Of a stretch of DNA of 64,000 nt, positions 1 to 64,000 are shown in pieces (position 1 is the first letter of the stretch; each line of letters begins with the position of its first letter). This DNA comes from Ampullaceana balthica (Eukaryota; Mollusca; Gastropoda; Lymnaeidae): the NCBI GenBank assembly GCA_944989445.1, contig CALYLW010000733.1, forward strand, positions 62,001 through 126,000, given 5' to 3'. Both the position numbers and the translations under genes were made by a program. The notes below the pieces were generated by a model, which was not told the origin of the DNA, made no database searches, and worked only from the letters and a program-made list of their open reading frames with translations.

Positions 1-1849
1 AATTTAAATACTTACTGTATTTGACATTTTAAAAGTTGGTTCTAAATAATCAAATACTAAAAATGTATTCAATACATTAGCGAAAGAAAGCACATGAGTG
101 AAACCAGATACCAAACACTATAGCTTAGCCACTGTTAATATTCTTTTGCATAAATTAAGTTAAACATGCTAGGTAAGTTATATTTATACATTAAAAAATG
201 CATGAAGCAAGTGATAAGTGATGAAAGCAATGCCAATGATTCTTAGTGGGAGATATATTTTCCTTCGTGCTTAAATAGTTTACACGATTTTTTTCTTCTG
301 GAACAATTGCTCCATAAACTGCCCCAAGGAAATAGAAGGAATGAAAACAAAATTCGGGACTGTTATAGACGAAAATGGATTATATATATGATTAATATGC
401 ACGGACCAATGAGTGTGGGTAATAAGTGGAACAGCTATTTTTATATTGAGTACAACTTTATGACCTTTTGAAATGTACCATTTATTGGTGGGGTAAGAGT
501 CAATAATATCGCCAAACCTTGGATGACATAAACACTATAGCTTAGCAACTGTTTTTATACTTTTTGCATAGATTAAATTAAATCAGCAGGGTAAATTGTA
601 ATCCCAGACCTTGCGATTCAAAATATTTCTTTTACAAAAAAAAACCCATGCACACCTTACTTAAGCATCAAAATTCACATAAATAATATGCTTTTCCCAT
701 AAAAAATCATTAGAAAGAAAGGTATTTAAGAGCTAACAAAACATTCATTAAAGAAAAAAATTACATTTCTAGAACAATGAGTTGCGTGGCACACACTTCG
801 GGTATAAACTGTACGGTTCTTTAATGTATACATAATTAGTGTAAAGACATATCGCGGGTATTACGACTCATATATAGGTCTAGCTTCAGAAGGTGCATGC
901 TCAAGCGAAAAAATACACTAACAGCAGCTGATATTTAGACATAACAGCTTGATTTTATTAGAGCAATATTATGCAACGGGGATATAAGTTTTGTATAAAG
1001 ACTGATTTAAAAAAAAACTATTCTGTTTTAAAATCAAATGCCTACATAATATATGTTATATAGTATGCCCTAACTTATATGTCATTTTATAAGCGAAAAA
1101 AGCTCTAATGAAAAAAGGCTTGAATATAAATACAAAGAAAAATAATCCGTTATTTAAGTGAAACAAGTATCTGTCAATGTATTGCTTTTTTAATTTGCTA
1201 AAACGATATCCTATTAGTCTTGAACTAATTTCATACTTAGCTTATAAAATGGAGTGGGTGATTTAAGTGCTTTTTCCTAGAACCAAAAACATCAATAGAT
1301 ATTGTTTTCATATTTTGATTCTTGGAAAAAGAAATTGAGACTTGCCCATTAGATTTTTGTAACTGTTAAGGACCTTTTTTGTACTGGAAAAGTATATAGA
1401 CAAAAGCGTGCGTTATTAAAGCAGAAATACCAAAAATTGATGGGTATTATTTAAATTGATCATACTTTCTATTTCTAGACACACATATAGTGATTTTTAT
1501 AAAGAAGGGGTTTGATTTATCACTACCCTAATTTCCTGATACGTTTACACTCATTATTAAGGGGAATGTGAAACTCAAATCCATATAAAGTTATTTTCAT
1601 TGTGCCAACCCGTAGCATCACACGGGCATTACTCTCGTTTTATTCAATACCAGCCCTAATTTCCAGACATATCGAAACTAAGCTTTTCAAGATATTCTTC
1701 CTGAACATTTCATCCTTAGCTAATTTTTTTTAAAAATACATTTTTAAAAAAAAATCAAAACATATTTAAACCACTTTATTATTTTATAATACTTATCGAG
1801 AACGAACATAAAAACCATTGATAATTTGTTTACTGTATTAACACTGCAG
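1..1849. other. Probable intron of gene 1; no exon seen
   Basis: AT-rich sequence upstream of a CTLD exon. No convincing exon, RNA gene or mobile element was found. A ~70-bp segment beginning aacactatagcttag occurs twice in direct orientation (about 113-185 and 529-600) with scattered mismatches, an old local duplication. Earlier CTLD exons of gene 1 probably lie before the window. Confidence 0.4.
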
Positions 1850-2083
1850 ACAGCTTTGTGTGGATCGGTGCTAACGACATCGCTGTAGAGGGGACCTGGG
1901 TGTGGGAGGTCGACGGTGCTGAGGCCACATTTTTGTCCGGGCTCTGGCGGTATGACTTAGGTCAACCGAGCAATTCCACAGCCACAGAGGATTGTGCGGA
2001 AATCTACGTGATGTCACCCACCGAGAAGAGCATATATGATAATGAATGCGAATCGGAACGCCCCTTTCTTTGTATGGAACAAG
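1850..2083 (+). CDS. Gene 1, C-terminal exon of a C-type lectin-like domain
   Basis: The exon is bounded by acceptor ...cactgcag and donor gtacgt, 234 bp, phase 1 at both ends. It reads DSFVWIGAND at its start, continues through GTWVWEVDG and GLWRYDLGQPS, and ends with DNECESERPFLCMEQ. This is the second half of a CTLD: the WIG core strand, then the long-loop region, then the last two conserved cysteines. The canonical sugar/calcium motif is altered: QPS stands where QPD or EPN is usual, and the WND triplet is replaced by YDN. It aligns over its length with the last CTLD exon of gene 3 (43457-43681), so the genes are paralogues. The N-terminal half of the domain and the signal peptide are not in the window. 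Confidence 0.85.
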
Positions 2084-2559
2084 GTACGTCCTGTAATCAT
2101 CTACCGCTTCTTTTTACTTGTATTTCATCTTAAGAAATTTACTTAATAAGAAAAGAACAATCTCAGTCGCATGCTTTTTTTTTATTTGTGGGTGTTTTTT
2201 TACATATTTAAAAATAATAATTTTTTTTAAGTACAAAAGAACAAAGACACAAAACACAAATGAATTGCGTCTTTTATACAGTGTATAACCCTCAACACGG
2301 CCAACACACTAATAACTACGTACATATTCAAATAAAGATAAATAACAAATCTAATAATAATAATAATATCCCAAAACCAAAAAAAAAGGATATACTTATA
2401 CATGTTTATTCACTGATACTAATTTAATGTGGTAGACGTTAATATAACCTTAAATTTTTTCTTAATTCGACTACTTAAAAAATAATAAACGTGCACGTAT
2501 TCGAATGGAATATTGCGTCCCCATGTTATGCAGAAGCAAAAGTGTTCAATAAAAAAAAC
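2084..2559. other. Intron, nothing recognised
   Basis: AT-rich sequence with homopolymer runs and a short (TAA)n stretch near 2352-2366. No coding or structural signal was seen. Confidence 0.4.
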
Positions 2560-4592
2560 AACCCCGTAAAAACAAAGTCTTTGACTATAAATCCCTTATA
2601 TATGAGACACAATTATGATTATTGATCAGGTTTTAACGCGACAAACATTTACATACTGAATCTGCCTTAACTCCTGCTGTATTAACCGGGGGTGGTGGTG
2701 GTGGGAGAGTGGAAAGTTCTGGTATTCGATCGCTGGACCAAGCTCAGCATGACACGTAAAATGTAAACAAAAGCACGCGGGTACATGGACGGGTGGCGTC
2801 AACGCACGAACTGAACTGTCGCGTCAAAAAAAACAAAAACAAACAAACAAACAAACTGTGAAAGTGAATTGCATACGTTGTATAGAGATAAACTAAAAAT
2901 GCATTAATTTAATTACGGTACGTTCAATCGATCTAAAATTTTGATACAATGCATTGTTAGGTTACACGGGTCCATGTACCAATATTTCAACATTGGGTTA
3001 TTCCGGTCACTTAGGCGGACTGCTGAGGTTTAACTCTAGCAGACGTAAATCGAAATAAATAGATGTAAAAACAAAGTTTTTAGACTATAAATCCCTTATA
3101 TATGAGACATAACTAAAGTAGTGATTATTTTTAAACGCGACATTTACAGACTGAAACAGAATTATCTCCCCTGGTTTTAAAACCGGGCGCAGGGACGGTA
3201 GGGGGTATGAACAGTGACGATAGGCGTCAACGCGTGAACTGAACTGGCAATTGAAAAATTCTAAACGAATAGTGGGTTTTGATGTCCAATTAAACTAACA
3301 AAGCAAGTTAATATAAGACTAGTAAAAAACACAATAACAAACAGTGAAATTGAATTACATACGTTATATAGAGATACACTAAAAATGTATTAATTTAATT
3401 ACGGTACGTTCGATGATCTGAAATTTTGATACAATGTATTGTTAGGTCACACAGGTCCATGTGCTAAATTCAGCTCGATGGCTTAACGGGAAAAGAGTCA
3501 TTTTTTACTTTTGTTTTTCCGCCTGCAGACAACGAACGACAGAGACGGCGGTGAAGTTAATATAAGGATTTAAATTTAAAAAAAGACCCTAAAAACAAAG
3601 TTTTTGACTATAAATCCCTTATATATGAGACATAACTTACAGTATTGATTATGTTCAAACGCGACAAACATTTACAGACTCACCCCGAGTGATATCCCCT
3701 GGCTTTAAAAATGGGTGAAGGGACGGAGGGATCGTGGGCATAGAAGGGTGCGTCAACGCGTGTCTGAACTGTCAAGCGGGAAAAAAACAATAACAAACAG
3801 TGAAGTTGAATTACATACGTTGTATAGAGATAAACTAAAATGCATTAATTTAATTACGGTACGTTTGTGATCGATCCAAAAATTTGACACGATGCATTGA
3901 TAGGTGAAACGGGTCACATGTAANNNNNNNNNNNNNNNNNNNNNNNNNNNNNNNNNNNNNNNNNNNNNNNNNNNNNNNNNNNNNNNNNNNNNNNNNNNNN
4001 NNNNNNNNNNNNNNNNNNNNNNNNNNNNNNNNNNNNNNNNNNNNNNNNNNNNNNNNNNNNNNNNNNNNNNNNNNNNNNNNNNNNNAGACATAACTAACAT
4101 TATTGATTATGTTCAAACGCGACAAACATTTACATACTGAATCTGTCTTAACTCCCCTTTGCTTTATAACCCGGGGGGGATGGGGGTGGGAGAGGGGAAA
4201 GGTCTGGTCACCGATCACTGGACCGAGCTCAGCGTGACACGTAAAATGTAAACAAAAGCACGCCAGTACATCGACAATGTGGCGTCAACGCGCCGACTGA
4301 ACTGTCACATGAAAAAAAAATAACAAACCGTGAACTTGATTTATATATGTCGTTACAGAGATAAACTAAAAATGCATTAATTTAATTTTGGTATGTTCGA
4401 TCCATCTGAATTTTGGATACGATGCATTGTTAGATGACACAAGTCTATGTGGCAAATTTCAGCTTGATGGCATTACGAAAGTGGGTCATTTTTTACTTTT
4501 GTTTTTCCGCCCGACTTACAAAGAGATGACGACAGAGAGAGAGAGAGAGACAAGATTTCGAAGTTAATATAAGGGATATAAAAACAGTTCAT
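2560..4592 (+). repeat. Tandem array of a ~500-bp interspersed repeat (family R1)
   Basis: Four consecutive, diverged copies start near 2560, 3062, 3586 and (partly in the gap) ~4050. Each begins with a motif like cgtaaaaacaaagtttttgac, then actataaatcccttata, and ends with gttaatataagggat; the first copy is truncated. Internal landmarks are a cgcgacaaacatttaca block, an aaatgcattaatttaatta block, and cgatctgaaattttga. The first end carries aaatcccttata and the last end its reverse complement tataagggattt, so the unit has a subterminal inverted motif. Further copies lie at 6187-6690, 15365-15850, 39536-40065, 40146-40640 and 51018-51480. No coding capacity was seen; it is probably a non-autonomous element of unknown class. 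Confidence 0.75.
3924..4085. other. Assembly gap (run of N)
   Basis: Unknown bases lie inside the R1 tandem array, so the array copy number here is not reliable. Open frames that cross this gap are artefacts. Confidence 0.99.
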
Positions 4593-5962
4593 TTCTTTAA
4601 ATACTCCCAGTTTGTTATCACATGTTCTGATTTTTTACATATTTTAATTTGCATTGCTTCATTCATTCCAGAAAATGTACTTGCGAAGCGAATTTTAGTA
4701 GAATCTATTTCTACTGGGATGCCCATTAGGCCACATATAAACCAAATATATATGCCTTACAATTCAATTATGTTTCCATTTTTATTTAACCACCCTTGAG
4801 CCCTCGAGAAATTCGCGGGTCGATAACTTATACTGCACGTTAATTTTTTATTATTATTATTTTTAATAAAATAGTTTTAAGCTCAGCGTTTGATGCAACT
4901 CAGGCTTGACGCAACCTTCGTAAAGTTAGTCGAACACTTTTTTTTTAACATGGTATTTTGTGTTTGTCCATAATACATCAGCCGGTGCGTTTGTCTGTTG
5001 TGTCGGACAGAAGCACACACCTGAGACACTTTTTTATCAGTCATTTTTCAATGTCAGCTGGCGGAAGTAATTTCCCCTGTCGTCTGTCATTCAATCACGA
5101 CGCGGTGGCTCAAAAAATGGCGGATCTCAAACTATAGTATGGTTGAGGACTTTTGATTTCTTTCAATCTTACGATGGTTTTATCATCTCGCAAAAGATTA
5201 AAAAAAACACAATAAGGTTGTCGCTAAAAGCTATGCATGTCAAATTTTATAATGGGACATAATTAATTTATCAAAAGGTCAAACATTTTACATGTATAGA
5301 TATTAAATATATATAATTATTTTCTTATTTATTACAAAAACAAAATTCATTTTTATCGATACGGAAACGGTTAGATACACCGTTAACTTTTTTGGGTGTA
5401 CATTTTCTATTTATTTACTCCCATTTCATTTTTTTTCTTTTTAATTTATTTTTGTTCGGTGGAAAAAAAAGGGGGGGGGCATTTGAAATATTTTGAGAAT
5501 AATCCTTGGAAAGTTTAAGGCTTCTGGGATGTTCGAATGGAGGGAGGGGTTAAGAGGGGTGTATTTAATTTACGGTTGACAGCCTTAAATGTGTTAAGTC
5601 ATCCAAATACCTCTTGAGAAGAACTGCGCATATTCTTATGTTGACTTTTCTGAACTTTCGAGTGTCTTTACACAAACAAACGTTTCGGAAAGAGATACCA
5701 AGATATTTTTGTTGTCAACTTTTTAAAAACGGTTAATTTTCTATAAACGGTCTCTTTTGTTTAGAGACACATAAGAGTTACTCCAAGAGATATTTATATA
5801 TGAACTATTACGCCCGTTTGCAAAGAATGGATGAGGTCAGTAATAATAAAGACAAGAAAAGGTCTGAATAGTAACATGACGAAAAAATGAAAGCGGTGGC
5901 TATCATTAAAATTTGAAAATAAAAAGTGTATTGTAATCTGTAAGAAAAATAAAGGTATGGAG
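4593..5962. other. Intron, no gene recognised
   Basis: AT-rich sequence with homopolymers, including a poly-G run near 5471-5479, and a slightly GC-richer patch at about 4980-5130. No exon with splice sites or a known protein motif was seen on either strand. Confidence 0.4.
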
Positions 5963-5989
5963 AAGGAGAGAGAAAGAGACAGAGAGAGG

Positions 5990-6071
<82 letters not shown>
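5963..6071. repeat. (GA)n microsatellite
   Basis: A GA dinucleotide tract, imperfect at the left end and perfect over most of its length. Ser-Leu-rich open frames on the minus strand across it are products of the repeat. Confidence 0.95.
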
Positions 6072-6074
<3 letters not shown>

Positions 6075-6186
6075 AAACCAGAAATATCTTCTTTGATGAA
6101 ACAAATGTAAATATTTTCAGGGAACTGCATGAGTAGAATAGTAATGATTTAAAGTATATAACCTCGGTTTGACTTAACGATTAATT

Positions 6187-6690
6187 TTAAAAAACCATAA
6201 AAAAACCAAGTTTTAGACTATAAATCATTTATGTAAGATACGTAACTAAAAGAATTTTCATCATAATGCGCAGCGCAAGACCATCCAACAATACAACATT
6301 GTAATTGTGTCGTAAAACATGTTTAATGCAATGCGCACCGATCAGGAATATGTTTATAAAAAGTGTTGTCAATAAAATACGCACCTTATTGCGCGACAGA
6401 AAGGTTGTTAAATATAATACTCACCGGTAAACTCTATCTCAAAAAACAACATGATACATAGAAATAAATGAATTAATCTAAAAATTCTATAATTTAATTT
6501 TAGAACATGCGATCGATCTGAAATTTTAAAACTTAGTTTTTATCATCGGCACAAAACTGCCTGCAAAATTTCAGCTCGCTAGCTTACGAGGAAGTGGGTT
6601 AGAAATCGATCCAAAGTTTTGGCGACAAGCAAGCACGCATGCAAGCAAGCAAGGGTTAAGACACCACGAGTTAATATAAAGGATTAAAAA
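6187..6690 (+). repeat. R1-family repeat copy
   Basis: The copy starts with an accaagttttagactataaat-like end and finishes with gagttaatataaaggatt. It contains the cgatctgaaatttt block and belongs to the same subfamily as 15365-15850 (shared gcgcagcgcaag and caccttattgcgcgacagaa blocks). Its 3' half is part of the tandem duplication at 6445-8610. Confidence 0.7.
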
Positions 6691-6975
6691 AAGCGTGCAT
6701 CTGTTCGTTGTATTGAAGTGAAACGAATCACACACAAAAAACACGATTAGAATATATTTTAAAAAATATAAAAATTATGTATTAATGTGGGACATTGAGT
6801 AGTAAGCTTCATTTTAAGGGATTACTGAGGTTATATTTCATTTGGTTTGTGTGTTTTTACACATTAACCGTTTTTAACGCTTTTGGTTATTTTTAGTCAG
6901 GTATGCGTATGTAAATACGAATTCAGTCAAAATTCCAATCTTGTTAACAATTAACTCTTTTTATCCATTTGGAAG

Positions 6976-7274
6976 ATCTCCTAACAACTGCAAGTACCAC
7001 GGCCTCGTCAAGTTCAACTCATGAACAAGGTTCTCAGAGCAGCGGTCAGTCTATCACAACCACTTCAGCGTTTATGTCCAGCTCCACACCTCTGACAACA
7101 ACTTCACGTCCGCCTATTACTACAACACGTGACACCATGAGTAGTGTCGAGACGACGATCCAAAACAACCACGAAGAGTGGCAATGGTGTCGTAACTACA
7201 GATGTGAAATTTCCGGATACTTTTTGGAAAAATGGAGCAGGGTCTTACTAAATTCAATATGCAATCGTTTATAA
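6976..7274 (+). CDS. Gene 1, Ser/Thr-rich mucin-like exon (copy 1)
   Basis: The acceptor ...catttggaag is followed by AT CTC CTA, giving phase 1, which matches the donor phase of the CTLD exon at 1850-2083. The exon encodes a Ser/Thr-rich stretch containing TTASTTASSSSTHEQ, SITTTSAFMSSSTPLTTTS and PPITTTRDTMSSVETT, typical of an O-glycosylated stalk. As given, the frame continues to a TAA at 7272-7274. Near 7162 this copy has atccaaaac where copy 2 has atcaaaac. Dropping that extra C moves reading into a frame encoding VTTDVKFPDTFWKNGAG, and a further extra G near 7240 then needs to be ignored to reach a hydrophobic end (FITVLTISYIF). The true C-terminus may therefore be a GPI-anchor-like or membrane-terminating signal, disrupted here by indels or assembly errors. 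Confidence 0.6.
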
Positions 7275-8062
7275 CTGTGTTAACGATCAGTTATATTTTT
7301 TATTAAAATTGTAAGAGTGTTGTATCATTTTAAACTCTTTTTATAAATGGACAGAATAAAAATTACATAGAATTTTCGACTTCAAAATATTAATTTTAAA
7401 AAAAGCTTTTACAAAATCACGTGATTTGCTTATTTTTGTGGCTTTGGTCCGACGATTGGGGATGAGAAAGCATGGTTCTAATGAGGATTTTTAAATAAAT
7501 TCATTAATAATGCTCTCAAATAACAACATGATACATAGAAATACATTAATTAATCTAAAAATTCAATAATTTAATTTCAGATATATGCGATCGATCTGAA
7601 ATTTTAAAACGTAGTTTTTATCATCGGCACGAAAACTGCTGCAAAATTTCCAGCTCGCTAGCTTACGAGAAAGTGGGTTAAAAATCGATCCAAAGTTTTG
7701 GCGACAAGCAAGCACGCATGCAAGCAAGCAAGGGTTCAGACACCACGAGTTAATATAAAGGATTTTAAAAAAGCGTGCATCTGTTCGTTGTATTGAAGTG
7801 AAACGAATCACACACAAAAAATACGATTTAGAATATTTTTTTTTAAAATAAAAAAGTATATATAAATGTAGGATATGAGTAGTAAGTTTCATTTTAAAGG
7901 ATTACTGACGTTTTATTTCCTTTTGGTTTGTGTGTTTTTACACATTAACCGTTTTTAACGCTTTTGGTTATTTTAATTCAGGTGTGAGTATGTAAATACG
8001 AATTCATTTAAAATTCCAATCTTGTAAACAATTAACATGTTTTCTTTGTATCCATTTAGAAG

Positions 8063-8361
8063 ATCTCCTATTAACTGCAGTACCACGGCCTCGTCAAGTT
8101 CAACTCATGCACAAGGTTCTCAGAGCTGTCGGTCAGTCTATCACAACCACATCAGCGTTTATGTCCAGCTCCACACCTCTGACTAACAACTTCACGTCCG
8201 CCTACTACTACAACACGTGACACCATGAGTAGTGTCGAGACGACGATCAAAACAACCAAGAAGAGAGGCAATTGTGGCGTAACTACAGATGTGAAATTTG
8301 CCGGATACTTTTTGGAAAAATGGAGCAGGTCTTACTAAATTCAATATGCAATCGTTTATAA
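8063..8361 (+). pseudogene. Gene 1, Ser/Thr-rich exon (duplicate, frameshifted)
   Basis: This is the second copy of the exon at 6976, again after a catttagaag acceptor. Compared with copy 1 it has at least three frame-breaking differences: one base fewer in the gcaagtacc segment, one more in the cagagctgtcgg segment, and one more in ctgactaacaac. No single frame stays open across it. It is a decayed duplicate or a victim of consensus errors. Its indels fall at different places from those of copy 1, so the two together suggest the ancestral frame. Confidence 0.65.
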
Positions 8362-8610
8362 CTGTGTTAACGTTCAGTTATATTTTTATTAAAATTTATG
8401 AGTGTTCTATCATTTTAAACTCTTTTTATAAATGGACAGAATAAAATTACATAGTATTTTCGACTTCAAAATATTAATTTAAAAAAAAAGCTTTACAAAA
8501 TCCTGTGATTTGCTTATTTTTGTGGCTTTGGTCCGAGGATGGGAGTGAGAAAGCGTGGTTCTAAAGTGAGGATTTTTAAATAAATCCATTAATAATGCTA
8601 TCAAATAACA

Positions 8611-9690
8611 GTAGAGTTAAAAGGAGTTTTTTTAGAAGGGAATTTTTAAAATTATTTACATAGATTATAAAATAATAAAAATTTTTTCTCTGTATGTTTT
8701 GACCCTTACATGTGTCTCAACTTTTTTGTGTATATTTTTTTAAAATTTTTTTTTAAAATGAAAAAATCTGTGTGGTGGTAAACATTTTACTAAAAGATTT
8801 TGTGAAGTATCGTCATATTTTGCTATATGCATTTTCAAATCATCTAAAAATTATCTTAAACATGATGTTCTTTCAACATGTTCTTTTAGATTTACATAAT
8901 TGACACCTGAAATAGGAAAATAATATTTTATAATTATTTAAATGTGTTGACCAAATGATGTTTACAAAATCAAAACATACGATTTTTACTTTCATATTAA
9001 ATTATTTATGTATGTTAATCGTATTGCAAAATCGGAGGTTCATCAGGTGTTCCTTCTGTGTTTTCAAAATAAGTATGACTTGTCTATATATTATTGTGTT
9101 TAAACGTTACATCTCTGGTAAGTATTTAAAAAAAATAATTAAAATTAGAGAACCATTATTTCAAAATACACGGCTAAAGTTATAATTGTGGCTGATACAT
9201 TTTTTTAAAATGAATGTTTTAAAATAATTTTTTTATTTTATTTTTGGTTTTTAAAAAAATGTAATTTTCGAATTTATTTATTTGATAACGTCTCTTTTTT
9301 AAAGTTGTTTCTGAGTAACTTACACATATCTAATACCGACTAGCAATATTTTAGTATATGTTTTTATCATTGTGTAACGCATGTGTGCTCCTGATCACTT
9401 AAAATATATGTGTCGTTAGAAATGTTAATCGATCAAAATTTATTGGACTGATTGAAATTAAAGAAAATATTTATATTGTTTTTGTTCTTCAGTTCATTAA
9501 CAATTTTTTTGTTACTTACTTTTCCCACGCATTATAATTATGTATTTATATGTGTAGAAGTAAACCATAATGTTGAATAATTACATCATTGTTAAGCATT
9601 TAAGCAGAAGTACGACGAGAATTAACAGATCATGCTAAAAAAAACAAAAAAACTATAGAAATATTTACAGATTTGCTCTCACTACCGACT
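8611..9690. other. AT-rich spacer, nothing recognised
   Basis: Very AT-rich with poly-T and poly-A runs. An open frame at 8955-9185 has no recognisable motif and biased composition; I regard it as chance. No transmembrane or terminal exon for gene 1 could be supported here. Confidence 0.35.
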
Positions 9691-9719
9691 TGTAGACATC
9701 AAGAAACAATGCATGTAAT

Positions 9720-9945
9720 TGTTGTACAACGGGACACTGGATTGATTCTGACTTGAAACTAACACAGTTGCCTTAGGTTGCATACTTGTTGACGAACGAC
9801 ACACTTCTGAAAACATTACCAGTTTCTATGAAGAGTTTGCAGCATCATGGGGCATCACTGATAAAATATGCTGTATTGTAACAGAGAGTACACAAAACAT
9901 GGTTGGTGCTATCAGACACACAGCTTATTGTCATACTACCAAAAT
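9720..9945 (+). pseudogene. hAT/ZBED-type transposase fragment, decayed
   Basis: The plus-strand translation contains GHWIDSDLKLTQL-like sequence and, after a frameshift, GCILVDERHTSENITSFYEEF, then WGITDKICCIVTESTQNMVGAI. The order HT-x-ENI, W-x-I-x-DKI and VT-[D/E]-x-x-x-NMVxAI is characteristic of the central part of hAT transposases of the ZBED type, where the second motif carries a catalytic Asp (here Glu: TEST for TDNA). It is a short, broken remnant with no terminal repeats seen nearby. Confidence 0.6.
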
Positions 9946-10149
9946 ATCCTCGCTTCGCTGAGGAAATTAGGATTTCAGTTACCGTTGAGAACCAGCGTAA
10001 CACAAATTCAAAAACCAATTTATTTCAATCTGGATCATGATGGATATAATATATATTAATTTCACCGTCTTGTCTGTCTGTCTGTCGGGATCCCGCAGAA
10101 AAACAAAACAGAAAAGTAATAAAATCGCTTCAAGTAATCATATCGAGAT

Positions 10150-11640
10150 GATAATTTAAAAGTTTGTTTTTGCATGTTACCAATGCGGGAGGGTACTCAA
10201 CAACTTCCCTAAAGTTTCATGCTCCTACATATACGGAAAAATATGATATTTAATGAGGAGTCTGTTTGTATATAGCACATAAAAATGAAAACAAATTACA
10301 TTTTAGGCCCCCGGCCCCCAGTTAGTATTAATTTTCATAATTTTTACACCTCTTACCATTGCCGGAGGGATACTCAACTTTCCAAAGTTTCATTCTTCTA
10401 CCTACACGGGAACATGAGGAAATTAGTGTTGATTCAAATTTATATAGCCTATATCGGAAAAAAACGGGCTTTGGGCCCCCAGCCACCCAATATGGACATT
10501 TTAAGTTCTTTTTCACTAATTATCGTCATAAGAGTGTACTCAGCAAGTTCCCAAAGTTTCATGCTTCTACCTACACGTAAAGTTGGAGAATTAGTGATGA
10601 GTCAGTTTTTTTATTTAAGAAAAAAACTACATTTGGGCCCCCGGGCCCCATTAAGTGATAATTTAAATATTTTATTCGCATGTTACCAGCGCTGAAGTGT
10701 GCTTTCAACTACCCAGTGTTTTATGCTTCTACCTACTCGGGCAATATGAGAATTTGTTATTTTCAGTTTTGATATAGCTCATATAAGGAAAAAACTTTAT
10801 TTGGGCCCCCGGGTTCAGGAAGGGATAATCTAATCATTTATTTCGCCCGTTACCATCGCGGCTTTGTACTCAACAACTTCCCAGAGTTTCATGCTTCTGT
10901 CTACTCGGGAAATAGGAGAATTAGTGATTTTCAAATTGTATATAGAATATATAAGGGAAAAAAGTTTTTGGGCCCCCGGCACCCATGAATGTTAATTTAA
11001 AAATTCTTTTTCGCCATTTTTTGTCGTGACGGGATACTTTACAACTTCCTAAAGTTTCATGTTAATGCCTGCACTGGAAATTGGAGAATTAGTGATGAGT
11101 CAGTTTTTAATATTAGAAAAAAATACTTTTGGCCCCCTGGCCCCCAGTAAGTGTTAATTTAAATATTTTTTTGCCTGTTACCATCGTGGAAGTGTACTTA
11201 ACAGCTACTCCAAGTCTCATGCTTCTAACTACACGGGAAATAGGAGAATTAGTGATTTTTAGTTTTTATATAGCTCATTTAAGGAAAAAACTTCATTTGG
11301 GCCCCCGGCCCCCAGGAAGTGATAATTTATTTTTTTTCTCCCGTTGCCATTGCTGGTTTGTAATCAACAATTTCCCAAAGTTTCATGCTTTTGCCTACTC
11401 GGGAAATAGGAGAATTAGTGATTTTCATATTTTATATAAGGAAAAAAAAACGTGTTTGGGCCCCCGGCCCCCATGAGTGTTAATTTTAAAATTATTTTAC
11501 TCCAATTGTCGTCACGACAGGCTACTCAACAACTTCTTAAAGTTTCATGCTTTTACCTACACGGGAAGTTGGAGAATTAGTGATGAATGAGTCAGTGAGT
11601 GAGTGAGTCAGGGCTTTGCCTTTTATTAGTATAGATAGAA
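10150..11640 (+). repeat. ~165-bp tandem array, about nine units
   Basis: Units recur about every 160-170 bp, anchored by ggcccccggcccc-like GC blocks near 10305, 10475, 10636, 10803, 10971, 11132, 11298 and 11458. Each is followed by gtgttaatttaaa, then a caacttcccaaagtttcatgc block, ctacctacacggga and ggagaattagtgat. The array ends with a gtgagtgagtcagggc tail and ttttattagtatagata. Open frames within it are repeat products. Related GC blocks occur in the element at 62160-63600. It is likely an expanded internal repeat of a mobile element. Confidence 0.85.
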
Positions 11641-11877
11641 GATAGATATACCATGTATCGCTCACTTTCTTCAATATAGCATATCAACAGGTTTGAAGGT
11701 AGCTGTCTCTTCACCTCTTGTGGCAAATTTTCGACATTTATTCTGAAATTTCAAGCACAGTTCAGCCAGCAAATATGAATTGAAAAAAAGCCATTGCAAA
11801 GTCTCGTTGCTAACATATGATGTCATTTTCCGCAAATCGTAGCAGGATATGGCAACTTGTTTGAACAGTACCTACAT

Positions 11878-14128
11878 TAGGGTGATTACTATTTTCATTT
11901 TTTAAAATGAACCTGAAACCATTTACATTCGAGGAACAATTGTATGCAGATGATTGTACGAAACATTATTGTTTTTTAAATTGAAAAAAATGTTCCCCCA
12001 CCTTTTCATTTTCTTTTGTTCACACATAGCGCTGTTTGACTATTGGTTTCAAGTTCACATTGAATTTTTGTATGACGATCTAGACTGCTTTGAAACACAT
12101 TCCAGTCAGCTGTTTTCATTTGTTTATAAACAAGGCATCCTCATCTTCTAAACAGAAAAGGAATCCAAGGATTGCATCTGTTGAAAAGCTAACCAATCTC
12201 AAACAGATGCCGACAAACCGACAAAATCTTGGAAACTTAACTTTTTCTGAAACAGTGACTGGATTGAATCAAAATTATAATTACGGATATAGAATTGTTC
12301 TGGGGGGAAATTCTAGACGTTCCACTATTATCCAGCGCACTCACCAGAAAGAAACTCAATCGTCTGATTGATCTATATGACAAAAACAAAATGAAACCAT
12401 CTGATAAATTCACTGCAACACTATCATGTATTTGATGTTACCAACGTTAATGGAGTGTGGTAAAGCACAGAGGATAAAGACCTCTAGCAGAGGCAAGTTA
12501 AGAGTGGAGGAAATATTGGTTATTCAATGTTCAAACAAGCCCCTTTGGATTCAATCCACCAAAGGAAAGGAATTCGATTATCAAAAACTCAACGTCAAAC
12601 CAGCTCTTATCAATCGCAGCCCAAACAAACACATAAAACTGTCTCAGATCTTTGGATTCTGAAACCTCTGCTTCTTCACCCGAGTCGCCAACCTCTTCTT
12701 CCACTTAATCTTCTCCTGAATGCAAAAGAAATACCAAAGAGCAAGCACTATAACAGGGGGGTTTACTAGGACTGAATTTTGTTTCTAAACATAAAGCACA
12801 TGATGTTCTTGCAACCATTGCTGAACATGATCATGATGTGCTGATTCCAAGTCAGGCGGGTGTCTGGAAACGAGTAATCTCTGAGGGACAGAAAATGAAA
12901 ACCAAAATTGTTAAAAACTTAAAATCAAAGATCCCTATTGTCTCCTGTTTGATGGTAAAAGGGTACAAGGGGAAGATGTTCGAGTAGTTCTGCATAAAAA
13001 AAATATGACAACCGAACTCAAACTCGGTCTTCTTAAATGTGAGAGAGGTTCTGTCAAGGCCATTCACAAAGAACCACATCAGCTAATTTATGAATACGAT
13101 TTTTGGGAAAATATTTGCATGATAATCTGCGACACTACCGCAGTAATTACTGGTCGTTTGCATGGGATTGTAAAGCTCATACAGGGGGATGTCTTGAGCA
13201 AAGGCTTTCAGAAGCCACAATATATTGGCTGTCAGCACCATGTACTCTATCTTCTTCTGAAGCATGTCATGCATTTTCTTATTCAAGAGCAAACGAGCAA
13301 ACCAGAACTCAACTATTCATTCATTGACAAATTAACAGCCTCTCTTCAGGCTGACTACCCCCTCGTTGCGAAAGAGGATGTTAACACAGGCGAGAGCTCT
13401 GGATGGCGAGATGATTGCATGTTCTTATGTGAACTATGTCATGTTTATCGTCATTACAAAACAACTTCAAATTGACCTAGAATCAGCTGAAAAAAACTGC
13501 CAAATTTACACCAGGTAAGATAGAACTAACGTATTATATTCATTATTTTTTTATAACAGAGTGGGACAGCATCCTTGCTCCAGCATGCGACTTCATCTGC
13601 AACGAATGTGCAAATGCTTGGTTCCATTGGCAATGCTGCAATAAAAGATCATTCAATGAACATTTTACCTCATTCATCAAGATAAAATGCAAAAAATCAA
13701 TTAAGTGTTTAAAGACACATTGTTCAGTCTAGGAGTCATTTATTGACATTCCCAGATCTAACCAAATTACTGAACGTGCTGTAAAACTGTTGCAGGAACT
13801 TTATGCCCAATCCAGAAAACTTGATTTTTTGAATAAGAAGTTCATAGGAAAAAATATTTTTTAAACATTTCTTGTACATTTTGTACAGACTACTAAATGC
13901 TCTGTATCTTATCTTATTTGTTAATAAAAGTTGTTTAGTTATTACTATTACTCTTTTGAAATAAGCTAAAAAAATATGTTCTTTTTGTTTTTGAAAATTT
14001 TTTTGCTCACTTTTTTCTTCCTAAAAGGTGGGGGAACTTTTATTTGAAAAATAAAAAAATGCTATTTGTATTCTTCAATTAACAGTTCCTCGATTGCAAG
14101 TGGTTTCAAAAAAAATGTAATCACCCTA
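11878..14128 (+). mobile_element. hAT-type DNA transposon, complete ends, 2.25 kb
   Basis: The left end TAGGGTGATTAC is matched by an inverted copy (gtaatcaccct followed by a) at 14117-14128. Similarity continues inward for ~55 bp (gaaaccattt..., cgaggaac). The element is flanked by an identical 8-bp direct repeat, ACCTACAT, at 11870-11877 and 14129-14136. An 8-bp target duplication with TAGGG-type ends is the hallmark of the hAT superfamily. The inside carries a broken transposase-like reading frame (12150-13860). It inserted just downstream of the 3' end of gene 2. Confidence 0.9.
12150..13860 (+). pseudogene. Transposase-like protein of the 11878-14128 element, broken
   Basis: Pieces of one protein are spread over several frames. 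Recognisable parts are LNFVSKHKAHDVLATIAEH and VLIPSQAGVWKRVISEGQ near 12775-12890, FDGKRVQGEDVRVV near 12945-12985, and a longer open stretch at 13005-13475. That stretch contains LKLGLLKCERGSVKAIHKE, MIICDTTAVITGRLHG, PQYIGCQHHVLYLLLKHVM and SGWRDDCMFLCEL. The DTTA...TG and CQHH...LLLKHVM motifs resemble the catalytic Asp and the C-x-x-H region of hAT-like RNase H-fold transposases and match a family common as uncharacterised proteins in invertebrate genomes. The copy has frameshifts and no continuous frame, so it is not functional. Confidence 0.75.
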
Positions 14129-14481
14129 ACCTACATGATTTTAGCCTTAATGTTGGAAGTCAAAGATATCATAATGCAGTATCACATCGATCATCAAAAA
14201 AAAATATATACAGTGAACCTAACTGACATAATCAGATTTGGACACAATGTTCCGTGAGCATTCGGATTGTAAATCGTGTCTAGAATCAACTTCATTTAAA
14301 TTTGTTGAGATAAGAATCTTGAAAAATCTGCTCCATCGAATTATACTTTTTTTTCCAAAATCTTCTTTTTGTATATGCTTCACAATCTCCCATGAAAGTC
14401 GTAGTATTTGTCTTATAGTTTCACTACGTAGTCGCGCAGACTAACATATAAAGGGGATTCTTTACTAATCGAGTTAAAATT
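14129..14481. other. 3' flank / probable 3' UTR of gene 2
   Basis: Lies just downstream (minus sense) of the gene 2 stop codon. No further coding signal was seen. Confidence 0.35.
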
Positions 14482-15103
14482 TTAAAATGCACAGCTTCGA
14501 CAGTACGTTTCATCTGGTATTAAATAATCGGTCATGATATCCGGATCTGTTTCATTAATTTTCATTCCGATTACACGGTCATCATTTCTAAATACCTTGT
14601 TCCCTGTGTTTTTTTGGACACGTTCAGGTATCAAAAAATTGTAATACTGGTTCTCATAAATACCTTTGTGGTGAGATACACAGCGATCGTATGTATTTTT
14701 ATGGAAATATATTTTTAAAATAGAATTATTTATAAACGTATTGTTTACTTGCGTGTTTACATTAAATAATAAAATTTTATCTTTGTGAGGTAGCGGACCA
14801 GCATTTTCGAGATCTATATAGCTGTAATCTTGATAAGGACTTGAACAAGAAGCATATAAAGGACTAGTTTCACAGTCTTTATCTTCAATGTGCGCTTGTT
14901 GATCGACATACGCCGTTTTTATTACTCTCTGACCTGGAAGAGGAGGCGGAGTATCTGACCTAGCAGGATTTACATTTCCTGTCTCATTAAATATATTAAA
15001 TATGCCTCATTTATTTCATTATATTGATATTCAAGCAAATTGCCATTTCTTTGCATGATTTCGTAGACGTCTTCATTGTTTGTATAATCAGCGGACGATG
15101 CAT
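14482..15103 (-). CDS. Gene 2, terminal exon: tyrosine-rich cytoplasmic tail
   Basis: Read on the minus strand after acceptor ttcttcttaag, phase 1, matching the donor phase of the transmembrane exon at 18364-18462; the split codon gives Asp. It encodes ~206 residues ending ...DETYCRSCAF and a TAA at 14484-14482. There are about 16 tyrosines, many in SH2-ligand-like contexts: DYTNN (YxN), VYEIM (YxxM), QYNEI (YxxI), DYSYIDL (YxxI/YxxL), IYENQYYNFL (YxN, YxxL) and DYLIP (YxxP). A proline-rich DTPPPLPG lies near residue 50. This is the composition of a phosphorylated signalling tail, but actual kinases or partners are unknown. One base appears to be missing near 15003: the frame ends at a stop after LMRQEM unless shifted by one, after which it stays open for ~170 codons. 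This could be a real mutation or a consensus error. Confidence 0.75.
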
Positions 15104-15364
15104 CTTAAGAAGAAAAACATGTATACATTATTACTCACAAAATGACCCGCTTAAATTATTGCCAACGATATATAAATAGAGTGTTAGTTGTAAAAAGTAA
15201 AATAAAACTAACCTTTAGCTTGTTCATGTGCCAAATTTCGGTTCGGATAAAAAAGATAAAATATTTTAAACTTTGAAAAATATATTAAAGAACTTAAGGA
15301 ATTAAAATGAACAGTTAAAAAAATAAAAATAAAATCAGAGATTTTTACTATTTAATAAAAACAA

Positions 15365-15850
15365 CCCGTAAAAAACCAAGTTTTTGACTATATATCATTT
15401 ACGTATGAGACGTAACTAAAAGAATGTTCATTATAACACGCAGCGCAAGTCCATCCAAAATACAAAATTGCAGTTGTGTCGTAAAACGTGTTTAATATAA
15501 TGCGCACCGATCAGGAATAGGTTTATAAAAAGTGTTGTCAGTAAAATACGCACCTTATTGCGCGACAGAAAGGTTGTTCAATATAATACGCACCGCGACG
15601 CTCTATCTCAAAAAATAGCATGATACATAGGAATAAATAAAATAATCTAAAAAACCAATAATTTAATTACGGTACATGCGATCGATCTGAAATTTTGATA
15701 CATTGTTTTTATCATCGGTACAAAACTGCCTGCAAAATTTCAGCTCGCTATCTTGCGAGCAAGTGGGTTAAAAATCGATCAAAAGTTTTGCCGACAAGCA
15801 GCAAGCAAGCAAGGTCGGCCGCAGACACCACGAGTTAATATAAAGGATTT
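15365..15850 (+). repeat. R1-family repeat copy in a gene 2 intron
   Basis: Starts acccgtaaaaaaccaagttttt and ends gagttaatataaaggattt, with the same internal blocks as 6187-6690 (gcgcagcgcaag, gcgcgacagaaaggttgtt, gatcgatctgaaatttt). Confidence 0.75.
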
Positions 15851-17848
15851 AAAAAATACAAGCACAATTTTAAAAAAAGAAAGAAAACAAAATGTAATTG
15901 GATCTATGATAAATCACATATTTTAAAAAAATGAGAGATTTCATGAAAACAAAATACAATTTAGGAGTTTATAAGTTTAAATTCATTTTACTACATATTC
16001 TTGGAATTAAAAGTATTTTTTGCTTTTATATCAAATGTTTTAAATTGTATCCAATTAACGTACTTCATTGTGTTAACATTTTTTCGCATATTTTTTTATA
16101 ATTTAAATTTTTTTTTGTAAGTTTTTTATTATTTATGATACTGTGGTTTGAGATTCAGAGTCTTAATGTATGGTGACTATTTATCAGCAATAAATCAATC
16201 AGAGCTTTCATTTTTTTTTAAACGCAATTAACCCATATCTTCTCTGGAATATTCAAATCCGTCTGAATCCGTGAACAATACACGATTTTTTAAAGAAATA
16301 CCATTATATTTATTTTTTCTTAATAGATCTGGGAATTTAATAAAGGACCGTGTGCAGCAGGGTTGTTTAAAGATGTGTACAAAGACGAAAATGTTCCATT
16401 AATTAAAATATGCACGTTTTGTATAATAAACTACATTTCATATGTATTAAGACTGAGAACATACTCGCATGTTTTTAAATCATCGTATTGTAGTTGTTGA
16501 TTATGTTTTTTTTTGTTCATGTTTTTGTAATTTGTGAAAATAATAATACTTAGAAAGAATATCGAGACATTATAAATTGCTTCTTCAATCATTAGAAAAT
16601 AGCAAAACATTGATAAATAACGATTAAGTTATTGGATAAAGATACGCATGTACTACTACATGACCTAATATAACAAAATTGTATTGAAAATATACAGAGC
16701 AGAAATTTCTTGGTCCAAAGTTGATTTATATTTAAAATTAAAATGATGCAATATTTTCATTTTCTGATTCAGAAAAATAACACAAATGCAAATGGATTTT
16801 TCCAATCAGATGCCGGGATTTTCGTACACATTACAGCACATAACTACATCGTATTTTTTAAATGAATACTCACATTTTTAAACTGAATGGATTTTTGCAT
16901 AATTTAACTGCATAGTATTTTGTACACAATAATTTTATAGTTTATGTACTTTTGATACAAGTCTTGGGTTGTTACACAATACATCAATGAGATGCTAGTT
17001 AATTATTCTCGATTAATCCTTGGTCTTGTAAAAAGTTAAGAGCCGGCGTATTTGTTCCGTTAAATCGGCATGTGCTCTTTGCTTTTTTAGAGAACCGCTG
17101 CAAATTTAGAGATGAGGTGTTCCCAAGTTGAATTACTTCAAATAGTGCAGTGATTATCCGTCCATACAGCCATACGATAGTGACAGAATATTATTGTCTA
17201 TTCGCTCAGCCACGGAAAGCCAGAGTAAAACATTGAGTGCCTGTTTGGTATGGTGTTGCCTTCTCGTCCGCAACACATGAGCCCCCAAGCATTTTGTACT
17301 TTCTGGTGTCTCTACAGAAAGTTTAACGGCAATGCAGAGATACTACTGTTGCACTAATCCAGTTTAGAATGTGCTAAGAAAGACCCAAGGAACAACGATT
17401 AAAAAACACACGGCTTTACTAAAAAATAATATAGAAGTCCATCATGAGTTACTCTTAATATAGAAACCAAGATGTCTAACGATGTGGCACAATGTAATGT
17501 CAGAAGTTCCAGTATTTTATCGATAATATGAATATTTCCAATATTGTAAATGTATAATTAAACATGATCTTATCTTCGAAATAAATGAATCTTAAATGCA
17601 TACAATGAATTCCAAATAATAATAATAAAAATTACCTCCAGAAGTAAATAATTCCAACACATTTTAAACGATTTTTTATCATTCAAAAATTCATTTTTTA
17701 AAGCCCCTTCAATGATCATGGAATTTAAAATCCATGTGGAAATGTTATCAAAACGGACTTTAATATCCATTGGTTTATTATTGTTTTAGTGTTTACTGAA
17801 AAAATGTTATGTAAATAGCAGCATTTATTAAATTAAAAAATATTACAT
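15851..17848. other. Gene 2 intron; GC-richer patch at 17030-17400 unassigned
   Basis: Mostly AT-rich. The patch at about 17030-17400 is compositionally different and on the minus strand contains an acceptor-like cacctcatctctaaatttgcag followed by a short open frame. Its phase does not fit the transmembrane exon without an immediate stop. I could not decide whether it is a repeat, a pseudo-exon or an alternative terminal exon. Confidence 0.3.
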
Positions 17849-18140
17849 TATCTTATCTTATCTTATCTATACAGACGCTCCTTCAATGCAGAAGATAGTT
17901 GCGTCCACAGACCATGACAGATGATCTGTTGGCAAGTGATGCAGCGTTCACAGGCCACGGCTTTGTGGGTTCCACGCATTACCCAGCCGCCTAACTACAT
18001 GTAGTATTCGGTACCCATTCGGAGCGGGGTGACTCAGGGACGCCCTGGGCCCCGTGAACAAACCCTTGCCTTCACACGGCATCGAACCCGTGACAATCGG
18101 TACGACAGTCCAGTGCGCTGCCACTCGACCACCGCGTCCC
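17849..18140 (-). mobile_element. tRNA-derived SINE with LINE-like tail
   Basis: On the minus strand the element starts gggacgcggtgg and has an A-box-like TGGTCGAGTGG (plus 18121-18131) and a B box GGTTCGATGCC (plus 18078-18088), the internal promoter of a tRNA-derived SINE; the A box is Leu/Ser-tRNA-like. The unrelated body is followed by a tail with atcttctgcattgaaggagc, gtctgtatagataagataag and a short pentamer repeat. That tail matches the 3' end of the LINE at 18600-19855, so the SINE probably uses that LINE's machinery. Confidence 0.85.
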
Positions 18141-18363
18141 ATAAATACATAAATATATTCGTTTATTCAGCTAATCTTAACAATCTATTGATTAAAATTA
18201 TTATTATTTTTCTTTTTTTCTCTTTTTTAATAAAAAAAAATTAAGAACATAAATTTCGAATGAATTTTTTAAATCGTATTATGAAAGTAAAATTAATAGT
18301 TTTATTGTCAACGAATTCTCATTAGTTCTGAGTTTTTTTTTATAGAATAACTTTGATTCTTAC

Positions 18364-18462
18364 CTTTGATTATGATAAGAATTATAATGCCATGTAACAC
18401 AAGCAGACCAACTCCTGTGCCCATGAAATAAAGAGTTGGGATGTTCAATTCTTCAGGTGTAT
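18364..18462 (-). CDS. Gene 2, transmembrane exon
   Basis: Minus strand: acceptor ...cttcactttaag, donor gtaaga, 99 bp, phase 1-1. It encodes 32 whole codons: TPEELNIPTLYFMGTGVG followed by the hydrophobic LLVLHGIIILIIIK. This is one membrane-spanning helix of ~22 residues ending in Lys, the usual stop-transfer charge on the cytoplasmic side of a type I protein. The downstream partner (14482-15103) joins in phase and supplies the tail. The upstream joint to the CTLD exon at 20437-20571 is not resolved: that exon ends in phase 0 and this one begins in phase 1, so at least one exon between them is missing, possibly disturbed by the LINE. Confidence 0.85.
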
Positions 18463-18599
18463 CTTAAAGTGAAGAAAACTGAATTTTAAAACATATAATA
18501 TTATCTGACATATTACTTTGATATTAGTAATACCTGTAAATTACTAAAACACATAATATATAGTAGAATAGTTAACCATTTTGACAAATATAATGCCCT

Positions 18600-19855
18600 A
18601 TGACCACATCAACACGGCTTTAGAAAAAAACAGATCATGAGAAACACAATTAATAGGTTTAATAGATGAACTATCAAAAGGCTTAGACAAAAATGATCAA
18701 ATAGATACAATATTACTAGACTTCTCAAAAGCATTTGACAAAGTTCACCACCTTAGTTTACTTAAAAAACTTAACTACTTTGGAATCTCAGGTTCCTTAC
18801 ATCACTGGATCCAAGACTTCCTTTTGGGCAGGGAGCAAACTGTAATAATTAATGGATCTAAATCTGCACCAATAAAGGTTAACTCAGGAGTTCCACAAGG
18901 AACTGTGCTAGGTCCCTTACTCTTTTTAATTTATATAAATGATTTACCCAACAACATCTCAACAGGTACAAAAGTTAGGTTATTTGCTGATGATTGTATA
19001 ATCTATAGAACAATTAAATCAGAACAAGACAGCAAAATTTTACAAAAAGACTTAGATGAATTGATAAAATGGGAAACTAACTGGAGTATGTCTTTCCACC
19101 CAGAAAAGTGTCAACTGTTAAGAGTAACAAAGAAAAAGAAACAAATAAATTCAAAATATTACATTCATGGAAAAGAACTGACCCAAACTAAAGATGCAAA
19201 ATACTTAGGAGTCTTAATAAATGAGAAACTATCATGGAATCCCCATGTCAATGAAGTTATTAAAAAATCAAACAAAACCTTAGGCTTTATAAAAAGAACT
19301 TTAACAAATGTAATAGAGATATAAAACTAAAATGCTACCTCACTTTGGTGAGACCTGTACTAGAATATGCATCTTCTGTATGGGACCCATCCACCAAAGA
19401 AAACATTGATAAACTAGAACAAATTCAAAAAAGAGCTGCCAGATTCATTACTGGAGAATATTCGAAACTGACAAGAATAACACCATTAGTTAAATCATTA
19501 AACCTTGAAACACTAGAGGATAGAAGAACCAAGAGCAAAGTAGTAATCATACATAAAGCAATTAATTCTAATTTAGAAATACAACACAAAGATAACTTAA
19601 TACAACCCTCAGATAGACATAAGGATAAAAACACCTTTCTTATTCCGTATGCAAGAACAAACACATACAAGTTTTCCTTCTTCCCGTCCGGAATTCGGGC
19701 GTGGAATGGGTTGCCTGAAGAATCCAGGAAAACCAACACTTTATCAACATTTAAATCTCTAATAAAAATGCAGGACTAAACACAAACCATAGATAAGCGT
19801 AGGACGCAATAATCTTCTGTATAGAAGGAGCGTCTGTAAACAGATAAGATAAGAT
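18600..19855 (+). mobile_element. 5'-truncated LINE (CR1/jockey-type reverse transcriptase)
   Basis: Encodes the reverse transcriptase from the fingers onward: LLDFSKAFDKVHH, then SGVPQGTVLGPLLFLIYIND, then RLFADDCIIY with the catalytic ADD. A thumb region follows (HPEKCQLL, YLGVLI) and then a C-terminal part ending SFFPSGIRAWNGLPEES...SLIKMQD. Frame breaks occur near 18640 (with a stop) and near 19297, where one base is missing compared with the copy at 27985. The 3' UTR contains gcgtaggacgcaataatctt, gaaggagcgtctgtaaacag and a (GATAA)n tail. It is inserted in the plus sense within a minus-strand gene 2 intron. Confidence 0.9.
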
Positions 19856-20171
19856 AAGATAGTTTCTGTATACTCAGCAATAACTGATAAGAGAATAATG
19901 AAAGAGAGATATTAAAAAAAATTATACACATAGTAGAACCATTGAAATTCAAATACTAAAATACTCTGTAATAGTTTTTAAAGTTACCTCCAGGTTCCCT
20001 TTATAACTATACACCTTACTTATCATATTTGTATTACAAAAAACATTTCATTTATTTGCCTAAAATTAATTTTTCCACCTAAAGTTAAAATTGACATGTA
20101 ACCATTTTTCCCTAGTTTTTTGTTTTTTTTAATATTTTAAAACTAAATTTTATTAAAGTTAAATTAATATC

Positions 20172-20176
<5 letters not shown>

Positions 20177-20246
<70 letters not shown>
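20177..20246. repeat. (TA)n microsatellite
   Basis: A perfect TA run in a gene 2 intron. Confidence 0.95.
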
Positions 20247-20247
<1 letters not shown>

Positions 20248-20436
20248 TGACAAATGTACCGTCTTGGGCAAATAACAATTTTATGCATCGCTATACCTAT
20301 AGAAAAGATAGTTTTATATAATTTAAATTTGTGTATATTATGTCTTCTTACTATAATTATGTATATAATTGAAAGAATTTAGGTAACATTTTTTTAATGT
20401 GTTGGTAAACGAAGGATCGTAGTAACACGTTCTTAC

Positions 20437-20571
20437 ATTAATTGTTAAATAAATATCTTTTTTAGCTTGACATAAGTAGGCATTTGTCTCGTTACATCGA
20501 GCAATCGTCCACTTTCCCTGGTAATCATAATGTATGTCGATGTAGCGCTTAATTTTTCCACAATTTGTTTG
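20437..20571 (-). CDS. Gene 2, CTLD exon 3 (C-terminal third)
   Basis: Minus strand: acceptor ...aattcatttag, donor gtaaga, 135 bp, phase 0-0. It encodes QTNCGKIKRYIDIHYD, then YQGKWTIARCNETNAYLCQ and a short linker. This is the C-terminal part of a CTLD with three of the conserved cysteines. GKWTIARC occupies the usual W-N-D-x-x-C position, but Asn-Asp is replaced by Thr-Ile, so calcium-dependent sugar binding is unlikely. It joins in phase 0 to the exon at 21286-21401 to make ...SITNWE|QTNCGK. Confidence 0.8.
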
Positions 20572-20708
20572 CTAAATGAATTAATTCATTTTAGGATTAT
20601 AGAAACATATATTGTCAATACTTTTTTATACACATAAAAATGATTAATATTTAAAAGAATTGTAGAAAATATTGTTTTACAAAAGATATATATAATAACC
20701 GTAATTAA

Positions 20709-21010
20709 TAATACTAGTATACTCCGCAGACTTGCTCATAGATAGTGCAACGAACGGGGGAAAGAACGGACACAAGACAGCACCACGACGAAATGAAAAC
20801 TACGGGAGTGAACGTCGGGTGGGAGGGGGGGTTGGAAGCCGATAAATTGTTTGTCACGAGCCAGGCGCACTGCGGTTGTTGTTACTTTCCCCCACCCTGC
20901 TCCACCCTAGCTTTCCAAACATAAACTGTGATTGGTCGACACTAGCGAGGGTCATATGCCTTGCTTATTTCCTTACGTCTGGTTCTTGTCCTAAATTCTA
21001 GTGAATTATA
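20709..21010 (+). repeat. ~300-bp interspersed repeat (family R2)
   Basis: Begins tactagtatactccgcagac followed by ttgctcatagatagtgcaa. It contains gaacggacacaagacagcac, a gcactgcggttgttgttac block, and cataaactgtgattggtcga near the end. Copies lie at 26491-26805 and inverted at 61620-61890. No coding potential was seen. Confidence 0.75.
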
Positions 21011-21040
21011 TTAATGATATGGGATATATGTTGATTTTGT

Positions 21041-21082
21041 CAATAGTGACCCGTAAAAGGAGCGTCTCTAACAGATAAAATT
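21041..21082 (+). mobile_element. LINE 3'-tail remnant
   Basis: aaaaggagcgtctctaacag followed by ataaaa resembles the 3' end of the LINE family at 18600-19855. Confidence 0.45.
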
Positions 21083-21285
21083 TTAAGTAAGTCCAAAAAT
21101 ACATGATCAGTCGGCATGTAGTTATGTCTCCGCACAATTGAAAAAACAACAACATTTAAATGCATACTATTTCCTGAAATGTGAGCACTGACTCTCAAAC
21201 GGATAATACCGTTTTTGCATCTTATATATATGAAATTATGAAATTCCTGCTTTAATACAGCACTGTTTGTAAGTATGTGTGGTAC

Positions 21286-21401
21286 TTCCCAGTTTGTAAT
21301 AGACACCCTAGAGTTTTCCTCCCAAGTAGAATATCCCATCCTGTAGTTAGTGCATATCCAGATGTCGTTTGTGATGTTTTCCATGATGATATTAATTAAA
21401 T
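21286..21401 (-). CDS. Gene 2, CTLD exon 2 (middle third)
   Basis: Minus strand: acceptor ...agtttctatag, donor read as gtacca after GGGAA; 116 bp, phase 1 to 0. It encodes LINIIMENITNDIWICTNYR, then MGYSTWEENSRVSITNWE. This is the CTLD core: WIC in place of WIG, then the S-T-W...V-x-x-x-NW loop. It joins the N-terminal exon through a split Tyr codon (SQAEQ-Y-LIN). An open frame continues to 21040 past the proposed donor, but that part loses CTLD similarity and runs into the LINE-tail remnant, so I treat it as intron. The donor is weak, so this boundary is the least certain. Confidence 0.75.
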
Positions 21402-21654
21402 CTATAGAAACTATCTAGATCGCCACATAGCCATTAGCATGTCCTTAAATGTAACAATAACTCATTTTAATGATTTATAACTATCCAATCTTTACGGTTA
21501 AGTTTTATTTCCAATTTCTCAGTGGGAAAATGTAGACACATTTTGCAAAAGTCTACTGTTTAAAATTATGCTTAACTCTTAAACCATTTGCAATAAAATA
21601 AACAGAACAAATTAAAATATACATAGGATTGCTTTTTTGTTTCATCACATTAAT

Positions 21655-22760
21655 TCACTGTGGTCCAAGGTTGTCATTGCCAGGGCGGGGCTGGAAGATA
21701 AGCATCCGCTCCTCTAGAAATGCCCTAAAAGTATTGAGTCTCTTAATGCCTCTGTCAACCAAAATCCAGCTCCTGGCCTTCTCGCGTGGCTCACGCAAAA
21801 GCCCGGTGGACCATGTTTCTACTAACAGGAAAAGGGATGAAGGCGGCCAACTGGCGCCTCAAAACCAGTAGCTTTGGGTAGATGAGACTCGTTAACCATG
21901 GTCGGTAGCTCATCTAGGAGAGGGAAACTCTTATTCTAAACCTCCGCTGCCTTGCGGCTAAACCCTCATGGGAAAGGCTAGGGGAGTAAACACCAAAAGA
22001 AAATCAGGAAATGGAGCTCCTAAGGCGGTATGCTATTGAAAAAAATTGCATTCCGGCAGCTCCTGTGACGCGAATGGTGCCAAGCCGTATTGACATTAGT
22101 CGTTCAATTGAATCCACCCTTGGCGTGGAGAGGGGGGATCTGCTGTTTGGGCAGCAGCTGGTTCTCCATAGTAACACGCCCAGGGCTTTATCTTTACTGG
22201 AGAGGACACTCCAGCATCGCCGCAAGGTGTGAACACAACACGGGAAGCAGCAGTTTACCGGTTATAAGCCATAGCTCAATTGGCGTAGAGCTAGGCGCCA
22301 GGGGTTGCTTCTGACGGTGGGAGAGATCACCATGTCTCAATGGATCGCTACCGCCCGCCTCAAGCTGGGCAGCCCCCAGCCAATAAGGTGCTATCCCGCC
22401 ATGGCCTACCTGCTCCACTGGGTGCGTGGAGCTCAGAGGAACTTCTCAACAAGTAGTTCAGTAAATCCTGCACCTAGAAATTAGATAAGAAGACTCCAGC
22501 TCTTCGCCTAGCAAGCTGGAACGTTAGGACTATGTGTCCAGGCATTACTGCCGACCTGCAGCTTATTGATGATGCCAGGAAGACAGCATCATTGACAGGG
22601 AGCTTGCCAGACTAAACATCGACATTGCCTGCCTTCATGAGACTAGACTCCCAGAAAGTGGTACCATAAAAGAATGCAACTACACTTTCTTCTGGCAGGG
22701 TGGACCAATGGACACACCAAGGCAACATGGGGTTGGTTTTGCCATAAAAATGGACTCTGC
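21655..22760 (+). mobile_element. LINE 5' fragment with partial endonuclease
   Basis: The segment at 21655-22450 is compositionally GC-rich and contains a 5'-leader-like region (ctcatctaggagagggaaac, ctgccttgcggctaaaccc). From 22505 it encodes LRLASWNVRTMCPGI, then after a frameshift near 22590 IDRELARLNIDIACLHETRL, then TFFWQGGPM and QHGVGFAIK. This is the start of an APE-type endonuclease as found in RTE-like LINEs. The rest of the element is absent. Related leader sequence lies at 31600-31680. Confidence 0.75.
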
Positions 22761-22861
22761 TCCTCCATAGAACATTAATTCATTAATTAAGCCTTTGGAA
22801 TAATAGCTTAAATCTTTCACTTATATAAACATACTTCAGTCTTTTCTGTGTTTGTACTTAC

Positions 22862-23002
22862 ATTGTTCAGCCTGACTATGAATGCTTGCTAAGTCAACAG
22901 CCATAGGGGACTCCATGGACTGGCAAAGCTGTTTGGGTTCTAATTCATTTACTTTTTCATCATTGTTTTGTCCACCAACGTGGTAACAATTTTCTTTCAC
23001 AG
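22862..23002 (-). CDS. Gene 2, CTLD exon 1 (N-terminal third)
   Basis: Minus strand: acceptor ...cgattaaaaaccag, donor gtaagt, 141 bp, phase 1-1. It encodes VKENCYHVGGQNNDEKVNEL, then EPKQLCQSMESPMAVDLASI and HSQAEQ. C-Y near the start, then L-C...A-V-D-L-A-S-I-x-S-x-x-E is the standard N-terminal pattern of a CTLD (first beta strand, helix 1, then LASI). It continues in phase into 21286-21401. Confidence 0.85.
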
Positions 23003-23459
23003 CTGGTTTTTAATCGAAGTTGTTTAAATTTAAAAAAATGATTGTAGTTTTAAGTGTATAAAATAAAGATTACTAAAGATTCACATGATAAAATAGCAAT
23101 GTTTCATCTTCATTTGTAAAATAAAAATCTAAATACGTACACTACGTGCAGGTTACTTTTAAATACACAAGTGTTAATATATATTTTATTTGTGAATGTG
23201 GTTTAACAGATTTATTTAATTTTTTTTTAAATAATGGTTTTGTCTTCCTTGATATAGAATAAAATATTTATAGTCAAAACATATCACTATTATCGCACAA
23301 TTTATTATAAAAAAAACTATACTGAGCCTAAAACAGCGAATGCTTAGATTGCTGTCTTAGTTAGTGTGGTCAATTGAGTTGTTTACCTTAATTAATTTTT
23401 GCAGACTATAAATGATAAACAAAGAGAGATCTAGACGAAAACCAGAAGAAAAAACTTAC

Positions 23460-23570
23460 AATCGCTAACAAAACCCTCCGGGCGGGTATATTTGAAATAC
23501 ACTGCTTGTGACCTAAAATTCTCCAAGAGTTGTTTTTTTACAAACAAATCCTCTGCCTTCAAGGCAGTTG
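23460..23570 (-). CDS. Gene 2, ectodomain linker exon
   Basis: Minus strand: acceptor ...tgtaccttag, donor gtaagt, 111 bp, phase 1-1. It encodes TALKAEDLFVKKQLLENFRS then QAVYFKYTRPEGFVSD. Its donor phase matches the CTLD exon 1 acceptor (split Ser). No known domain is recognised. It sits between the CTLD and the preceding CTLD-like exons and may be the degenerate end of the first CTLD, though it lacks cysteines. Confidence 0.65.
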
Positions 23571-23900
23571 CTAAGGTACAACTGATCTTTAGAAATGTTA
23601 ATATTTTAAGTTAGATGTATTATTGTGAATAAAAGAAGCAATTACATTATTGATGTAATATATGGGGTAATATATATATATGTAAGTTTAATTTATACGC
23701 TAATAATTTGTTCACAATAATTAACGTTACTTTTAAATATATTTTAAAGAGATTAACATAAACTCCGAATTTCTTTAACGTTGCCATTCTAAAAAAATTA
23801 AATATAACAATAATACAATTAACGAAAAATAGTAGTTAAGGAAATTCAAGACTTAGAAAGTTTTAAATTATTTAAAACATAATTTATATTGTGCCTTTAC

Positions 23901-23989
23901 CGAAGTTATCAGATGTTAAAAAAGCACTCTTTCTCATAAGTTTGTTTTGCATCTTTTCGCCATCTCTGAATTTACTGCCTTCTGCCCAT
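23901..23989 (-). CDS. Gene 2, ectodomain exon
   Basis: Minus strand: acceptor ...aaaacgttgcag, donor gtaaag, 89 bp, phase 2 to 1. It encodes WAEGSKFRDGEKMQNKLMRK then SAFLTSDNF. The phase-2 start fits the phase-2 end of 25359-25432 (split Thr codon), giving IDT-WAEGSKF, and the end fits 23460-23570. W-x-x-G-S-x-F resembles the W-x-D-G-S turn of a CTLD. Confidence 0.6.
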
Positions 23990-23999
23990 CTGCAACGTT

Positions 24000-24565
24000 T
24001 TAGAAGGAAGTGAAAAATAAACTATTTATATCGTTTTTAGTGATATGTATTCATAAAACAATTAGATGCTAAATGAAATATTTCGATTAATCAATGAATG
24101 CAAGATTATGTTAATTATTTTTAAAAAATTACATAACATTATTTTTTACCGTTTATATTTCACTTAGCAGCTGTTTTCATACACAATTTTAAAGAAAAAT
24201 TTTTTAAAAATATTTATCATGGTCACATAGAGTACAAATAACGTGTGTGTTTATTTATATATTTCTCCTCTCATATAGTAATGCATATCTAACAACTTTA
24301 TGCATAAACTAAACAGAAATAAATATACATTTAAGACACACGAACACACACAAACATATATATGTACTAGGGGAAAAGCCTGCTAAGGTTCACACACACG
24401 CATAGTTCGTGCGTTGTTTCGGAAATTGACGTTCTGTGCTAAAACAATGACGTCATATAATATTTTTACGGTGACTTTTATAATTTATTTATAAAAAATG
24501 TGCGCACCTTTTTTGCGCGCCTTTCGATGATTATACACACGATGATGAGAAGGGCGATATATATA

Positions 24566-24600
<35 letters not shown>

Positions 24601-25350
24601 AATATATTTATATATATATATATATATGTATATATATGTTTGTATATATACAATAAGTTACGTTAAAATAAATGAACACCCGGAAAGCTTAATGCACACA
24701 TGTTATTAGTATTTGAATAGTTTTTAAAATATACCTATGTGCAAAACATGCATAAATTGAATGAAGTGACACAATATGAATCTGAAGTCTAATAAACTAT
24801 TGAACTATTGCAGTCATTTTAAAGAGCATGGGGGGGGGGTTTAGGGGACAGTAAGGTTTTTGAATGCCTTGTGTAAACAATAAATCATAATGTCACATAT
24901 AAATCATAAAGAACGTAAAATAAAATAAACTTAAAAATGATAATAAGAAAAAATGTATTTATAGTAACAGTGGACGAAAACTGTTTGTTAAAATGGGGAA
25001 TCTTTATTCGTTAGTCAATTATAAGTTGTGTTTAAAATTGGAATTTAATATATAAAAAGTTTTATAATAATATGCTTAGTTAAAAAGTAAATATATTGAT
25101 ATTCAATTAAGCTTTTTAAAATATGTAAACACTTTTAATATATTATTTTATTTTAAGTATTTTTTAATTTTTTGGAAATATATAAACTAAACAACAAAAA
25201 AAACAAGTTTGTTTACACTAGATTAAAACATCTTGTTTGTTTTTAAATAAAAATTAATAGTTTCATTGTAAATTAATTTAATTGATAGCCAGAATTCCTG
25301 AATATATTACCCTTTAAATCCTATGCCAATATAATTTAAATGTGAAAAAA
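24000..25350. other. Gene 2 intron, AT-rich
   Basis: Contains irregular TA and TATATT tracts around 24565-24650 and a slightly GC-richer remnant at about 24366-24560 that may be an old repeat. No exon was supported. Confidence 0.35.
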
Positions 25351-25358
25351 ATGCTCAC

Positions 25359-25432
25359 GTATCAATGCTCAAGGACTGCTGATCCTTGGTCAGGCCAATC
25401 CATGTCATGCCGGATATATTCAAATCAATTTT
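25359..25432 (-). CDS. Gene 2, CTLD-like core exon
   Basis: Minus strand: acceptor ...gattatcttttaag, donor gtgagc, 74 bp, phase 0 to 2. It encodes KIDLNISGMTWIGLTKDQQS then LSID. GMTWIGLT is the conserved beta-2 core of a CTLD, so gene 2 seems to have a second, more N-terminal CTLD, with later parts divergent. Confidence 0.7.
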
Positions 25433-26490
25433 CTTAAAAGATAATCAATAGCAAATTCTAAGCAAACGTTTTAAAAAAATAAATAAATAAATAAAAGTCA
25501 AGATAAAGAAAATAAAAAAATGATAGCGTCAACCTTCAATTAAAAGTTAGTTGCCTCTTATAAATAGAAGCTCACAGTTCACAACATTCCATCATAGATA
25601 CTCATTTTTAAGTATCTTTCAGTAGAGGAATTTTGGTAAAAGTGAGAGAGAGAAAAAGAAAGAGAGAGAGTGAGAGATAATTAGAGAGAGAGAGAGAGAG
25701 AGAGAACTAACAGGATGAAACGAGTGAAACAGAGCAGGAAGAGAGTAGCTGCCAGAAAAATAAAATCTAAGAAATTGAATAGGATTCATTGTAATAGAAT
25801 ATATAAGCAACGTTTATATGCAATGACAAAATATATTTTGGAAAAAATAATTCTAAGAAAGCTAATGACAAAAATCCGTGCATTAAGATGTATCGAATAT
25901 ATAACCAAAGTCTCACTTACTGTCAGTTTATAAAAAAAAATATTTTTTTTTAAGTATTACTAAAGAAATGCTAAGAAAAACCAACTTTGAGTAAATGACA
26001 TTAATGACATTTTTAAGACGCTCAACAACATAAAGCAAGCAAGTAAATATTCAAAAAAGTGTTTAAATCAAATAATACTAAAGAATAACTTAAGCACTTA
26101 AACATTTAGGATTGTAGACAGCAAGTTCTTTTTTAACAAACAAACACGGGTAAAAGAGAAAGTTCAAATTACCAATTGATCAAATTGTTTTCTCAGAGAT
26201 ACATGTTATGAACATATCTAAAAGCGACATTACATTAGATGTATATAGAATCGCGTTTTCATACACACTATACATTTTTTTTTAAATACCCCTAAATGTG
26301 GATAGGATAATTTAGAATACATATAAATTCAAGGTGTTAGACGAGCAAATTCTCCGTAAACTTTAGTTTATACTTTGTATGGGCTACAGGATAAACATGG
26401 GTAGGTAATTTTTTTTTAAACTAGATAAAGCTAGTGACAAAAACGCATGTTTTACTTCTGCGGGAAATGGAAAAACAAGGAAAATATATC
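25433..26490. other. Gene 2 intron; (GA)n near 25640-25705
   Basis: Impure GAGA repeats and poly-A runs. Open frames across the repeat are composition artefacts. No exon seen. Confidence 0.35.
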
Positions 26491-26805
26491 AAACTAGATA
26501 CGATCCGCAAATGCCACAGACTTGCTCATAGATAGTTCAAAGCATGGGTGGAAAGAACCGATACAAACAGCAGCACGAAGAAATGAGAACAACGTGAGAT
26601 GACGTCTAGGGGAAGGGGCAACCCCTGACACATTGTTGGTCTTGAGACATGCGCACTGCGGTTTTTGTTACCTGCTCCCCCCCCATCCTGCCCTACCCTC
26701 GCTTTCTAACCATAAACTGTGATTTATCGAAACGAGCAAGGGTCATTCATCATGCTGATTTGCTCGCTTCTTGTGATTGTCCTAATTTCTAGGAAATCAT
26801 ATATA
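26491..26805 (+). repeat. R2-family repeat copy
   Basis: Starts aactagatacgatccgcaaa, then ccacagacttgctcatagat, and ends with a ccataaactgtgatttatcg block and cctaatttctaggaaat. Parallel to 20709-21010. Confidence 0.75.
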
Positions 26806-26927
26806 GATACAGAGACAGGCGGAATTTTTTTAAAACGTATATTTATATTAAATATTGGTTAATACAGAATAAAGATATATCTTTCTGTCATTATTTCTAA
26901 AAAAAATCTTTGTTGCCAATTGGGTAC

Positions 26928-27013
26928 GGAATTTTAAATTCTTCATCACTGTTGATACTAGCGAGATCTCCCCCATACCGCTGACATGTTAATCTTGCAC
27001 CATGCCAGATGGT
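26928..27013 (-). pseudogene. Gene 2, CTLD N-terminal exon, splice sites unresolved
   Basis: The minus-strand translation reads TIWHGARLTCQRYGGDLASI then NSDEEFK, a strong match to the N-terminal helix and LASI segment of a CTLD. It precedes (minus sense) the core exon at 25359, as expected for the first CTLD. However, an in-frame TGA lies three codons before the Thr, no acceptor lies between them, and the only downstream GT (gtaccc) gives phase 2 while the next exon needs phase 0. The exon may start later (ag before ATTAACATG) or be decayed. Confidence 0.5.
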
Positions 27014-27563
27014 GTGAGGTCAGTTGTTTTTTTCAGACTTAAAACTATAGCAAATTCCACTGAAGTATTCCCATTTTGAATTGTTTCATTTGAACATTAA
27101 AAATACATTTTTTTATGAATTGTGAATGAATTAATTTGAAGAAAAAAAGTCACAGAATTAATTTTATAAGTCATTTCGCAGAAAACTTTCACGAAGAACT
27201 TACTAATAAACAAAAAAAATGTCCATGAAAGGAAAGCAAGAAAAAGTATAAAATTCCATTTATGCATATTGGTAGCTTTTTTTCTGAAAAAAAAACACAT
27301 GAACAAATTAGTATTTTTATTTCTTTTTTTTCTTATAAAGCGAGCATGCTAATGACATAAATCAGTTAATTTAGAGGGAAGTTCCTTGTTGTAGTATGGT
27401 TGATTAATATTTAGTATGAAAAAAAACGTTTACTTTACTTGTGTGTAATATATAATGTGCATTGACATTAATAACACATAAGAACAACGAAAACCGATTT
27501 TTTAAATTTTAATGTTGCTGTTTTTTTTAAAATTTTTACTCAGATGTTTGATATGCAGTTGAC

Positions 27564-27576
27564 ATATATATATATA

Positions 27577-27648
<72 letters not shown>
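27564..27648. repeat. (TA)n microsatellite
   Basis: TA run with one TGCA interruption near 27578. Tyr-Ile repeat frames on both strands come from it. Confidence 0.95.
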
Positions 27649-27649
<1 letters not shown>

Positions 27650-27984
27650 GCATTATATACATTTAACGCGAAAAAGCTTAAACATAAAAGTTGATTCACA
27701 CGAAGAAATAAAAAACTACAAAAACGTTCATGTAATTTTTATGTGTTTATATCCTTAAAAAGCAAAATTCAGTCCCCTATGTTTCGCACGAAAACACCTT
27801 AAATGTATATGTGTTCCACAAATTACTTACGTTGGTTCGCTGTAGAGTCACACAAACAACTATATTAAACGCTAACATCGTACACTTGACCATTTAGATT
27901 TATTATTATTTTAAATAACCGTCTTTACGCATATTATATTACATTTCTTGTAAACAACTTTTTTTTAAAACAGGAAATAAATGT

Positions 27985-28606
27985 TCTACATCAAACAAAA
28001 CCTTAGGCTTCATAAAACGGAACTTTAACAAATGTAATAGAGATATAAAACTAAAATGTTACCTCACTTTGGTGAGACCTGCACTAGAATATGCATCTTC
28101 TGTATGGGACCCATCCACCAAAGAAAACATTGATAAACTAGAACAAATTCAAAAAAGAGCTGCCAGATTCATTACTGGAGAATATTCGAAACTGACAAGA
28201 GTAACACCATTAGTTAAATCATTAAACCTTGAAACACTAGAGGATAGAAGAACCAAGAGCAAAGTAGTAATCATACATAAAGCAATTAATTCTAATTTAG
28301 AAATACAACACAAAGATAACTTAATACAACCCTCAGATAGACATAAGGATAAAAACACCTTTCTTATTCCGTATGCAAGAACAAACACATACAAGTTTTC
28401 CTTCTTCCCGTCCGGAATTCGGGCGTGGAATGGGTTGCCTGAAGAATCCAGGAAAACCAACACTTTATCAGCATTTAAATCTCTAATAAAAATGCAGGAC
28501 TAAACACAAACCATGGATAAGCGTAGGACGCAATAATCTTCTGTATAGAAGGAGCGTCTGTAAACAGATAAGATAAGATAAGATAAGATAAGATAAGATA
28601 CATTGT
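27985..28606 (+). mobile_element. Second, 3'-end copy of the CR1/jockey-type LINE
   Basis: Begins abruptly at tcaaacaaaaccttaggctt and runs to the pentamer tail. Over the shared region its protein differs from the copy at 18600-19855 by only three residues in the final 144 (Val/Ala, Ile/Val, Thr/Ala). It has the base that the other copy lacks near 19297, so GFIKRNFNKCNRDIKLKCYL is continuous here. Severe 5' truncation and a fresh (GATAA)n tail indicate a recent insertion. Confidence 0.9.
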
Positions 28607-30478
28607 TAGAGGTCACAATTGAAAGATGGATCATTTAGCTTTTTCTTTTCTTTTTTTTTCGTAAAAATATATTTAATGTTGCAGTTCACATTTAATTTTA
28701 GAACCCAGTATCTAACAGTGTCCTATATGAATGACGAAGCGGCTAAAAAATGAGTCGATTTCACTGTATTTAGGCTAAAAGTGTGTATTTCCTATGTTAA
28801 TATTATTATTATTAGTCTTCAAATAATCAATGTATTTATGCAATTTTAATGAGTACTGGATTCTTAACACAACACTATCAGACATCTTATTGGTCACAAT
28901 TTATGGATAAATATGTTATAAGTTTAAAAAAATTAACATTTTTCATAAGCAGTTCCGACTAATGGTAAGGTGCAGATACGTTGGTGGTGTCGGGTTCGAA
29001 TCTCGGTTATGATTTCATTTTTTAAACAACCACAATTAGGATGCTCGCAAAAAATGTTTTACAAAACGTACAAATCCAAGTTTTCATGAAGCACCCCGCC
29101 CCCAAAGCATGTCTTATATGATGTGTTACCAACTCTCCTATTTCTATACAGTCTTATGCTTATACATGCTTAAATATTTAGTGACTTTATGTTAAGTATT
29201 TCATTTTTGTTTGAGTTTTAAATCTAAAAACTTAAAGACCCATCCCATACCCCGATTCCAGACGGGAACGAGACTTGGTATGAGTTTGATATTGCATACG
29301 GAAAGGTGTTCTACGACAACTCCTCCGTTATAATAATATAAGTAAATACTCCCCCCTCCCCACTAACACACACACCAAAAGAACCGAAGAAAATTAATTT
29401 CAGTGTGAATAGATCAAGGGACTAATCTTACATTCGTTTAGTTCAAGCAAGTAATAAACACATTTAAATTCATATAAGGTTTGTGAAACTAGCACATCTT
29501 CCTAAAAAAGATGCATATATCACTCAAGATATTCCACCAGACGCACACAAAAATTAAAATAAGTAAAACAAAAAGGGGTTAAGTATAAGTTTTAACTATT
29601 TAGTTGAATGGTAATTATGTATAATATATATATATATATATATTAAGGCTGTTAACGATTAATTTCAGTAGACATGTCTAATTTTTAAAAAAATAACAAT
29701 TAATTAATCGTTCATTTCCTTTAAAGCCAAAAATTGAAATGTATGGTGTTATAAGTAACATTTATTAAAATACTTGCCGAAAATCTAAATAACACTGGAA
29801 TGTCTTCATTATATGACATCTTTTAACCAACACTGCAAACAGACAAGTGTATTGACATTATTTGGTTCAAGTGATGAGCGGGTCTTATTGATAATATATA
29901 ACCAGTCGAGCTTAACAATTGTTCACATAGCTTTAGATTGTCTCAACTGAAGTTTCTAATACGGTAGTGGATGTTGGGTTTGCAGGTGATATGTAACCGA
30001 AGTGTTAGAACAGTGGTAGCAAGTTCCCTTTCAGCAGCGCAGCTGCCCTGTTATTTGACCGACGCAACACAGAAGGGCTAGAAACACCGCGCAGTACATT
30101 TTATAAAATATTGCACAAAAAATGGACGTTGTGCAACTTTGCACACGAGTTGTTTTTTTTTAACTTTGCACATGGACCAACAAAGCTTAGATTTAGAGTG
30201 AACATTGCATGGTAGGCAAGCGATTTCATTCAAGGGACACAATAACCTTTATCAAGATTTTGAACATTCACGTCAGTCAATAGATTAAAACCAAAATGTT
30301 CCTGTAATCGTCGGGAAATTAGTTAATATTTATCGGCCGTAATAATTTACTTTTTTAATTCCAGTACATTTATAAGCGGTGGGTCGATTAATTTTTAAAA
30401 ACGAATTTAATATTTAAAATTGTTAAAGATCAATCGAGAAAGTAATCGTTAATTTATCTCTCTCCCACTCTCTCTCTC

Positions 30479-30523
<45 letters not shown>

Positions 30524-31229
30524 ATATTTTATACATATATGTATGTATATATTTACGATAAGAGTAATGTTTTTCGTCAATATTTGCGACCCAGCGAGTC
30601 AAGTGTAAATAAAAGTACAAAGAATATGGCACATCGAGGCTGCTGCCTAAAGCTAATAGAAGGTTGAGCTTTTTTTCACTGATCAAATGAGGGTAAGTTT
30701 ATCATATTGTCATGCAATAAGCCCAGCCTGTCAGTTGCTAAGTTGTGTTTTATAAATGGGGGGAAAAGTATGTACGTTGGGGAAGATAAAAACATAGTTA
30801 ATTACATAAGTTAATAAAATCTTTCATTTTTAATGACCAGTTTCGATTTCTTTTATTTTTTTATTATTTTATTTTTTTGCCCTGGGATACTAATTGTTTT
30901 TAAAAACACTGACATTTCATTCTTTTGCTGTACTATATTTTATTAAACGTTTGGGCCTTTGACACTTAAAAAGTAATGTTAGGATTTACTGGAAATAATA
31001 CATTTCAAATAAAGCGATTTAGTTACAATCTAAAAGACGTACAGACTTGAGGATAATTGTATTGGAACTAAAATTACATCTATTATTCCAAAATCTTTGG
31101 AGCGTAATAGATCACATTTTAAATCAATATAATGTTTTAGCTATAATCCGATACGTACCACGGGCCTACTTTATTGATTCAATTGCGATCCAATTGCTTA
31201 ATGGGATCCCGTTCTTGGTCGAATTGATT
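28607..31229. other. Repeat-rich AT spacer
   Basis: A tRNA-like block lies near 28945-29010. Palindromic attaatcgttaa-type sequence at about 29645-29710 and 30390-30450 may mark the two sides of an old non-autonomous DNA element, but no matching termini were found. TA tracts occur near 29620 and 30480-30545. No exon was supported on either strand. Confidence 0.35.
28945..29010 (+). other. tRNA-like block, possible SINE head
   Basis: Contains a B-box-like gggttcgaatctc (28992-29004) with aatggtaaggtgc about 35 bases upstream as a poor A-box match. No cloverleaf could be formed by eye, so it is a SINE or tRNA pseudogene fragment rather than a working tRNA gene. Confidence 0.35.
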
Positions 31230-31840
31230 TTCCCGCTGTGATGGGAACAACTACTCCAGTATCATTTCGGTGTAATGTGAACCTGTTCTGGGTTGTATCC
31301 CTTTTTCCAGTATGATCCGTTTTGATCGTGAAGTATTTTGAATATATTTACCAAATATTGCCTTGGGGGAGCTACCATCTCCTACCAAGCGCGTCCTCAG
31401 GCGGTGGATAGAGGAACGACCTTTAGATATAAAGGTTAGCCATGAATATTGAATAAGCGGCCGCGGATCAACTGATTTGCTGTCGTGGAGGGTGAGGTGG
31501 GGTATCCCCTGGTAAGGATACTCTTTAAAAAATGCCTCATAAACCCAAAGAAATGACTGCAAAAAGTGAACATAGAGCGCTCAAACTCTAAACCCGGACA
31601 GATGAGGCCGTCAGCTAGGGATAGCAATTCATCTAGAAGAGAAAACTCTTTTAAAAAAATCAACTGCTGCCTTGCAGATGGTCTTGGCTGACCAAAGGCT
31701 ATGGAAGCACATCCAGAAAAACAGCAGGCTGAAGTCGGAGACCACGGGCCAATTGGCGCAAAACTCGTCGGCATACAAAACTCAAAATGATGGAAAAAAT
31801 GATGGGACCAAATATTGCAAGGTTTCTTCAACACACACAA
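31230..31840 (+). mobile_element. Degenerate LINE leader-like fragment
   Basis: The segment at about 31600-31680 (caattcatctagaagagaaa, ctgctgccttgcag) matches the leader of the LINE at 21655-22760. The surrounding GC-richer sequence is probably of the same origin. Minus-strand open frames here have no recognisable domain. Confidence 0.45.
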
Positions 31841-32849
31841 AAAATCACGTTTACTTTTATTCTACTTCTTTATTTATGTTCCGGTAAAAAACTTAGACAT
31901 TTGGTAATGTGTCGAGAATTCCTGTTTTAATTTATAAATAACACCACCCACCCACTCCCCCACCCCCCATAAACACAATACAAAAAACTAACAGCGACTT
32001 ATTTTTTTAGCGTAACTATGCTTTGAACACAAATACAATTGTCACGAGCAAATAAAATAACACTACGTATTATTAACTTTTGGTAAGCCCCGACGTGGGC
32101 AGATTATATTACATAAAGTTTGCCTTATTGAAAATCATATAGAAAAACCTTTGTATAAGACTTTACATTGTGACCCATTTAAGCCTGTTGTAAATTACAA
32201 CGAACAAAAGGAAATTAAATGACTAAAATTTCTAGATTACTTTAGATTTAGATCATACCCGTATCAATAGAATAATAAGCCTAATATAGCATCCATAGTA
32301 TGACGAGGATCTGTACAATTTTCAGAATTGTCAAAAAAAACAAAACTTTTTAGAAATAGAAGAGTTGTTTTAAAAATAGTATTTTGAATTTTCTAAATTA
32401 TTATAATAAAGGCCCTAAAAAAAGGAAAAAACATGATACTACTGTTAAATTCATTTGCTAATAAATAATACGGTAACATTCTCAATAGCTTTAGGGCTAA
32501 AAATAGTTTAAAATAACTGAGATCTACCACACACAAACAAATTTCAAGTTTCTCAAATCTCTCGCAAAAAAAAATTATAATACGATTACTTTGAATTTGT
32601 TTAAATTTACATACGGGTATGCTCCATAAATACCACTGCTTGAAAATTAGACTTTAAGTTCAGTTTATCTGTAACCCAAAAATTGTCTTTACATCTCTTC
32701 TAGAGAATTTTTTTCCAAAATGTATTTTAGGGAAATAAAATAAGGACCGCCAGCTCGGAAAAGAGTTAATTTAAAAGTTTTATTACATATTTACGTTTTT
32801 AAACATCTGTCATAAATATGTAGTGTTCCAAGTGTGATCTCTAGCTCAG
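31841..32849. other. AT-rich spacer, nothing recognised
   Basis: Homopolymer-rich sequence with a C-rich patch near 31945-31968. No gene, repeat family member or structured RNA was seen. Confidence 0.35.
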
Positions 32850-33268
32850 TGCTTCTAGAAGTGGTGGTCCGCGGACAGGTTCCGGTCCGTGAGCCATCCG
32901 TATCCAGTCCGCAGAAGTTATCAAGAAAGGACATAAAATTCTAACTATAATCCTCCATTTTTATTCATTAATACTAACCCCATAGAATGTGTCAGTTTTT
33001 CGGCAATAAAAACATACAATGAAACAAATAAAATAAAAGAATTACATTTCGCTACCTCGTCAGTACAGGGAAAAAAAGTGAACCGGTCCCTGGAGCAATG
33101 GAAAAACTCCTGCCGATCCGCCATACTAAATATTTTTGAGATGGAATGCTTTAACTGTCAATGAAGCCGATAGAAAATCTTTAAAATTATGTTTCAACAA
33201 TTGTTTAAGCAAAAATGCATTATGGACCCCTTTGCGAAACTTTGCAGGATGCATAGTTGAAAACCATT
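32850..33268 (+). mobile_element. hAT-like non-autonomous element, diverged
   Basis: The left part reads cagtgcttctagaagtggtg then gtccgcggacaggttccggt and ccgtgagcc, the typical start of many hAT-derived elements. The right end ttgaaaaccattg is a diverged inverted match (cagtg...ttct versus caatggttttcaa). No intact 8-bp flanking duplication was found. Confidence 0.55.
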
Positions 33269-33661
33269 GTAGATTTTAATCTGGAACATAATTCGTAAAG
33301 TCCCATCCACTTACCCTGTAAAAGACAATTAAAAATATATCATAAAAGGAAAATATAAGTTTCATTTTGGGTTTTCGCACCCAAGGCATGAGTATTAGCA
33401 GGTATACACATATACTAATACACATATTGTTACAAATGTAAAACACATATACTATTTAAACATGGTCCATGTTTCATATATACATATGTTATCCCTGTTG
33501 TCAAAATCCTGTTTAAATACATATGCATCTGTGTGAGCATACATATAATACTTTTTGGACGTGGCCCTAACAAGTATTGCGGGAGTTTCAGCAAATAATA
33601 CATTTCTAAGAATACAAATTTTTTCTATTGAATTTAAGAATCATTATATTATTCCTTAGGC

Positions 33662-33714
33662 CTAATTATTCGAGCTTGTTCTGTCACGCAATCAGAACAA
33701 GCTCGAATAATTAG
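33662..33714. repeat. Perfect 22-bp inverted repeat, 9-base loop
   Basis: Arms are ctaattattcgagcttgttc plus tg at 33662-33683 and their exact reverse complement at 33693-33714; the loop is tcacgcaat. There is no T-run and no adjacent gene to suggest a processing signal. Confidence 0.95.
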
Positions 33715-33768
33715 AAAATCGATCAATCAGGCAATGACAAGAGAACCTAGTTAAAACGTTTTCCACAA

Positions 33769-33820
33769 CAAAAATACATGAAGTAAATATATATATATAT
33801 ATTTACTTCATGTATTTTTG
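33769..33820. repeat. Perfect 52-bp palindrome
   Basis: Left half caaaaatacatgaagtaaat plus atatat and right half its exact reverse complement, centred at 33794/33795 on an AT run. It would extrude as a cruciform or fold as a hairpin; it lies 54 bp after the inverted repeat at 33662-33714. Confidence 0.95.
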
Positions 33821-34100
33821 TCTACATTAATCTGTTAAGAAAAAATGTTATGGTTACCATACAAAAAAAATTGTTTGCTTTTAATTTCAATGCTGTATGT
33901 GCAATATATCCGATAGCGTAATTTAAATATGGTTCCCTTGACATAATAATTTGATGAATTTGATGTTATGTCACATTCACATAGACTAATACGTAATGAA
34001 TAATATTTATTTGTCAAAAAAAGTTAAATTCTCAAATTTGTAATAACTGTTTTCAGTCGTTTTATAAGATTTGGCGAGAAATCTAGTAAATTTCAATGTC

Positions 34101-34102
<2 letters not shown>

Positions 34103-34147
<45 letters not shown>
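34103..34147. repeat. (TA)n microsatellite
   Basis: Perfect TA run. Confidence 0.95.
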
Positions 34148-34151
<4 letters not shown>

Positions 34152-34995
34152 AAAATAACACATGTAAACCACGATGAAATCGATGATTAATAAATTATGA
34201 ATAAATCATTAATATTGTAAGGTTTCAGAAACAGTACATTAAATTCATGTAATGTTAAATTTCAAAGCTAATCTTAAGCTATTGTTATTATGCTTGATAA
34301 TTTTATAAACAATTTTTATATAAATAAATCATTTCTATAGATTGAAAAGAATTAGACTTGTAATGCATAGTAAATAGCTTCTTCTTATGCTTATTTTAAA
34401 TATCAACGAATGGCTCACATTTCAATTAATTATGTTGTTTTTGTTTCAATAAAATTAGTGATGGGACTACTGACTGACTTGTTTGTATTGCTATCAATTA
34501 AATATTTAAAATATATATTTGTAATTCAATTCAAATTAAATCAAATAATGTCAGATACATTTATATTTTCAAAGTTTAAACAATGGGAAAAAGGTTTCGA
34601 AATTGAAAAGCAAAATCCACAATAAACCAACACATTTTCCAAAATACTATAAACTATAATTTACAATACGATTTGCATATGATATTATGTTGTATACATT
34701 TCTTAAGACGTAATTGTCTTTGCCATTGCCTTCTTAGATAACAGGGGATACTTCTCTGAACATGAGGTAATATTGATTACTATCGCTTGTAAATATGTGA
34801 CACCACTTCGTATCTTCTTATTGTAATTGACGTTTTTATAAAGATACGTTTCAAACTATTTAAAAAAATTAGAAAAAATTAAAATTTACATTTCTGGTGT
34901 AAGAATGTGAGTACTCTATTCTAAAATCGATACGAACATAATTAAACAGCTATATTAAAAGGTCAGATGATATTACTCTATCTTCTCTACTTTAC

Positions 34996-35186
34996 AGTAA
35001 GTAATGCAATACAGAATATATCTGACATTTTCTTAGGCGTATAGCATTCATTAGTACGGAGACAATGTGGCTGCAAACAAAGCGGACTTCCTTCACTGGA
35101 TTCTCGGAAACCGCAACCCATTGGTCCGTAACCAGATATAGGTTTAGACTTGAATAACTGGCGCATGTTATAAATTGTGTAGTCGG
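34996..35186 (-). CDS. Candidate cysteine-rich exon, possibly 5' part of gene 2
   Basis: Minus strand: acceptor ...acgctcttaatcag, donor gtaaag, 191 bp, phase 1 to 0. It encodes DYTIYNMRQLFKSKPISGYG, then PMGCGFRESSEGSPLCLQPH and CLRTNECYTPKKMSDIFC. Seven cysteines fall in ~40 residues, spacing C-x(10)-C-x(4)-C-x(5)-C-x(10)-C approximately, and composition is higher in GC than its flanks. No family is recognised. It is upstream of gene 2 in the minus sense and could belong to it or to a separate gene. An overlapping frame that starts with Met at 35204 lacks these features. Confidence 0.45.
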
Positions 35187-35338
35187 CTGATTAAGAGCGT
35201 TCATATTGAAATATATTAGACATTGATGTTTAAAAAATAACGGGTAAGTTAATCTTTTAAGTTTACCTTTTAGACTATTATTAATTTAAAATTTAAAAAC
35301 CTTAAATTCAAACTAGTTTCTTTATCCATGGTTTAATG

Positions 35339-35465
35339 CAGTGATGGCGGACCTATGCCACGCGTGCCACAGGGCGGCACAAAGAACCTCATCAGCTGGC
35401 ACGCAACTTAAATATTACTTCTATGAATTTTGGGCACGCTGCCCCAAATAGGTTCGCCATCACTG
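35339..35465 (+). mobile_element. 127-bp hAT MITE with target duplication
   Basis: Ends are CAGTGATGGCG (left) and CGCCATCACTG (right), an inverted pair that extends inward (acctatg / aggttcg). Flanked by an exact 8-bp repeat, GTTTAATG, at 35331-35338 and 35466-35473. It contains a gccacgcgtgccac block. The ends and duplication identify a miniature hAT element. Confidence 0.92.
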
Positions 35466-35473
35466 GTTTAATG

Positions 35474-36792
35474 TAACACTTTATAAGTTTAATTTGATTG
35501 TGTAACAGACATTATCTATTTTTAAATTAGTATGTATTTACTTTCTTGCAAATAAGTATGGTTTTATTTAACTGCTTTAGATGGTTTACTTGTCCATGAT
35601 TTATTTGAAGCACGAATATCCCAACTTCCTACATATGAATATTTGCGTTGTAATTCCTTTTACAATTTTACTTTTTGTGGAAAAAAAACGTGTTTTATAA
35701 CAGTTTTTAATATTTATATCATACACATCAAAAACATTTGAAACTATAAAACAATTATGCATTGCATACATTATTTCTCCACTGTTATGTACACAATCAA
35801 AACTCCTATTATTCACATATTGATTTTTTTTAAAACGGCAATTTAAAGCCTATTATCTTCAAAGCTATTGTGAGCCAAATTAGTTATTTGAAAATTAATG
35901 AGAGAAGTAATTTTTTTAAAAAGAAGCTACTCCAAGAATGATTACAAGCCTCATGTTAAAAGGAGAATGATTTTACCTGAATCGTTTTGATATTCCTTTA
36001 ATAATGAATACTTAAATACATATAAGTATGTACTCTTAGAGTTGTCCCCATCATTTGTGGTGTAATTAATTAAGAAATATATATTTATTTAAATAATTAC
36101 ACTTCATGTCCAATTTAAATTTAATAGCTATCTAATGACTATGAAAGATATAAATGTTCTATATAATGGAACATTATTGGTATATAACAATGTTTATCGT
36201 ATTTACTTGGAAAAGCAATCTTATAAAAAGAGCTATTTGCTTTTATAAATTCCACCACTGAGAAACAAAAGTTTGCTGAAGTCAAACATAAACTAGTAAA
36301 ATGGCGAATCATAGGCCCTGAATCGACTTTGTATATTGTGTTAGTTACTAAAAAGAAGAGACAATAGTTATATGTGGGTGAATTTTTAATGTAGTTGCTA
36401 ATTTATGCTCAAATCAAATAGAGCATGCAGTAAATCACATTCGTACATCACTAAATACGTTTCTTGAATATGGGTATGCACTGCAATAAATATAATTGAC
36501 GAAATTGCTGATATTAAATGAAGAGCTCAAGGGAAGAAACAGCTATGTGACATTTTTGTAGTTTTGAGATATTCAAGTTTTAAAGTTGAAAATTATAGAG
36601 ATTTCTAATAAATTAACTAAATAGATTTGAATTTTTAATTGGGTTAGAGACATAATCTTTTCATAAAACCTCATTCAGAACATTCTATTTATGACCCTCT
36701 ATCAGATACAAGGTGTAACTAAGAAATTTCAAAAATGTCACTTAGCCGTTTTTTCACTTGTGGTCTTTAAATGTTTAAGGAAATAATGCTTA
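35474..36792. other. AT-rich spacer; weak signal-peptide-like frame only
   Basis: A minus-strand frame from an ATG at 36312-36310 (MIRHFTSLCLTSANFCFSVV...) reaches a GTAAAT donor near 36207 in phase 1, compatible with the exon at 34996-35186. Hydrophobicity is modest, so I do not call it as an exon. Confidence 0.25.
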
Positions 36793-37170
36793 CAAGAGTA
36801 ACACCATTAGTTAAATAATTTAAACCTTGAAACACTAGGTGAAAGAAAAAAAGAGCAACATAATAATAATGATGAAGGAAATAATTATAACTTGGAAATA
36901 AAAAAAATTAAGATATTAAATTTCAATCCTCAGAAAGATATAGGGATAATAACTATTTTCATATACGTTATGCAAGAACAATCACTTACAAATTCTCGTT
37001 CTTCCAAGAATTCAGCCGAGAAATGGGTTGCTTGGTAAAAACCAGTAAAACCAACACTATCAACATTTAAAACTCTAATAAAAATGAACGACTAGACATA
37101 AACCATGGATAAGGGAACAATGCAATAATCGTCTATATAGAAGGAGCGTCTGTAACAGATAAGATAACAG
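36793..37170 (+). mobile_element. Old, diverged 3' end of the CR1/jockey-type LINE
   Basis: Recognisable blocks are gagtaacaccattagttaaa, ctaataaaaatg...gactag and tatagaaggagcgtctgtaa followed by cagataagataac. There are many substitutions and indels, and the reading frame is lost. Confidence 0.8.
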
Positions 37171-37524
37171 GGATTCGTCTTTTTATAAGTAAATAGGAAA
37201 AAAATGTTGTTATTAAATTTTTAATTTCATTTGATTTTCCTTATAAACATTAAACATATTATAATACATAATGCAATCAACGGTTAATGTTGCTTAATAT
37301 ATAATCGTGTAAAAGACTTGTATACAATATCTCTTCTTCTTTAAGTTTGTTGTTAAAATTTGGAGGCTTTTAGGATGCTTAATTCAATTATAACTTACAC
37401 AAAAATACAATTAAAGAGAAAGGTTAATTATAGTAATATTATAATTTTTTACTTAACTGCATTCTTTTAAAAACATTTTCTACTAGGTTACACGGTTTTC
37501 GCTTTATTCAAAAGCTAATGAACA

Positions 37525-37594
37525 ATGAAGGCAAACATAAAGTTACTACATTTGTTCTTTGTCATCAAATTCCTCTTTGTGACTTCAGTGAAGG
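37525..37594 (+). CDS. Gene 3, exon 1: signal peptide
   Basis: Start codon at 37525 with A at -3; the exon ends before donor gtaagt in phase 1. It encodes MKANIKLLHLFFVIKFLFVT then SVK and the first base of a Gly codon. Lys residues at the start, then a leucine/phenylalanine-rich core and a small-residue end (TSVKG) form a typical secretory signal, cleaved around residue 21-24. A second ATG at 37518 is out of frame. It joins in phase to the CTLD exon at 41271. Confidence 0.85.
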
Positions 37595-38019
37595 GTAAGT
37601 TGTAAGTTATTTACATGCTATAGTAAACATGTTAAATGATAGAAATACAAATTGCATCAAATTGCATCAAAGATAACAAGAATTTTTAAAAAAAATAATT
37701 AGATGTATAGTTGTTAAATCTATATCTAGATAACATGCATGTTAAACATTGTTTGCATTGATAATTATATGTGTTTTATGGTGGTCGGACACTTCGACCC
37801 CGAACGATTCGACCTTGCCAGTTCGACCACAGGACGTTTCGACCCCGGTCGATTCGACCCCGGCAATTCGACCCCGGACAGTTCGAACACAGGACGTTTC
37901 GACTACAGGACGTTTCAATCCCGGACGTTTTGACTCCTACTTATCTACACCGTAGAATTTTTTTTTAAATATATTTTTTTCAAATTTATGATTACAACGT
38001 TTTTTATTAACTTGCTTTC

Positions 38020-38290
38020 GTTCCTGTCTGTCTGTCTTTCTGTCTGAAATTTTTCAAATTTTCCAAAGTAAAATTAAACCACTTTTTATGTTTCTAGAGA
38101 TCTCAAATTTTTACCACAGATAGATCTTGGATAACTATGCATTGTATAAAAAGTTCAGGTCGATCAAAAGTACCACAATTAAATTATTGCATTTTTTTTA
38201 GTTTATCTTAATGTATCATCTGTATCCGATTGCATTTGTTGACAGCACGTGCCAGTTCACTCCAGCCATCGATGACCACTCCCGTGTTTG
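38020..38290 (-). repeat. Diverged inverted R1-like fragment
   Basis: Contains gtctgtctttctgtctgaaa, tgcattgtataaaaagttca, gtcgatcaaaagtaccac and aattaaattattgcattttt in the order seen in inverted R1 copies, but with low similarity. Confidence 0.5.
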
Positions 38291-38416
38291 AATCAAGGAG
38301 AGTTCAGTCAGTTTCAGTCTAAAAAAACACGATATACTTTCGATATACTCTATGATTTTATACTTAAACTAAAAATAATTAAATAAATAGCGTTTAAAAA
38401 ATAGATTTTTCAAAGC

Positions 38417-38706
38417 AACGTTTTTATAAATGGACTAAAAACAAGGAAATAATTTAACATTTATACGTTCAAGTACTTTTCATTTAATATGACTAAAAGC
38501 GTTGTGTGCGCGTTTAGTATAAAAATTAAATAAAGATTTATAATTGAGAAGGCAAAAGACAGATCTATAAGTGATAAAATCAGTGAACTGCATATGTAAA
38601 ACCTCATAAGCACCCGTCCCACGTTTTTAGTCATATTAAATCAAAGTACTTGAACTTATAACTTTTAAATTATTTTCTTCTTTTTAGTCCACTTATAAAA
38701 ACGTTG
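38417..38706. repeat. Large imperfect hairpin, ~86-bp arms
   Basis: The arm at 38417-38503 (acgtttttataaatggacta ... tttaatatgactaaaagcgt) pairs with the inverted arm 38621-38706 (acgtttttagtcatattaaa ... agtccacttataaaaacg). The loop is ~117 bp. A MITE-like fold-back unit nested in the 37787-40897 element. Confidence 0.85.
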
Positions 38707-39379
38707 TTTTTAAACATCTTTTTTTATCTCTTTTTTTAAAATTTAATTTTTGGAATAAAAATAATTTAGCTTCATATTATTATTCATTAACAATTAAATA
38801 CATTTTGTAATCGTTATTTGTATATACTGGGACTACCAGTAGACATTCAACGCGAATTTATGATTGTGATAAATGCGCCATTCCTCTGAGGTAGAAAGTA
38901 TTTCCAAAGCTGTCCAACTCTACCCACACCTCGTCCGTTGTAATCGGTCAATAAAATGCAACATTGTCGATAGTCCTTTCTAAAAGGTTCCAACATTCTC
39001 TTTGCCCCCACTCTCTCTATTTACCTACCCCATAACCCTGGCCAGCACATGGTGTGCTGTGGTGGTTATTGAGTCTAGCCGTCGTAACAGGTCATTCTGA
39101 AGCTTCCGGACAAATTGTAAACAACAATGTCGTAAAGTTCAGTCAGATCTTACAGGAACAGGAGCTTGAATGTTATTGTCTGCTATGCGGTGGTATTAAT
39201 TATTGAAATGTATTAACTTTAAATACTGACAACTTTGAATGTCTTATTTAAATCAGTAGTTCTGCTAAAGAGATATAAACGTGTTAAGGAACACAAGAAA
39301 CAGAAATGAATGCAAAGGGCACGGGTTTTGTAATGGTTTTAGCACCTGCAAGTTGCGTCGTTCAGCATGTCGACACATT

Positions 39380-39382
<3 letters not shown>

Positions 39383-39431
<49 letters not shown>
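39383..39431. repeat. (TA)n microsatellite
   Basis: Perfect TA run. Confidence 0.95.
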
Positions 39432-39435
<4 letters not shown>

Positions 39436-39535
39436 TTAAAAATTTTAAAAAATATTTTTATTTGCTTTTGTTATCACAGTGAAAATCTTTGAACGACATA
39501 AATATATACATTTTTAAAACCCAACAATAGGTCCT

Positions 39536-40065
39536 TTTTTAAATTCCTTATATTAACATCACCGCCGTATCTGTCTCTGTCTGTCGTTCGTTGTCGGTCG
39601 GGCGGAAAAACAAAAGTCAAAATGACCCACTTCCAATGATGCCATCGAGCTGAAATTTTACACATAGGCTCGAGACACCTAACAATGCATCGTTTCACAA
39701 AGTCAGATCGATCGAACGTACAGTTGTAAAAGTAATGCATTTTTAGTGTATCCTTATAAACTATGTGTAGCGGTCGCTATTGTTTACATTTTACGGGTCA
39801 CTTGACTTCACGCCAGCCATCGGTGAACACATCTCGTGTTTTAACCAGTTGGTTTACACCAGGAGTTGAGTTAACCCGTTGACGCCACCCGTCTTTGTCC
39901 ACACCCCTCCCCCATCCCCCAGTTTTAAAGCCAGGGGAGATAATTTCGGTCTCAGTCTGTAAATGTTTGTCTTGTTTGAACATAATCAATACTTTTAATT
40001 ATGTCTCATATATAAGGGATTTGTAGTCAAAAACTTTGTTTTTACGGGGTTGTTTTATTTAAAGA
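39536..40065 (-). repeat. R1-family repeat, inverted
   Basis: Plus-strand view starts aaattccttatattaacatc and ends atgtctcatatataagggat, ttgtagtcaaaaactttg, tttttacggg. Internal cgagctgaaattttacacat and caatgcatcgttt blocks match the other copies. Confidence 0.8.
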
Positions 40066-40145
40066 TACAAACCATAGATAAGCGTAGGACGCAATAATCT
40101 TCTGTATAGAAGGAGCGTCTGTAAACAGATAAGATAAGATAAGAT
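40066..40145 (+). mobile_element. 80-bp LINE 3' tail between two R1 copies
   Basis: acaaaccatagataagcgta, ggacgcaataatcttctgta, tagaaggagcgtctgtaaac and agataagataagataagata follow each other exactly as at the end of the LINE at 18600-19855. It is an extreme 5' truncation inserted at the R1 boundary. Confidence 0.85.
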
Positions 40146-40640
40146 AAATCCCTTATATTAACTTCACGGCCGTCTCTATCTCTCTCTCTCTCTCTCTATC
40201 TATGTCTCTCTGTCTGTCTTTGGCGGGTGGAAAAACAAAAGTCACAAATTACCCATTTCCCGTGATGCCATCGAGCTGAAATTTGACACATAGACTTGTG
40301 TTATCTAAACAATGCATCGTATCAAAAGTTAAGATCAATCGAAAGTACCGTAGTTAAATTAATGCATTTTTAGCTTATCTCTATAAAACAATATATAATT
40401 CAAATTCACGGTTTGTTATTGTTTTTCTTTCACGTGCCAGTTGAGCTCACGCGTTGACGCCACCCGTCGATGTCCAACACCCTATCCCGTCCATTCCCCC
40501 GGTTTTAAAGCCAGGGGATATCAGTCAGTGTCAGTCTGCAAATGTTTGTCGCGTTTGAACATAATCAATACTTTTAGTTATGTCTCATATATAAGGGATT
40601 TATAGTCAAAAACTTTGTTTTTACGGGTTGTTTAAATTAA
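40146..40640 (-). repeat. R1-family repeat, inverted
   Basis: Starts aaatcccttatattaacttc, ends cataactaaaag-complement then ataagggatttatagtcaaa and aactttgtttttacggg. The best-preserved inverted copy together with 51018-51480. Confidence 0.85.
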
Positions 40641-41270
40641 GTGTGTTTGGTTTGGAATAGGAGTGGAGATACTGTTTTTAATTTTTAATGGATAATATAC
40701 AAACAAATAATTTTTTTTAAATAATTTTTTTTTAAAGAAAGAATAAATAAAAACATTTCACGGTGTTGAAACGAAAGGGTAGAAACGTCCGGGGTCAAAA
40801 CGTCCTGAGGTCGAAACGTCCTGTGGTCGAACTGTTAATGGTCGAATCGCCCGTATTCGAATCGTCCGGGGTCAAAACGTCCGGGGTCGAAGTGTCCTTA
40901 ATTCTGTTATGTTATTTTTATGGGAAATGTTGTGAGCACAATTTATTGCTGGGGTAAAGCGCTAAATAAATCATCAATGTATTATTTTATTATTATTAAA
41001 TAGCTTAACCAGTAGATTTTTAGATTAAAAGATAATTCGATAGAAAGATGAATGATTTGATTAATAGATTGATAGATATAATATAGATAGATGGACCGAA
41101 ATATATTTTGATAGATATAAGGATAAAAAACGATAGACAGATGGATGGAAAGATTGATGGAATTCGGATGTATGGACAAATAGATGGTTTGATGGGCAGT
41201 TTGGTGGATGTATGGATTAAGGGATATACAGAGGCTTTTAAAATTAGTCTTAGTCATAATTTTATTTCAG

Positions 41271-41356
41271 GAAATTGTTATTGGCTGGGCTCAGAACTTA
41301 TTGATGAAAAGTGTTTGCTATACAATGAAAACATTGTCAGCTACAACGAAGCAAAG
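41271..41356 (+). CDS. Gene 3, CTLD exon 1
   Basis: Acceptor ...ttttatttcag, donor gtaatt, 86 bp, phase 1 to 0. It encodes NCYWLGSELIDEKCLLYNEN then IVSYNEAK (residues 25-52). C-Y-W and the following ...Y-N-E-A-K are the first strand and start of helix 1 of a CTLD. The first codon completes Gly with exon 1, so the mature protein starts almost directly with the CTLD. Confidence 0.85.
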
Positions 41357-41855
41357 GTAATTTTATTTGGATTTTAGCACGTTTTGTTTAGTGGGAAAAA
41401 TATATTATAATTTGTTATAAACGGAGTCAAAAACTATTCTTAGACACTATGCTTTACATTTATTGAAACATTGTTTGCTGTTTATATATAATATTGTAGT
41501 ACAGTTTTAATGTTAGTTATTATAATTGTATTATTAATATGTTATATTAAAATAACAAAATTCAAACTTTTTTTAAGACACAGAAGTATTAAACACTTGA
41601 AACATTTTATTGATTTCAATTATCAATTTATTATTATTATTTTTATTATTATAGTGCGTGCGTTTGTTGTGTGTATTCGTGTTGTCAGTGTGTCTGCAAA
41701 TTGAGGTGCATGTTACGTAATGCGTCTTTTATATCCATTATGGATGTTTTCACTAAGTCTGAGAAATAGATAATAATGGTTAATAAATTCATCAGTTTAT
41801 TATTCGATTTTATTAAAGGAAAAATAATATGTATTTTTTATGTTAAAAAATAATT

Positions 41856-41892
<37 letters not shown>

Positions 41893-42116
41893 CATATATA
41901 AATGAACTGATTTATAATTTATTGCAATTGCAACGTATTGTTTTCTTGCAGAAAATGTGTATACTTTAAAATTAAAAGTAATTTACCATGTCAAAAATTA
42001 TTTTTTGCAAATGGCAGATATAAAAGTAATGTTTTTTTAAGTACTGTTTACATTGTTTTAAAGATATGTATATTTTTATAAAATTCCGACAAGTTTTTTT
42101 ATATTTTATCTCTAAG

Positions 42117-42201
42117 ATGTTTTGTCTTTCAATGGGTGGAGTTTTGGCAACGGTAACCTCCAGAAATCAAATAATTGCCATGGCGGCTCGATCACGAAAT
42201 A
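42117..42201 (+). CDS. Gene 3, CTLD exon 2
   Basis: Acceptor ...atcttctaag-type (tatctctaag), donor gtgagt, 85 bp, phase 0 to 1. It encodes MFCLSMGGVLATVTSRNQII then AMAARSRN (residues 53-80): helix 1 cysteine, GG-x-L-A-x-V core and helix 2. It continues NEAK|MFCLSMGG from the previous exon. Confidence 0.85.
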
Positions 42202-43456
42202 GTGAGTTACCTTAACTAAGTCTCAGTAATTATAACTAATTTTTTTTCCAAATACTTACAAAACCATAATATAGCAGCTGCTAGCTCCTTCCAAAATTAG
42301 TGTTTGGCGGTAAAAATCTCTCAAATGTATCAATTTAGGAAACACATACATGACACTTTTGTATATTTGCTTTCTGTTCTCCGAATTCCAAGCACATGTT
42401 GAGCAGCCTGCAAGTTGTCATCTCCACATCAACATTAGAAACACCCTTTGACAATAAGAGCTAGCATGATCAATGGTCTTTATTGTATTGAAGAAATACA
42501 TAAACATTATGTTGTTGCGATTAAATATAATGAATTTGTTGTTAGAATTTTAATGAGGGATCGTGGTCCTAAATACAATTAGCCGTGATACGTAACTTTT
42601 TTTTTCAATTAGCCGTGTCTAGTTAAGTATAGCTATGATTATTATAGTTACAGTTACAAACTTGATTAGTAACTTAAACTCCGAGAAAAAAGTGAGCCCT
42701 GGCGGAAACTACCTCGTAGTGATTATATATTTATCCCACAATTGAGGATTATCACGGAGTTACTTGCGTAGGTTTTACACGAGAAGGGATATCAGCCTGC
42801 CTTACATATGGCAACGCCAAGTAGACGGTGGCGCGCCTGTTGACGAAGTGCCAGACGCTTACCGGTTACTTGGACGGGTTGGTCCCAACAACTGTGGAGC
42901 GATATCTTTATGACGCTGCAAATAAGTTACGAGATGAGTCCCAAGAGTGGACGCTTGACACTAAAAGAGAGTTCCATATGTTAAGTATTTTTTTTAAAAA
43001 ACAAACGGTCTAATAACTTACAGTTAAAATGAGCCGCGTCTATAAACATAATGCTATGATAGTGACACAATAAAAATGTGTTTAGTAATCCAAGATATGG
43101 TGATGTACCTTCAGTTTGGTTCTGCTAAAAATAATAAAATAAAATTGGATCGCATTCATTTCTTGGTTTGAATGTTTGGACAACTTTTAGCCATTGTACT
43201 TATTAGCACTGACAACAATCACAGTTACTTATTATGTAACGTATTTTTTACATTTTGTAATGACCTATATAAAAGATTTAAATGGTTTATGGTTCCCAAA
43301 TAACATTGAAAGGGAAGCTTTGTACATATCTATTAGATTGTGCATTGTAATTTAAAGTAATATTTTTAAAAATAAATAAAATATATGCTCCAAACATCGT
43401 GTCTAAAGTTTAAAGGTGAACTTTTACTTTTAAAATATTTTTTTTTAAACATTAAG

Positions 43457-43681
43457 GTATTTGGATTGGTGCCACTAATGCCAATCCCTTGAGAGAGTAC
43501 CTGTGGGAGGACACTGGCTCATCAGCTGCTATTGACCTGGCCGGACTGTGGGACGGCACAAACGGAAGGCCTAGTGGATCAGCTAACTCATGTGCCATGA
43601 TACATGTTAGTTACAATGTTACCTCTGGGGTTTGGGACGAAAATTGCAGTTTTGCCGCATCATTTGTGTGTATGGAGAAAG
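43457..43681 (+). CDS. Gene 3, CTLD exon 3
   Basis: Acceptor ...aaacattaag, donor gttggt (weak), 225 bp, phase 1-1. It encodes IWIGATNANPLREYLWEDTG, then a GLWDGTNGRPSGSANSCAMI segment, and ends VWDENCSFAASFVCMEK (residues 82-155). It holds the WIG strand, long loop, and the last three conserved cysteines. WDEN-C stands where WND-x-C is usual and RPS replaces EPN/QPD, so classical calcium/sugar ligands are only partly present. It is homologous to 1850-2083. After it the protein enters the repetitive stalk. Confidence 0.9.
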
Positions 43682-44286
43682 GTTGGTGATTTGCGAAAAT
43701 TGTTTTAACAGCGATCTAGAAGAGGATATCAATTAATTATATCCTACAAATATAAATCAAATAAATCATATAAATAATATTTGCCAATATAAAGATAATA
43801 TTATATTACAGTTTCATAAATATTATTTAGTTATTATTTCTTTAAATAAAAATGCTTAGATTCTTTAATGTCTTTGTTTTGCAACCTACCAAAATACTTA
43901 AGAAATAATAAATAAATAAATAGGTAATAAATAACTTTTTAAAAAAATGATGATGATTTTTAATGAATTATGATATATATGGATATATGATATATGGATA
44001 TTAAATCAATATTAAATATTTACAATTATTTATTATGCTTAATAGTTTACAAAACACAAAGAACTATTAAAATTCATATTGTAATATATATATTAATATA
44101 AATTAATATTAGTTATGTTCCTTTTAACATAGCTGCATTTCAGCTATTTTGTATTCAAAGAAAATATTTAATTTAATATCATTTCTAAAATTAAATTTAC
44201 TTAATGCTTTTGTAAATACAATATGTCATAAAATGAAATTATTAATTTTGTTAATAAATATTGAAATAACTTTTTGTTATTTTCAG

Positions 44287-44343
44287 GTGAAACTAAAATG
44301 AATATTACAACAGAATCTTCAGTTATACCAACAAATGTTACAG
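44287..44343 (+). CDS. Gene 3, stalk exon A1
   Basis: Acceptor ttattttcag, donor gtaagt, 57 bp, phase 1-1. It encodes GETKMNITTESSVIPTNVT, with two N-glycosylation sequons (NIT, NVT). Any number of such symmetric exons can be added or lost without shifting the frame. Confidence 0.85.
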
Positions 44344-44628
44344 GTAAGTAAGCACATCGAAGAAATAAGTTATTGTTCTTTCTTCAAATGATATAATACA
44401 CTTTCTTAAATGTAAATTATATTAATAAAATAATATTTGTTATAAATGTGTAAAAAATTTGAAGTTTTTTCAAAATCTGATACTTCTTATGCTTTTAATT
44501 ACAAAAAAAAATGTACAAAATTTTAATTTTTTCCGAGAAAACTATGTTAAAGTATAACATTTGATTTAAAAAGACAATTATTTTATATTCAATTCTTTTA
44601 AATATTTTTTAAACAAATTATAATACAG

Positions 44629-44691
44629 TAACAAATATGACACAAGAAATAACTCAGCAATCAAATGCCACAGCACAGAACATAAGTACAA
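44629..44691 (+). CDS. Gene 3, stalk exon B1
   Basis: Acceptor ttataatacag, donor gtaagt, 63 bp, phase 1-1. Encodes TNMTQEITQQSNATAQNIST; sequons NMT, NAT and NIS. The only B copy with TQEIT rather than TEEIT. Confidence 0.85.
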
Positions 44692-45228
44692 GTAAGTGTC
44701 AGTTTAGTTGTGTAAAAATGTAAATAAGCACTTTTAAAAAAAATATTCATATGTTAACTATCATCATAATTTACATTTTCATCCAATAAAATTCTCATCA
44801 TAAGAACTTTATCATATTACAGAGACAATTTTTAAAATGCAAAACTATTAATTTGTTGATTTTTTTATATAATATGATGGAAAAATATTAAGTAACATTT
44901 AGAAATTGCCAAATTGAAAAACAAAAATAAATACTAAAGATTATATTACAAGAATAAAATATTTACTCAAATCTTTTGAACGATATAATTAATATGATTA
45001 TATAAAAGGAAGTGTTTTTTTTTAAAGATTTGGAGAAATTAAATTTTAGTTATTTTCCTTTTAATATTGTTATTGTTCAGATATTTTGTAATAAAAGAAA
45101 AATTTTAATTAAATATAATTTTTTTTCATGAAATGCGCACAAATTTATAAAAAAGTCAATAACGCTCTAAAATAAGAAAATCATTTTTTTAATAATTAAA
45201 TATATAAAAAACTTATTGTTATTTTCAG

Positions 45229-45285
45229 ATGAATTAGCCATGAATGTTACAACAGAAGCTTCTGTGACATCATCAAATATTACAG
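45229..45285 (+). CDS. Gene 3, stalk exon C1
   Basis: Acceptor ttattttcag, donor gtaagt, 57 bp, phase 1-1. Encodes DELAMNVTTEASVTSSNIT; sequons NVT and NIT. Confidence 0.85.
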
Positions 45286-45577
45286 GTAAGTAAGCATATC
45301 GTAGAGAAAAGCCATTGTTATATCTTCAACTTATATAATACACTGTCTTAAATGTAAGTCATATTAATAAAAGAATATTTGTTATAAATGCGCAACAAAT
45401 TTAAAGTTTTTCAAAATCTGATAGATATTACACATTTAATTACAAAAATGTATATAAATGTTACTTTTGCAAAGAACAATGTAGTAAAATTTTTATTTTG
45501 AAGTGAAATATTTGATTGAATAAAAAATAAATGTATATTCAATATTTTATCATATTTTTTAGTAAATTATAATACAG

Positions 45578-45640
45578 TTACAAATATAACAGAAGAAATA
45601 ATTCTGCAATTAAATACTACTACAAAGAACATAAATAACA
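45578..45640 (+). CDS. Gene 3, stalk exon D1
   Basis: 63 bp, phase 1-1, donor gtaagt; encodes TNITEEIILQLNTTTKNINN. A better acceptor (tttttag) lies 15 bp upstream and is also in frame; it would add NYNT-type residues. Confidence 0.8.
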
Positions 45641-46194
45641 GTAAGTGAGACTTATTTTGTGTAATAATGTCACCAAGTACTTTTTAAAATATATATGTAT
45701 TTAAACTGTAATTATTATGAATATATTCATCAATTAAAACTTTAAGGATTGCTATCTTTTGAATAAGACACATTTTAGTTTACAAGACTTTGTATTTGTT
45801 GACATTACTAAACATATGATTGATCTGTATCAATTTACATCAATAAAATAACCTAATTGTGCTAAGTATTTTAAAACATTAAATTATAATTTTTAAACAA
45901 TAACTTTTTTTTCTTAATATATAATTAATACGCTTGAATTAAAGTCAGTTGTTGTTTTTCTTTTTATTTGTTGTTGTTTCATTTTTAGGTTTTTCGGAAA
46001 ATTAATCTTAGTTACTTTCCTTTTAATATAGCTGTTATTCAACTATTTAGTATTCAAAGAAAACTTTTACTTTCATTTACATTTTTAAAAAAATGAAATT
46101 CACTTTATGCTTTTGTAAATACATTTTATAAAAAAATGAAATTTTAAATTTTGTTAAAAATGAAATTGCAAAAACTTTTTTTAAAAATTTTCAG

Positions 46195-46251
46195 GTGAAT
46201 CAACAATGAATATTACAACACAAGCTTCAGTTATACCAACAAATGTTACAG
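46195..46251 (+). CDS. Gene 3, stalk exon A2 (A' type)
   Basis: Acceptor attttcag, donor gtaagt, phase 1-1. Encodes GESTMNITTQASVIPTNVT. Confidence 0.85.
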
Positions 46252-46550
46252 GTAAGTTAGCACATCGTAGAAATAAGTTATTGTTCTTTCTTCAAATGAT
46301 ATAATACACTTTCTTAAATGTAAATTATATTAATAAAGTAATATTTGTTATAAATGTGTAACAAATTTGAAGTTTTTTTTTAAAACTCTGATATATCTTA
46401 CGCTTTCAATTACAAAAAAATGTACAAAATATTAGTTTTGCAAATAAAACTTTTGATGTTTTTTTTCTGTTAAAGTAGAGCATTTGATTTTAATAGACAA
46501 TTATTTTATATTCAATTTTCATAAATATTTTTTAACAAATTATAATACAG

Positions 46551-46613
46551 TAACAAATATGACAGAAGAAATAACTCAGCAATCAAATACTACTACAAAG
46601 AACATAAGTACCA
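46551..46613 (+). CDS. Gene 3, stalk exon B2 (B' type)
   Basis: Acceptor ttataatacag, donor gtaagt, phase 1-1. Encodes TNMTEEITQQSNTTTKNIST, three sequons. Confidence 0.85.
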
Positions 46614-47140
46614 GTAAGTGTGACCTATTTTGTGTAAAAAAGCACTTTTTAGAAAATATATATATTATAACTGTAGATAGTATAAATACATTCATCAATT
46701 TAAACTTTAAGATTGTTATCCTCTTCATATGACAAATTTTAAAATAAAAAACTCTTTTATTTGTTGACATTCTATATGGTATGAGTTTTTTGTATCAATT
46801 TACAATTTACATCAATAAAATACCGAACTTCTACAACGTATATTAGCAGTTTGTTTTTATTTATTTTTAAATCTTAATTTAATTGTTTCAAAATATAAAA
46901 TTAATATGGTTATATTAAAGTCAATTTTTTTTTATATTAGGCTTTTGAGAAAATTAATATTAGTTAGGTTCCTTTAAACATAGCTGCATTTCAGCTATTT
47001 TGTATTCAAAGAAAATATTTAATTTAATATCATTTCTAAAATAAAATTTACTAAATGGTTTTGTAAATACATTATGTCATAAAATGAAATTATTAATTTT
47101 GTTAATAATTAAATTGTAATAATTTTTTTGTTATTTTTAG

Positions 47141-47197
47141 GTGAATCTACAATGAATATTACAACAGAATCTTCAGTTATACCAACAAATGTTACAG
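47141..47197 (+). CDS. Gene 3, stalk exon A3
   Basis: Acceptor ttatttttag (TAG instead of the usual CAG), donor gtaagt, phase 1-1. Encodes GESTMNITTESSVIPTNVT. Opens the second higher-order unit. Confidence 0.85.
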
Positions 47198-47496
47198 GTA
47201 AGTTAGCAAATCGCAGAAATAAGTTATTGTTCTTTCTTCAAATGATATAATACACTTTCTTAAATGTAAATTATATTAATAAAGTAATATTTGTTATAAA
47301 TGTGTAACAAATTTGAAGGTTTTTTTTAAAAATCTGATATATCTTACGCTTTTAATTCTAAAAAAGTGTACAAAACATTAGTTTTGCAAATAAAACTTTT
47401 GATGTTTTTTTTCTGTTAAAATAGAGCATTTGATTTTAAAAGACAATTGTTTTATATTCAATTTTCATAAATATTTTTTAACAAATTATAATACAG

Positions 47497-47559
47497 TAAC
47501 AAATATGACAGAAGAAATAACTCAGCAATCAAATGCCACAGCACAGAACATAAGTACAA
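47497..47559 (+). CDS. Gene 3, stalk exon B3
   Basis: Encodes TNMTEEITQQSNATAQNIST; donor gtaagt, phase 1-1. Confidence 0.85.
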
Positions 47560-48099
47560 GTAAGTGTCAGTTTAGTTGTGTAAAAATGTCAATAAGTAAT
47601 CTTTAAAAAAAAATATTATTGTTAACTGTCATCATAATTTACATTTTCATCCAATAAAATTCCCATCATAAGAACTTTATCATATTACAAAGACAATTTT
47701 TAAAATGGAAACCTCTTAATTTGTTGACTTTTTTTTATATAATATGATGGAAAAATATTAAGTTACATTTAAAAATTGCCAAATTAAAAAACAAAAATAA
47801 ATACTAAAGATTATATTACAAGAAGAAAATATTTACTCAAATCTTTTGAACGATATAATTAATATGATTATATAAAAGTGAGTGTTTTTTTTTAAAGATT
47901 TGGAGAAATTTAATTTTAGTTATTTTCCTTTTAATATGGTTATTGTTCAGATATTTTGTAATAAAAAAAAATTTTTAATTAAATATAATTTTTTTTCATG
48001 AAATGCGCACAAATTTATAAAAAAGTCAATAACGCTCTAAAATAAGAATATCATTTTTTTTATAATTAAATATATATGAAAACGTATTGGTATTTTCAG

Positions 48100-48156
48100 A
48101 TGAATTAACCATGAATTTTACAACAGAAGCTTCTGTGATATCATCAAATATTACAG
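48100..48156 (+). CDS. Gene 3, stalk exon C2
   Basis: Encodes DELTMNFTTEASVISSNIT; the first sequon is NFT here. Acceptor tattttcag, donor gtaagt. Confidence 0.85.
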
Positions 48157-48449
48157 GTAAGTAAGCATATCGTAGAAAAAAGCTATTGTTATATCTTCAA
48201 CTTATATAATACACTGTCTTAAATGTAAGTCATATTAATAAAAGAATATTTGTTATAAATGCGCAACAAATTTAAAGTTTTTCAAAATCTGATAGATATT
48301 ACACATTTAAATTACAAAAATGTATATAAATGTTACTTTTGCAAAGAACAATTTAGTAAAATCTTTATTTTCAAGTGAAATATTTGATTGAATAAAAAAT
48401 AAATGTATATTCAATATTTTATCACATTTTTTAGTAAATTATAATACAG

Positions 48450-48512
48450 TTACAAATATAACAGAAGAAATAATTCTGCAATTAAATACTACTACAAAGA
48501 ACATAAATAACA
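48450..48512 (+). CDS. Gene 3, stalk exon D2
   Basis: Same protein as D1 (TNITEEIILQLNTTTKNINN). The in-frame upstream acceptor tttttag is again present 15 bp before. Confidence 0.8.
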
Positions 48513-49068
48513 GTAAGTGAGACTTATTTTGTGAAATAATGTCACCAAGTACTTTAAAAAAAATATAGACTATATGTATTTAAACTGTAATTATTATGAA
48601 TATATTCATCAATTAAAACTTTTAGGATTGCTATCTTTTGAATAAGACACATTTTAGATTACAAGACTTTCTATTTGTTGACATTACTAAACATATGATT
48701 GATCTGTATCAATTTACATCAATAAAATAACTAAATTGTGCCAAGTATTTTAAAATATTAAATTATAATTTTTAAACAATAACTTTTTTTTCTTAATATA
48801 TAATTAATACGCTTGAATTAAAGTCAGTTGTTGTTTTTTTTTATTTGTTGTTGTTTCATTTTTAGGTTTTTCGGAAAATTAATCTTAGTTACTTTCCTTT
48901 TAATATAGCTGTTTTTCAGCTATTTAGTATTCAAAGAAAACTTTTACTTTCATATAATTTTTTTAAATGAAATTCAATTTATGCTTTTGTAAATACATTT
49001 TATAAAAAAATGAAATTTTAAATTTTGTTAAAAATAAAATTGAAAAAACTTTTTAAAAAAATTTTCAG

Positions 49069-49125
49069 GTGAATCAACAATGAATATTACAACACAAGCT
49101 TCAGTTATACCAACAAATGTTACAG
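49069..49125 (+). CDS. Gene 3, stalk exon A4 (A' type)
   Basis: Encodes GESTMNITTQASVIPTNVT, identical protein to A2. Confidence 0.85.
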
Positions 49126-49425
49126 GTAAGTTAGCTCGTCGTAGACAAAAGCTATTGTTCTTTTTTCAACTCATATAATACGTTGTCTTAAAAGTAAGTT
49201 ATACTAATAAAAGTATATTTGTTATAAATGTGCAACAAATTTGAAGTTTTTCAAACTCTGATAGATCTTACACTTTTAATAACAAAAATGTACAAAAATG
49301 TTTGTTTTACTACTTTTACAACGAAAGATTTTGTAAACTCTTTCTTTTAAAGTGAAATATCGGATGAATAAACATTAAACTTATATTCAATATTTTATCA
49401 TATTTTTTAGCAAATTATAATACAG

Positions 49426-49488
49426 TAACAAATATGACAGAAGAAATAACTCAGCAATCAAATACTACTACAAAGAACATAAGTACCA
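49426..49488 (+). CDS. Gene 3, stalk exon B4 (B' type)
   Basis: Encodes TNMTEEITQQSNTTTKNIST. Unlike B1-B3 its upstream intron resembles that of D exons and offers tattttttag 15 bp earlier, in frame, adding NYNTV. Confidence 0.8.
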
Positions 49489-50016
49489 GTAAGTGTGACC
49501 TATTTTGTGTAAAAAAGCACTTTTTAGAAAATATATATATTATAACTGTAGATAGTATAAATACATTCATCTATTTAAACTTTAAAGATTGTTATCCTCT
49601 TCATATGACAAATTTTAAAATAAAAAACTCTTTTATTTGTTGACATTCTATATGGTATGAGTTTTTTGTATCAATTTACAATTTACATCAATAAAATACC
49701 GAACTTCTACAACGTATATTAGCAGTTTGTTTTTATTTATTTTTAAATCTTAATTTAATTGTTTCAAAATATAAAATTAATATGGTTATATTAAAGTCAA
49801 ATTTTTTTTTATATTAGGCTTTTGAGAAAATTAATATTAGTTAGGTTCCTTTAAACATAGCTGCATTTCAGCTATTTTGTATTCAAAGAAAATATTTAAT
49901 TTAATATCATTTCTAAAATAAAATTTACTAAATGGTTTTGTAAATACATTATGTCATAAAATGAAATTATTAATTTTGTTAATAATTAAATTGTAATAAT
50001 TTTTTGTTATTTTCAG

Positions 50017-50073
50017 GTGAATCTACAATGAATATTACAACAGAATCTTCAGTTATACCAACAAATGTTACAG
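50017..50073 (+). CDS. Gene 3, stalk exon A5
   Basis: Encodes GESTMNITTESSVIPTNVT; opens the third higher-order unit. Acceptor ttattttcag, donor gtaagt. Confidence 0.85.
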
Positions 50074-50372
50074 GTAAGTTAGCACATCGTAGAAATAAGT
50101 TATTGTTCTTTCTTCAAATGATATAATACACTTTCTTAAATGTAAATTATATTAATAAAGTAATATTTGTTATAAATGTGTAACAAATTTGAAGTTTTTT
50201 TTTAAATCTGATATATCTTACGCTTTTAATTACAAAAAAAATGTACAAAATATTAGTTTTGCAAATAAAACTTTTGATGTTTTTTTTTCTGTTAAAGTAG
50301 AGCATTTGATTTTAAAAGACAATTATTTTATATTCAATTTTCATAAATATTTTTTAACAAATTATAATACAG

Positions 50373-50435
50373 TAACAAATATGACAGAAGAAATAACTCA
50401 GCAATCAAATGCCACAGCACAGAACATAAGTACAA
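50373..50435 (+). CDS. Gene 3, stalk exon B5
   Basis: Encodes TNMTEEITQQSNATAQNIST; donor gtaagt. Confidence 0.85.
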
Positions 50436-50969
50436 GTAAGTGTCAGTTTAGTTGTGTAAAAATGTCAATAAGTAATCTTTAAAAAAAAATTATGTTAACT
50501 GTCATCATAATTTACATTTTCATCCAATAAAATTCCCATCATAAGAACTTTATCATATTACAAAGACAATTTTTAAAATGGAAACTCTAATTTGTTGACT
50601 TTTTTTTATATAATATGATGGGAAAAATATTAAGTTACATTTAAAAATTGCCAAATTAAAAAACAAAAATAAATACTAAAGATTATATTACAAGAAGAAA
50701 ATATTTACTCAAATCTTTTGAACGATATAATTAATATGATTATATAAAAGTGAGTGTTTTTTTTAAAGATTTGGAGAAATTTAATTTTAGTTATTTTCCT
50801 TTTAATATGGTTATTGTTCAGATATTTTGTAATAAAAGAAAAATTTTAATTAAATATAATTTTTTTTCATGAAATGCGCACAAATTTATAAAAAAGTCAA
50901 TAACGCTCTAAAATAAGAATATCATTTTTTTTATAATTAAATATATATAAAACGTATTGGTATTTTCAG

Positions 50970-50983
50970 ATGAATTATCCATC
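50970..50983 (+). pseudogene. Gene 3, broken stalk exon C3
   Basis: After an intact acceptor (tattttcag) only AT GAA TTA TCC AT remains. The sequence then jumps to ctttaaaatgcaaaactctt, which belongs to the intron after a B exon. The exon has lost its end and donor, so it is not usable. The next C exon is at 51858. Confidence 0.85.
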
Positions 50984-51017
50984 TTTAAAATGCAAAACTC
51001 TTAATTTGTTGACTTTT

Positions 51018-51480
51018 TAAATCCCTTATATTAACGTCGCGGCCGTCTCTATCTGTCGTCATCTCATCATCTCATGGGCGGGCGGAAAAACAAAAGTCTA
51101 AAATGACCCACTTCCAGTTATCTGATCGAGCTGAAATTTGACACACGGACCCGTCTTACCTAACAATGCATCGTATAAAAATTTTAGATCGATCCATTTT
51201 ACCGTAATTAAATTAATGCATTTTTAGTTTTTCCTTATATGAGGTATGTAATTCAAATTCAAGGTTTGTTATTGTTTTTTTCCCACGTGAAAGTTTGAGT
51301 TGACGCTTAGACGTCGACCGTCGTGCCGAAACCCCCTCACGTCCCATCCCTCGTTAAAAGACAGAGGACATCACTCGGTGTCAGTCTGTAAATGCTTGTC
51401 GCGTTTGAAAATAATCAATACTGTTAGTTATGACTCATATAAGGGATTTATAGTCAAAAACTTTGTTATTACGGGTTTGT
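51018..51480 (-). repeat. R1-family repeat inserted in the mini-exon array
   Basis: Plus view starts aaatcccttatattaacgtc and ends ataagggatttatagtcaaa, aactttgttattacgggttt. It interrupts a post-B intron between tttgttgactttt and tatataatatgatgg, which are adjacent in other units. This is the only R1 copy inside the array, so it arrived after amplification. Confidence 0.85.
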
Positions 51481-51857
51481 TTTTATTTTTATATAATATG
51501 ATGGAAAAATATTAAGTTACATTTAAAAATTGCCAAATTAAAAAAACAAAAATAAATACTAAATATTATATTACAAGAATAAAATATTTACTCAGATCTT
51601 TTGAACGATATAATTATTATTATTATATAAAAGTAAGTGTTTTTTTTCTAAGATTTTGGAGAAATTTAATTTTAGTTATTTTCCTTTTAATATGGTTATT
51701 TTTTTTAGATATTTTGTAATAAAAAATTTTTTTAATTAAATATAATTTTTTTTTCATGAAATGCGCACAAATTTATAAAAAAGTCAATAACGCTCTAAAA
51801 TAAGAATATCATTTTTTTTAATAATTAAATATATATGAAACGTATTGTTATTTTCAG

Positions 51858-51914
51858 ATGAATTAGCCATGAATGTTACAACAGAAGCTTCTGTGATATC
51901 ATCAAATATTACAG
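51858..51914 (+). CDS. Gene 3, stalk exon C4
   Basis: Encodes DELAMNVTTEASVISSNIT; acceptor ttattttcag, donor gtaagt. Functional C exon of the third unit. Confidence 0.85.
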
Positions 51915-52207
51915 GTAAGTAAGCATATCGTAGAAAAAAGCTATTGTTATATCTTCAACTTATATAATACACTGTCTTAAATGTAAGTCATATTAATAAA
52001 AGAATATTTGTTATAAATGCGCAACAAATTTAAAGTTTTTCAAAATCTGATAGATATTACATATTAAATTACAAAAATGTATATAAATGTTACTTTTGCA
52101 AAGAACAATTTAGTAAAATCTTTATTTTCAAGTGAAATATTTGATTGAATGAAAAAATAAATGTATATTCAATATTTTATCACATTTTTTAGTAAATTAT
52201 AATACAG

Positions 52208-52270
52208 TTACAAATATAACAGAAGAAATAATTCTGCAATTAAATACTACTACAAAGAACATAAATAACA
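52208..52270 (+). CDS. Gene 3, stalk exon D3
   Basis: Same protein as D1 and D2, with the in-frame upstream alternative acceptor. Confidence 0.8.
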
Positions 52271-52827
52271 GTAAGTGAGACTTATTTTGTGAAATAATGT
52301 CACCAAGTACTTTTAAAAAAAATATAGACTATATGTATTTAAACTGTAATTATTATGAATATATTCATCAATTAAAACTTTTAGGATTGCTATCTTTTGA
52401 ATAAGACACATTTTAGATTACAAGACTTTCTATTTGTTGACATTACTAAACATATGATTGATCTGTATCAATTTACATCAATAAAATAACTAAATTGTGC
52501 CAAGTAATTTAAAATATTAAATTATAATTTTTAAACAATAACTTTTTTTTCTTAATATATAATTAATACGCTTGAATTAAAGTCAGTTGTTGTTTTTTTT
52601 TATTTGTTGTTGTTTCATTTTTAGGTTTTTCGGAAAATTAATCTTAGTTACTTTCCTTTTAATATAGCTGTTTTTCAGCTATTTAGTATTCAAAGAAAAC
52701 TTTTACTTTCATATAATTTTTTTAAATGAAATTCAATTTATGCTTTTGTAAATACATTTTATAAAAAAATGAAATTTTAAATTTTGTTAAAAATAAAATT
52801 GAAAAAACTTTTTAAAAAAATTTTCAG

Positions 52828-52884
52828 GTGAATCAACAATGAATATTACAACACAAGCTTCAGTTATACCAACAAATGTTACAG
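52828..52884 (+). CDS. Gene 3, stalk exon A6 (A' type)
   Basis: Encodes GESTMNITTQASVIPTNVT. Confidence 0.85.
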
Positions 52885-53184
52885 GTAAGTTAGCTCGTCG
52901 TAGACAAAAGCTATTGTTCTTTTTTTAACTCATATAATACGTTGTCTTAAAAGTAAGTTATACTAATAAAAGTATATTTGTTATAAATGTGCAACAAATT
53001 TGAAGTTTTTCAAACTCTGATAGATCTTACACTTTTAATAACAAAAATGTACAAAAATGTTTGTTTTACTACTTTTACAACGAAAGATTTTGTAAACTCT
53101 TTCTTTTAAAGTGAAATATCGGTTGAATAAACATTAAACTTATATTCAATATTTTATCATATTTTTTAGCAAATTATAATACAG

Positions 53185-53247
53185 TAACAAATATGACAGA
53201 AGAAATAACTCAGCAATCAAATACTACTACAAAGAACATAAGTACCA
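53185..53247 (+). CDS. Gene 3, stalk exon B6 (B' type)
   Basis: Encodes TNMTEEITQQSNTTTKNIST; upstream in-frame acceptor as in B4. Confidence 0.8.
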
Positions 53248-53777
53248 GTAAGTGTGACCTATTTTGTGTAAAAAAGCACTTTTTAGAAAATATATATATT
53301 ATAACTGTAGATAGTATAAATACATTCATCTATTTAAACTTTAAAGATTGTTATCATCTTCATATGACAAATTTTAAAATAAAAAACTCTTTTATTTGTT
53401 GACATTCTATATGGTATGAGTTTTTTGTATCAATTTACAATTTACATCAATAAAATACCCGAACTTCTACAACGTATATTAGCAGTTTGTTTTTATTTTT
53501 TTTTAAATCTTAATTTAATTGTTTTCAAAATATAAAATTAATATGGTTATATTAAAGTCAATTTTTTTTTATATTAGGCTTTTGAGAAAATGTAATATTA
53601 GTTAGGTTCCTCTAAACATAGCTGCATTTCAGCTATTTTGTATTCAAAGAAAATATTTAATTTAATATCATTTCTAAAATAAAATTTACTAAATGGTTTT
53701 GTAAATACATTATGTCATAAAATGAAATTATTAATTTTGTTAATAATTAAATTGTAATAATTTTTTGTTATTTTCAG

Positions 53778-53834
53778 GTGAATCTACAATGAATATTACA
53801 ACAGAATCTTCAGTTATACCAACAAATGTTACAG
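53778..53834 (+). CDS. Gene 3, stalk exon A7, weakened donor
   Basis: Encodes GESTMNITTESSVIPTNVT, but the donor is gtagtt where the other seven A copies have gtaagt (one A lost). The exon may be spliced less efficiently or skipped; skipping keeps the frame. Confidence 0.7.
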
Positions 53835-54133
53835 GTAGTTAGCACATCGTAGAAATAAGTTATTGTTCTTTCTTCAAATGATATAATACACTTTCTTCAA
53901 TGTAAATTATATAAATAAAGTAATATTTGTTATAAATGTGTAACAAATGTGAAGGTTTTTTTTTAAATCTGATATATCTTACGCTTTTAATTACAAAAAA
54001 AATGTACAAAATATTAGTTTTGCAAATAAAACTTTTGATGTTTTTTTTTCTGTTAAAGTAGAGCATTTGATTTTAAAAGACAATTATTTTATATTCAATT
54101 TTCATAAATATTTTTTAACAAATTATAATACAG

Positions 54134-54196
54134 TAACAAATATGACAGAAGAAATAACTCAGCAATCAAATGCCACAGCACAGAACATAAGTACAA
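54134..54196 (+). CDS. Gene 3, stalk exon B7
   Basis: Encodes TNMTEEITQQSNATAQNIST; donor gtaagt. Confidence 0.85.
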
Positions 54197-54719
54197 GTAA
54201 GTGTCAGTTTAGTTGTGTAAAAATGTCAATAAGTAATCTTTAAAAAAAAATTAATTATGTTAACTGTCATCATAATTTACATTTTCATCCAATAAAATTC
54301 CCATCATAAGAACTTTATCATATTACAAAGACAATTTTTAAAATGCAAGACTTTTTTTTATATAATATGATGGGAAAATATTAAGTTACATTTAAAAATG
54401 CTAAATTAAAAAACAAAAATAAATACTAAAGATTATATTACAAGAAGAAAATATATACTCAAATCTTTTGAACTAAGTAATAAATATGATTATATAAAAG
54501 TAAGTGTTTTTTTTAAAGATTTTGGAGAAATTTAATTTTAGTTATTTTCCTTTTAATATGTTTTTTTTTATAGATATTTTGTAATAAAAGAAAAATTTTA
54601 ATTAAATATAATTTTTTTCATGAAATGCACACAAGTTTATAAAAAAGTCAATAACGCTCTAAAATAAGAATATCATTTTTTTATAATTAAATATATATAA
54701 AACGTATTGTTATTTTCAG

Positions 54720-54776
54720 ATGAATTAGTCATGAGTGTTACAACAGAAGCTTCAGTGATATCATCAAATATTACAG
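54720..54776 (+). CDS. Gene 3, stalk exon C5
   Basis: Encodes DELVMSVTTEASVISSNIT; the first sequon is lost (MSVT for MNVT). Confidence 0.85.
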
Positions 54777-55056
54777 GTAAGTAAGCATATCGTAGAGAAA
54801 AGCTATTGTTATTTCTTCAACTTATATAATACTTTTTCTTAAATGTAAGTCATATATTTTAAAAGAATATTTTTTTATAAATGCGCAACAAATTGCTAGA
54901 TTTTTAAAATCTGATAGATATTACACTTTTAATTACAAAAATGTATATAAATGTTACTTTTGCAAAGAAAAATTTGTTTAAAATCTTTATTTACAAGTGA
55001 AATATTTGATTGAATAAAAAATAAATTTATATTCAATATTTTATCATATTTTTTAG

Positions 55057-55134
55057 CAAATTATAATACAATTACAAATATAACAGAAGAAATACTTCAG
55101 CAATCAAATACTACTACAAAGAACATAAATAACA
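55057..55134 (+). CDS. Gene 3, stalk exon D4, upstream acceptor
   Basis: 78 bp, phase 1-1. The proximal acceptor used in other B and D exons (ttataatacag) is mutated to ttataatacaa, so splicing must use tattttttag 15 bp earlier. Reading stays open: NYNTITNITEEILQQSNTTT then KNINN. This supports real use of the upstream acceptor in the family. Confidence 0.8.
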
Positions 55135-55650
55135 GTAAGTGTAACTCATTTAATGTAATAATGTCACCAAGTACTTTATACAAAAATCTATGTATTTAAA
55201 CTGTAATTATAAATATATTCATCAATTAAAACTGTAAGGATTGCTATCTTTTTAATAAGACAAATTTTAAATTAAAAGACTTGTATTTGTTGACATTACT
55301 ACACATATGAATAATATGATTATAATTGATATGTATCAATTTACATCAATAAAATAACTAAATTGTGCCAAGTATTTTAAAACATTAAATTATTATTTGT
55401 TTTAAACAAGAAACTTTTTAATAAAAAAATATGTAATTAATATGCTTGAATTAAAGTCAGGTTTTAAAGGTTTTTCAGAAAATTAATCTTTGTTACGTTC
55501 CTTTTAATATAGCTGTTTTTCAGCTATTCTGTTTTCAAAGAAATTTTTTAATTTCATTATTTTAAAAAAAAAGGATATTTACTTTATGCTTTTGTAAATA
55601 CATTTTTTTGTTAATAATGAAATTGAAAAAAACTTTTTTAAAATTTTCAG

Positions 55651-55707
55651 GTGAATCTACAATGAATATTACAACAGAAGCTTCAGTTATACCAAAAAAT
55701 GTTACAG
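55651..55707 (+). CDS. Gene 3, stalk exon A8
   Basis: Encodes GESTMNITTEASVIPKNVT; a hybrid of A and A' types (TEAS) and the last A exon. The following exons are more diverged. Confidence 0.85.
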
Positions 55708-55828
55708 GTAAGTTAGCTTATCGTAGAAAAAAGCTAATGTTCTTCCTTCAACTGATATAAAAAATCGTCTTAAATGTAAGTTATACTAATAAAAGTATTT
55801 TTTGTTAAGGTACATATATCATTTTCAG

Positions 55829-55888
55829 ATAATTCAACAATGACTAGTGGTGAGACAAACGCTTCGGTTACACCAGCAACAATTACAT
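55829..55888 (+). CDS. Gene 3, stalk exon E1
   Basis: Acceptor catattttcag-type (atcattttcag), donor gtaagt, 60 bp, phase 1-1. Encodes NSTMTSGETNASVTPATIT: one or two sequons and Thr-rich. Related to A but older. Confidence 0.8.
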
Positions 55889-56460
55889 GTAAGTAATTAC
55901 ATCATGGAAACGCTATTGTTCTACCGTCAATTGATAGAAAATCCTTTCATAAACTTAATTTTTATTAATAACCAATTTTTAAAATGGGAAAATTAGAAAT
56001 ATTTTGAAACGAATTGACATTTAATTTTTTAGATATTTAAAAATATTAGTTGTTTTTTTCTCTTAAGTAAAATATTGCATTGAATATGATTTAAATTTAT
56101 AACACATTATGTAAACAATGTTTAGCAAGTTATGATACATTAACAAAAGAGACACTGCAAAAATGAAATTTAATAATCAAATACCTTTTCAAAGTTAAAA
56201 TGTATTGGAAAATTGTCAGTATCGTATGTTTTAGACTACATAGACAGTAATATAATGAATTAAATTTCTTGCAAATTGGAAAAAAAGGAACATTAAAAAA
56301 TTATTCGTAGCTTAATAGCTTAACGCTATTAAAAAATATTATAAAACTGTTCCGCATAAAGACATTTTTTATCCCCGGTTCAGTAGTAAAATAACATAAA
56401 TACCTTAATATGGCTTTTATCTAGCTTTAAAAATAAAATTATATATAAATAGTAGTTAAA

Positions 56461-56515
56461 TGCAAGACTAGATGTAAGCGTAGGACGCAATTAATTATGA
56501 ACAGAAGGAGAATAT
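56461..56515 (+). mobile_element. LINE tail remnant in stalk intron
   Basis: gcaagactagatgtaagcgt followed by aggacgcaat and acagaaggag resembles the LINE 3' end. Similar remnants at about 57764-57815, 59035-59090 and 60047-60090 sit at equivalent places in later introns, so the insertion predates those duplications. Confidence 0.6.
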
Positions 56516-56524
56516 TTCACGGAA

Positions 56525-56577
56525 ATATTTCATAAAATGTTGATCTATATAATATAGATAAACATTTTATGAAATAT
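56525..56577. repeat. 53-bp near-perfect palindrome
   Basis: Arms 56525-56550 and 56552-56577 (atatttcataaaatgtt, then atctatat) are reverse complements with one mismatch and a single-base centre. Confidence 0.9.
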
Positions 56578-56667
56578 ATTTATTCCAAAATTAAGTAACT
56601 TAAAAAAATTTAAATAATTTATTTAGTGTGTAAATTATTAATGTATTTTATTTTATGTAATTTTCAG

Positions 56668-56724
56668 ATAAATCAACAATGAGTAGTGCTACAAGTGCTT
56701 CAGATACATCTGCATCAATTACAA
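56668..56724 (+). CDS. Gene 3, stalk exon E2
   Basis: Acceptor gtaattttcag, donor gtgagt, 57 bp, phase 1-1. Encodes KSTMSSATSASDTSASIT: Ser/Thr-rich with no N-glycosylation sequon, so this part of the stalk is mucin-like rather than N-glycosylated. Confidence 0.8.
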
Positions 56725-57103
56725 GTGAGTAAGATAATCGTGTGAAAGCTATAATTCTAGCTTCAACTGATAGAATACACTTTCAGAAACTTTATTTTTA
56801 TTAATATACATACATTTAGTCAAAAGGGGAAAAAATAGCAATATTTTGAAGCAGATAGTTATAATTAAAGATAAATATTGACAGATCCTTCGAATTTAAA
56901 AAAATGATTCGTTTTTCCCCACAAGTAAAATATTGAATTGACTATAGTTTATATTAATATCCAAATGTACATTTTAAAAAAAAATGATATTATTGATATT
57001 ATTAATATACGTTACTTAACTTAATTTTTTTTAAATTTGTATATTATTAAATGTATATACACATGTGTATTTTCAAATACATATACAATGAATATTCCAC
57101 CAG

Positions 57104-57139
57104 ACGCTTCAATGACTGTTACTGCAGGATCAAGTACAA
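57104..57139 (+). CDS. Gene 3, stalk exon F1, uncertain acceptor
   Basis: Encodes ASMTVTAGSST before donor gtaagt, 36 bp, phase 1-1 if the acceptor is ccaccag. By analogy with other exons the original acceptor would be gtattttca(g), which here reads caa, and would add TYTMNIPP. All three F copies keep an in-frame ccag at the same place, so a shortened exon is plausible. Confidence 0.5.
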
Positions 57140-57951
57140 GTAAGTATTTACATAATGGTAATGCTATTGTTCTAGCTTCATCTGACAGATAACCGTTTCA
57201 TAAACTTATTTTTTTAATTAATAACAATTTTTAAAGGGAAACAATTGGTGCTATTTTGAAATGTACTATTTAATTTTTTTTTACCCACACTTGTTTGAAA
57301 AGTCTTAGATATTTAAAATATTAGTTTTTCTTTCTTCTCAAGTAAAATATTGCATTAAATATAATTTAAATTTATAACAAATAATGTAACAATTCTTGAA
57401 AAAGTTATGATAAATAATGTAACAATTCTTGAAAAAGTTATGATTCCGTAACAAAAGAGATGCCGCAAAAGATGTAATTAAAGAATTAAATAACTTTTCC
57501 AGTTTAAAAAGGTATTGCAATCAGCTGTCATTTTTATTTTTAGACGAAATATTAAATGACATAATTTATTATAATTTCTTAAAATTTGATGAAGAAAAAT
57601 AAAAGAAAAGAAACACATTCTTCGCAACTTAACGATATTAAAATTTCTTATAAAAATGTTAGACATAAAGCTACTTTTATTCCTGGTTCTATAAAACAAT
57701 AACATAATTACCTTAAAATGTCTATTTCTCGCTTTAAAAAATCAAATTGTAGTTACAATGGCAAGACTTGACAAAAACCATGTGTAAGCGTAAGAAAATT
57801 TTTCAGAAGGAGCACGTTGAAGAGAACAAAAATATGATATATCAGCATTTTATGAAATATATTGTATTCCCAAAATAAGTAACTTAAAAAAATTTAGTTA
57901 TTTTATTTAATGTGTAAATTATTAATGTACTTTATTTTATGTAATTTTCAG

Positions 57952-57999
57952 ATCAAATAGCATTGAGTAATGCTACAGTTACACCTGCAATGATTACTA
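57952..57999 (+). CDS. Gene 3, stalk exon G1
   Basis: Acceptor gtaattttcag, donor gtgagt, 48 bp, phase 1-1. Encodes QIALSNATVTPAMIT with one sequon (NAT). Confidence 0.75.
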
Positions 58000-58370
58000 G
58001 TGAGTGAGATAGTCATGCGAAAGCTATAGATTCTAGCTTCAACTGATAGAATACCCTTTCAGAAATTTAATTTTGATTAACATACATATATTTAGTCAAA
58101 CGAGGGAAAAAATAGCAATATTTTGAAGCAGATAGTTATAATTAAAGATAAATATTGACAGATCCTTCGAATTAAAAAAAAGATTCGTTTTTCCCCACAA
58201 GTAAAATATTGAATTGACTATAGTTTATATTAATATCCAAATGTACATTTTAAAAAAAAATGATATTATTAATATACGTTACTTAACTTAATTTTTTTAA
58301 AATTTGTATATTATTAAATGTATATACACATGTGTATTTTCAAATACATATACAATGAATATTCCATCAG

Positions 58371-58406
58371 ACGCTTCAATGACTGTTACTGCAGGATCAA
58401 GTACAA
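58371..58406 (+). CDS. Gene 3, stalk exon F2, uncertain acceptor
   Basis: Identical protein to F1 (ASMTVTAGSST), with ccatcag as the only acceptor-like site next to it and the same caa in the original place. Confidence 0.5.
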
Positions 58407-59225
58407 GTAAGTATTTACATAATGGTAATGCTATTGTTCTAGCTTCATCTGACAGATAACCATTTCATAAACTTTTATTATTTTTTTTATTAATAACCAT
58501 TTTTAAAAGGGAAACAATTTGTGCTATTTTGAAATGTACTAATTAATTTTTTTTTGACCCACACTTGTTTGAAAAGTCTTAGATATTTAAAATATTAGTT
58601 TTTCTTTCTTCTAAAGTAAAATATTGCATTAAATATAATTTAAATTTATAACAAATAATGTAACAATTCTTGAAAAATGTTATGATAAATAATGTAACAA
58701 TTCTTGAAAAAGTTATGATTCCGTAACAAAAGAGATGCCGCAAAAGATGTAATTAAAGAATTAAATAACATTTCCAGTTTAAAAAGGTATTGCAACCAGC
58801 TGTCATTTTTATTTTTTAGACGAAATATTAAATGATATAATTTATTATAATTTCTTAAAATTTGATGAAGAAAAATCAAAGAAAAGAAACACTATCTTCG
58901 CAACTTAACGATATTAAAATTTCTTATAAAAATGTTAGACATAAAGCTACTTTTATTCCTGGTTCTATAAAACAATAACATAATTACCTTAAAATGTCTT
59001 TTTCTCGCTTTAAAAAATCAAATTGTAGTTACAATGCAAGACTTGACAAAAACCATGTGTAACCATAAGAAAATTTTTCAGTTGGAGCACTTTTAAGAGA
59101 AAAAAAAATGATATATCAGCATTTTATGAAATATATTGTATTCCCAAAATAAGTAACTTTAAAAAAATTAATTATTTTATTTAATGTGTAAATTATTAAT
59201 GTACTTTATTTTATGTAATTTTCAG

Positions 59226-59273
59226 ATCAAATAACAATGAGTAATGCTACAGTTACACCTGCAACGATTACTA
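59226..59273 (+). CDS. Gene 3, stalk exon G2
   Basis: Encodes QITMSNATVTPATIT; acceptor gtaattttcag, donor gtgagt. Confidence 0.75.
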
Positions 59274-59654
59274 GTGAGTGAGATAGTCATGCGAAAGCTA
59301 TAGATTCTAGCTTCAACTGATAGAATACCCTTTCAGAAATTTAATTTTGATTAACAAACATATATTTAGTCAAAGAGGGAAAATTAGCAATATTTTGAAG
59401 CAGATATTTATAATTAAAACAAAACTTTGACATTTCCTTCAAATAAAAAAAAGTGCTTTGTTTTTCCTCTTGATGTAAAATATTGAATTGACTATATTTT
59501 AAATTATAACGAAATATTAAAAAATGTGTAAAATGTGATATATAGAATATACGTTAATTAACTTTATTTAATTTTTTAAAAATAAATTTGTATATTATTG
59601 AATGAATATTAAAATATGTATTTTAAAATGAATCAACAATGAATATTGCACCAG

Positions 59655-59690
59655 ACGGTTCAATGACTGTTACTGCAGCAACAGGTACAA
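59655..59690 (+). CDS. Gene 3, stalk exon F3, uncertain acceptor
   Basis: Encodes GSMTVTAATGT after gcaccag; donor gtaagt. The original acceptor region reads attttaaaatg, also without AG. Confidence 0.45.
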
Positions 59691-60210
59691 GTAAGTAATT
59701 ACATCATGGTAACACTATTGCTCAAGCTTCATCTGATAGAAAACCATTTCATTAACTTAATTTTTATTAATAAACATTTTTAAAAGGAAAGAAATTCGCA
59801 TTATCCTAAGCCTAAGAAGAATGTATTTTCATTGGACCCACAATTGTTTGAAATACCTTATTTTTTGAAAGAAAGAATAAAATTCTTCATTGATTGATAA
59901 TATTTAAAAAATATAATTAACTTATTTGAGATAGAGCCAGGCTTTAAAGAAAAGTACTCTTAGTTTCGTTTATATGACTGTTTGCTGGCTTCTTTACTGA
60001 AAGAAAATATTAAATTATTTATATTTAAACTGTAGTTATAATACAAGACTAGCAAAAACCATGGGTTAAGTGTAAGAAACTACAATGTTTTGTCCAGAAT
60101 TTATGGAATGTAATTTATGCCTCTCCCCCCAATTATTTTTTTTTACTTTAATGTATTAATTTATTAATTTTGTATATTTTTGGATGTATATAGGTGTATG
60201 TAATTTTCAG

Positions 60211-60273
60211 ATGAAACAAATATGAATATGGCAACAAGCGCTTCAGTTACAGCTACACCTGCAACAATGACAA
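60211..60273 (+). CDS. Gene 3, stalk exon H1
   Basis: Acceptor gtaattttcag, donor gtaagg, 63 bp, phase 1-1. Encodes ETNMNMATSASVTATPATMT, Thr-rich without a clear sequon. Confidence 0.75.
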
Positions 60274-60602
60274 GTAAGGACGCAGAGCTCGAGCTTGATC
60301 TAATTGAATACCCGGTCTTAAACATACTTTTTTTTTATAAATAGACATTTATTTTTTAAATGGGGAAAGTTTTGCAATATTTTTAAAACTTATAGATAGT
60401 AAAAGTTTAAACAAAAATGAAAAATTAATTTCATTTTTTAAAAATCTATAAATGCCTTAGTTTTCAAACAAATATATCACTATTTATTTCTTCTCATTTA
60501 AAATAGTGCATTTATTTATTTTTTTTAAATATTGGATACAAATTTTATTTATATTATCAAATTATGATACATTAAAAAAATTTAAAAACAAAAACAAAAA
60601 AG

Positions 60603-61019
60603 TAGGGCTGCGTAAATTAACGATTATTTAATCGGTTGATAGTTACAATTTTGATTGATTAAAATGAATTTTAGCAATTAAAATTCAATTAAAATGTAAG
60701 ACAATTTTTTTTTAAATTACGGTGTTTTATTAATTTTTTTAAATTGCTCACTTTTCCCTCGTATTATTATTTATTTAGGCAGTCATACGTAAACAGAAAA
60801 AGGTTTTCTTCCTTATTTCTTGCATAGGAGAGCGAATTTGCTATGGTACGTCACAGAATTTGGGAGCCATGGAATTATAGCGACTGAACCGATTTCGTGA
60901 AAAAATGAATCGCGACTTAACGGGATCTATATCTGCATTATAAAAACTATAATTAATGGTTAATTAATCGATTAATTTGTACGAATACCGAATATTATTT
61001 TTAATCAGCACCATCCCTA
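60603..61019 (+). mobile_element. Non-autonomous hAT-like element
   Basis: Left end tagggctgcgt and right end agcaccatcccta are an imperfect inverted pair of TAGGG type. Flanking caaaaaag and acaaatag may be a decayed 8-bp duplication. The inside is rich in attaatcg motifs, as around 29650 and 30400. Confidence 0.55.
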
Positions 61020-61258
61020 ACAAATAGTAATATTTGAATACATGTATTGTTTATTTTTAAAAATATATTTATTATAATAATGGATACAATTTTCTACCCT
61101 GTAAAATTCTTTTTGTAATACAAAGTAACTTGTTAATAAGATATTTTTATGTTTTATACTGCCTACATTGTAACATAATAAATTGAAATTACAGAAAGAC
61201 TGGTAAAAAAAAGAAAAGAATAAAAACGTCATTACTAGATACCATTACAAAATGTAAT

Positions 61259-61447
61259 TCATATTTTAAACATTAATTCTTCACGAATATATGGTGGCAA
61301 GGCAGTCATAGTCGCGACGTCGAAATACTTTCCACCATTATCATCATTTACTTCCGAGAATCTCCTCATATCTCTCCTCGAGTTTACAATGCCGGTCAAG
61401 ATTTGTCTATATACCTGCTCTTTTGCGGTCCTTCCGATCATAGCCAT
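61259..61447 (-). CDS. Candidate small intronless gene, 62 residues
   Basis: Minus strand, ATG at 61447 in a good start context (gtaATGG), stop before aattac. The protein starts MAMIGRTAKEQVYRQILTGI, is charged, and ends PPYIREELMFKI. It has mixed amino-acid use and clearly higher GC than its surroundings, unlike chance frames here. An 8-bp TGACGTCA lies ~104 bp upstream and AATAAA-like motifs follow the stop. No signal peptide or membrane segment is evident and I do not recognise the family. It could be a nested gene, a retrogene, or the 3' part of a transposed gene. Confidence 0.45.
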   Translation of the reverse strand: MAMIGRTAKEQVYRQILTGIVNSRRDMRRFSEVNDDNGGKYFDVATMTALPPYIREELMFKI

Positions 61448-61550
61448 TACGAATTTCTATTGCCTTTCACACGTGATGACTTTCTGGTGCCATCTATTGA
61501 CAAAGTCGGTATGTCCACGTACATTTCACAGTCACCTAATCACACTGATG

Positions 61551-61558
61551 TGACGTCA
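61551..61558. promoter_or_regulatory. CRE-like palindrome TGACGTCA
   Basis: An exact TGACGTCA, the consensus bound by CREB/ATF-type factors, ~104 bp upstream of the candidate minus-strand gene. Could be chance. Confidence 0.35.
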
Positions 61559-61619
61559 CTTTGACACTATCCTGATAAACATATAGAACCACATTTCCAA
61601 CAAACTCTAATGAACGAAC

Positions 61620-61890
61620 GGATTCCGCAGAAGAATTTCAATATAGCATCTATATATATAATTTACCAGAACAAGCACAAGACGAGTACAAATGAGCTTA
61701 ACGAATAACCCTCGCCAGGGTCGGCCAATCACAGTTTATGCTTTGTGAGCTGTGGTGCAGGGTGAGGGGCTTGTAGCTAACAACCAACAATGCGTCGACG
61801 GTGATGTAATTTGTGTCCGTTATCCCCCCTTTCTTTGCACTATCTGTGAGCAAGTCTGCGGCGTATGCTACGCCGCGGGTCAAATCTAGT
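61620..61890 (-). repeat. R2-family repeat, inverted
   Basis: On the minus strand it starts ctagatttgacccgcggcgt, agcatacgccgcagacttgc, tcacagatagtgcaaag and ends with cataaactgtgattggccga and the tail. It is the best-preserved 5' end of the family. Confidence 0.75.
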
Positions 61891-61948
61891 TTTACTTACT
61901 TATTCATTTTGTATATTAATAATGTACAATAAATTATGCAATTTTCAG

Positions 61949-62008
61949 ATAAATCAACACTGAATAGTGCAACAGTTACACTCACAGTTACACCATCGAC
62001 AATTACAA
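61949..62008 (+). CDS. Gene 3, stalk exon I1 (last seen)
   Basis: Acceptor gcaattttcag, donor gtaagt, 60 bp, phase 1-1. Encodes KSTLNSATVTLTVTPSTIT, Thr-rich. The gene continues past this point; no transmembrane, anchor or stop exon was found before the window ends. Confidence 0.75.
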
Positions 62009-62050
62009 GTAAGTAACTACATAATGGATCAAAACTAAAGTACTTGATCA

Positions 62051-62140
62051 GTGGTTCTCAACCTTTTGAGAGTCAAATGTGTGCCCTATCCACAGGCCAC
62101 TACTGAAATTTGTGCTACTGCCAGGCTTGAAATTTATAAA
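62051..62140 (+). mobile_element. hAT-like 5' end fragment
   Basis: cagtggttctcaaccttttg followed by agagtc is a typical hAT-element start; no partner end was found nearby. Confidence 0.45.
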
Positions 62141-62159
62141 TAATTATAAGTAACTAGTA

Positions 62160-63600
62160 GACCCGTCTTGCGTTGCAACGATCAAAGTAAAAAGGAATAA
62201 ATTTAAAGAAACCAATGATGGTATGTTTAAAAATAATTCTGAAGAAATCTTCGTGGAAGTGTGAAAAAAAAATCCAAGTTTCATAGCAAACGGATAAATA
62301 AATTAATAATTAAATAGCGTACAAAAGAAGAAACGATATTAAGGGCCCCGGCCCCAAAATGAGTGATATTATAGTTTTTTTTTATTGCCATTGTACTCAT
62401 TTCTTAAACGTTTAAGATTTTATTCACTATTCAGTCATTAACAATCTTGACAAATAATGACACATGTATCCATTATTATACAAATTGAAATTAACAGGTG
62501 TTTTGAACTTTATATCTTGCCCAGAATGGGCCCTGGGGCCCTTAATGTTGTTTTTATCTATTGTACTCAATATATATTCCTCAATATCGTGCAAAATTGA
62601 ATAGGGAATACAATGATTAAAGTTCAGTATAAAGACTTTTTCGAAGGAATGGAAATTAAGAGTTCAGTGCCCTATAGTAATATAGGCTCTTAAGTTTTTA
62701 TATTCTAAGTTTTGTCAAAATCCAGTTTTTTTCTCAATATCTAACTCTTAAACTACTTTTTATATACCTACAATAGGGGGAAAATAGCATTAAGGGGACC
62801 CTGGCCCATTCGGTGCAAGATGTCAATTTCAAAAACCTGTTAATTTTAGTTCATTTTTATTGTGGCTATATTTCTCAAGCTCTTTAAAAAGTAAATAGGA
62901 AAAATATCTTAAACATATACGAAAAAAGATATTTGGGGCCCCGGCCACGAAGATATTGGCATTAGAAGTGCAGTGTCTATAGTATATTAATATAGGCTAC
63001 CAAGTTTTTGTGTGCAAAGTTTGGTGAAGATCTATTCATTTACTAAGTAGCTAACGTAGAAACTATTTTTTATATAGCTCATATAAGATAAAAAGGACAT
63101 TAAGGGTCCCAGGGCCCATTCTGGGCAAGAAATAAATTTCAAAATATCTGTTCATTTTAATTAGTATAATAATTGATACATGTGTCATAATTTGTCAAGA
63201 TTGTTAATGACTGAATGGTGAATAAAATCTTAAACGCTTAAAAAATGTGAATTTTTGGGCCCCCAGCCCCAAAGGAATGAATATTAGCAGTTTAGTGCCC
63301 TATAGTATTTTAATATTGGCTATCAAGTTGTCATATACACATTTTGGTTAAGATCCAATAATTTACACAGTAGCTAAAGCTTAAACTAATTTTTATATAG
63401 CTCGTATAAGCAAAACATGACGATATGGGCCCTCGGCGCCCCATGAGTGTTAAATTTTGAAAAAAATGATAGTTACCATCCCGGGAGCATACTCAACAGT
63501 CTTGAAAAGTTTCATGACGATTGGGTGAATGGTTTAGACAGCTATAAAGGCCATTCATACACACACAAACATATTTAAATATTTATATATATATATATAT
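62160..63600. repeat. GC-block repeat with a large internal inverted repeat
   Basis: Contains seven gggccc-rich blocks (near 62342, 62528, 62790, 62935, 63105, 63257, 63428) and ends with a gaaaagtttcatgacgattg block then cacacacaaacat and a TA tract. The segment at about 62395-62560 (cgtttaagattttattcac, gtcattaacaatcttgacaa, gacacatgtatc, atgggccctggggccctta) recurs inverted at about 63090-63250. Related to the 10150-11640 array by the GC blocks and the aaagtttcatg motif. Confidence 0.7.
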
Positions 63601-64000
63601 ATACTTGAAAAATACCCGCACTTTGTAGCGGGAGTGTGCTGACCATTTATCCAAGTATTAGGAGATGGTTATTACAATTTTTATTTGCCAAGTTAAATTT
63701 CAGATTCAACTATTTAGTTAAAATCTTATGAGAAACAGAGATATGCCATTTTACCGCGTGAGTTGTTTTCACTTAATGCAGTGCCTTTTAACATAACCTT
63801 ACTATTCAAAAGATATGACTTATTAAATAATGATTCTTGCCGACGATAATAACTATATTTACAATTTCATTCCCACTTGTACAAAATTAACATAACTTAT
63901 AGGTTTTCCGAAAGAGCTCTACCACCCTCGTCACTCAAAAATCTAATATATAATTACGAAACTGCATCGTATCACAATTGTAAGTTATATAATATTTGTA
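63601..64000. other. Intron of gene 3, nothing recognised
   Basis: AT-rich sequence to the window end without a recognisable stalk exon. Confidence 0.35.

Follow-up and report, generated by a model that had tools for sequence, protein, structure and literature searches.

A CTLD gene of Ampullaceana balthica with a predicted tail encoded by an array of 32 symmetric mini-exons

A window of 64,000 nucleotides from the gastropod Ampullaceana balthica (contig CALYLW010000733.1, C733 below) contains what is likely one gene for a secreted glycoprotein, consisting of a signal peptide, one CTLD and an N-glycosylatable Thr/Asn/Ser-rich tail from 32 symmetric mini-exons. The spliced frame is open, the exons are freer of indels and stops than the introns, and repeat units have exchanged sequence in the past. 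The mini-exons are presumably transcribed and spliced together, and the tail would be glycosylated and secreted, serving as a spacer or a glycan-bearing extension for the CTLD.

Gene Model

Joining 37 predicted exons (Table 1) gives a single open frame of 2433 nt with one terminal stop and 810 predicted residues. The array between 44287 and 62008 contributes 32 predicted exons of 36–78 bp. Each of these has a length that is a multiple of three and phase 1 on both flanks, the latter as the original prediction had claimed for nearly all of them, and their spliced frame contains no in-frame stop. Their coding capacity is 637 residues, not ~610 as first estimated, and they account for 1911 of the 2433 nt of the gene model. 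The donor sequence is GTAAGT in 27 of the 32 mini-exons, GTGAGT in three, GTAAGG in one and GTAGTT in one. By reading, the GTAGTT donor of A10 is damaged, and exons E1–E3 have weaker acceptors placed inside the ancestral exon. Among the six B exons of 78 bp, five contain two acceptors 15 nt apart, both of them in frame. The gene probably extends past the window into a candidate last exon. By reading, this candidate holds a weak internal donor (GTATTT), use of which would create one more symmetric exon.

The mini-exons stand behind a single CTLD, again in agreement with the original prediction. The spliced domain matches Pfam Lectin_C over profile positions 4–106 of 107 with E 2.7e-11 and 44.6 bits (cut-off 22.6), and omission of exon b weakens this match to E 1.1e-4. 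CTLDs in the PDB match the same sequence with E about 1e-5. Classical sugar-binding lectins need specific motifs at two CTLD sites. By eye these sites read RPS and WDE and do not conform to the sugar-binding motifs, and the domain is therefore called a CTLD and not taken as proven to bind sugar. In the paralogue at C733:157029, the motif site reads QPD (by eye). Protein database searches that tell little about animals (7999 and 74 candidates scored) returned no relative from another species at E 0.001, and we therefore cite no cross-species conservation.

Table 1. Predicted features of the gene, its repeats and the downstream region
Feature	Position	Strand	Remarks
Exon 1, putative signal peptide MKANIKLLHLFFVIKFLFVTSVK, phase 1 out	37525..37594	+	By reading: hydrophobic leader after ATG; donor GTAAGT
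CTLD exon a, phase 1 in, phase 0 out	41271..41356	+	
CTLD exon b, phase 0 in, phase 1 out; CLSMGGVLATV	42117..42201	+	Lectin_C score gain
CTLD exon c, phase 1 out; WIGATNANP...WDENC...CMEK	43457..43681	+	
Higher-order repeat 1: A1 B1 A2 B2 A3 B3	44287..47080	+	
Unit U3, recombinant	46135..47080	+	X type in intron 1, Z type in the exons and intron 2
Higher-order repeat 2: A4 B4 A5 B5 A6 B6	47081..49956	+	
Higher-order repeat 3: A7 B7 A8 B8 A9 B9	49957..53717	+	Carries 878-bp insert
Insert in repeat 3	50920..51797	+	blastn: 40145-40633 at 78.6%, 50600-50913 at 93.4%
Partial higher-order repeat 4: A10 B10 A11 B11 A12	53718..55707	+	
Diverged 3' mini-exons C, D, E1, F1, E2, F2, E3, G, H	55829..62008	+	36–63 bp, all phase 1-1
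Probable decayed B-type exon relic	56117..56194	+	nhmmer E 0.011
Hydrophobic stretches, three remaining	86693, 88040, 94217		Extended coordinates
Candidate last exon	C733:131301-131356		5.3 kb past window end; acceptor, frame and stop only

Repeat Architecture and Exchange between Units

Twenty-three of the 32 mini-exons alternate between A and B forms. Their units measure about 950 bp, occur in three types and make 3.8 copies of a six-exon higher-order repeat, as assembled. The nine 3' mini-exons (C, D, E1–3, F1–2, G and H) have diverged from this pattern. The claim that most exons fall into a six-exon repeat thus holds for the 23 and not for the nine. The near-identical introns that had been described are a property of repeats 2 and 3 only, which differ by 1.0% (29/2864, insert excluded). 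The other comparisons give 5.9% between repeats 1 and 2, 5.5% between 1 and 3, 6.3% between 3 and 4, and 7.1% between 2 and 4. Across unit types, introns are about 53–80% identical.

Amplification by repeats and exchange between units, also part of the original prediction, is borne out by the recombinant unit U3 and by a truncated exon and a duplicated intron half in the insert of repeat 3. This insert holds an intron end, a truncated A exon whose acceptor lies at 50970, a dispersed repeat of ~465 bp (51018-51482) and the duplicated intron half of ~318 bp. Relics at 56117 and beyond H suggest that exons have been born and lost over time. Two further relic candidates, at 57425-57462 and 58700-58766, were weak (E above 1) and were discounted.

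Evidence for Coding Exons

No exon indel occurs in any of the 55 pairs among units U1–U11, whereas introns of different types differ by 15–26 gaps. Exons A and B are both gap-free and open in all 11 full units. In the alignment of these units, 15 of 722 intronic windows of 57 columns are gap-free throughout and four are open throughout, but none is both; for 63-column windows (n=710) the numbers are nine, zero and zero. A strict scan for sequences with a good acceptor and donor, 30–90 bp in length, divisible by three, open and with at least 40% S/T/N made 20 calls across the array, which spans 17.7 kb, so that at least 12 of the 32 exons escape it. The same scan made no call on the forward strand of the other ~106 kb and none on the reverse strand of the whole 124 kb.

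By substitutions, exons differ less than introns between U4 and U6 (types X and Z; 9/120 vs 236/798, p 3e-8), U5 and U6 (Y and Z; 18/135 vs 172/786, p 0.022), U4 and U5 (X and Y; 24/120 vs 239/807, p 0.03) and U10 and U11 (25/120 vs 232/768, p 0.039), with no significant difference between U1 and U2 (29/120 vs 236/792, p 0.24), and these unit pairs are mutually dependent. Counts of pN/pS, which rest on about 26 synonymous sites, are 0.37 for U4–U6, about 0.8 for U4–U5, 1.2 for U5–U6, 1.1 for U1–U2 and about 2 for U6–U11. In some unit comparisons, amino acids show little or no constraint. With so few sites, the range from 0.37 to about 2 settles nothing about positive selection on the exons.

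Tail Composition and Related Genes

The predicted tail of 657 residues contains 25% T, 14.5% N and 12% S, no Cys or Trp, and 66 N-glycosylation sequons. Among 16 non-redundant exons we counted 22 sequons, compared to 13.6 +/- 2.7 after shuffling, a number matched in 13 of 5000 shuffles. Between 62008 and 97000 we found five hydrophobic phase-1 stretches, none with an S/T-rich lead. By eye, one of these lies antisense to transposase-like sequence, and another is a TA run; both were rejected, and the remaining three are listed in Table 1. The C-termini of paralogues gave no convincing match to 62001-95000 (best E 0.5). Since a convincing membrane anchor was not found between 62008 and 97000, the "glycosylated stalk" of the original prediction may instead be a secreted tail, although its richness in predicted glycosylation sites stands.

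A peptide search of the genome with the mini-exons gave 19 matches (E up to 10), all of them within C733:106277-117706. A DNA search with 57900-59300 returned six matches, four in the array and two elsewhere of 38 and 52 bp. The corresponding search with the 2.9 kb repeat gave two matches and missed the array itself, and is therefore uninformative on copies elsewhere. The CTLD exon has one match in the genome DNA search.

Other CTLD genes of the same genome help to place the tail. Two paralogues in a cluster on contig C262 carry a long S/T-rich tail of about 520–680 residues as one open stretch behind the CTLD. Their ends are either a transmembrane segment followed by a short tail or a GPI-like segment. 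The neighbours at C733:63861 and C733:157029 combine an S/T-rich exon with a CTLD (by eye). The C262 cluster and both neighbours thus resemble the present gene in having a CTLD followed by a Ser/Thr-rich tract, and a mucin-like tail therefore fits the family. In these CTLD-mucin paralogues, too, the last CTLD exon starts in phase 1 (by reading). In contrast to the single open stretch of the two C262 genes, the tract of the present gene is an exon array whose mini-exons the peptide search found nowhere else. Within this family, a long Ser/Thr-rich tail seems to have been reached by two routes.

Relation to Known Exon Arrays

We know of no CTLD in the SmPoMuc proteins, the polymorphic mucins of Schistosoma mansoni, or in schistosome MEGs, and to our knowledge MEGs have no higher-order exon repeat of the present kind. 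The SmPoMuc paper describes a 27-bp exon 2 in the 5' part of the gene, repeated in tandem units of ~1 kb with very similar introns and coding for a tract of variable length, in a multigene family, with up to about 20 genomic copies and transcripts of 1–100 repeats on record; its authors discuss unequal crossing over and gene conversion (PMC2576457). The two systems are alike in their tandem genomic repeats, each with a short frame-neutral exon, and in a tract with predicted glycosylation (PMC2576457). SmPoMuc has a single repeated exon, whereas the present gene has two alternating types, a higher-order repeat of three pairs, a CTLD, N-glycan sequons and one locus. Variable transcripts are documented for SmPoMuc, and the present gene is known from genome sequence. 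The likeness is one of design only. Even so, calling the array an "undescribed diversification system" was too strong, since the SmPoMuc genes have the same genomic design (PMC2576457).

MEG exons measure 6–81 bp, mostly 15 bp, are mostly multiples of three, make up the bulk of the coding sequence and are separated by long introns; the products are secreted, carry conserved motifs behind the signal peptide, and the longest has 189 residues (PMC10526429). The present gene shares with MEGs the many short frame-keeping exons that form most of the coding sequence, and differs in the size of the product (810 predicted residues against at most 189) and in the CTLD that follows its leader. The design of the present gene thus resembles those already published for SmPoMuc and MEGs. 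Judged by title and opening of the abstract, none of the matches listed from the open-licence literature reports a CTLD gene that carries a mini-exon tail. The CTL-domain GPCRs of PMC12297450 have another design and were set aside. Symmetric mini-exon arrays allow cheap changes of protein length without breakage, with a parasite mucin as one well-documented case. A lectin-type gene built in this way, with visible exchange between its units, would offer a second system in which to measure copy number, splicing and glycan load jointly.

Alternative Explanations

How the array is used admits two readings. To one of them, a constitutively spliced long spacer, we give almost an even chance: the repeats would only lengthen the tail, and copy number would drift neutrally within limits. 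The two C262 paralogues reach a tail of ~520–680 residues without any exon array, and frame and composition are kept more than exact residues, both of which speak for this reading; it leaves unexplained why the present gene took the mini-exon route. The same data fit the other reading and do not separate the two. Here alleles would differ in the number and order of six-exon repeats and transcripts in exon use, giving individual- or tissue-specific tails. We hold this possible rather than probable. Consistent with it are the frame neutrality of all 32 exons, the two repeats only 1.0% apart, unit U3, the truncated exon and duplicated intron half, the paired in-frame acceptors in five of six 78-bp B exons, a pN at or above pS in some unit pairs (at few sites) and the precedent of SmPoMuc (PMC2576457). 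On the other side, the array is read from one assembled copy, and there are too few sites for a test of selection.

A decaying pseudo-array, with either a tail-less CTLD product or a dead gene, would account for the damaged A10 donor, the truncated A exon, the exon relics and the slight amino-acid constraint in some pairs. Since all 32 exons keep an open, in-phase frame, the 55 unit pairs are free of exon indels, and CTLD and leader are intact, we regard this as improbable. Equally improbable is an assembly artefact, be it inflated or collapsed repeats or two haplotypes placed end to end. The 1.0% difference between repeats 2 and 3 would fit such an error, and the assembly apparently kept some haplotype pairs (there are four pairs of shared scores between C262 and C1787). 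However, the array contains no N, insert and mosaic vary between repeats, repeats 1 and 4 lie about 5.5–7% from repeats 2 and 3, and a DNA search of the genome gave a single match to the CTLD exon.

For the favoured reading, a secreted CTLD glycoprotein, growth of the array probably began with tandem duplication of a unit of about 950 bp that held one A and one B exon. Three such pairs, X-Y-Z, then formed a block of about 2.87 kb, which was copied in turn, while units underwent unequal exchange and gene conversion among themselves. As no exon shifts the frame, gain, loss, conversion or skipping of whole units can alter only the length of the tail and its number of glycans. A more specific version, which we consider rather doubtful, is a soluble immune-type lectin with a recombining exon-array tail, in which repeats vary between alleles, exon combinations vary and exon islands form exchange boundaries. 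The conserved exon islands, flanked by introns of much lower identity between unit types, are proposed as start and end points of unit exchange, as suggested by the mosaic of U3.

Gene Model and Predicted Protein

The original prediction placed about 32 symmetric mini-exons behind a single C-type lectin-like domain (CTLD) at 44287-62008. This arrangement is confirmed, in that 32 of 32 predicted exons have a length divisible by three, lie in phase 1, and contain no stop. The array comprises 12 A exons (57 bp) alternating with 11 B exons (five of 63 bp and six of 78 bp), together with exons C, D, E1-E3, F1-F2, G, and H (36-63 bp). At B2 (45563), B5 (48435), B6 (49411), B8 (52193), and B9 (53170), two acceptors separated by 15 nt both preserve the frame, so that either length, 63 or 78 bp, is possible.

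Upstream of the array, the spliced CTLD matches Pfam Lectin_C with an E value of 2.7e-11 (profile positions 4-106 of 107), compared to 1.1e-4 for a model that omits the middle CTLD exon. Among solved structures, its top sequence relatives are the CTLDs of oxidised-LDL receptor 1 (E about 1e-5). A stop-bearing fragment (42776-42980) in the intron that separates the middle CTLD exon from the third resembles by eye a CTLD exon end.

The window spans C733:62001-126000 of the 1.097 Gb genome (3363 contigs), and we followed this contig beyond it through C733:126001-186000, where a candidate last exon encodes the peptide NYTEMKTTSTFDTGFESI, which starts like the peptides of the other exons. The predicted spliced frame of 2433 nt translates to 810 residues with a single, terminal stop. 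The 657-residue predicted tail contains 25% Thr, 14.5% Asn, 12% Ser, neither Cys nor Trp, and 66 N-x-S/T sequons. When redundancy is removed, leaving 16 exons, sequons exceed the shuffled expectation (22 vs 13.6 ± 2.7; as high in 13 of 5000 shuffles).

Exons of the predicted gene and probable decayed exons (window numbering, continued past the window end where marked extended; C733, contig coordinates)
Feature	Position	E value	Remark
Signal-peptide exon	37525-37594
CTLD exon, first of three	41271-41356
CTLD exon, middle of three	42117-42201
CTLD exon, third of three	43457-43681
Candidate last exon	C733:131301-131356		in-frame stop; 5.3 kb beyond window
Probable decayed exon	56117-56194	0.011
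Probable decayed exon	extended 67029-67128	0.001	past window
Probable decayed exon	extended 68636-68689	3e-7	past window

Constraint on the Mini-Exons

Chance does not account for the array. A strict scan for mini-exon-like exons returned 20 calls within it, and none on the forward strand of the remaining ~106 kb or on the reverse strand of 124 kb. Across the 11 aligned A+B units (U1-U11), exons A and B are gap-free and open in all, unlike every intronic window of exon length (0 of 722 and 0 of 710; 15 and 9 windows are gap-free throughout, 4 and 0 open throughout). None of the 55 unit pairs shows an indel in either exon, whereas introns compared across unit types show 15-26 gaps and 21-31% substitutions. 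In five of these pairs, which are not independent, we compared exon with intron substitutions. Exons are less substituted in U4-U6 (9/120 vs 236/798), U5-U6 (18/135 vs 172/786), U4-U5 (24/120 vs 239/807), and U10-U11 (25/120 vs 232/768); in U1-U2 the difference is not significant (29/120 vs 236/792, p 0.24).

Based on about 26 synonymous sites, pN/pS is 0.37 for U4-U6, about 0.8 for U4-U5, 1.2 for U5-U6, and about 2 for U6-U11. Constraint on the amino acids is weak, and these comparisons together indicate that exact residues are less strictly kept than frame, splice sites, and composition. This weakness counts toward the alternative that the mini-exons form a pseudo-array. It raised our estimate for that alternative, which we still regard as improbable, and slightly lowered our confidence in the best-supported reading: a CTLD protein that is secreted and bears a long tail open to glycosylation, the tail being encoded by an array of exons that changes through unequal exchange and conversion. 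This latter reading we nevertheless consider likely.

History of the Array

The units fall into types X (U1, 4, 7, 10), Y (U2, 5, 8, 11), and Z (U3, 6, 9, and A12). Divergence is 1.0% between higher-order repeats 2 and 3, 5.9% between 1 and 2, and 6.3% between 3 and 4. Unit U3 is a recombinant of types X and Z: intron 2 (identity 0.98-0.99 to U6 and U9) belongs, like the exons, to type Z, whereas intron 1 belongs to type X (identity 0.96-0.97 to U4, U7, and U10; 0.73 to U6 and U9). The switch points lie at or adjoin the two exons, which vary less from type to type than the introns do. At 50920-51797, another rearrangement is marked by a truncated A exon, a dispersed-repeat copy, and an intron half present a second time, and the probable decayed exons suggest exon death on the 3' side. 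These features suggest an array that expanded and underwent turnover through tandem duplication and exchange.

Relatives and Comparable Systems

The third CTLD exon finds at least 35 matches in its own genome, with per-contig counts that are lower bounds (contig C262, 20; contig C1787, 6; C733, 3 including the query; four other contigs, 6). Four C262/C1787 pairs have identical scores and look like haplotype copies; the assembly may have kept both haplotypes of a single cluster separate. Past the CTLD, each of the two C262 paralogues examined carries a single long Ser/Thr-rich open stretch; the one at C262:685977 ends with a transmembrane segment plus a short tail, the one at C262:783542 with a GPI-like tail. 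By eye, the neighbor at C733:157029 has a single Ser/Thr-rich exon whose end is hydrophobic. At C733:63861, a CTLD exon (1861-2079) precedes two tandem Ser/Thr-rich exon copies (6976-8340); both seem by eye frameshifted relative to the copy at L005:2052-2388, so this neighbor may be a pseudogene. All 19 genomic matches to the stalk peptide (E up to 10) lie within the array, which makes the mini-exons private to this locus at the sensitivity of that search. Searches of protein databases returned no relatives at E 0.001, a result that says little about animals.

The array is alike in design to SmPoMuc, in which ~1 kb units each carry a 27-bp exon, introns are >94% identical, and exon numbers differ among individuals and among transcripts (PMC2576457). 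MEGs show a looser likeness (PMC10526429). The present array differs by its CTLD, two alternating exons, three-pair higher-order repeat, and N-glycan sequons.

Elsewhere, the reverse strand at 18363-18462 probably holds a transmembrane exon (EELNIPTLYFMGTGVGLLVLHGIIILIIIKG) that belongs to a different membrane gene, and 10149-11586 is a diverged tandem array with periods of 168/328/496 bp. Downstream of the mini-exons, the reverse strand stays open over a long stretch (L005:4440-5145) that contains tyrosine motifs (YTNIED...) and by eye resembles a receptor's cytoplasmic portion.
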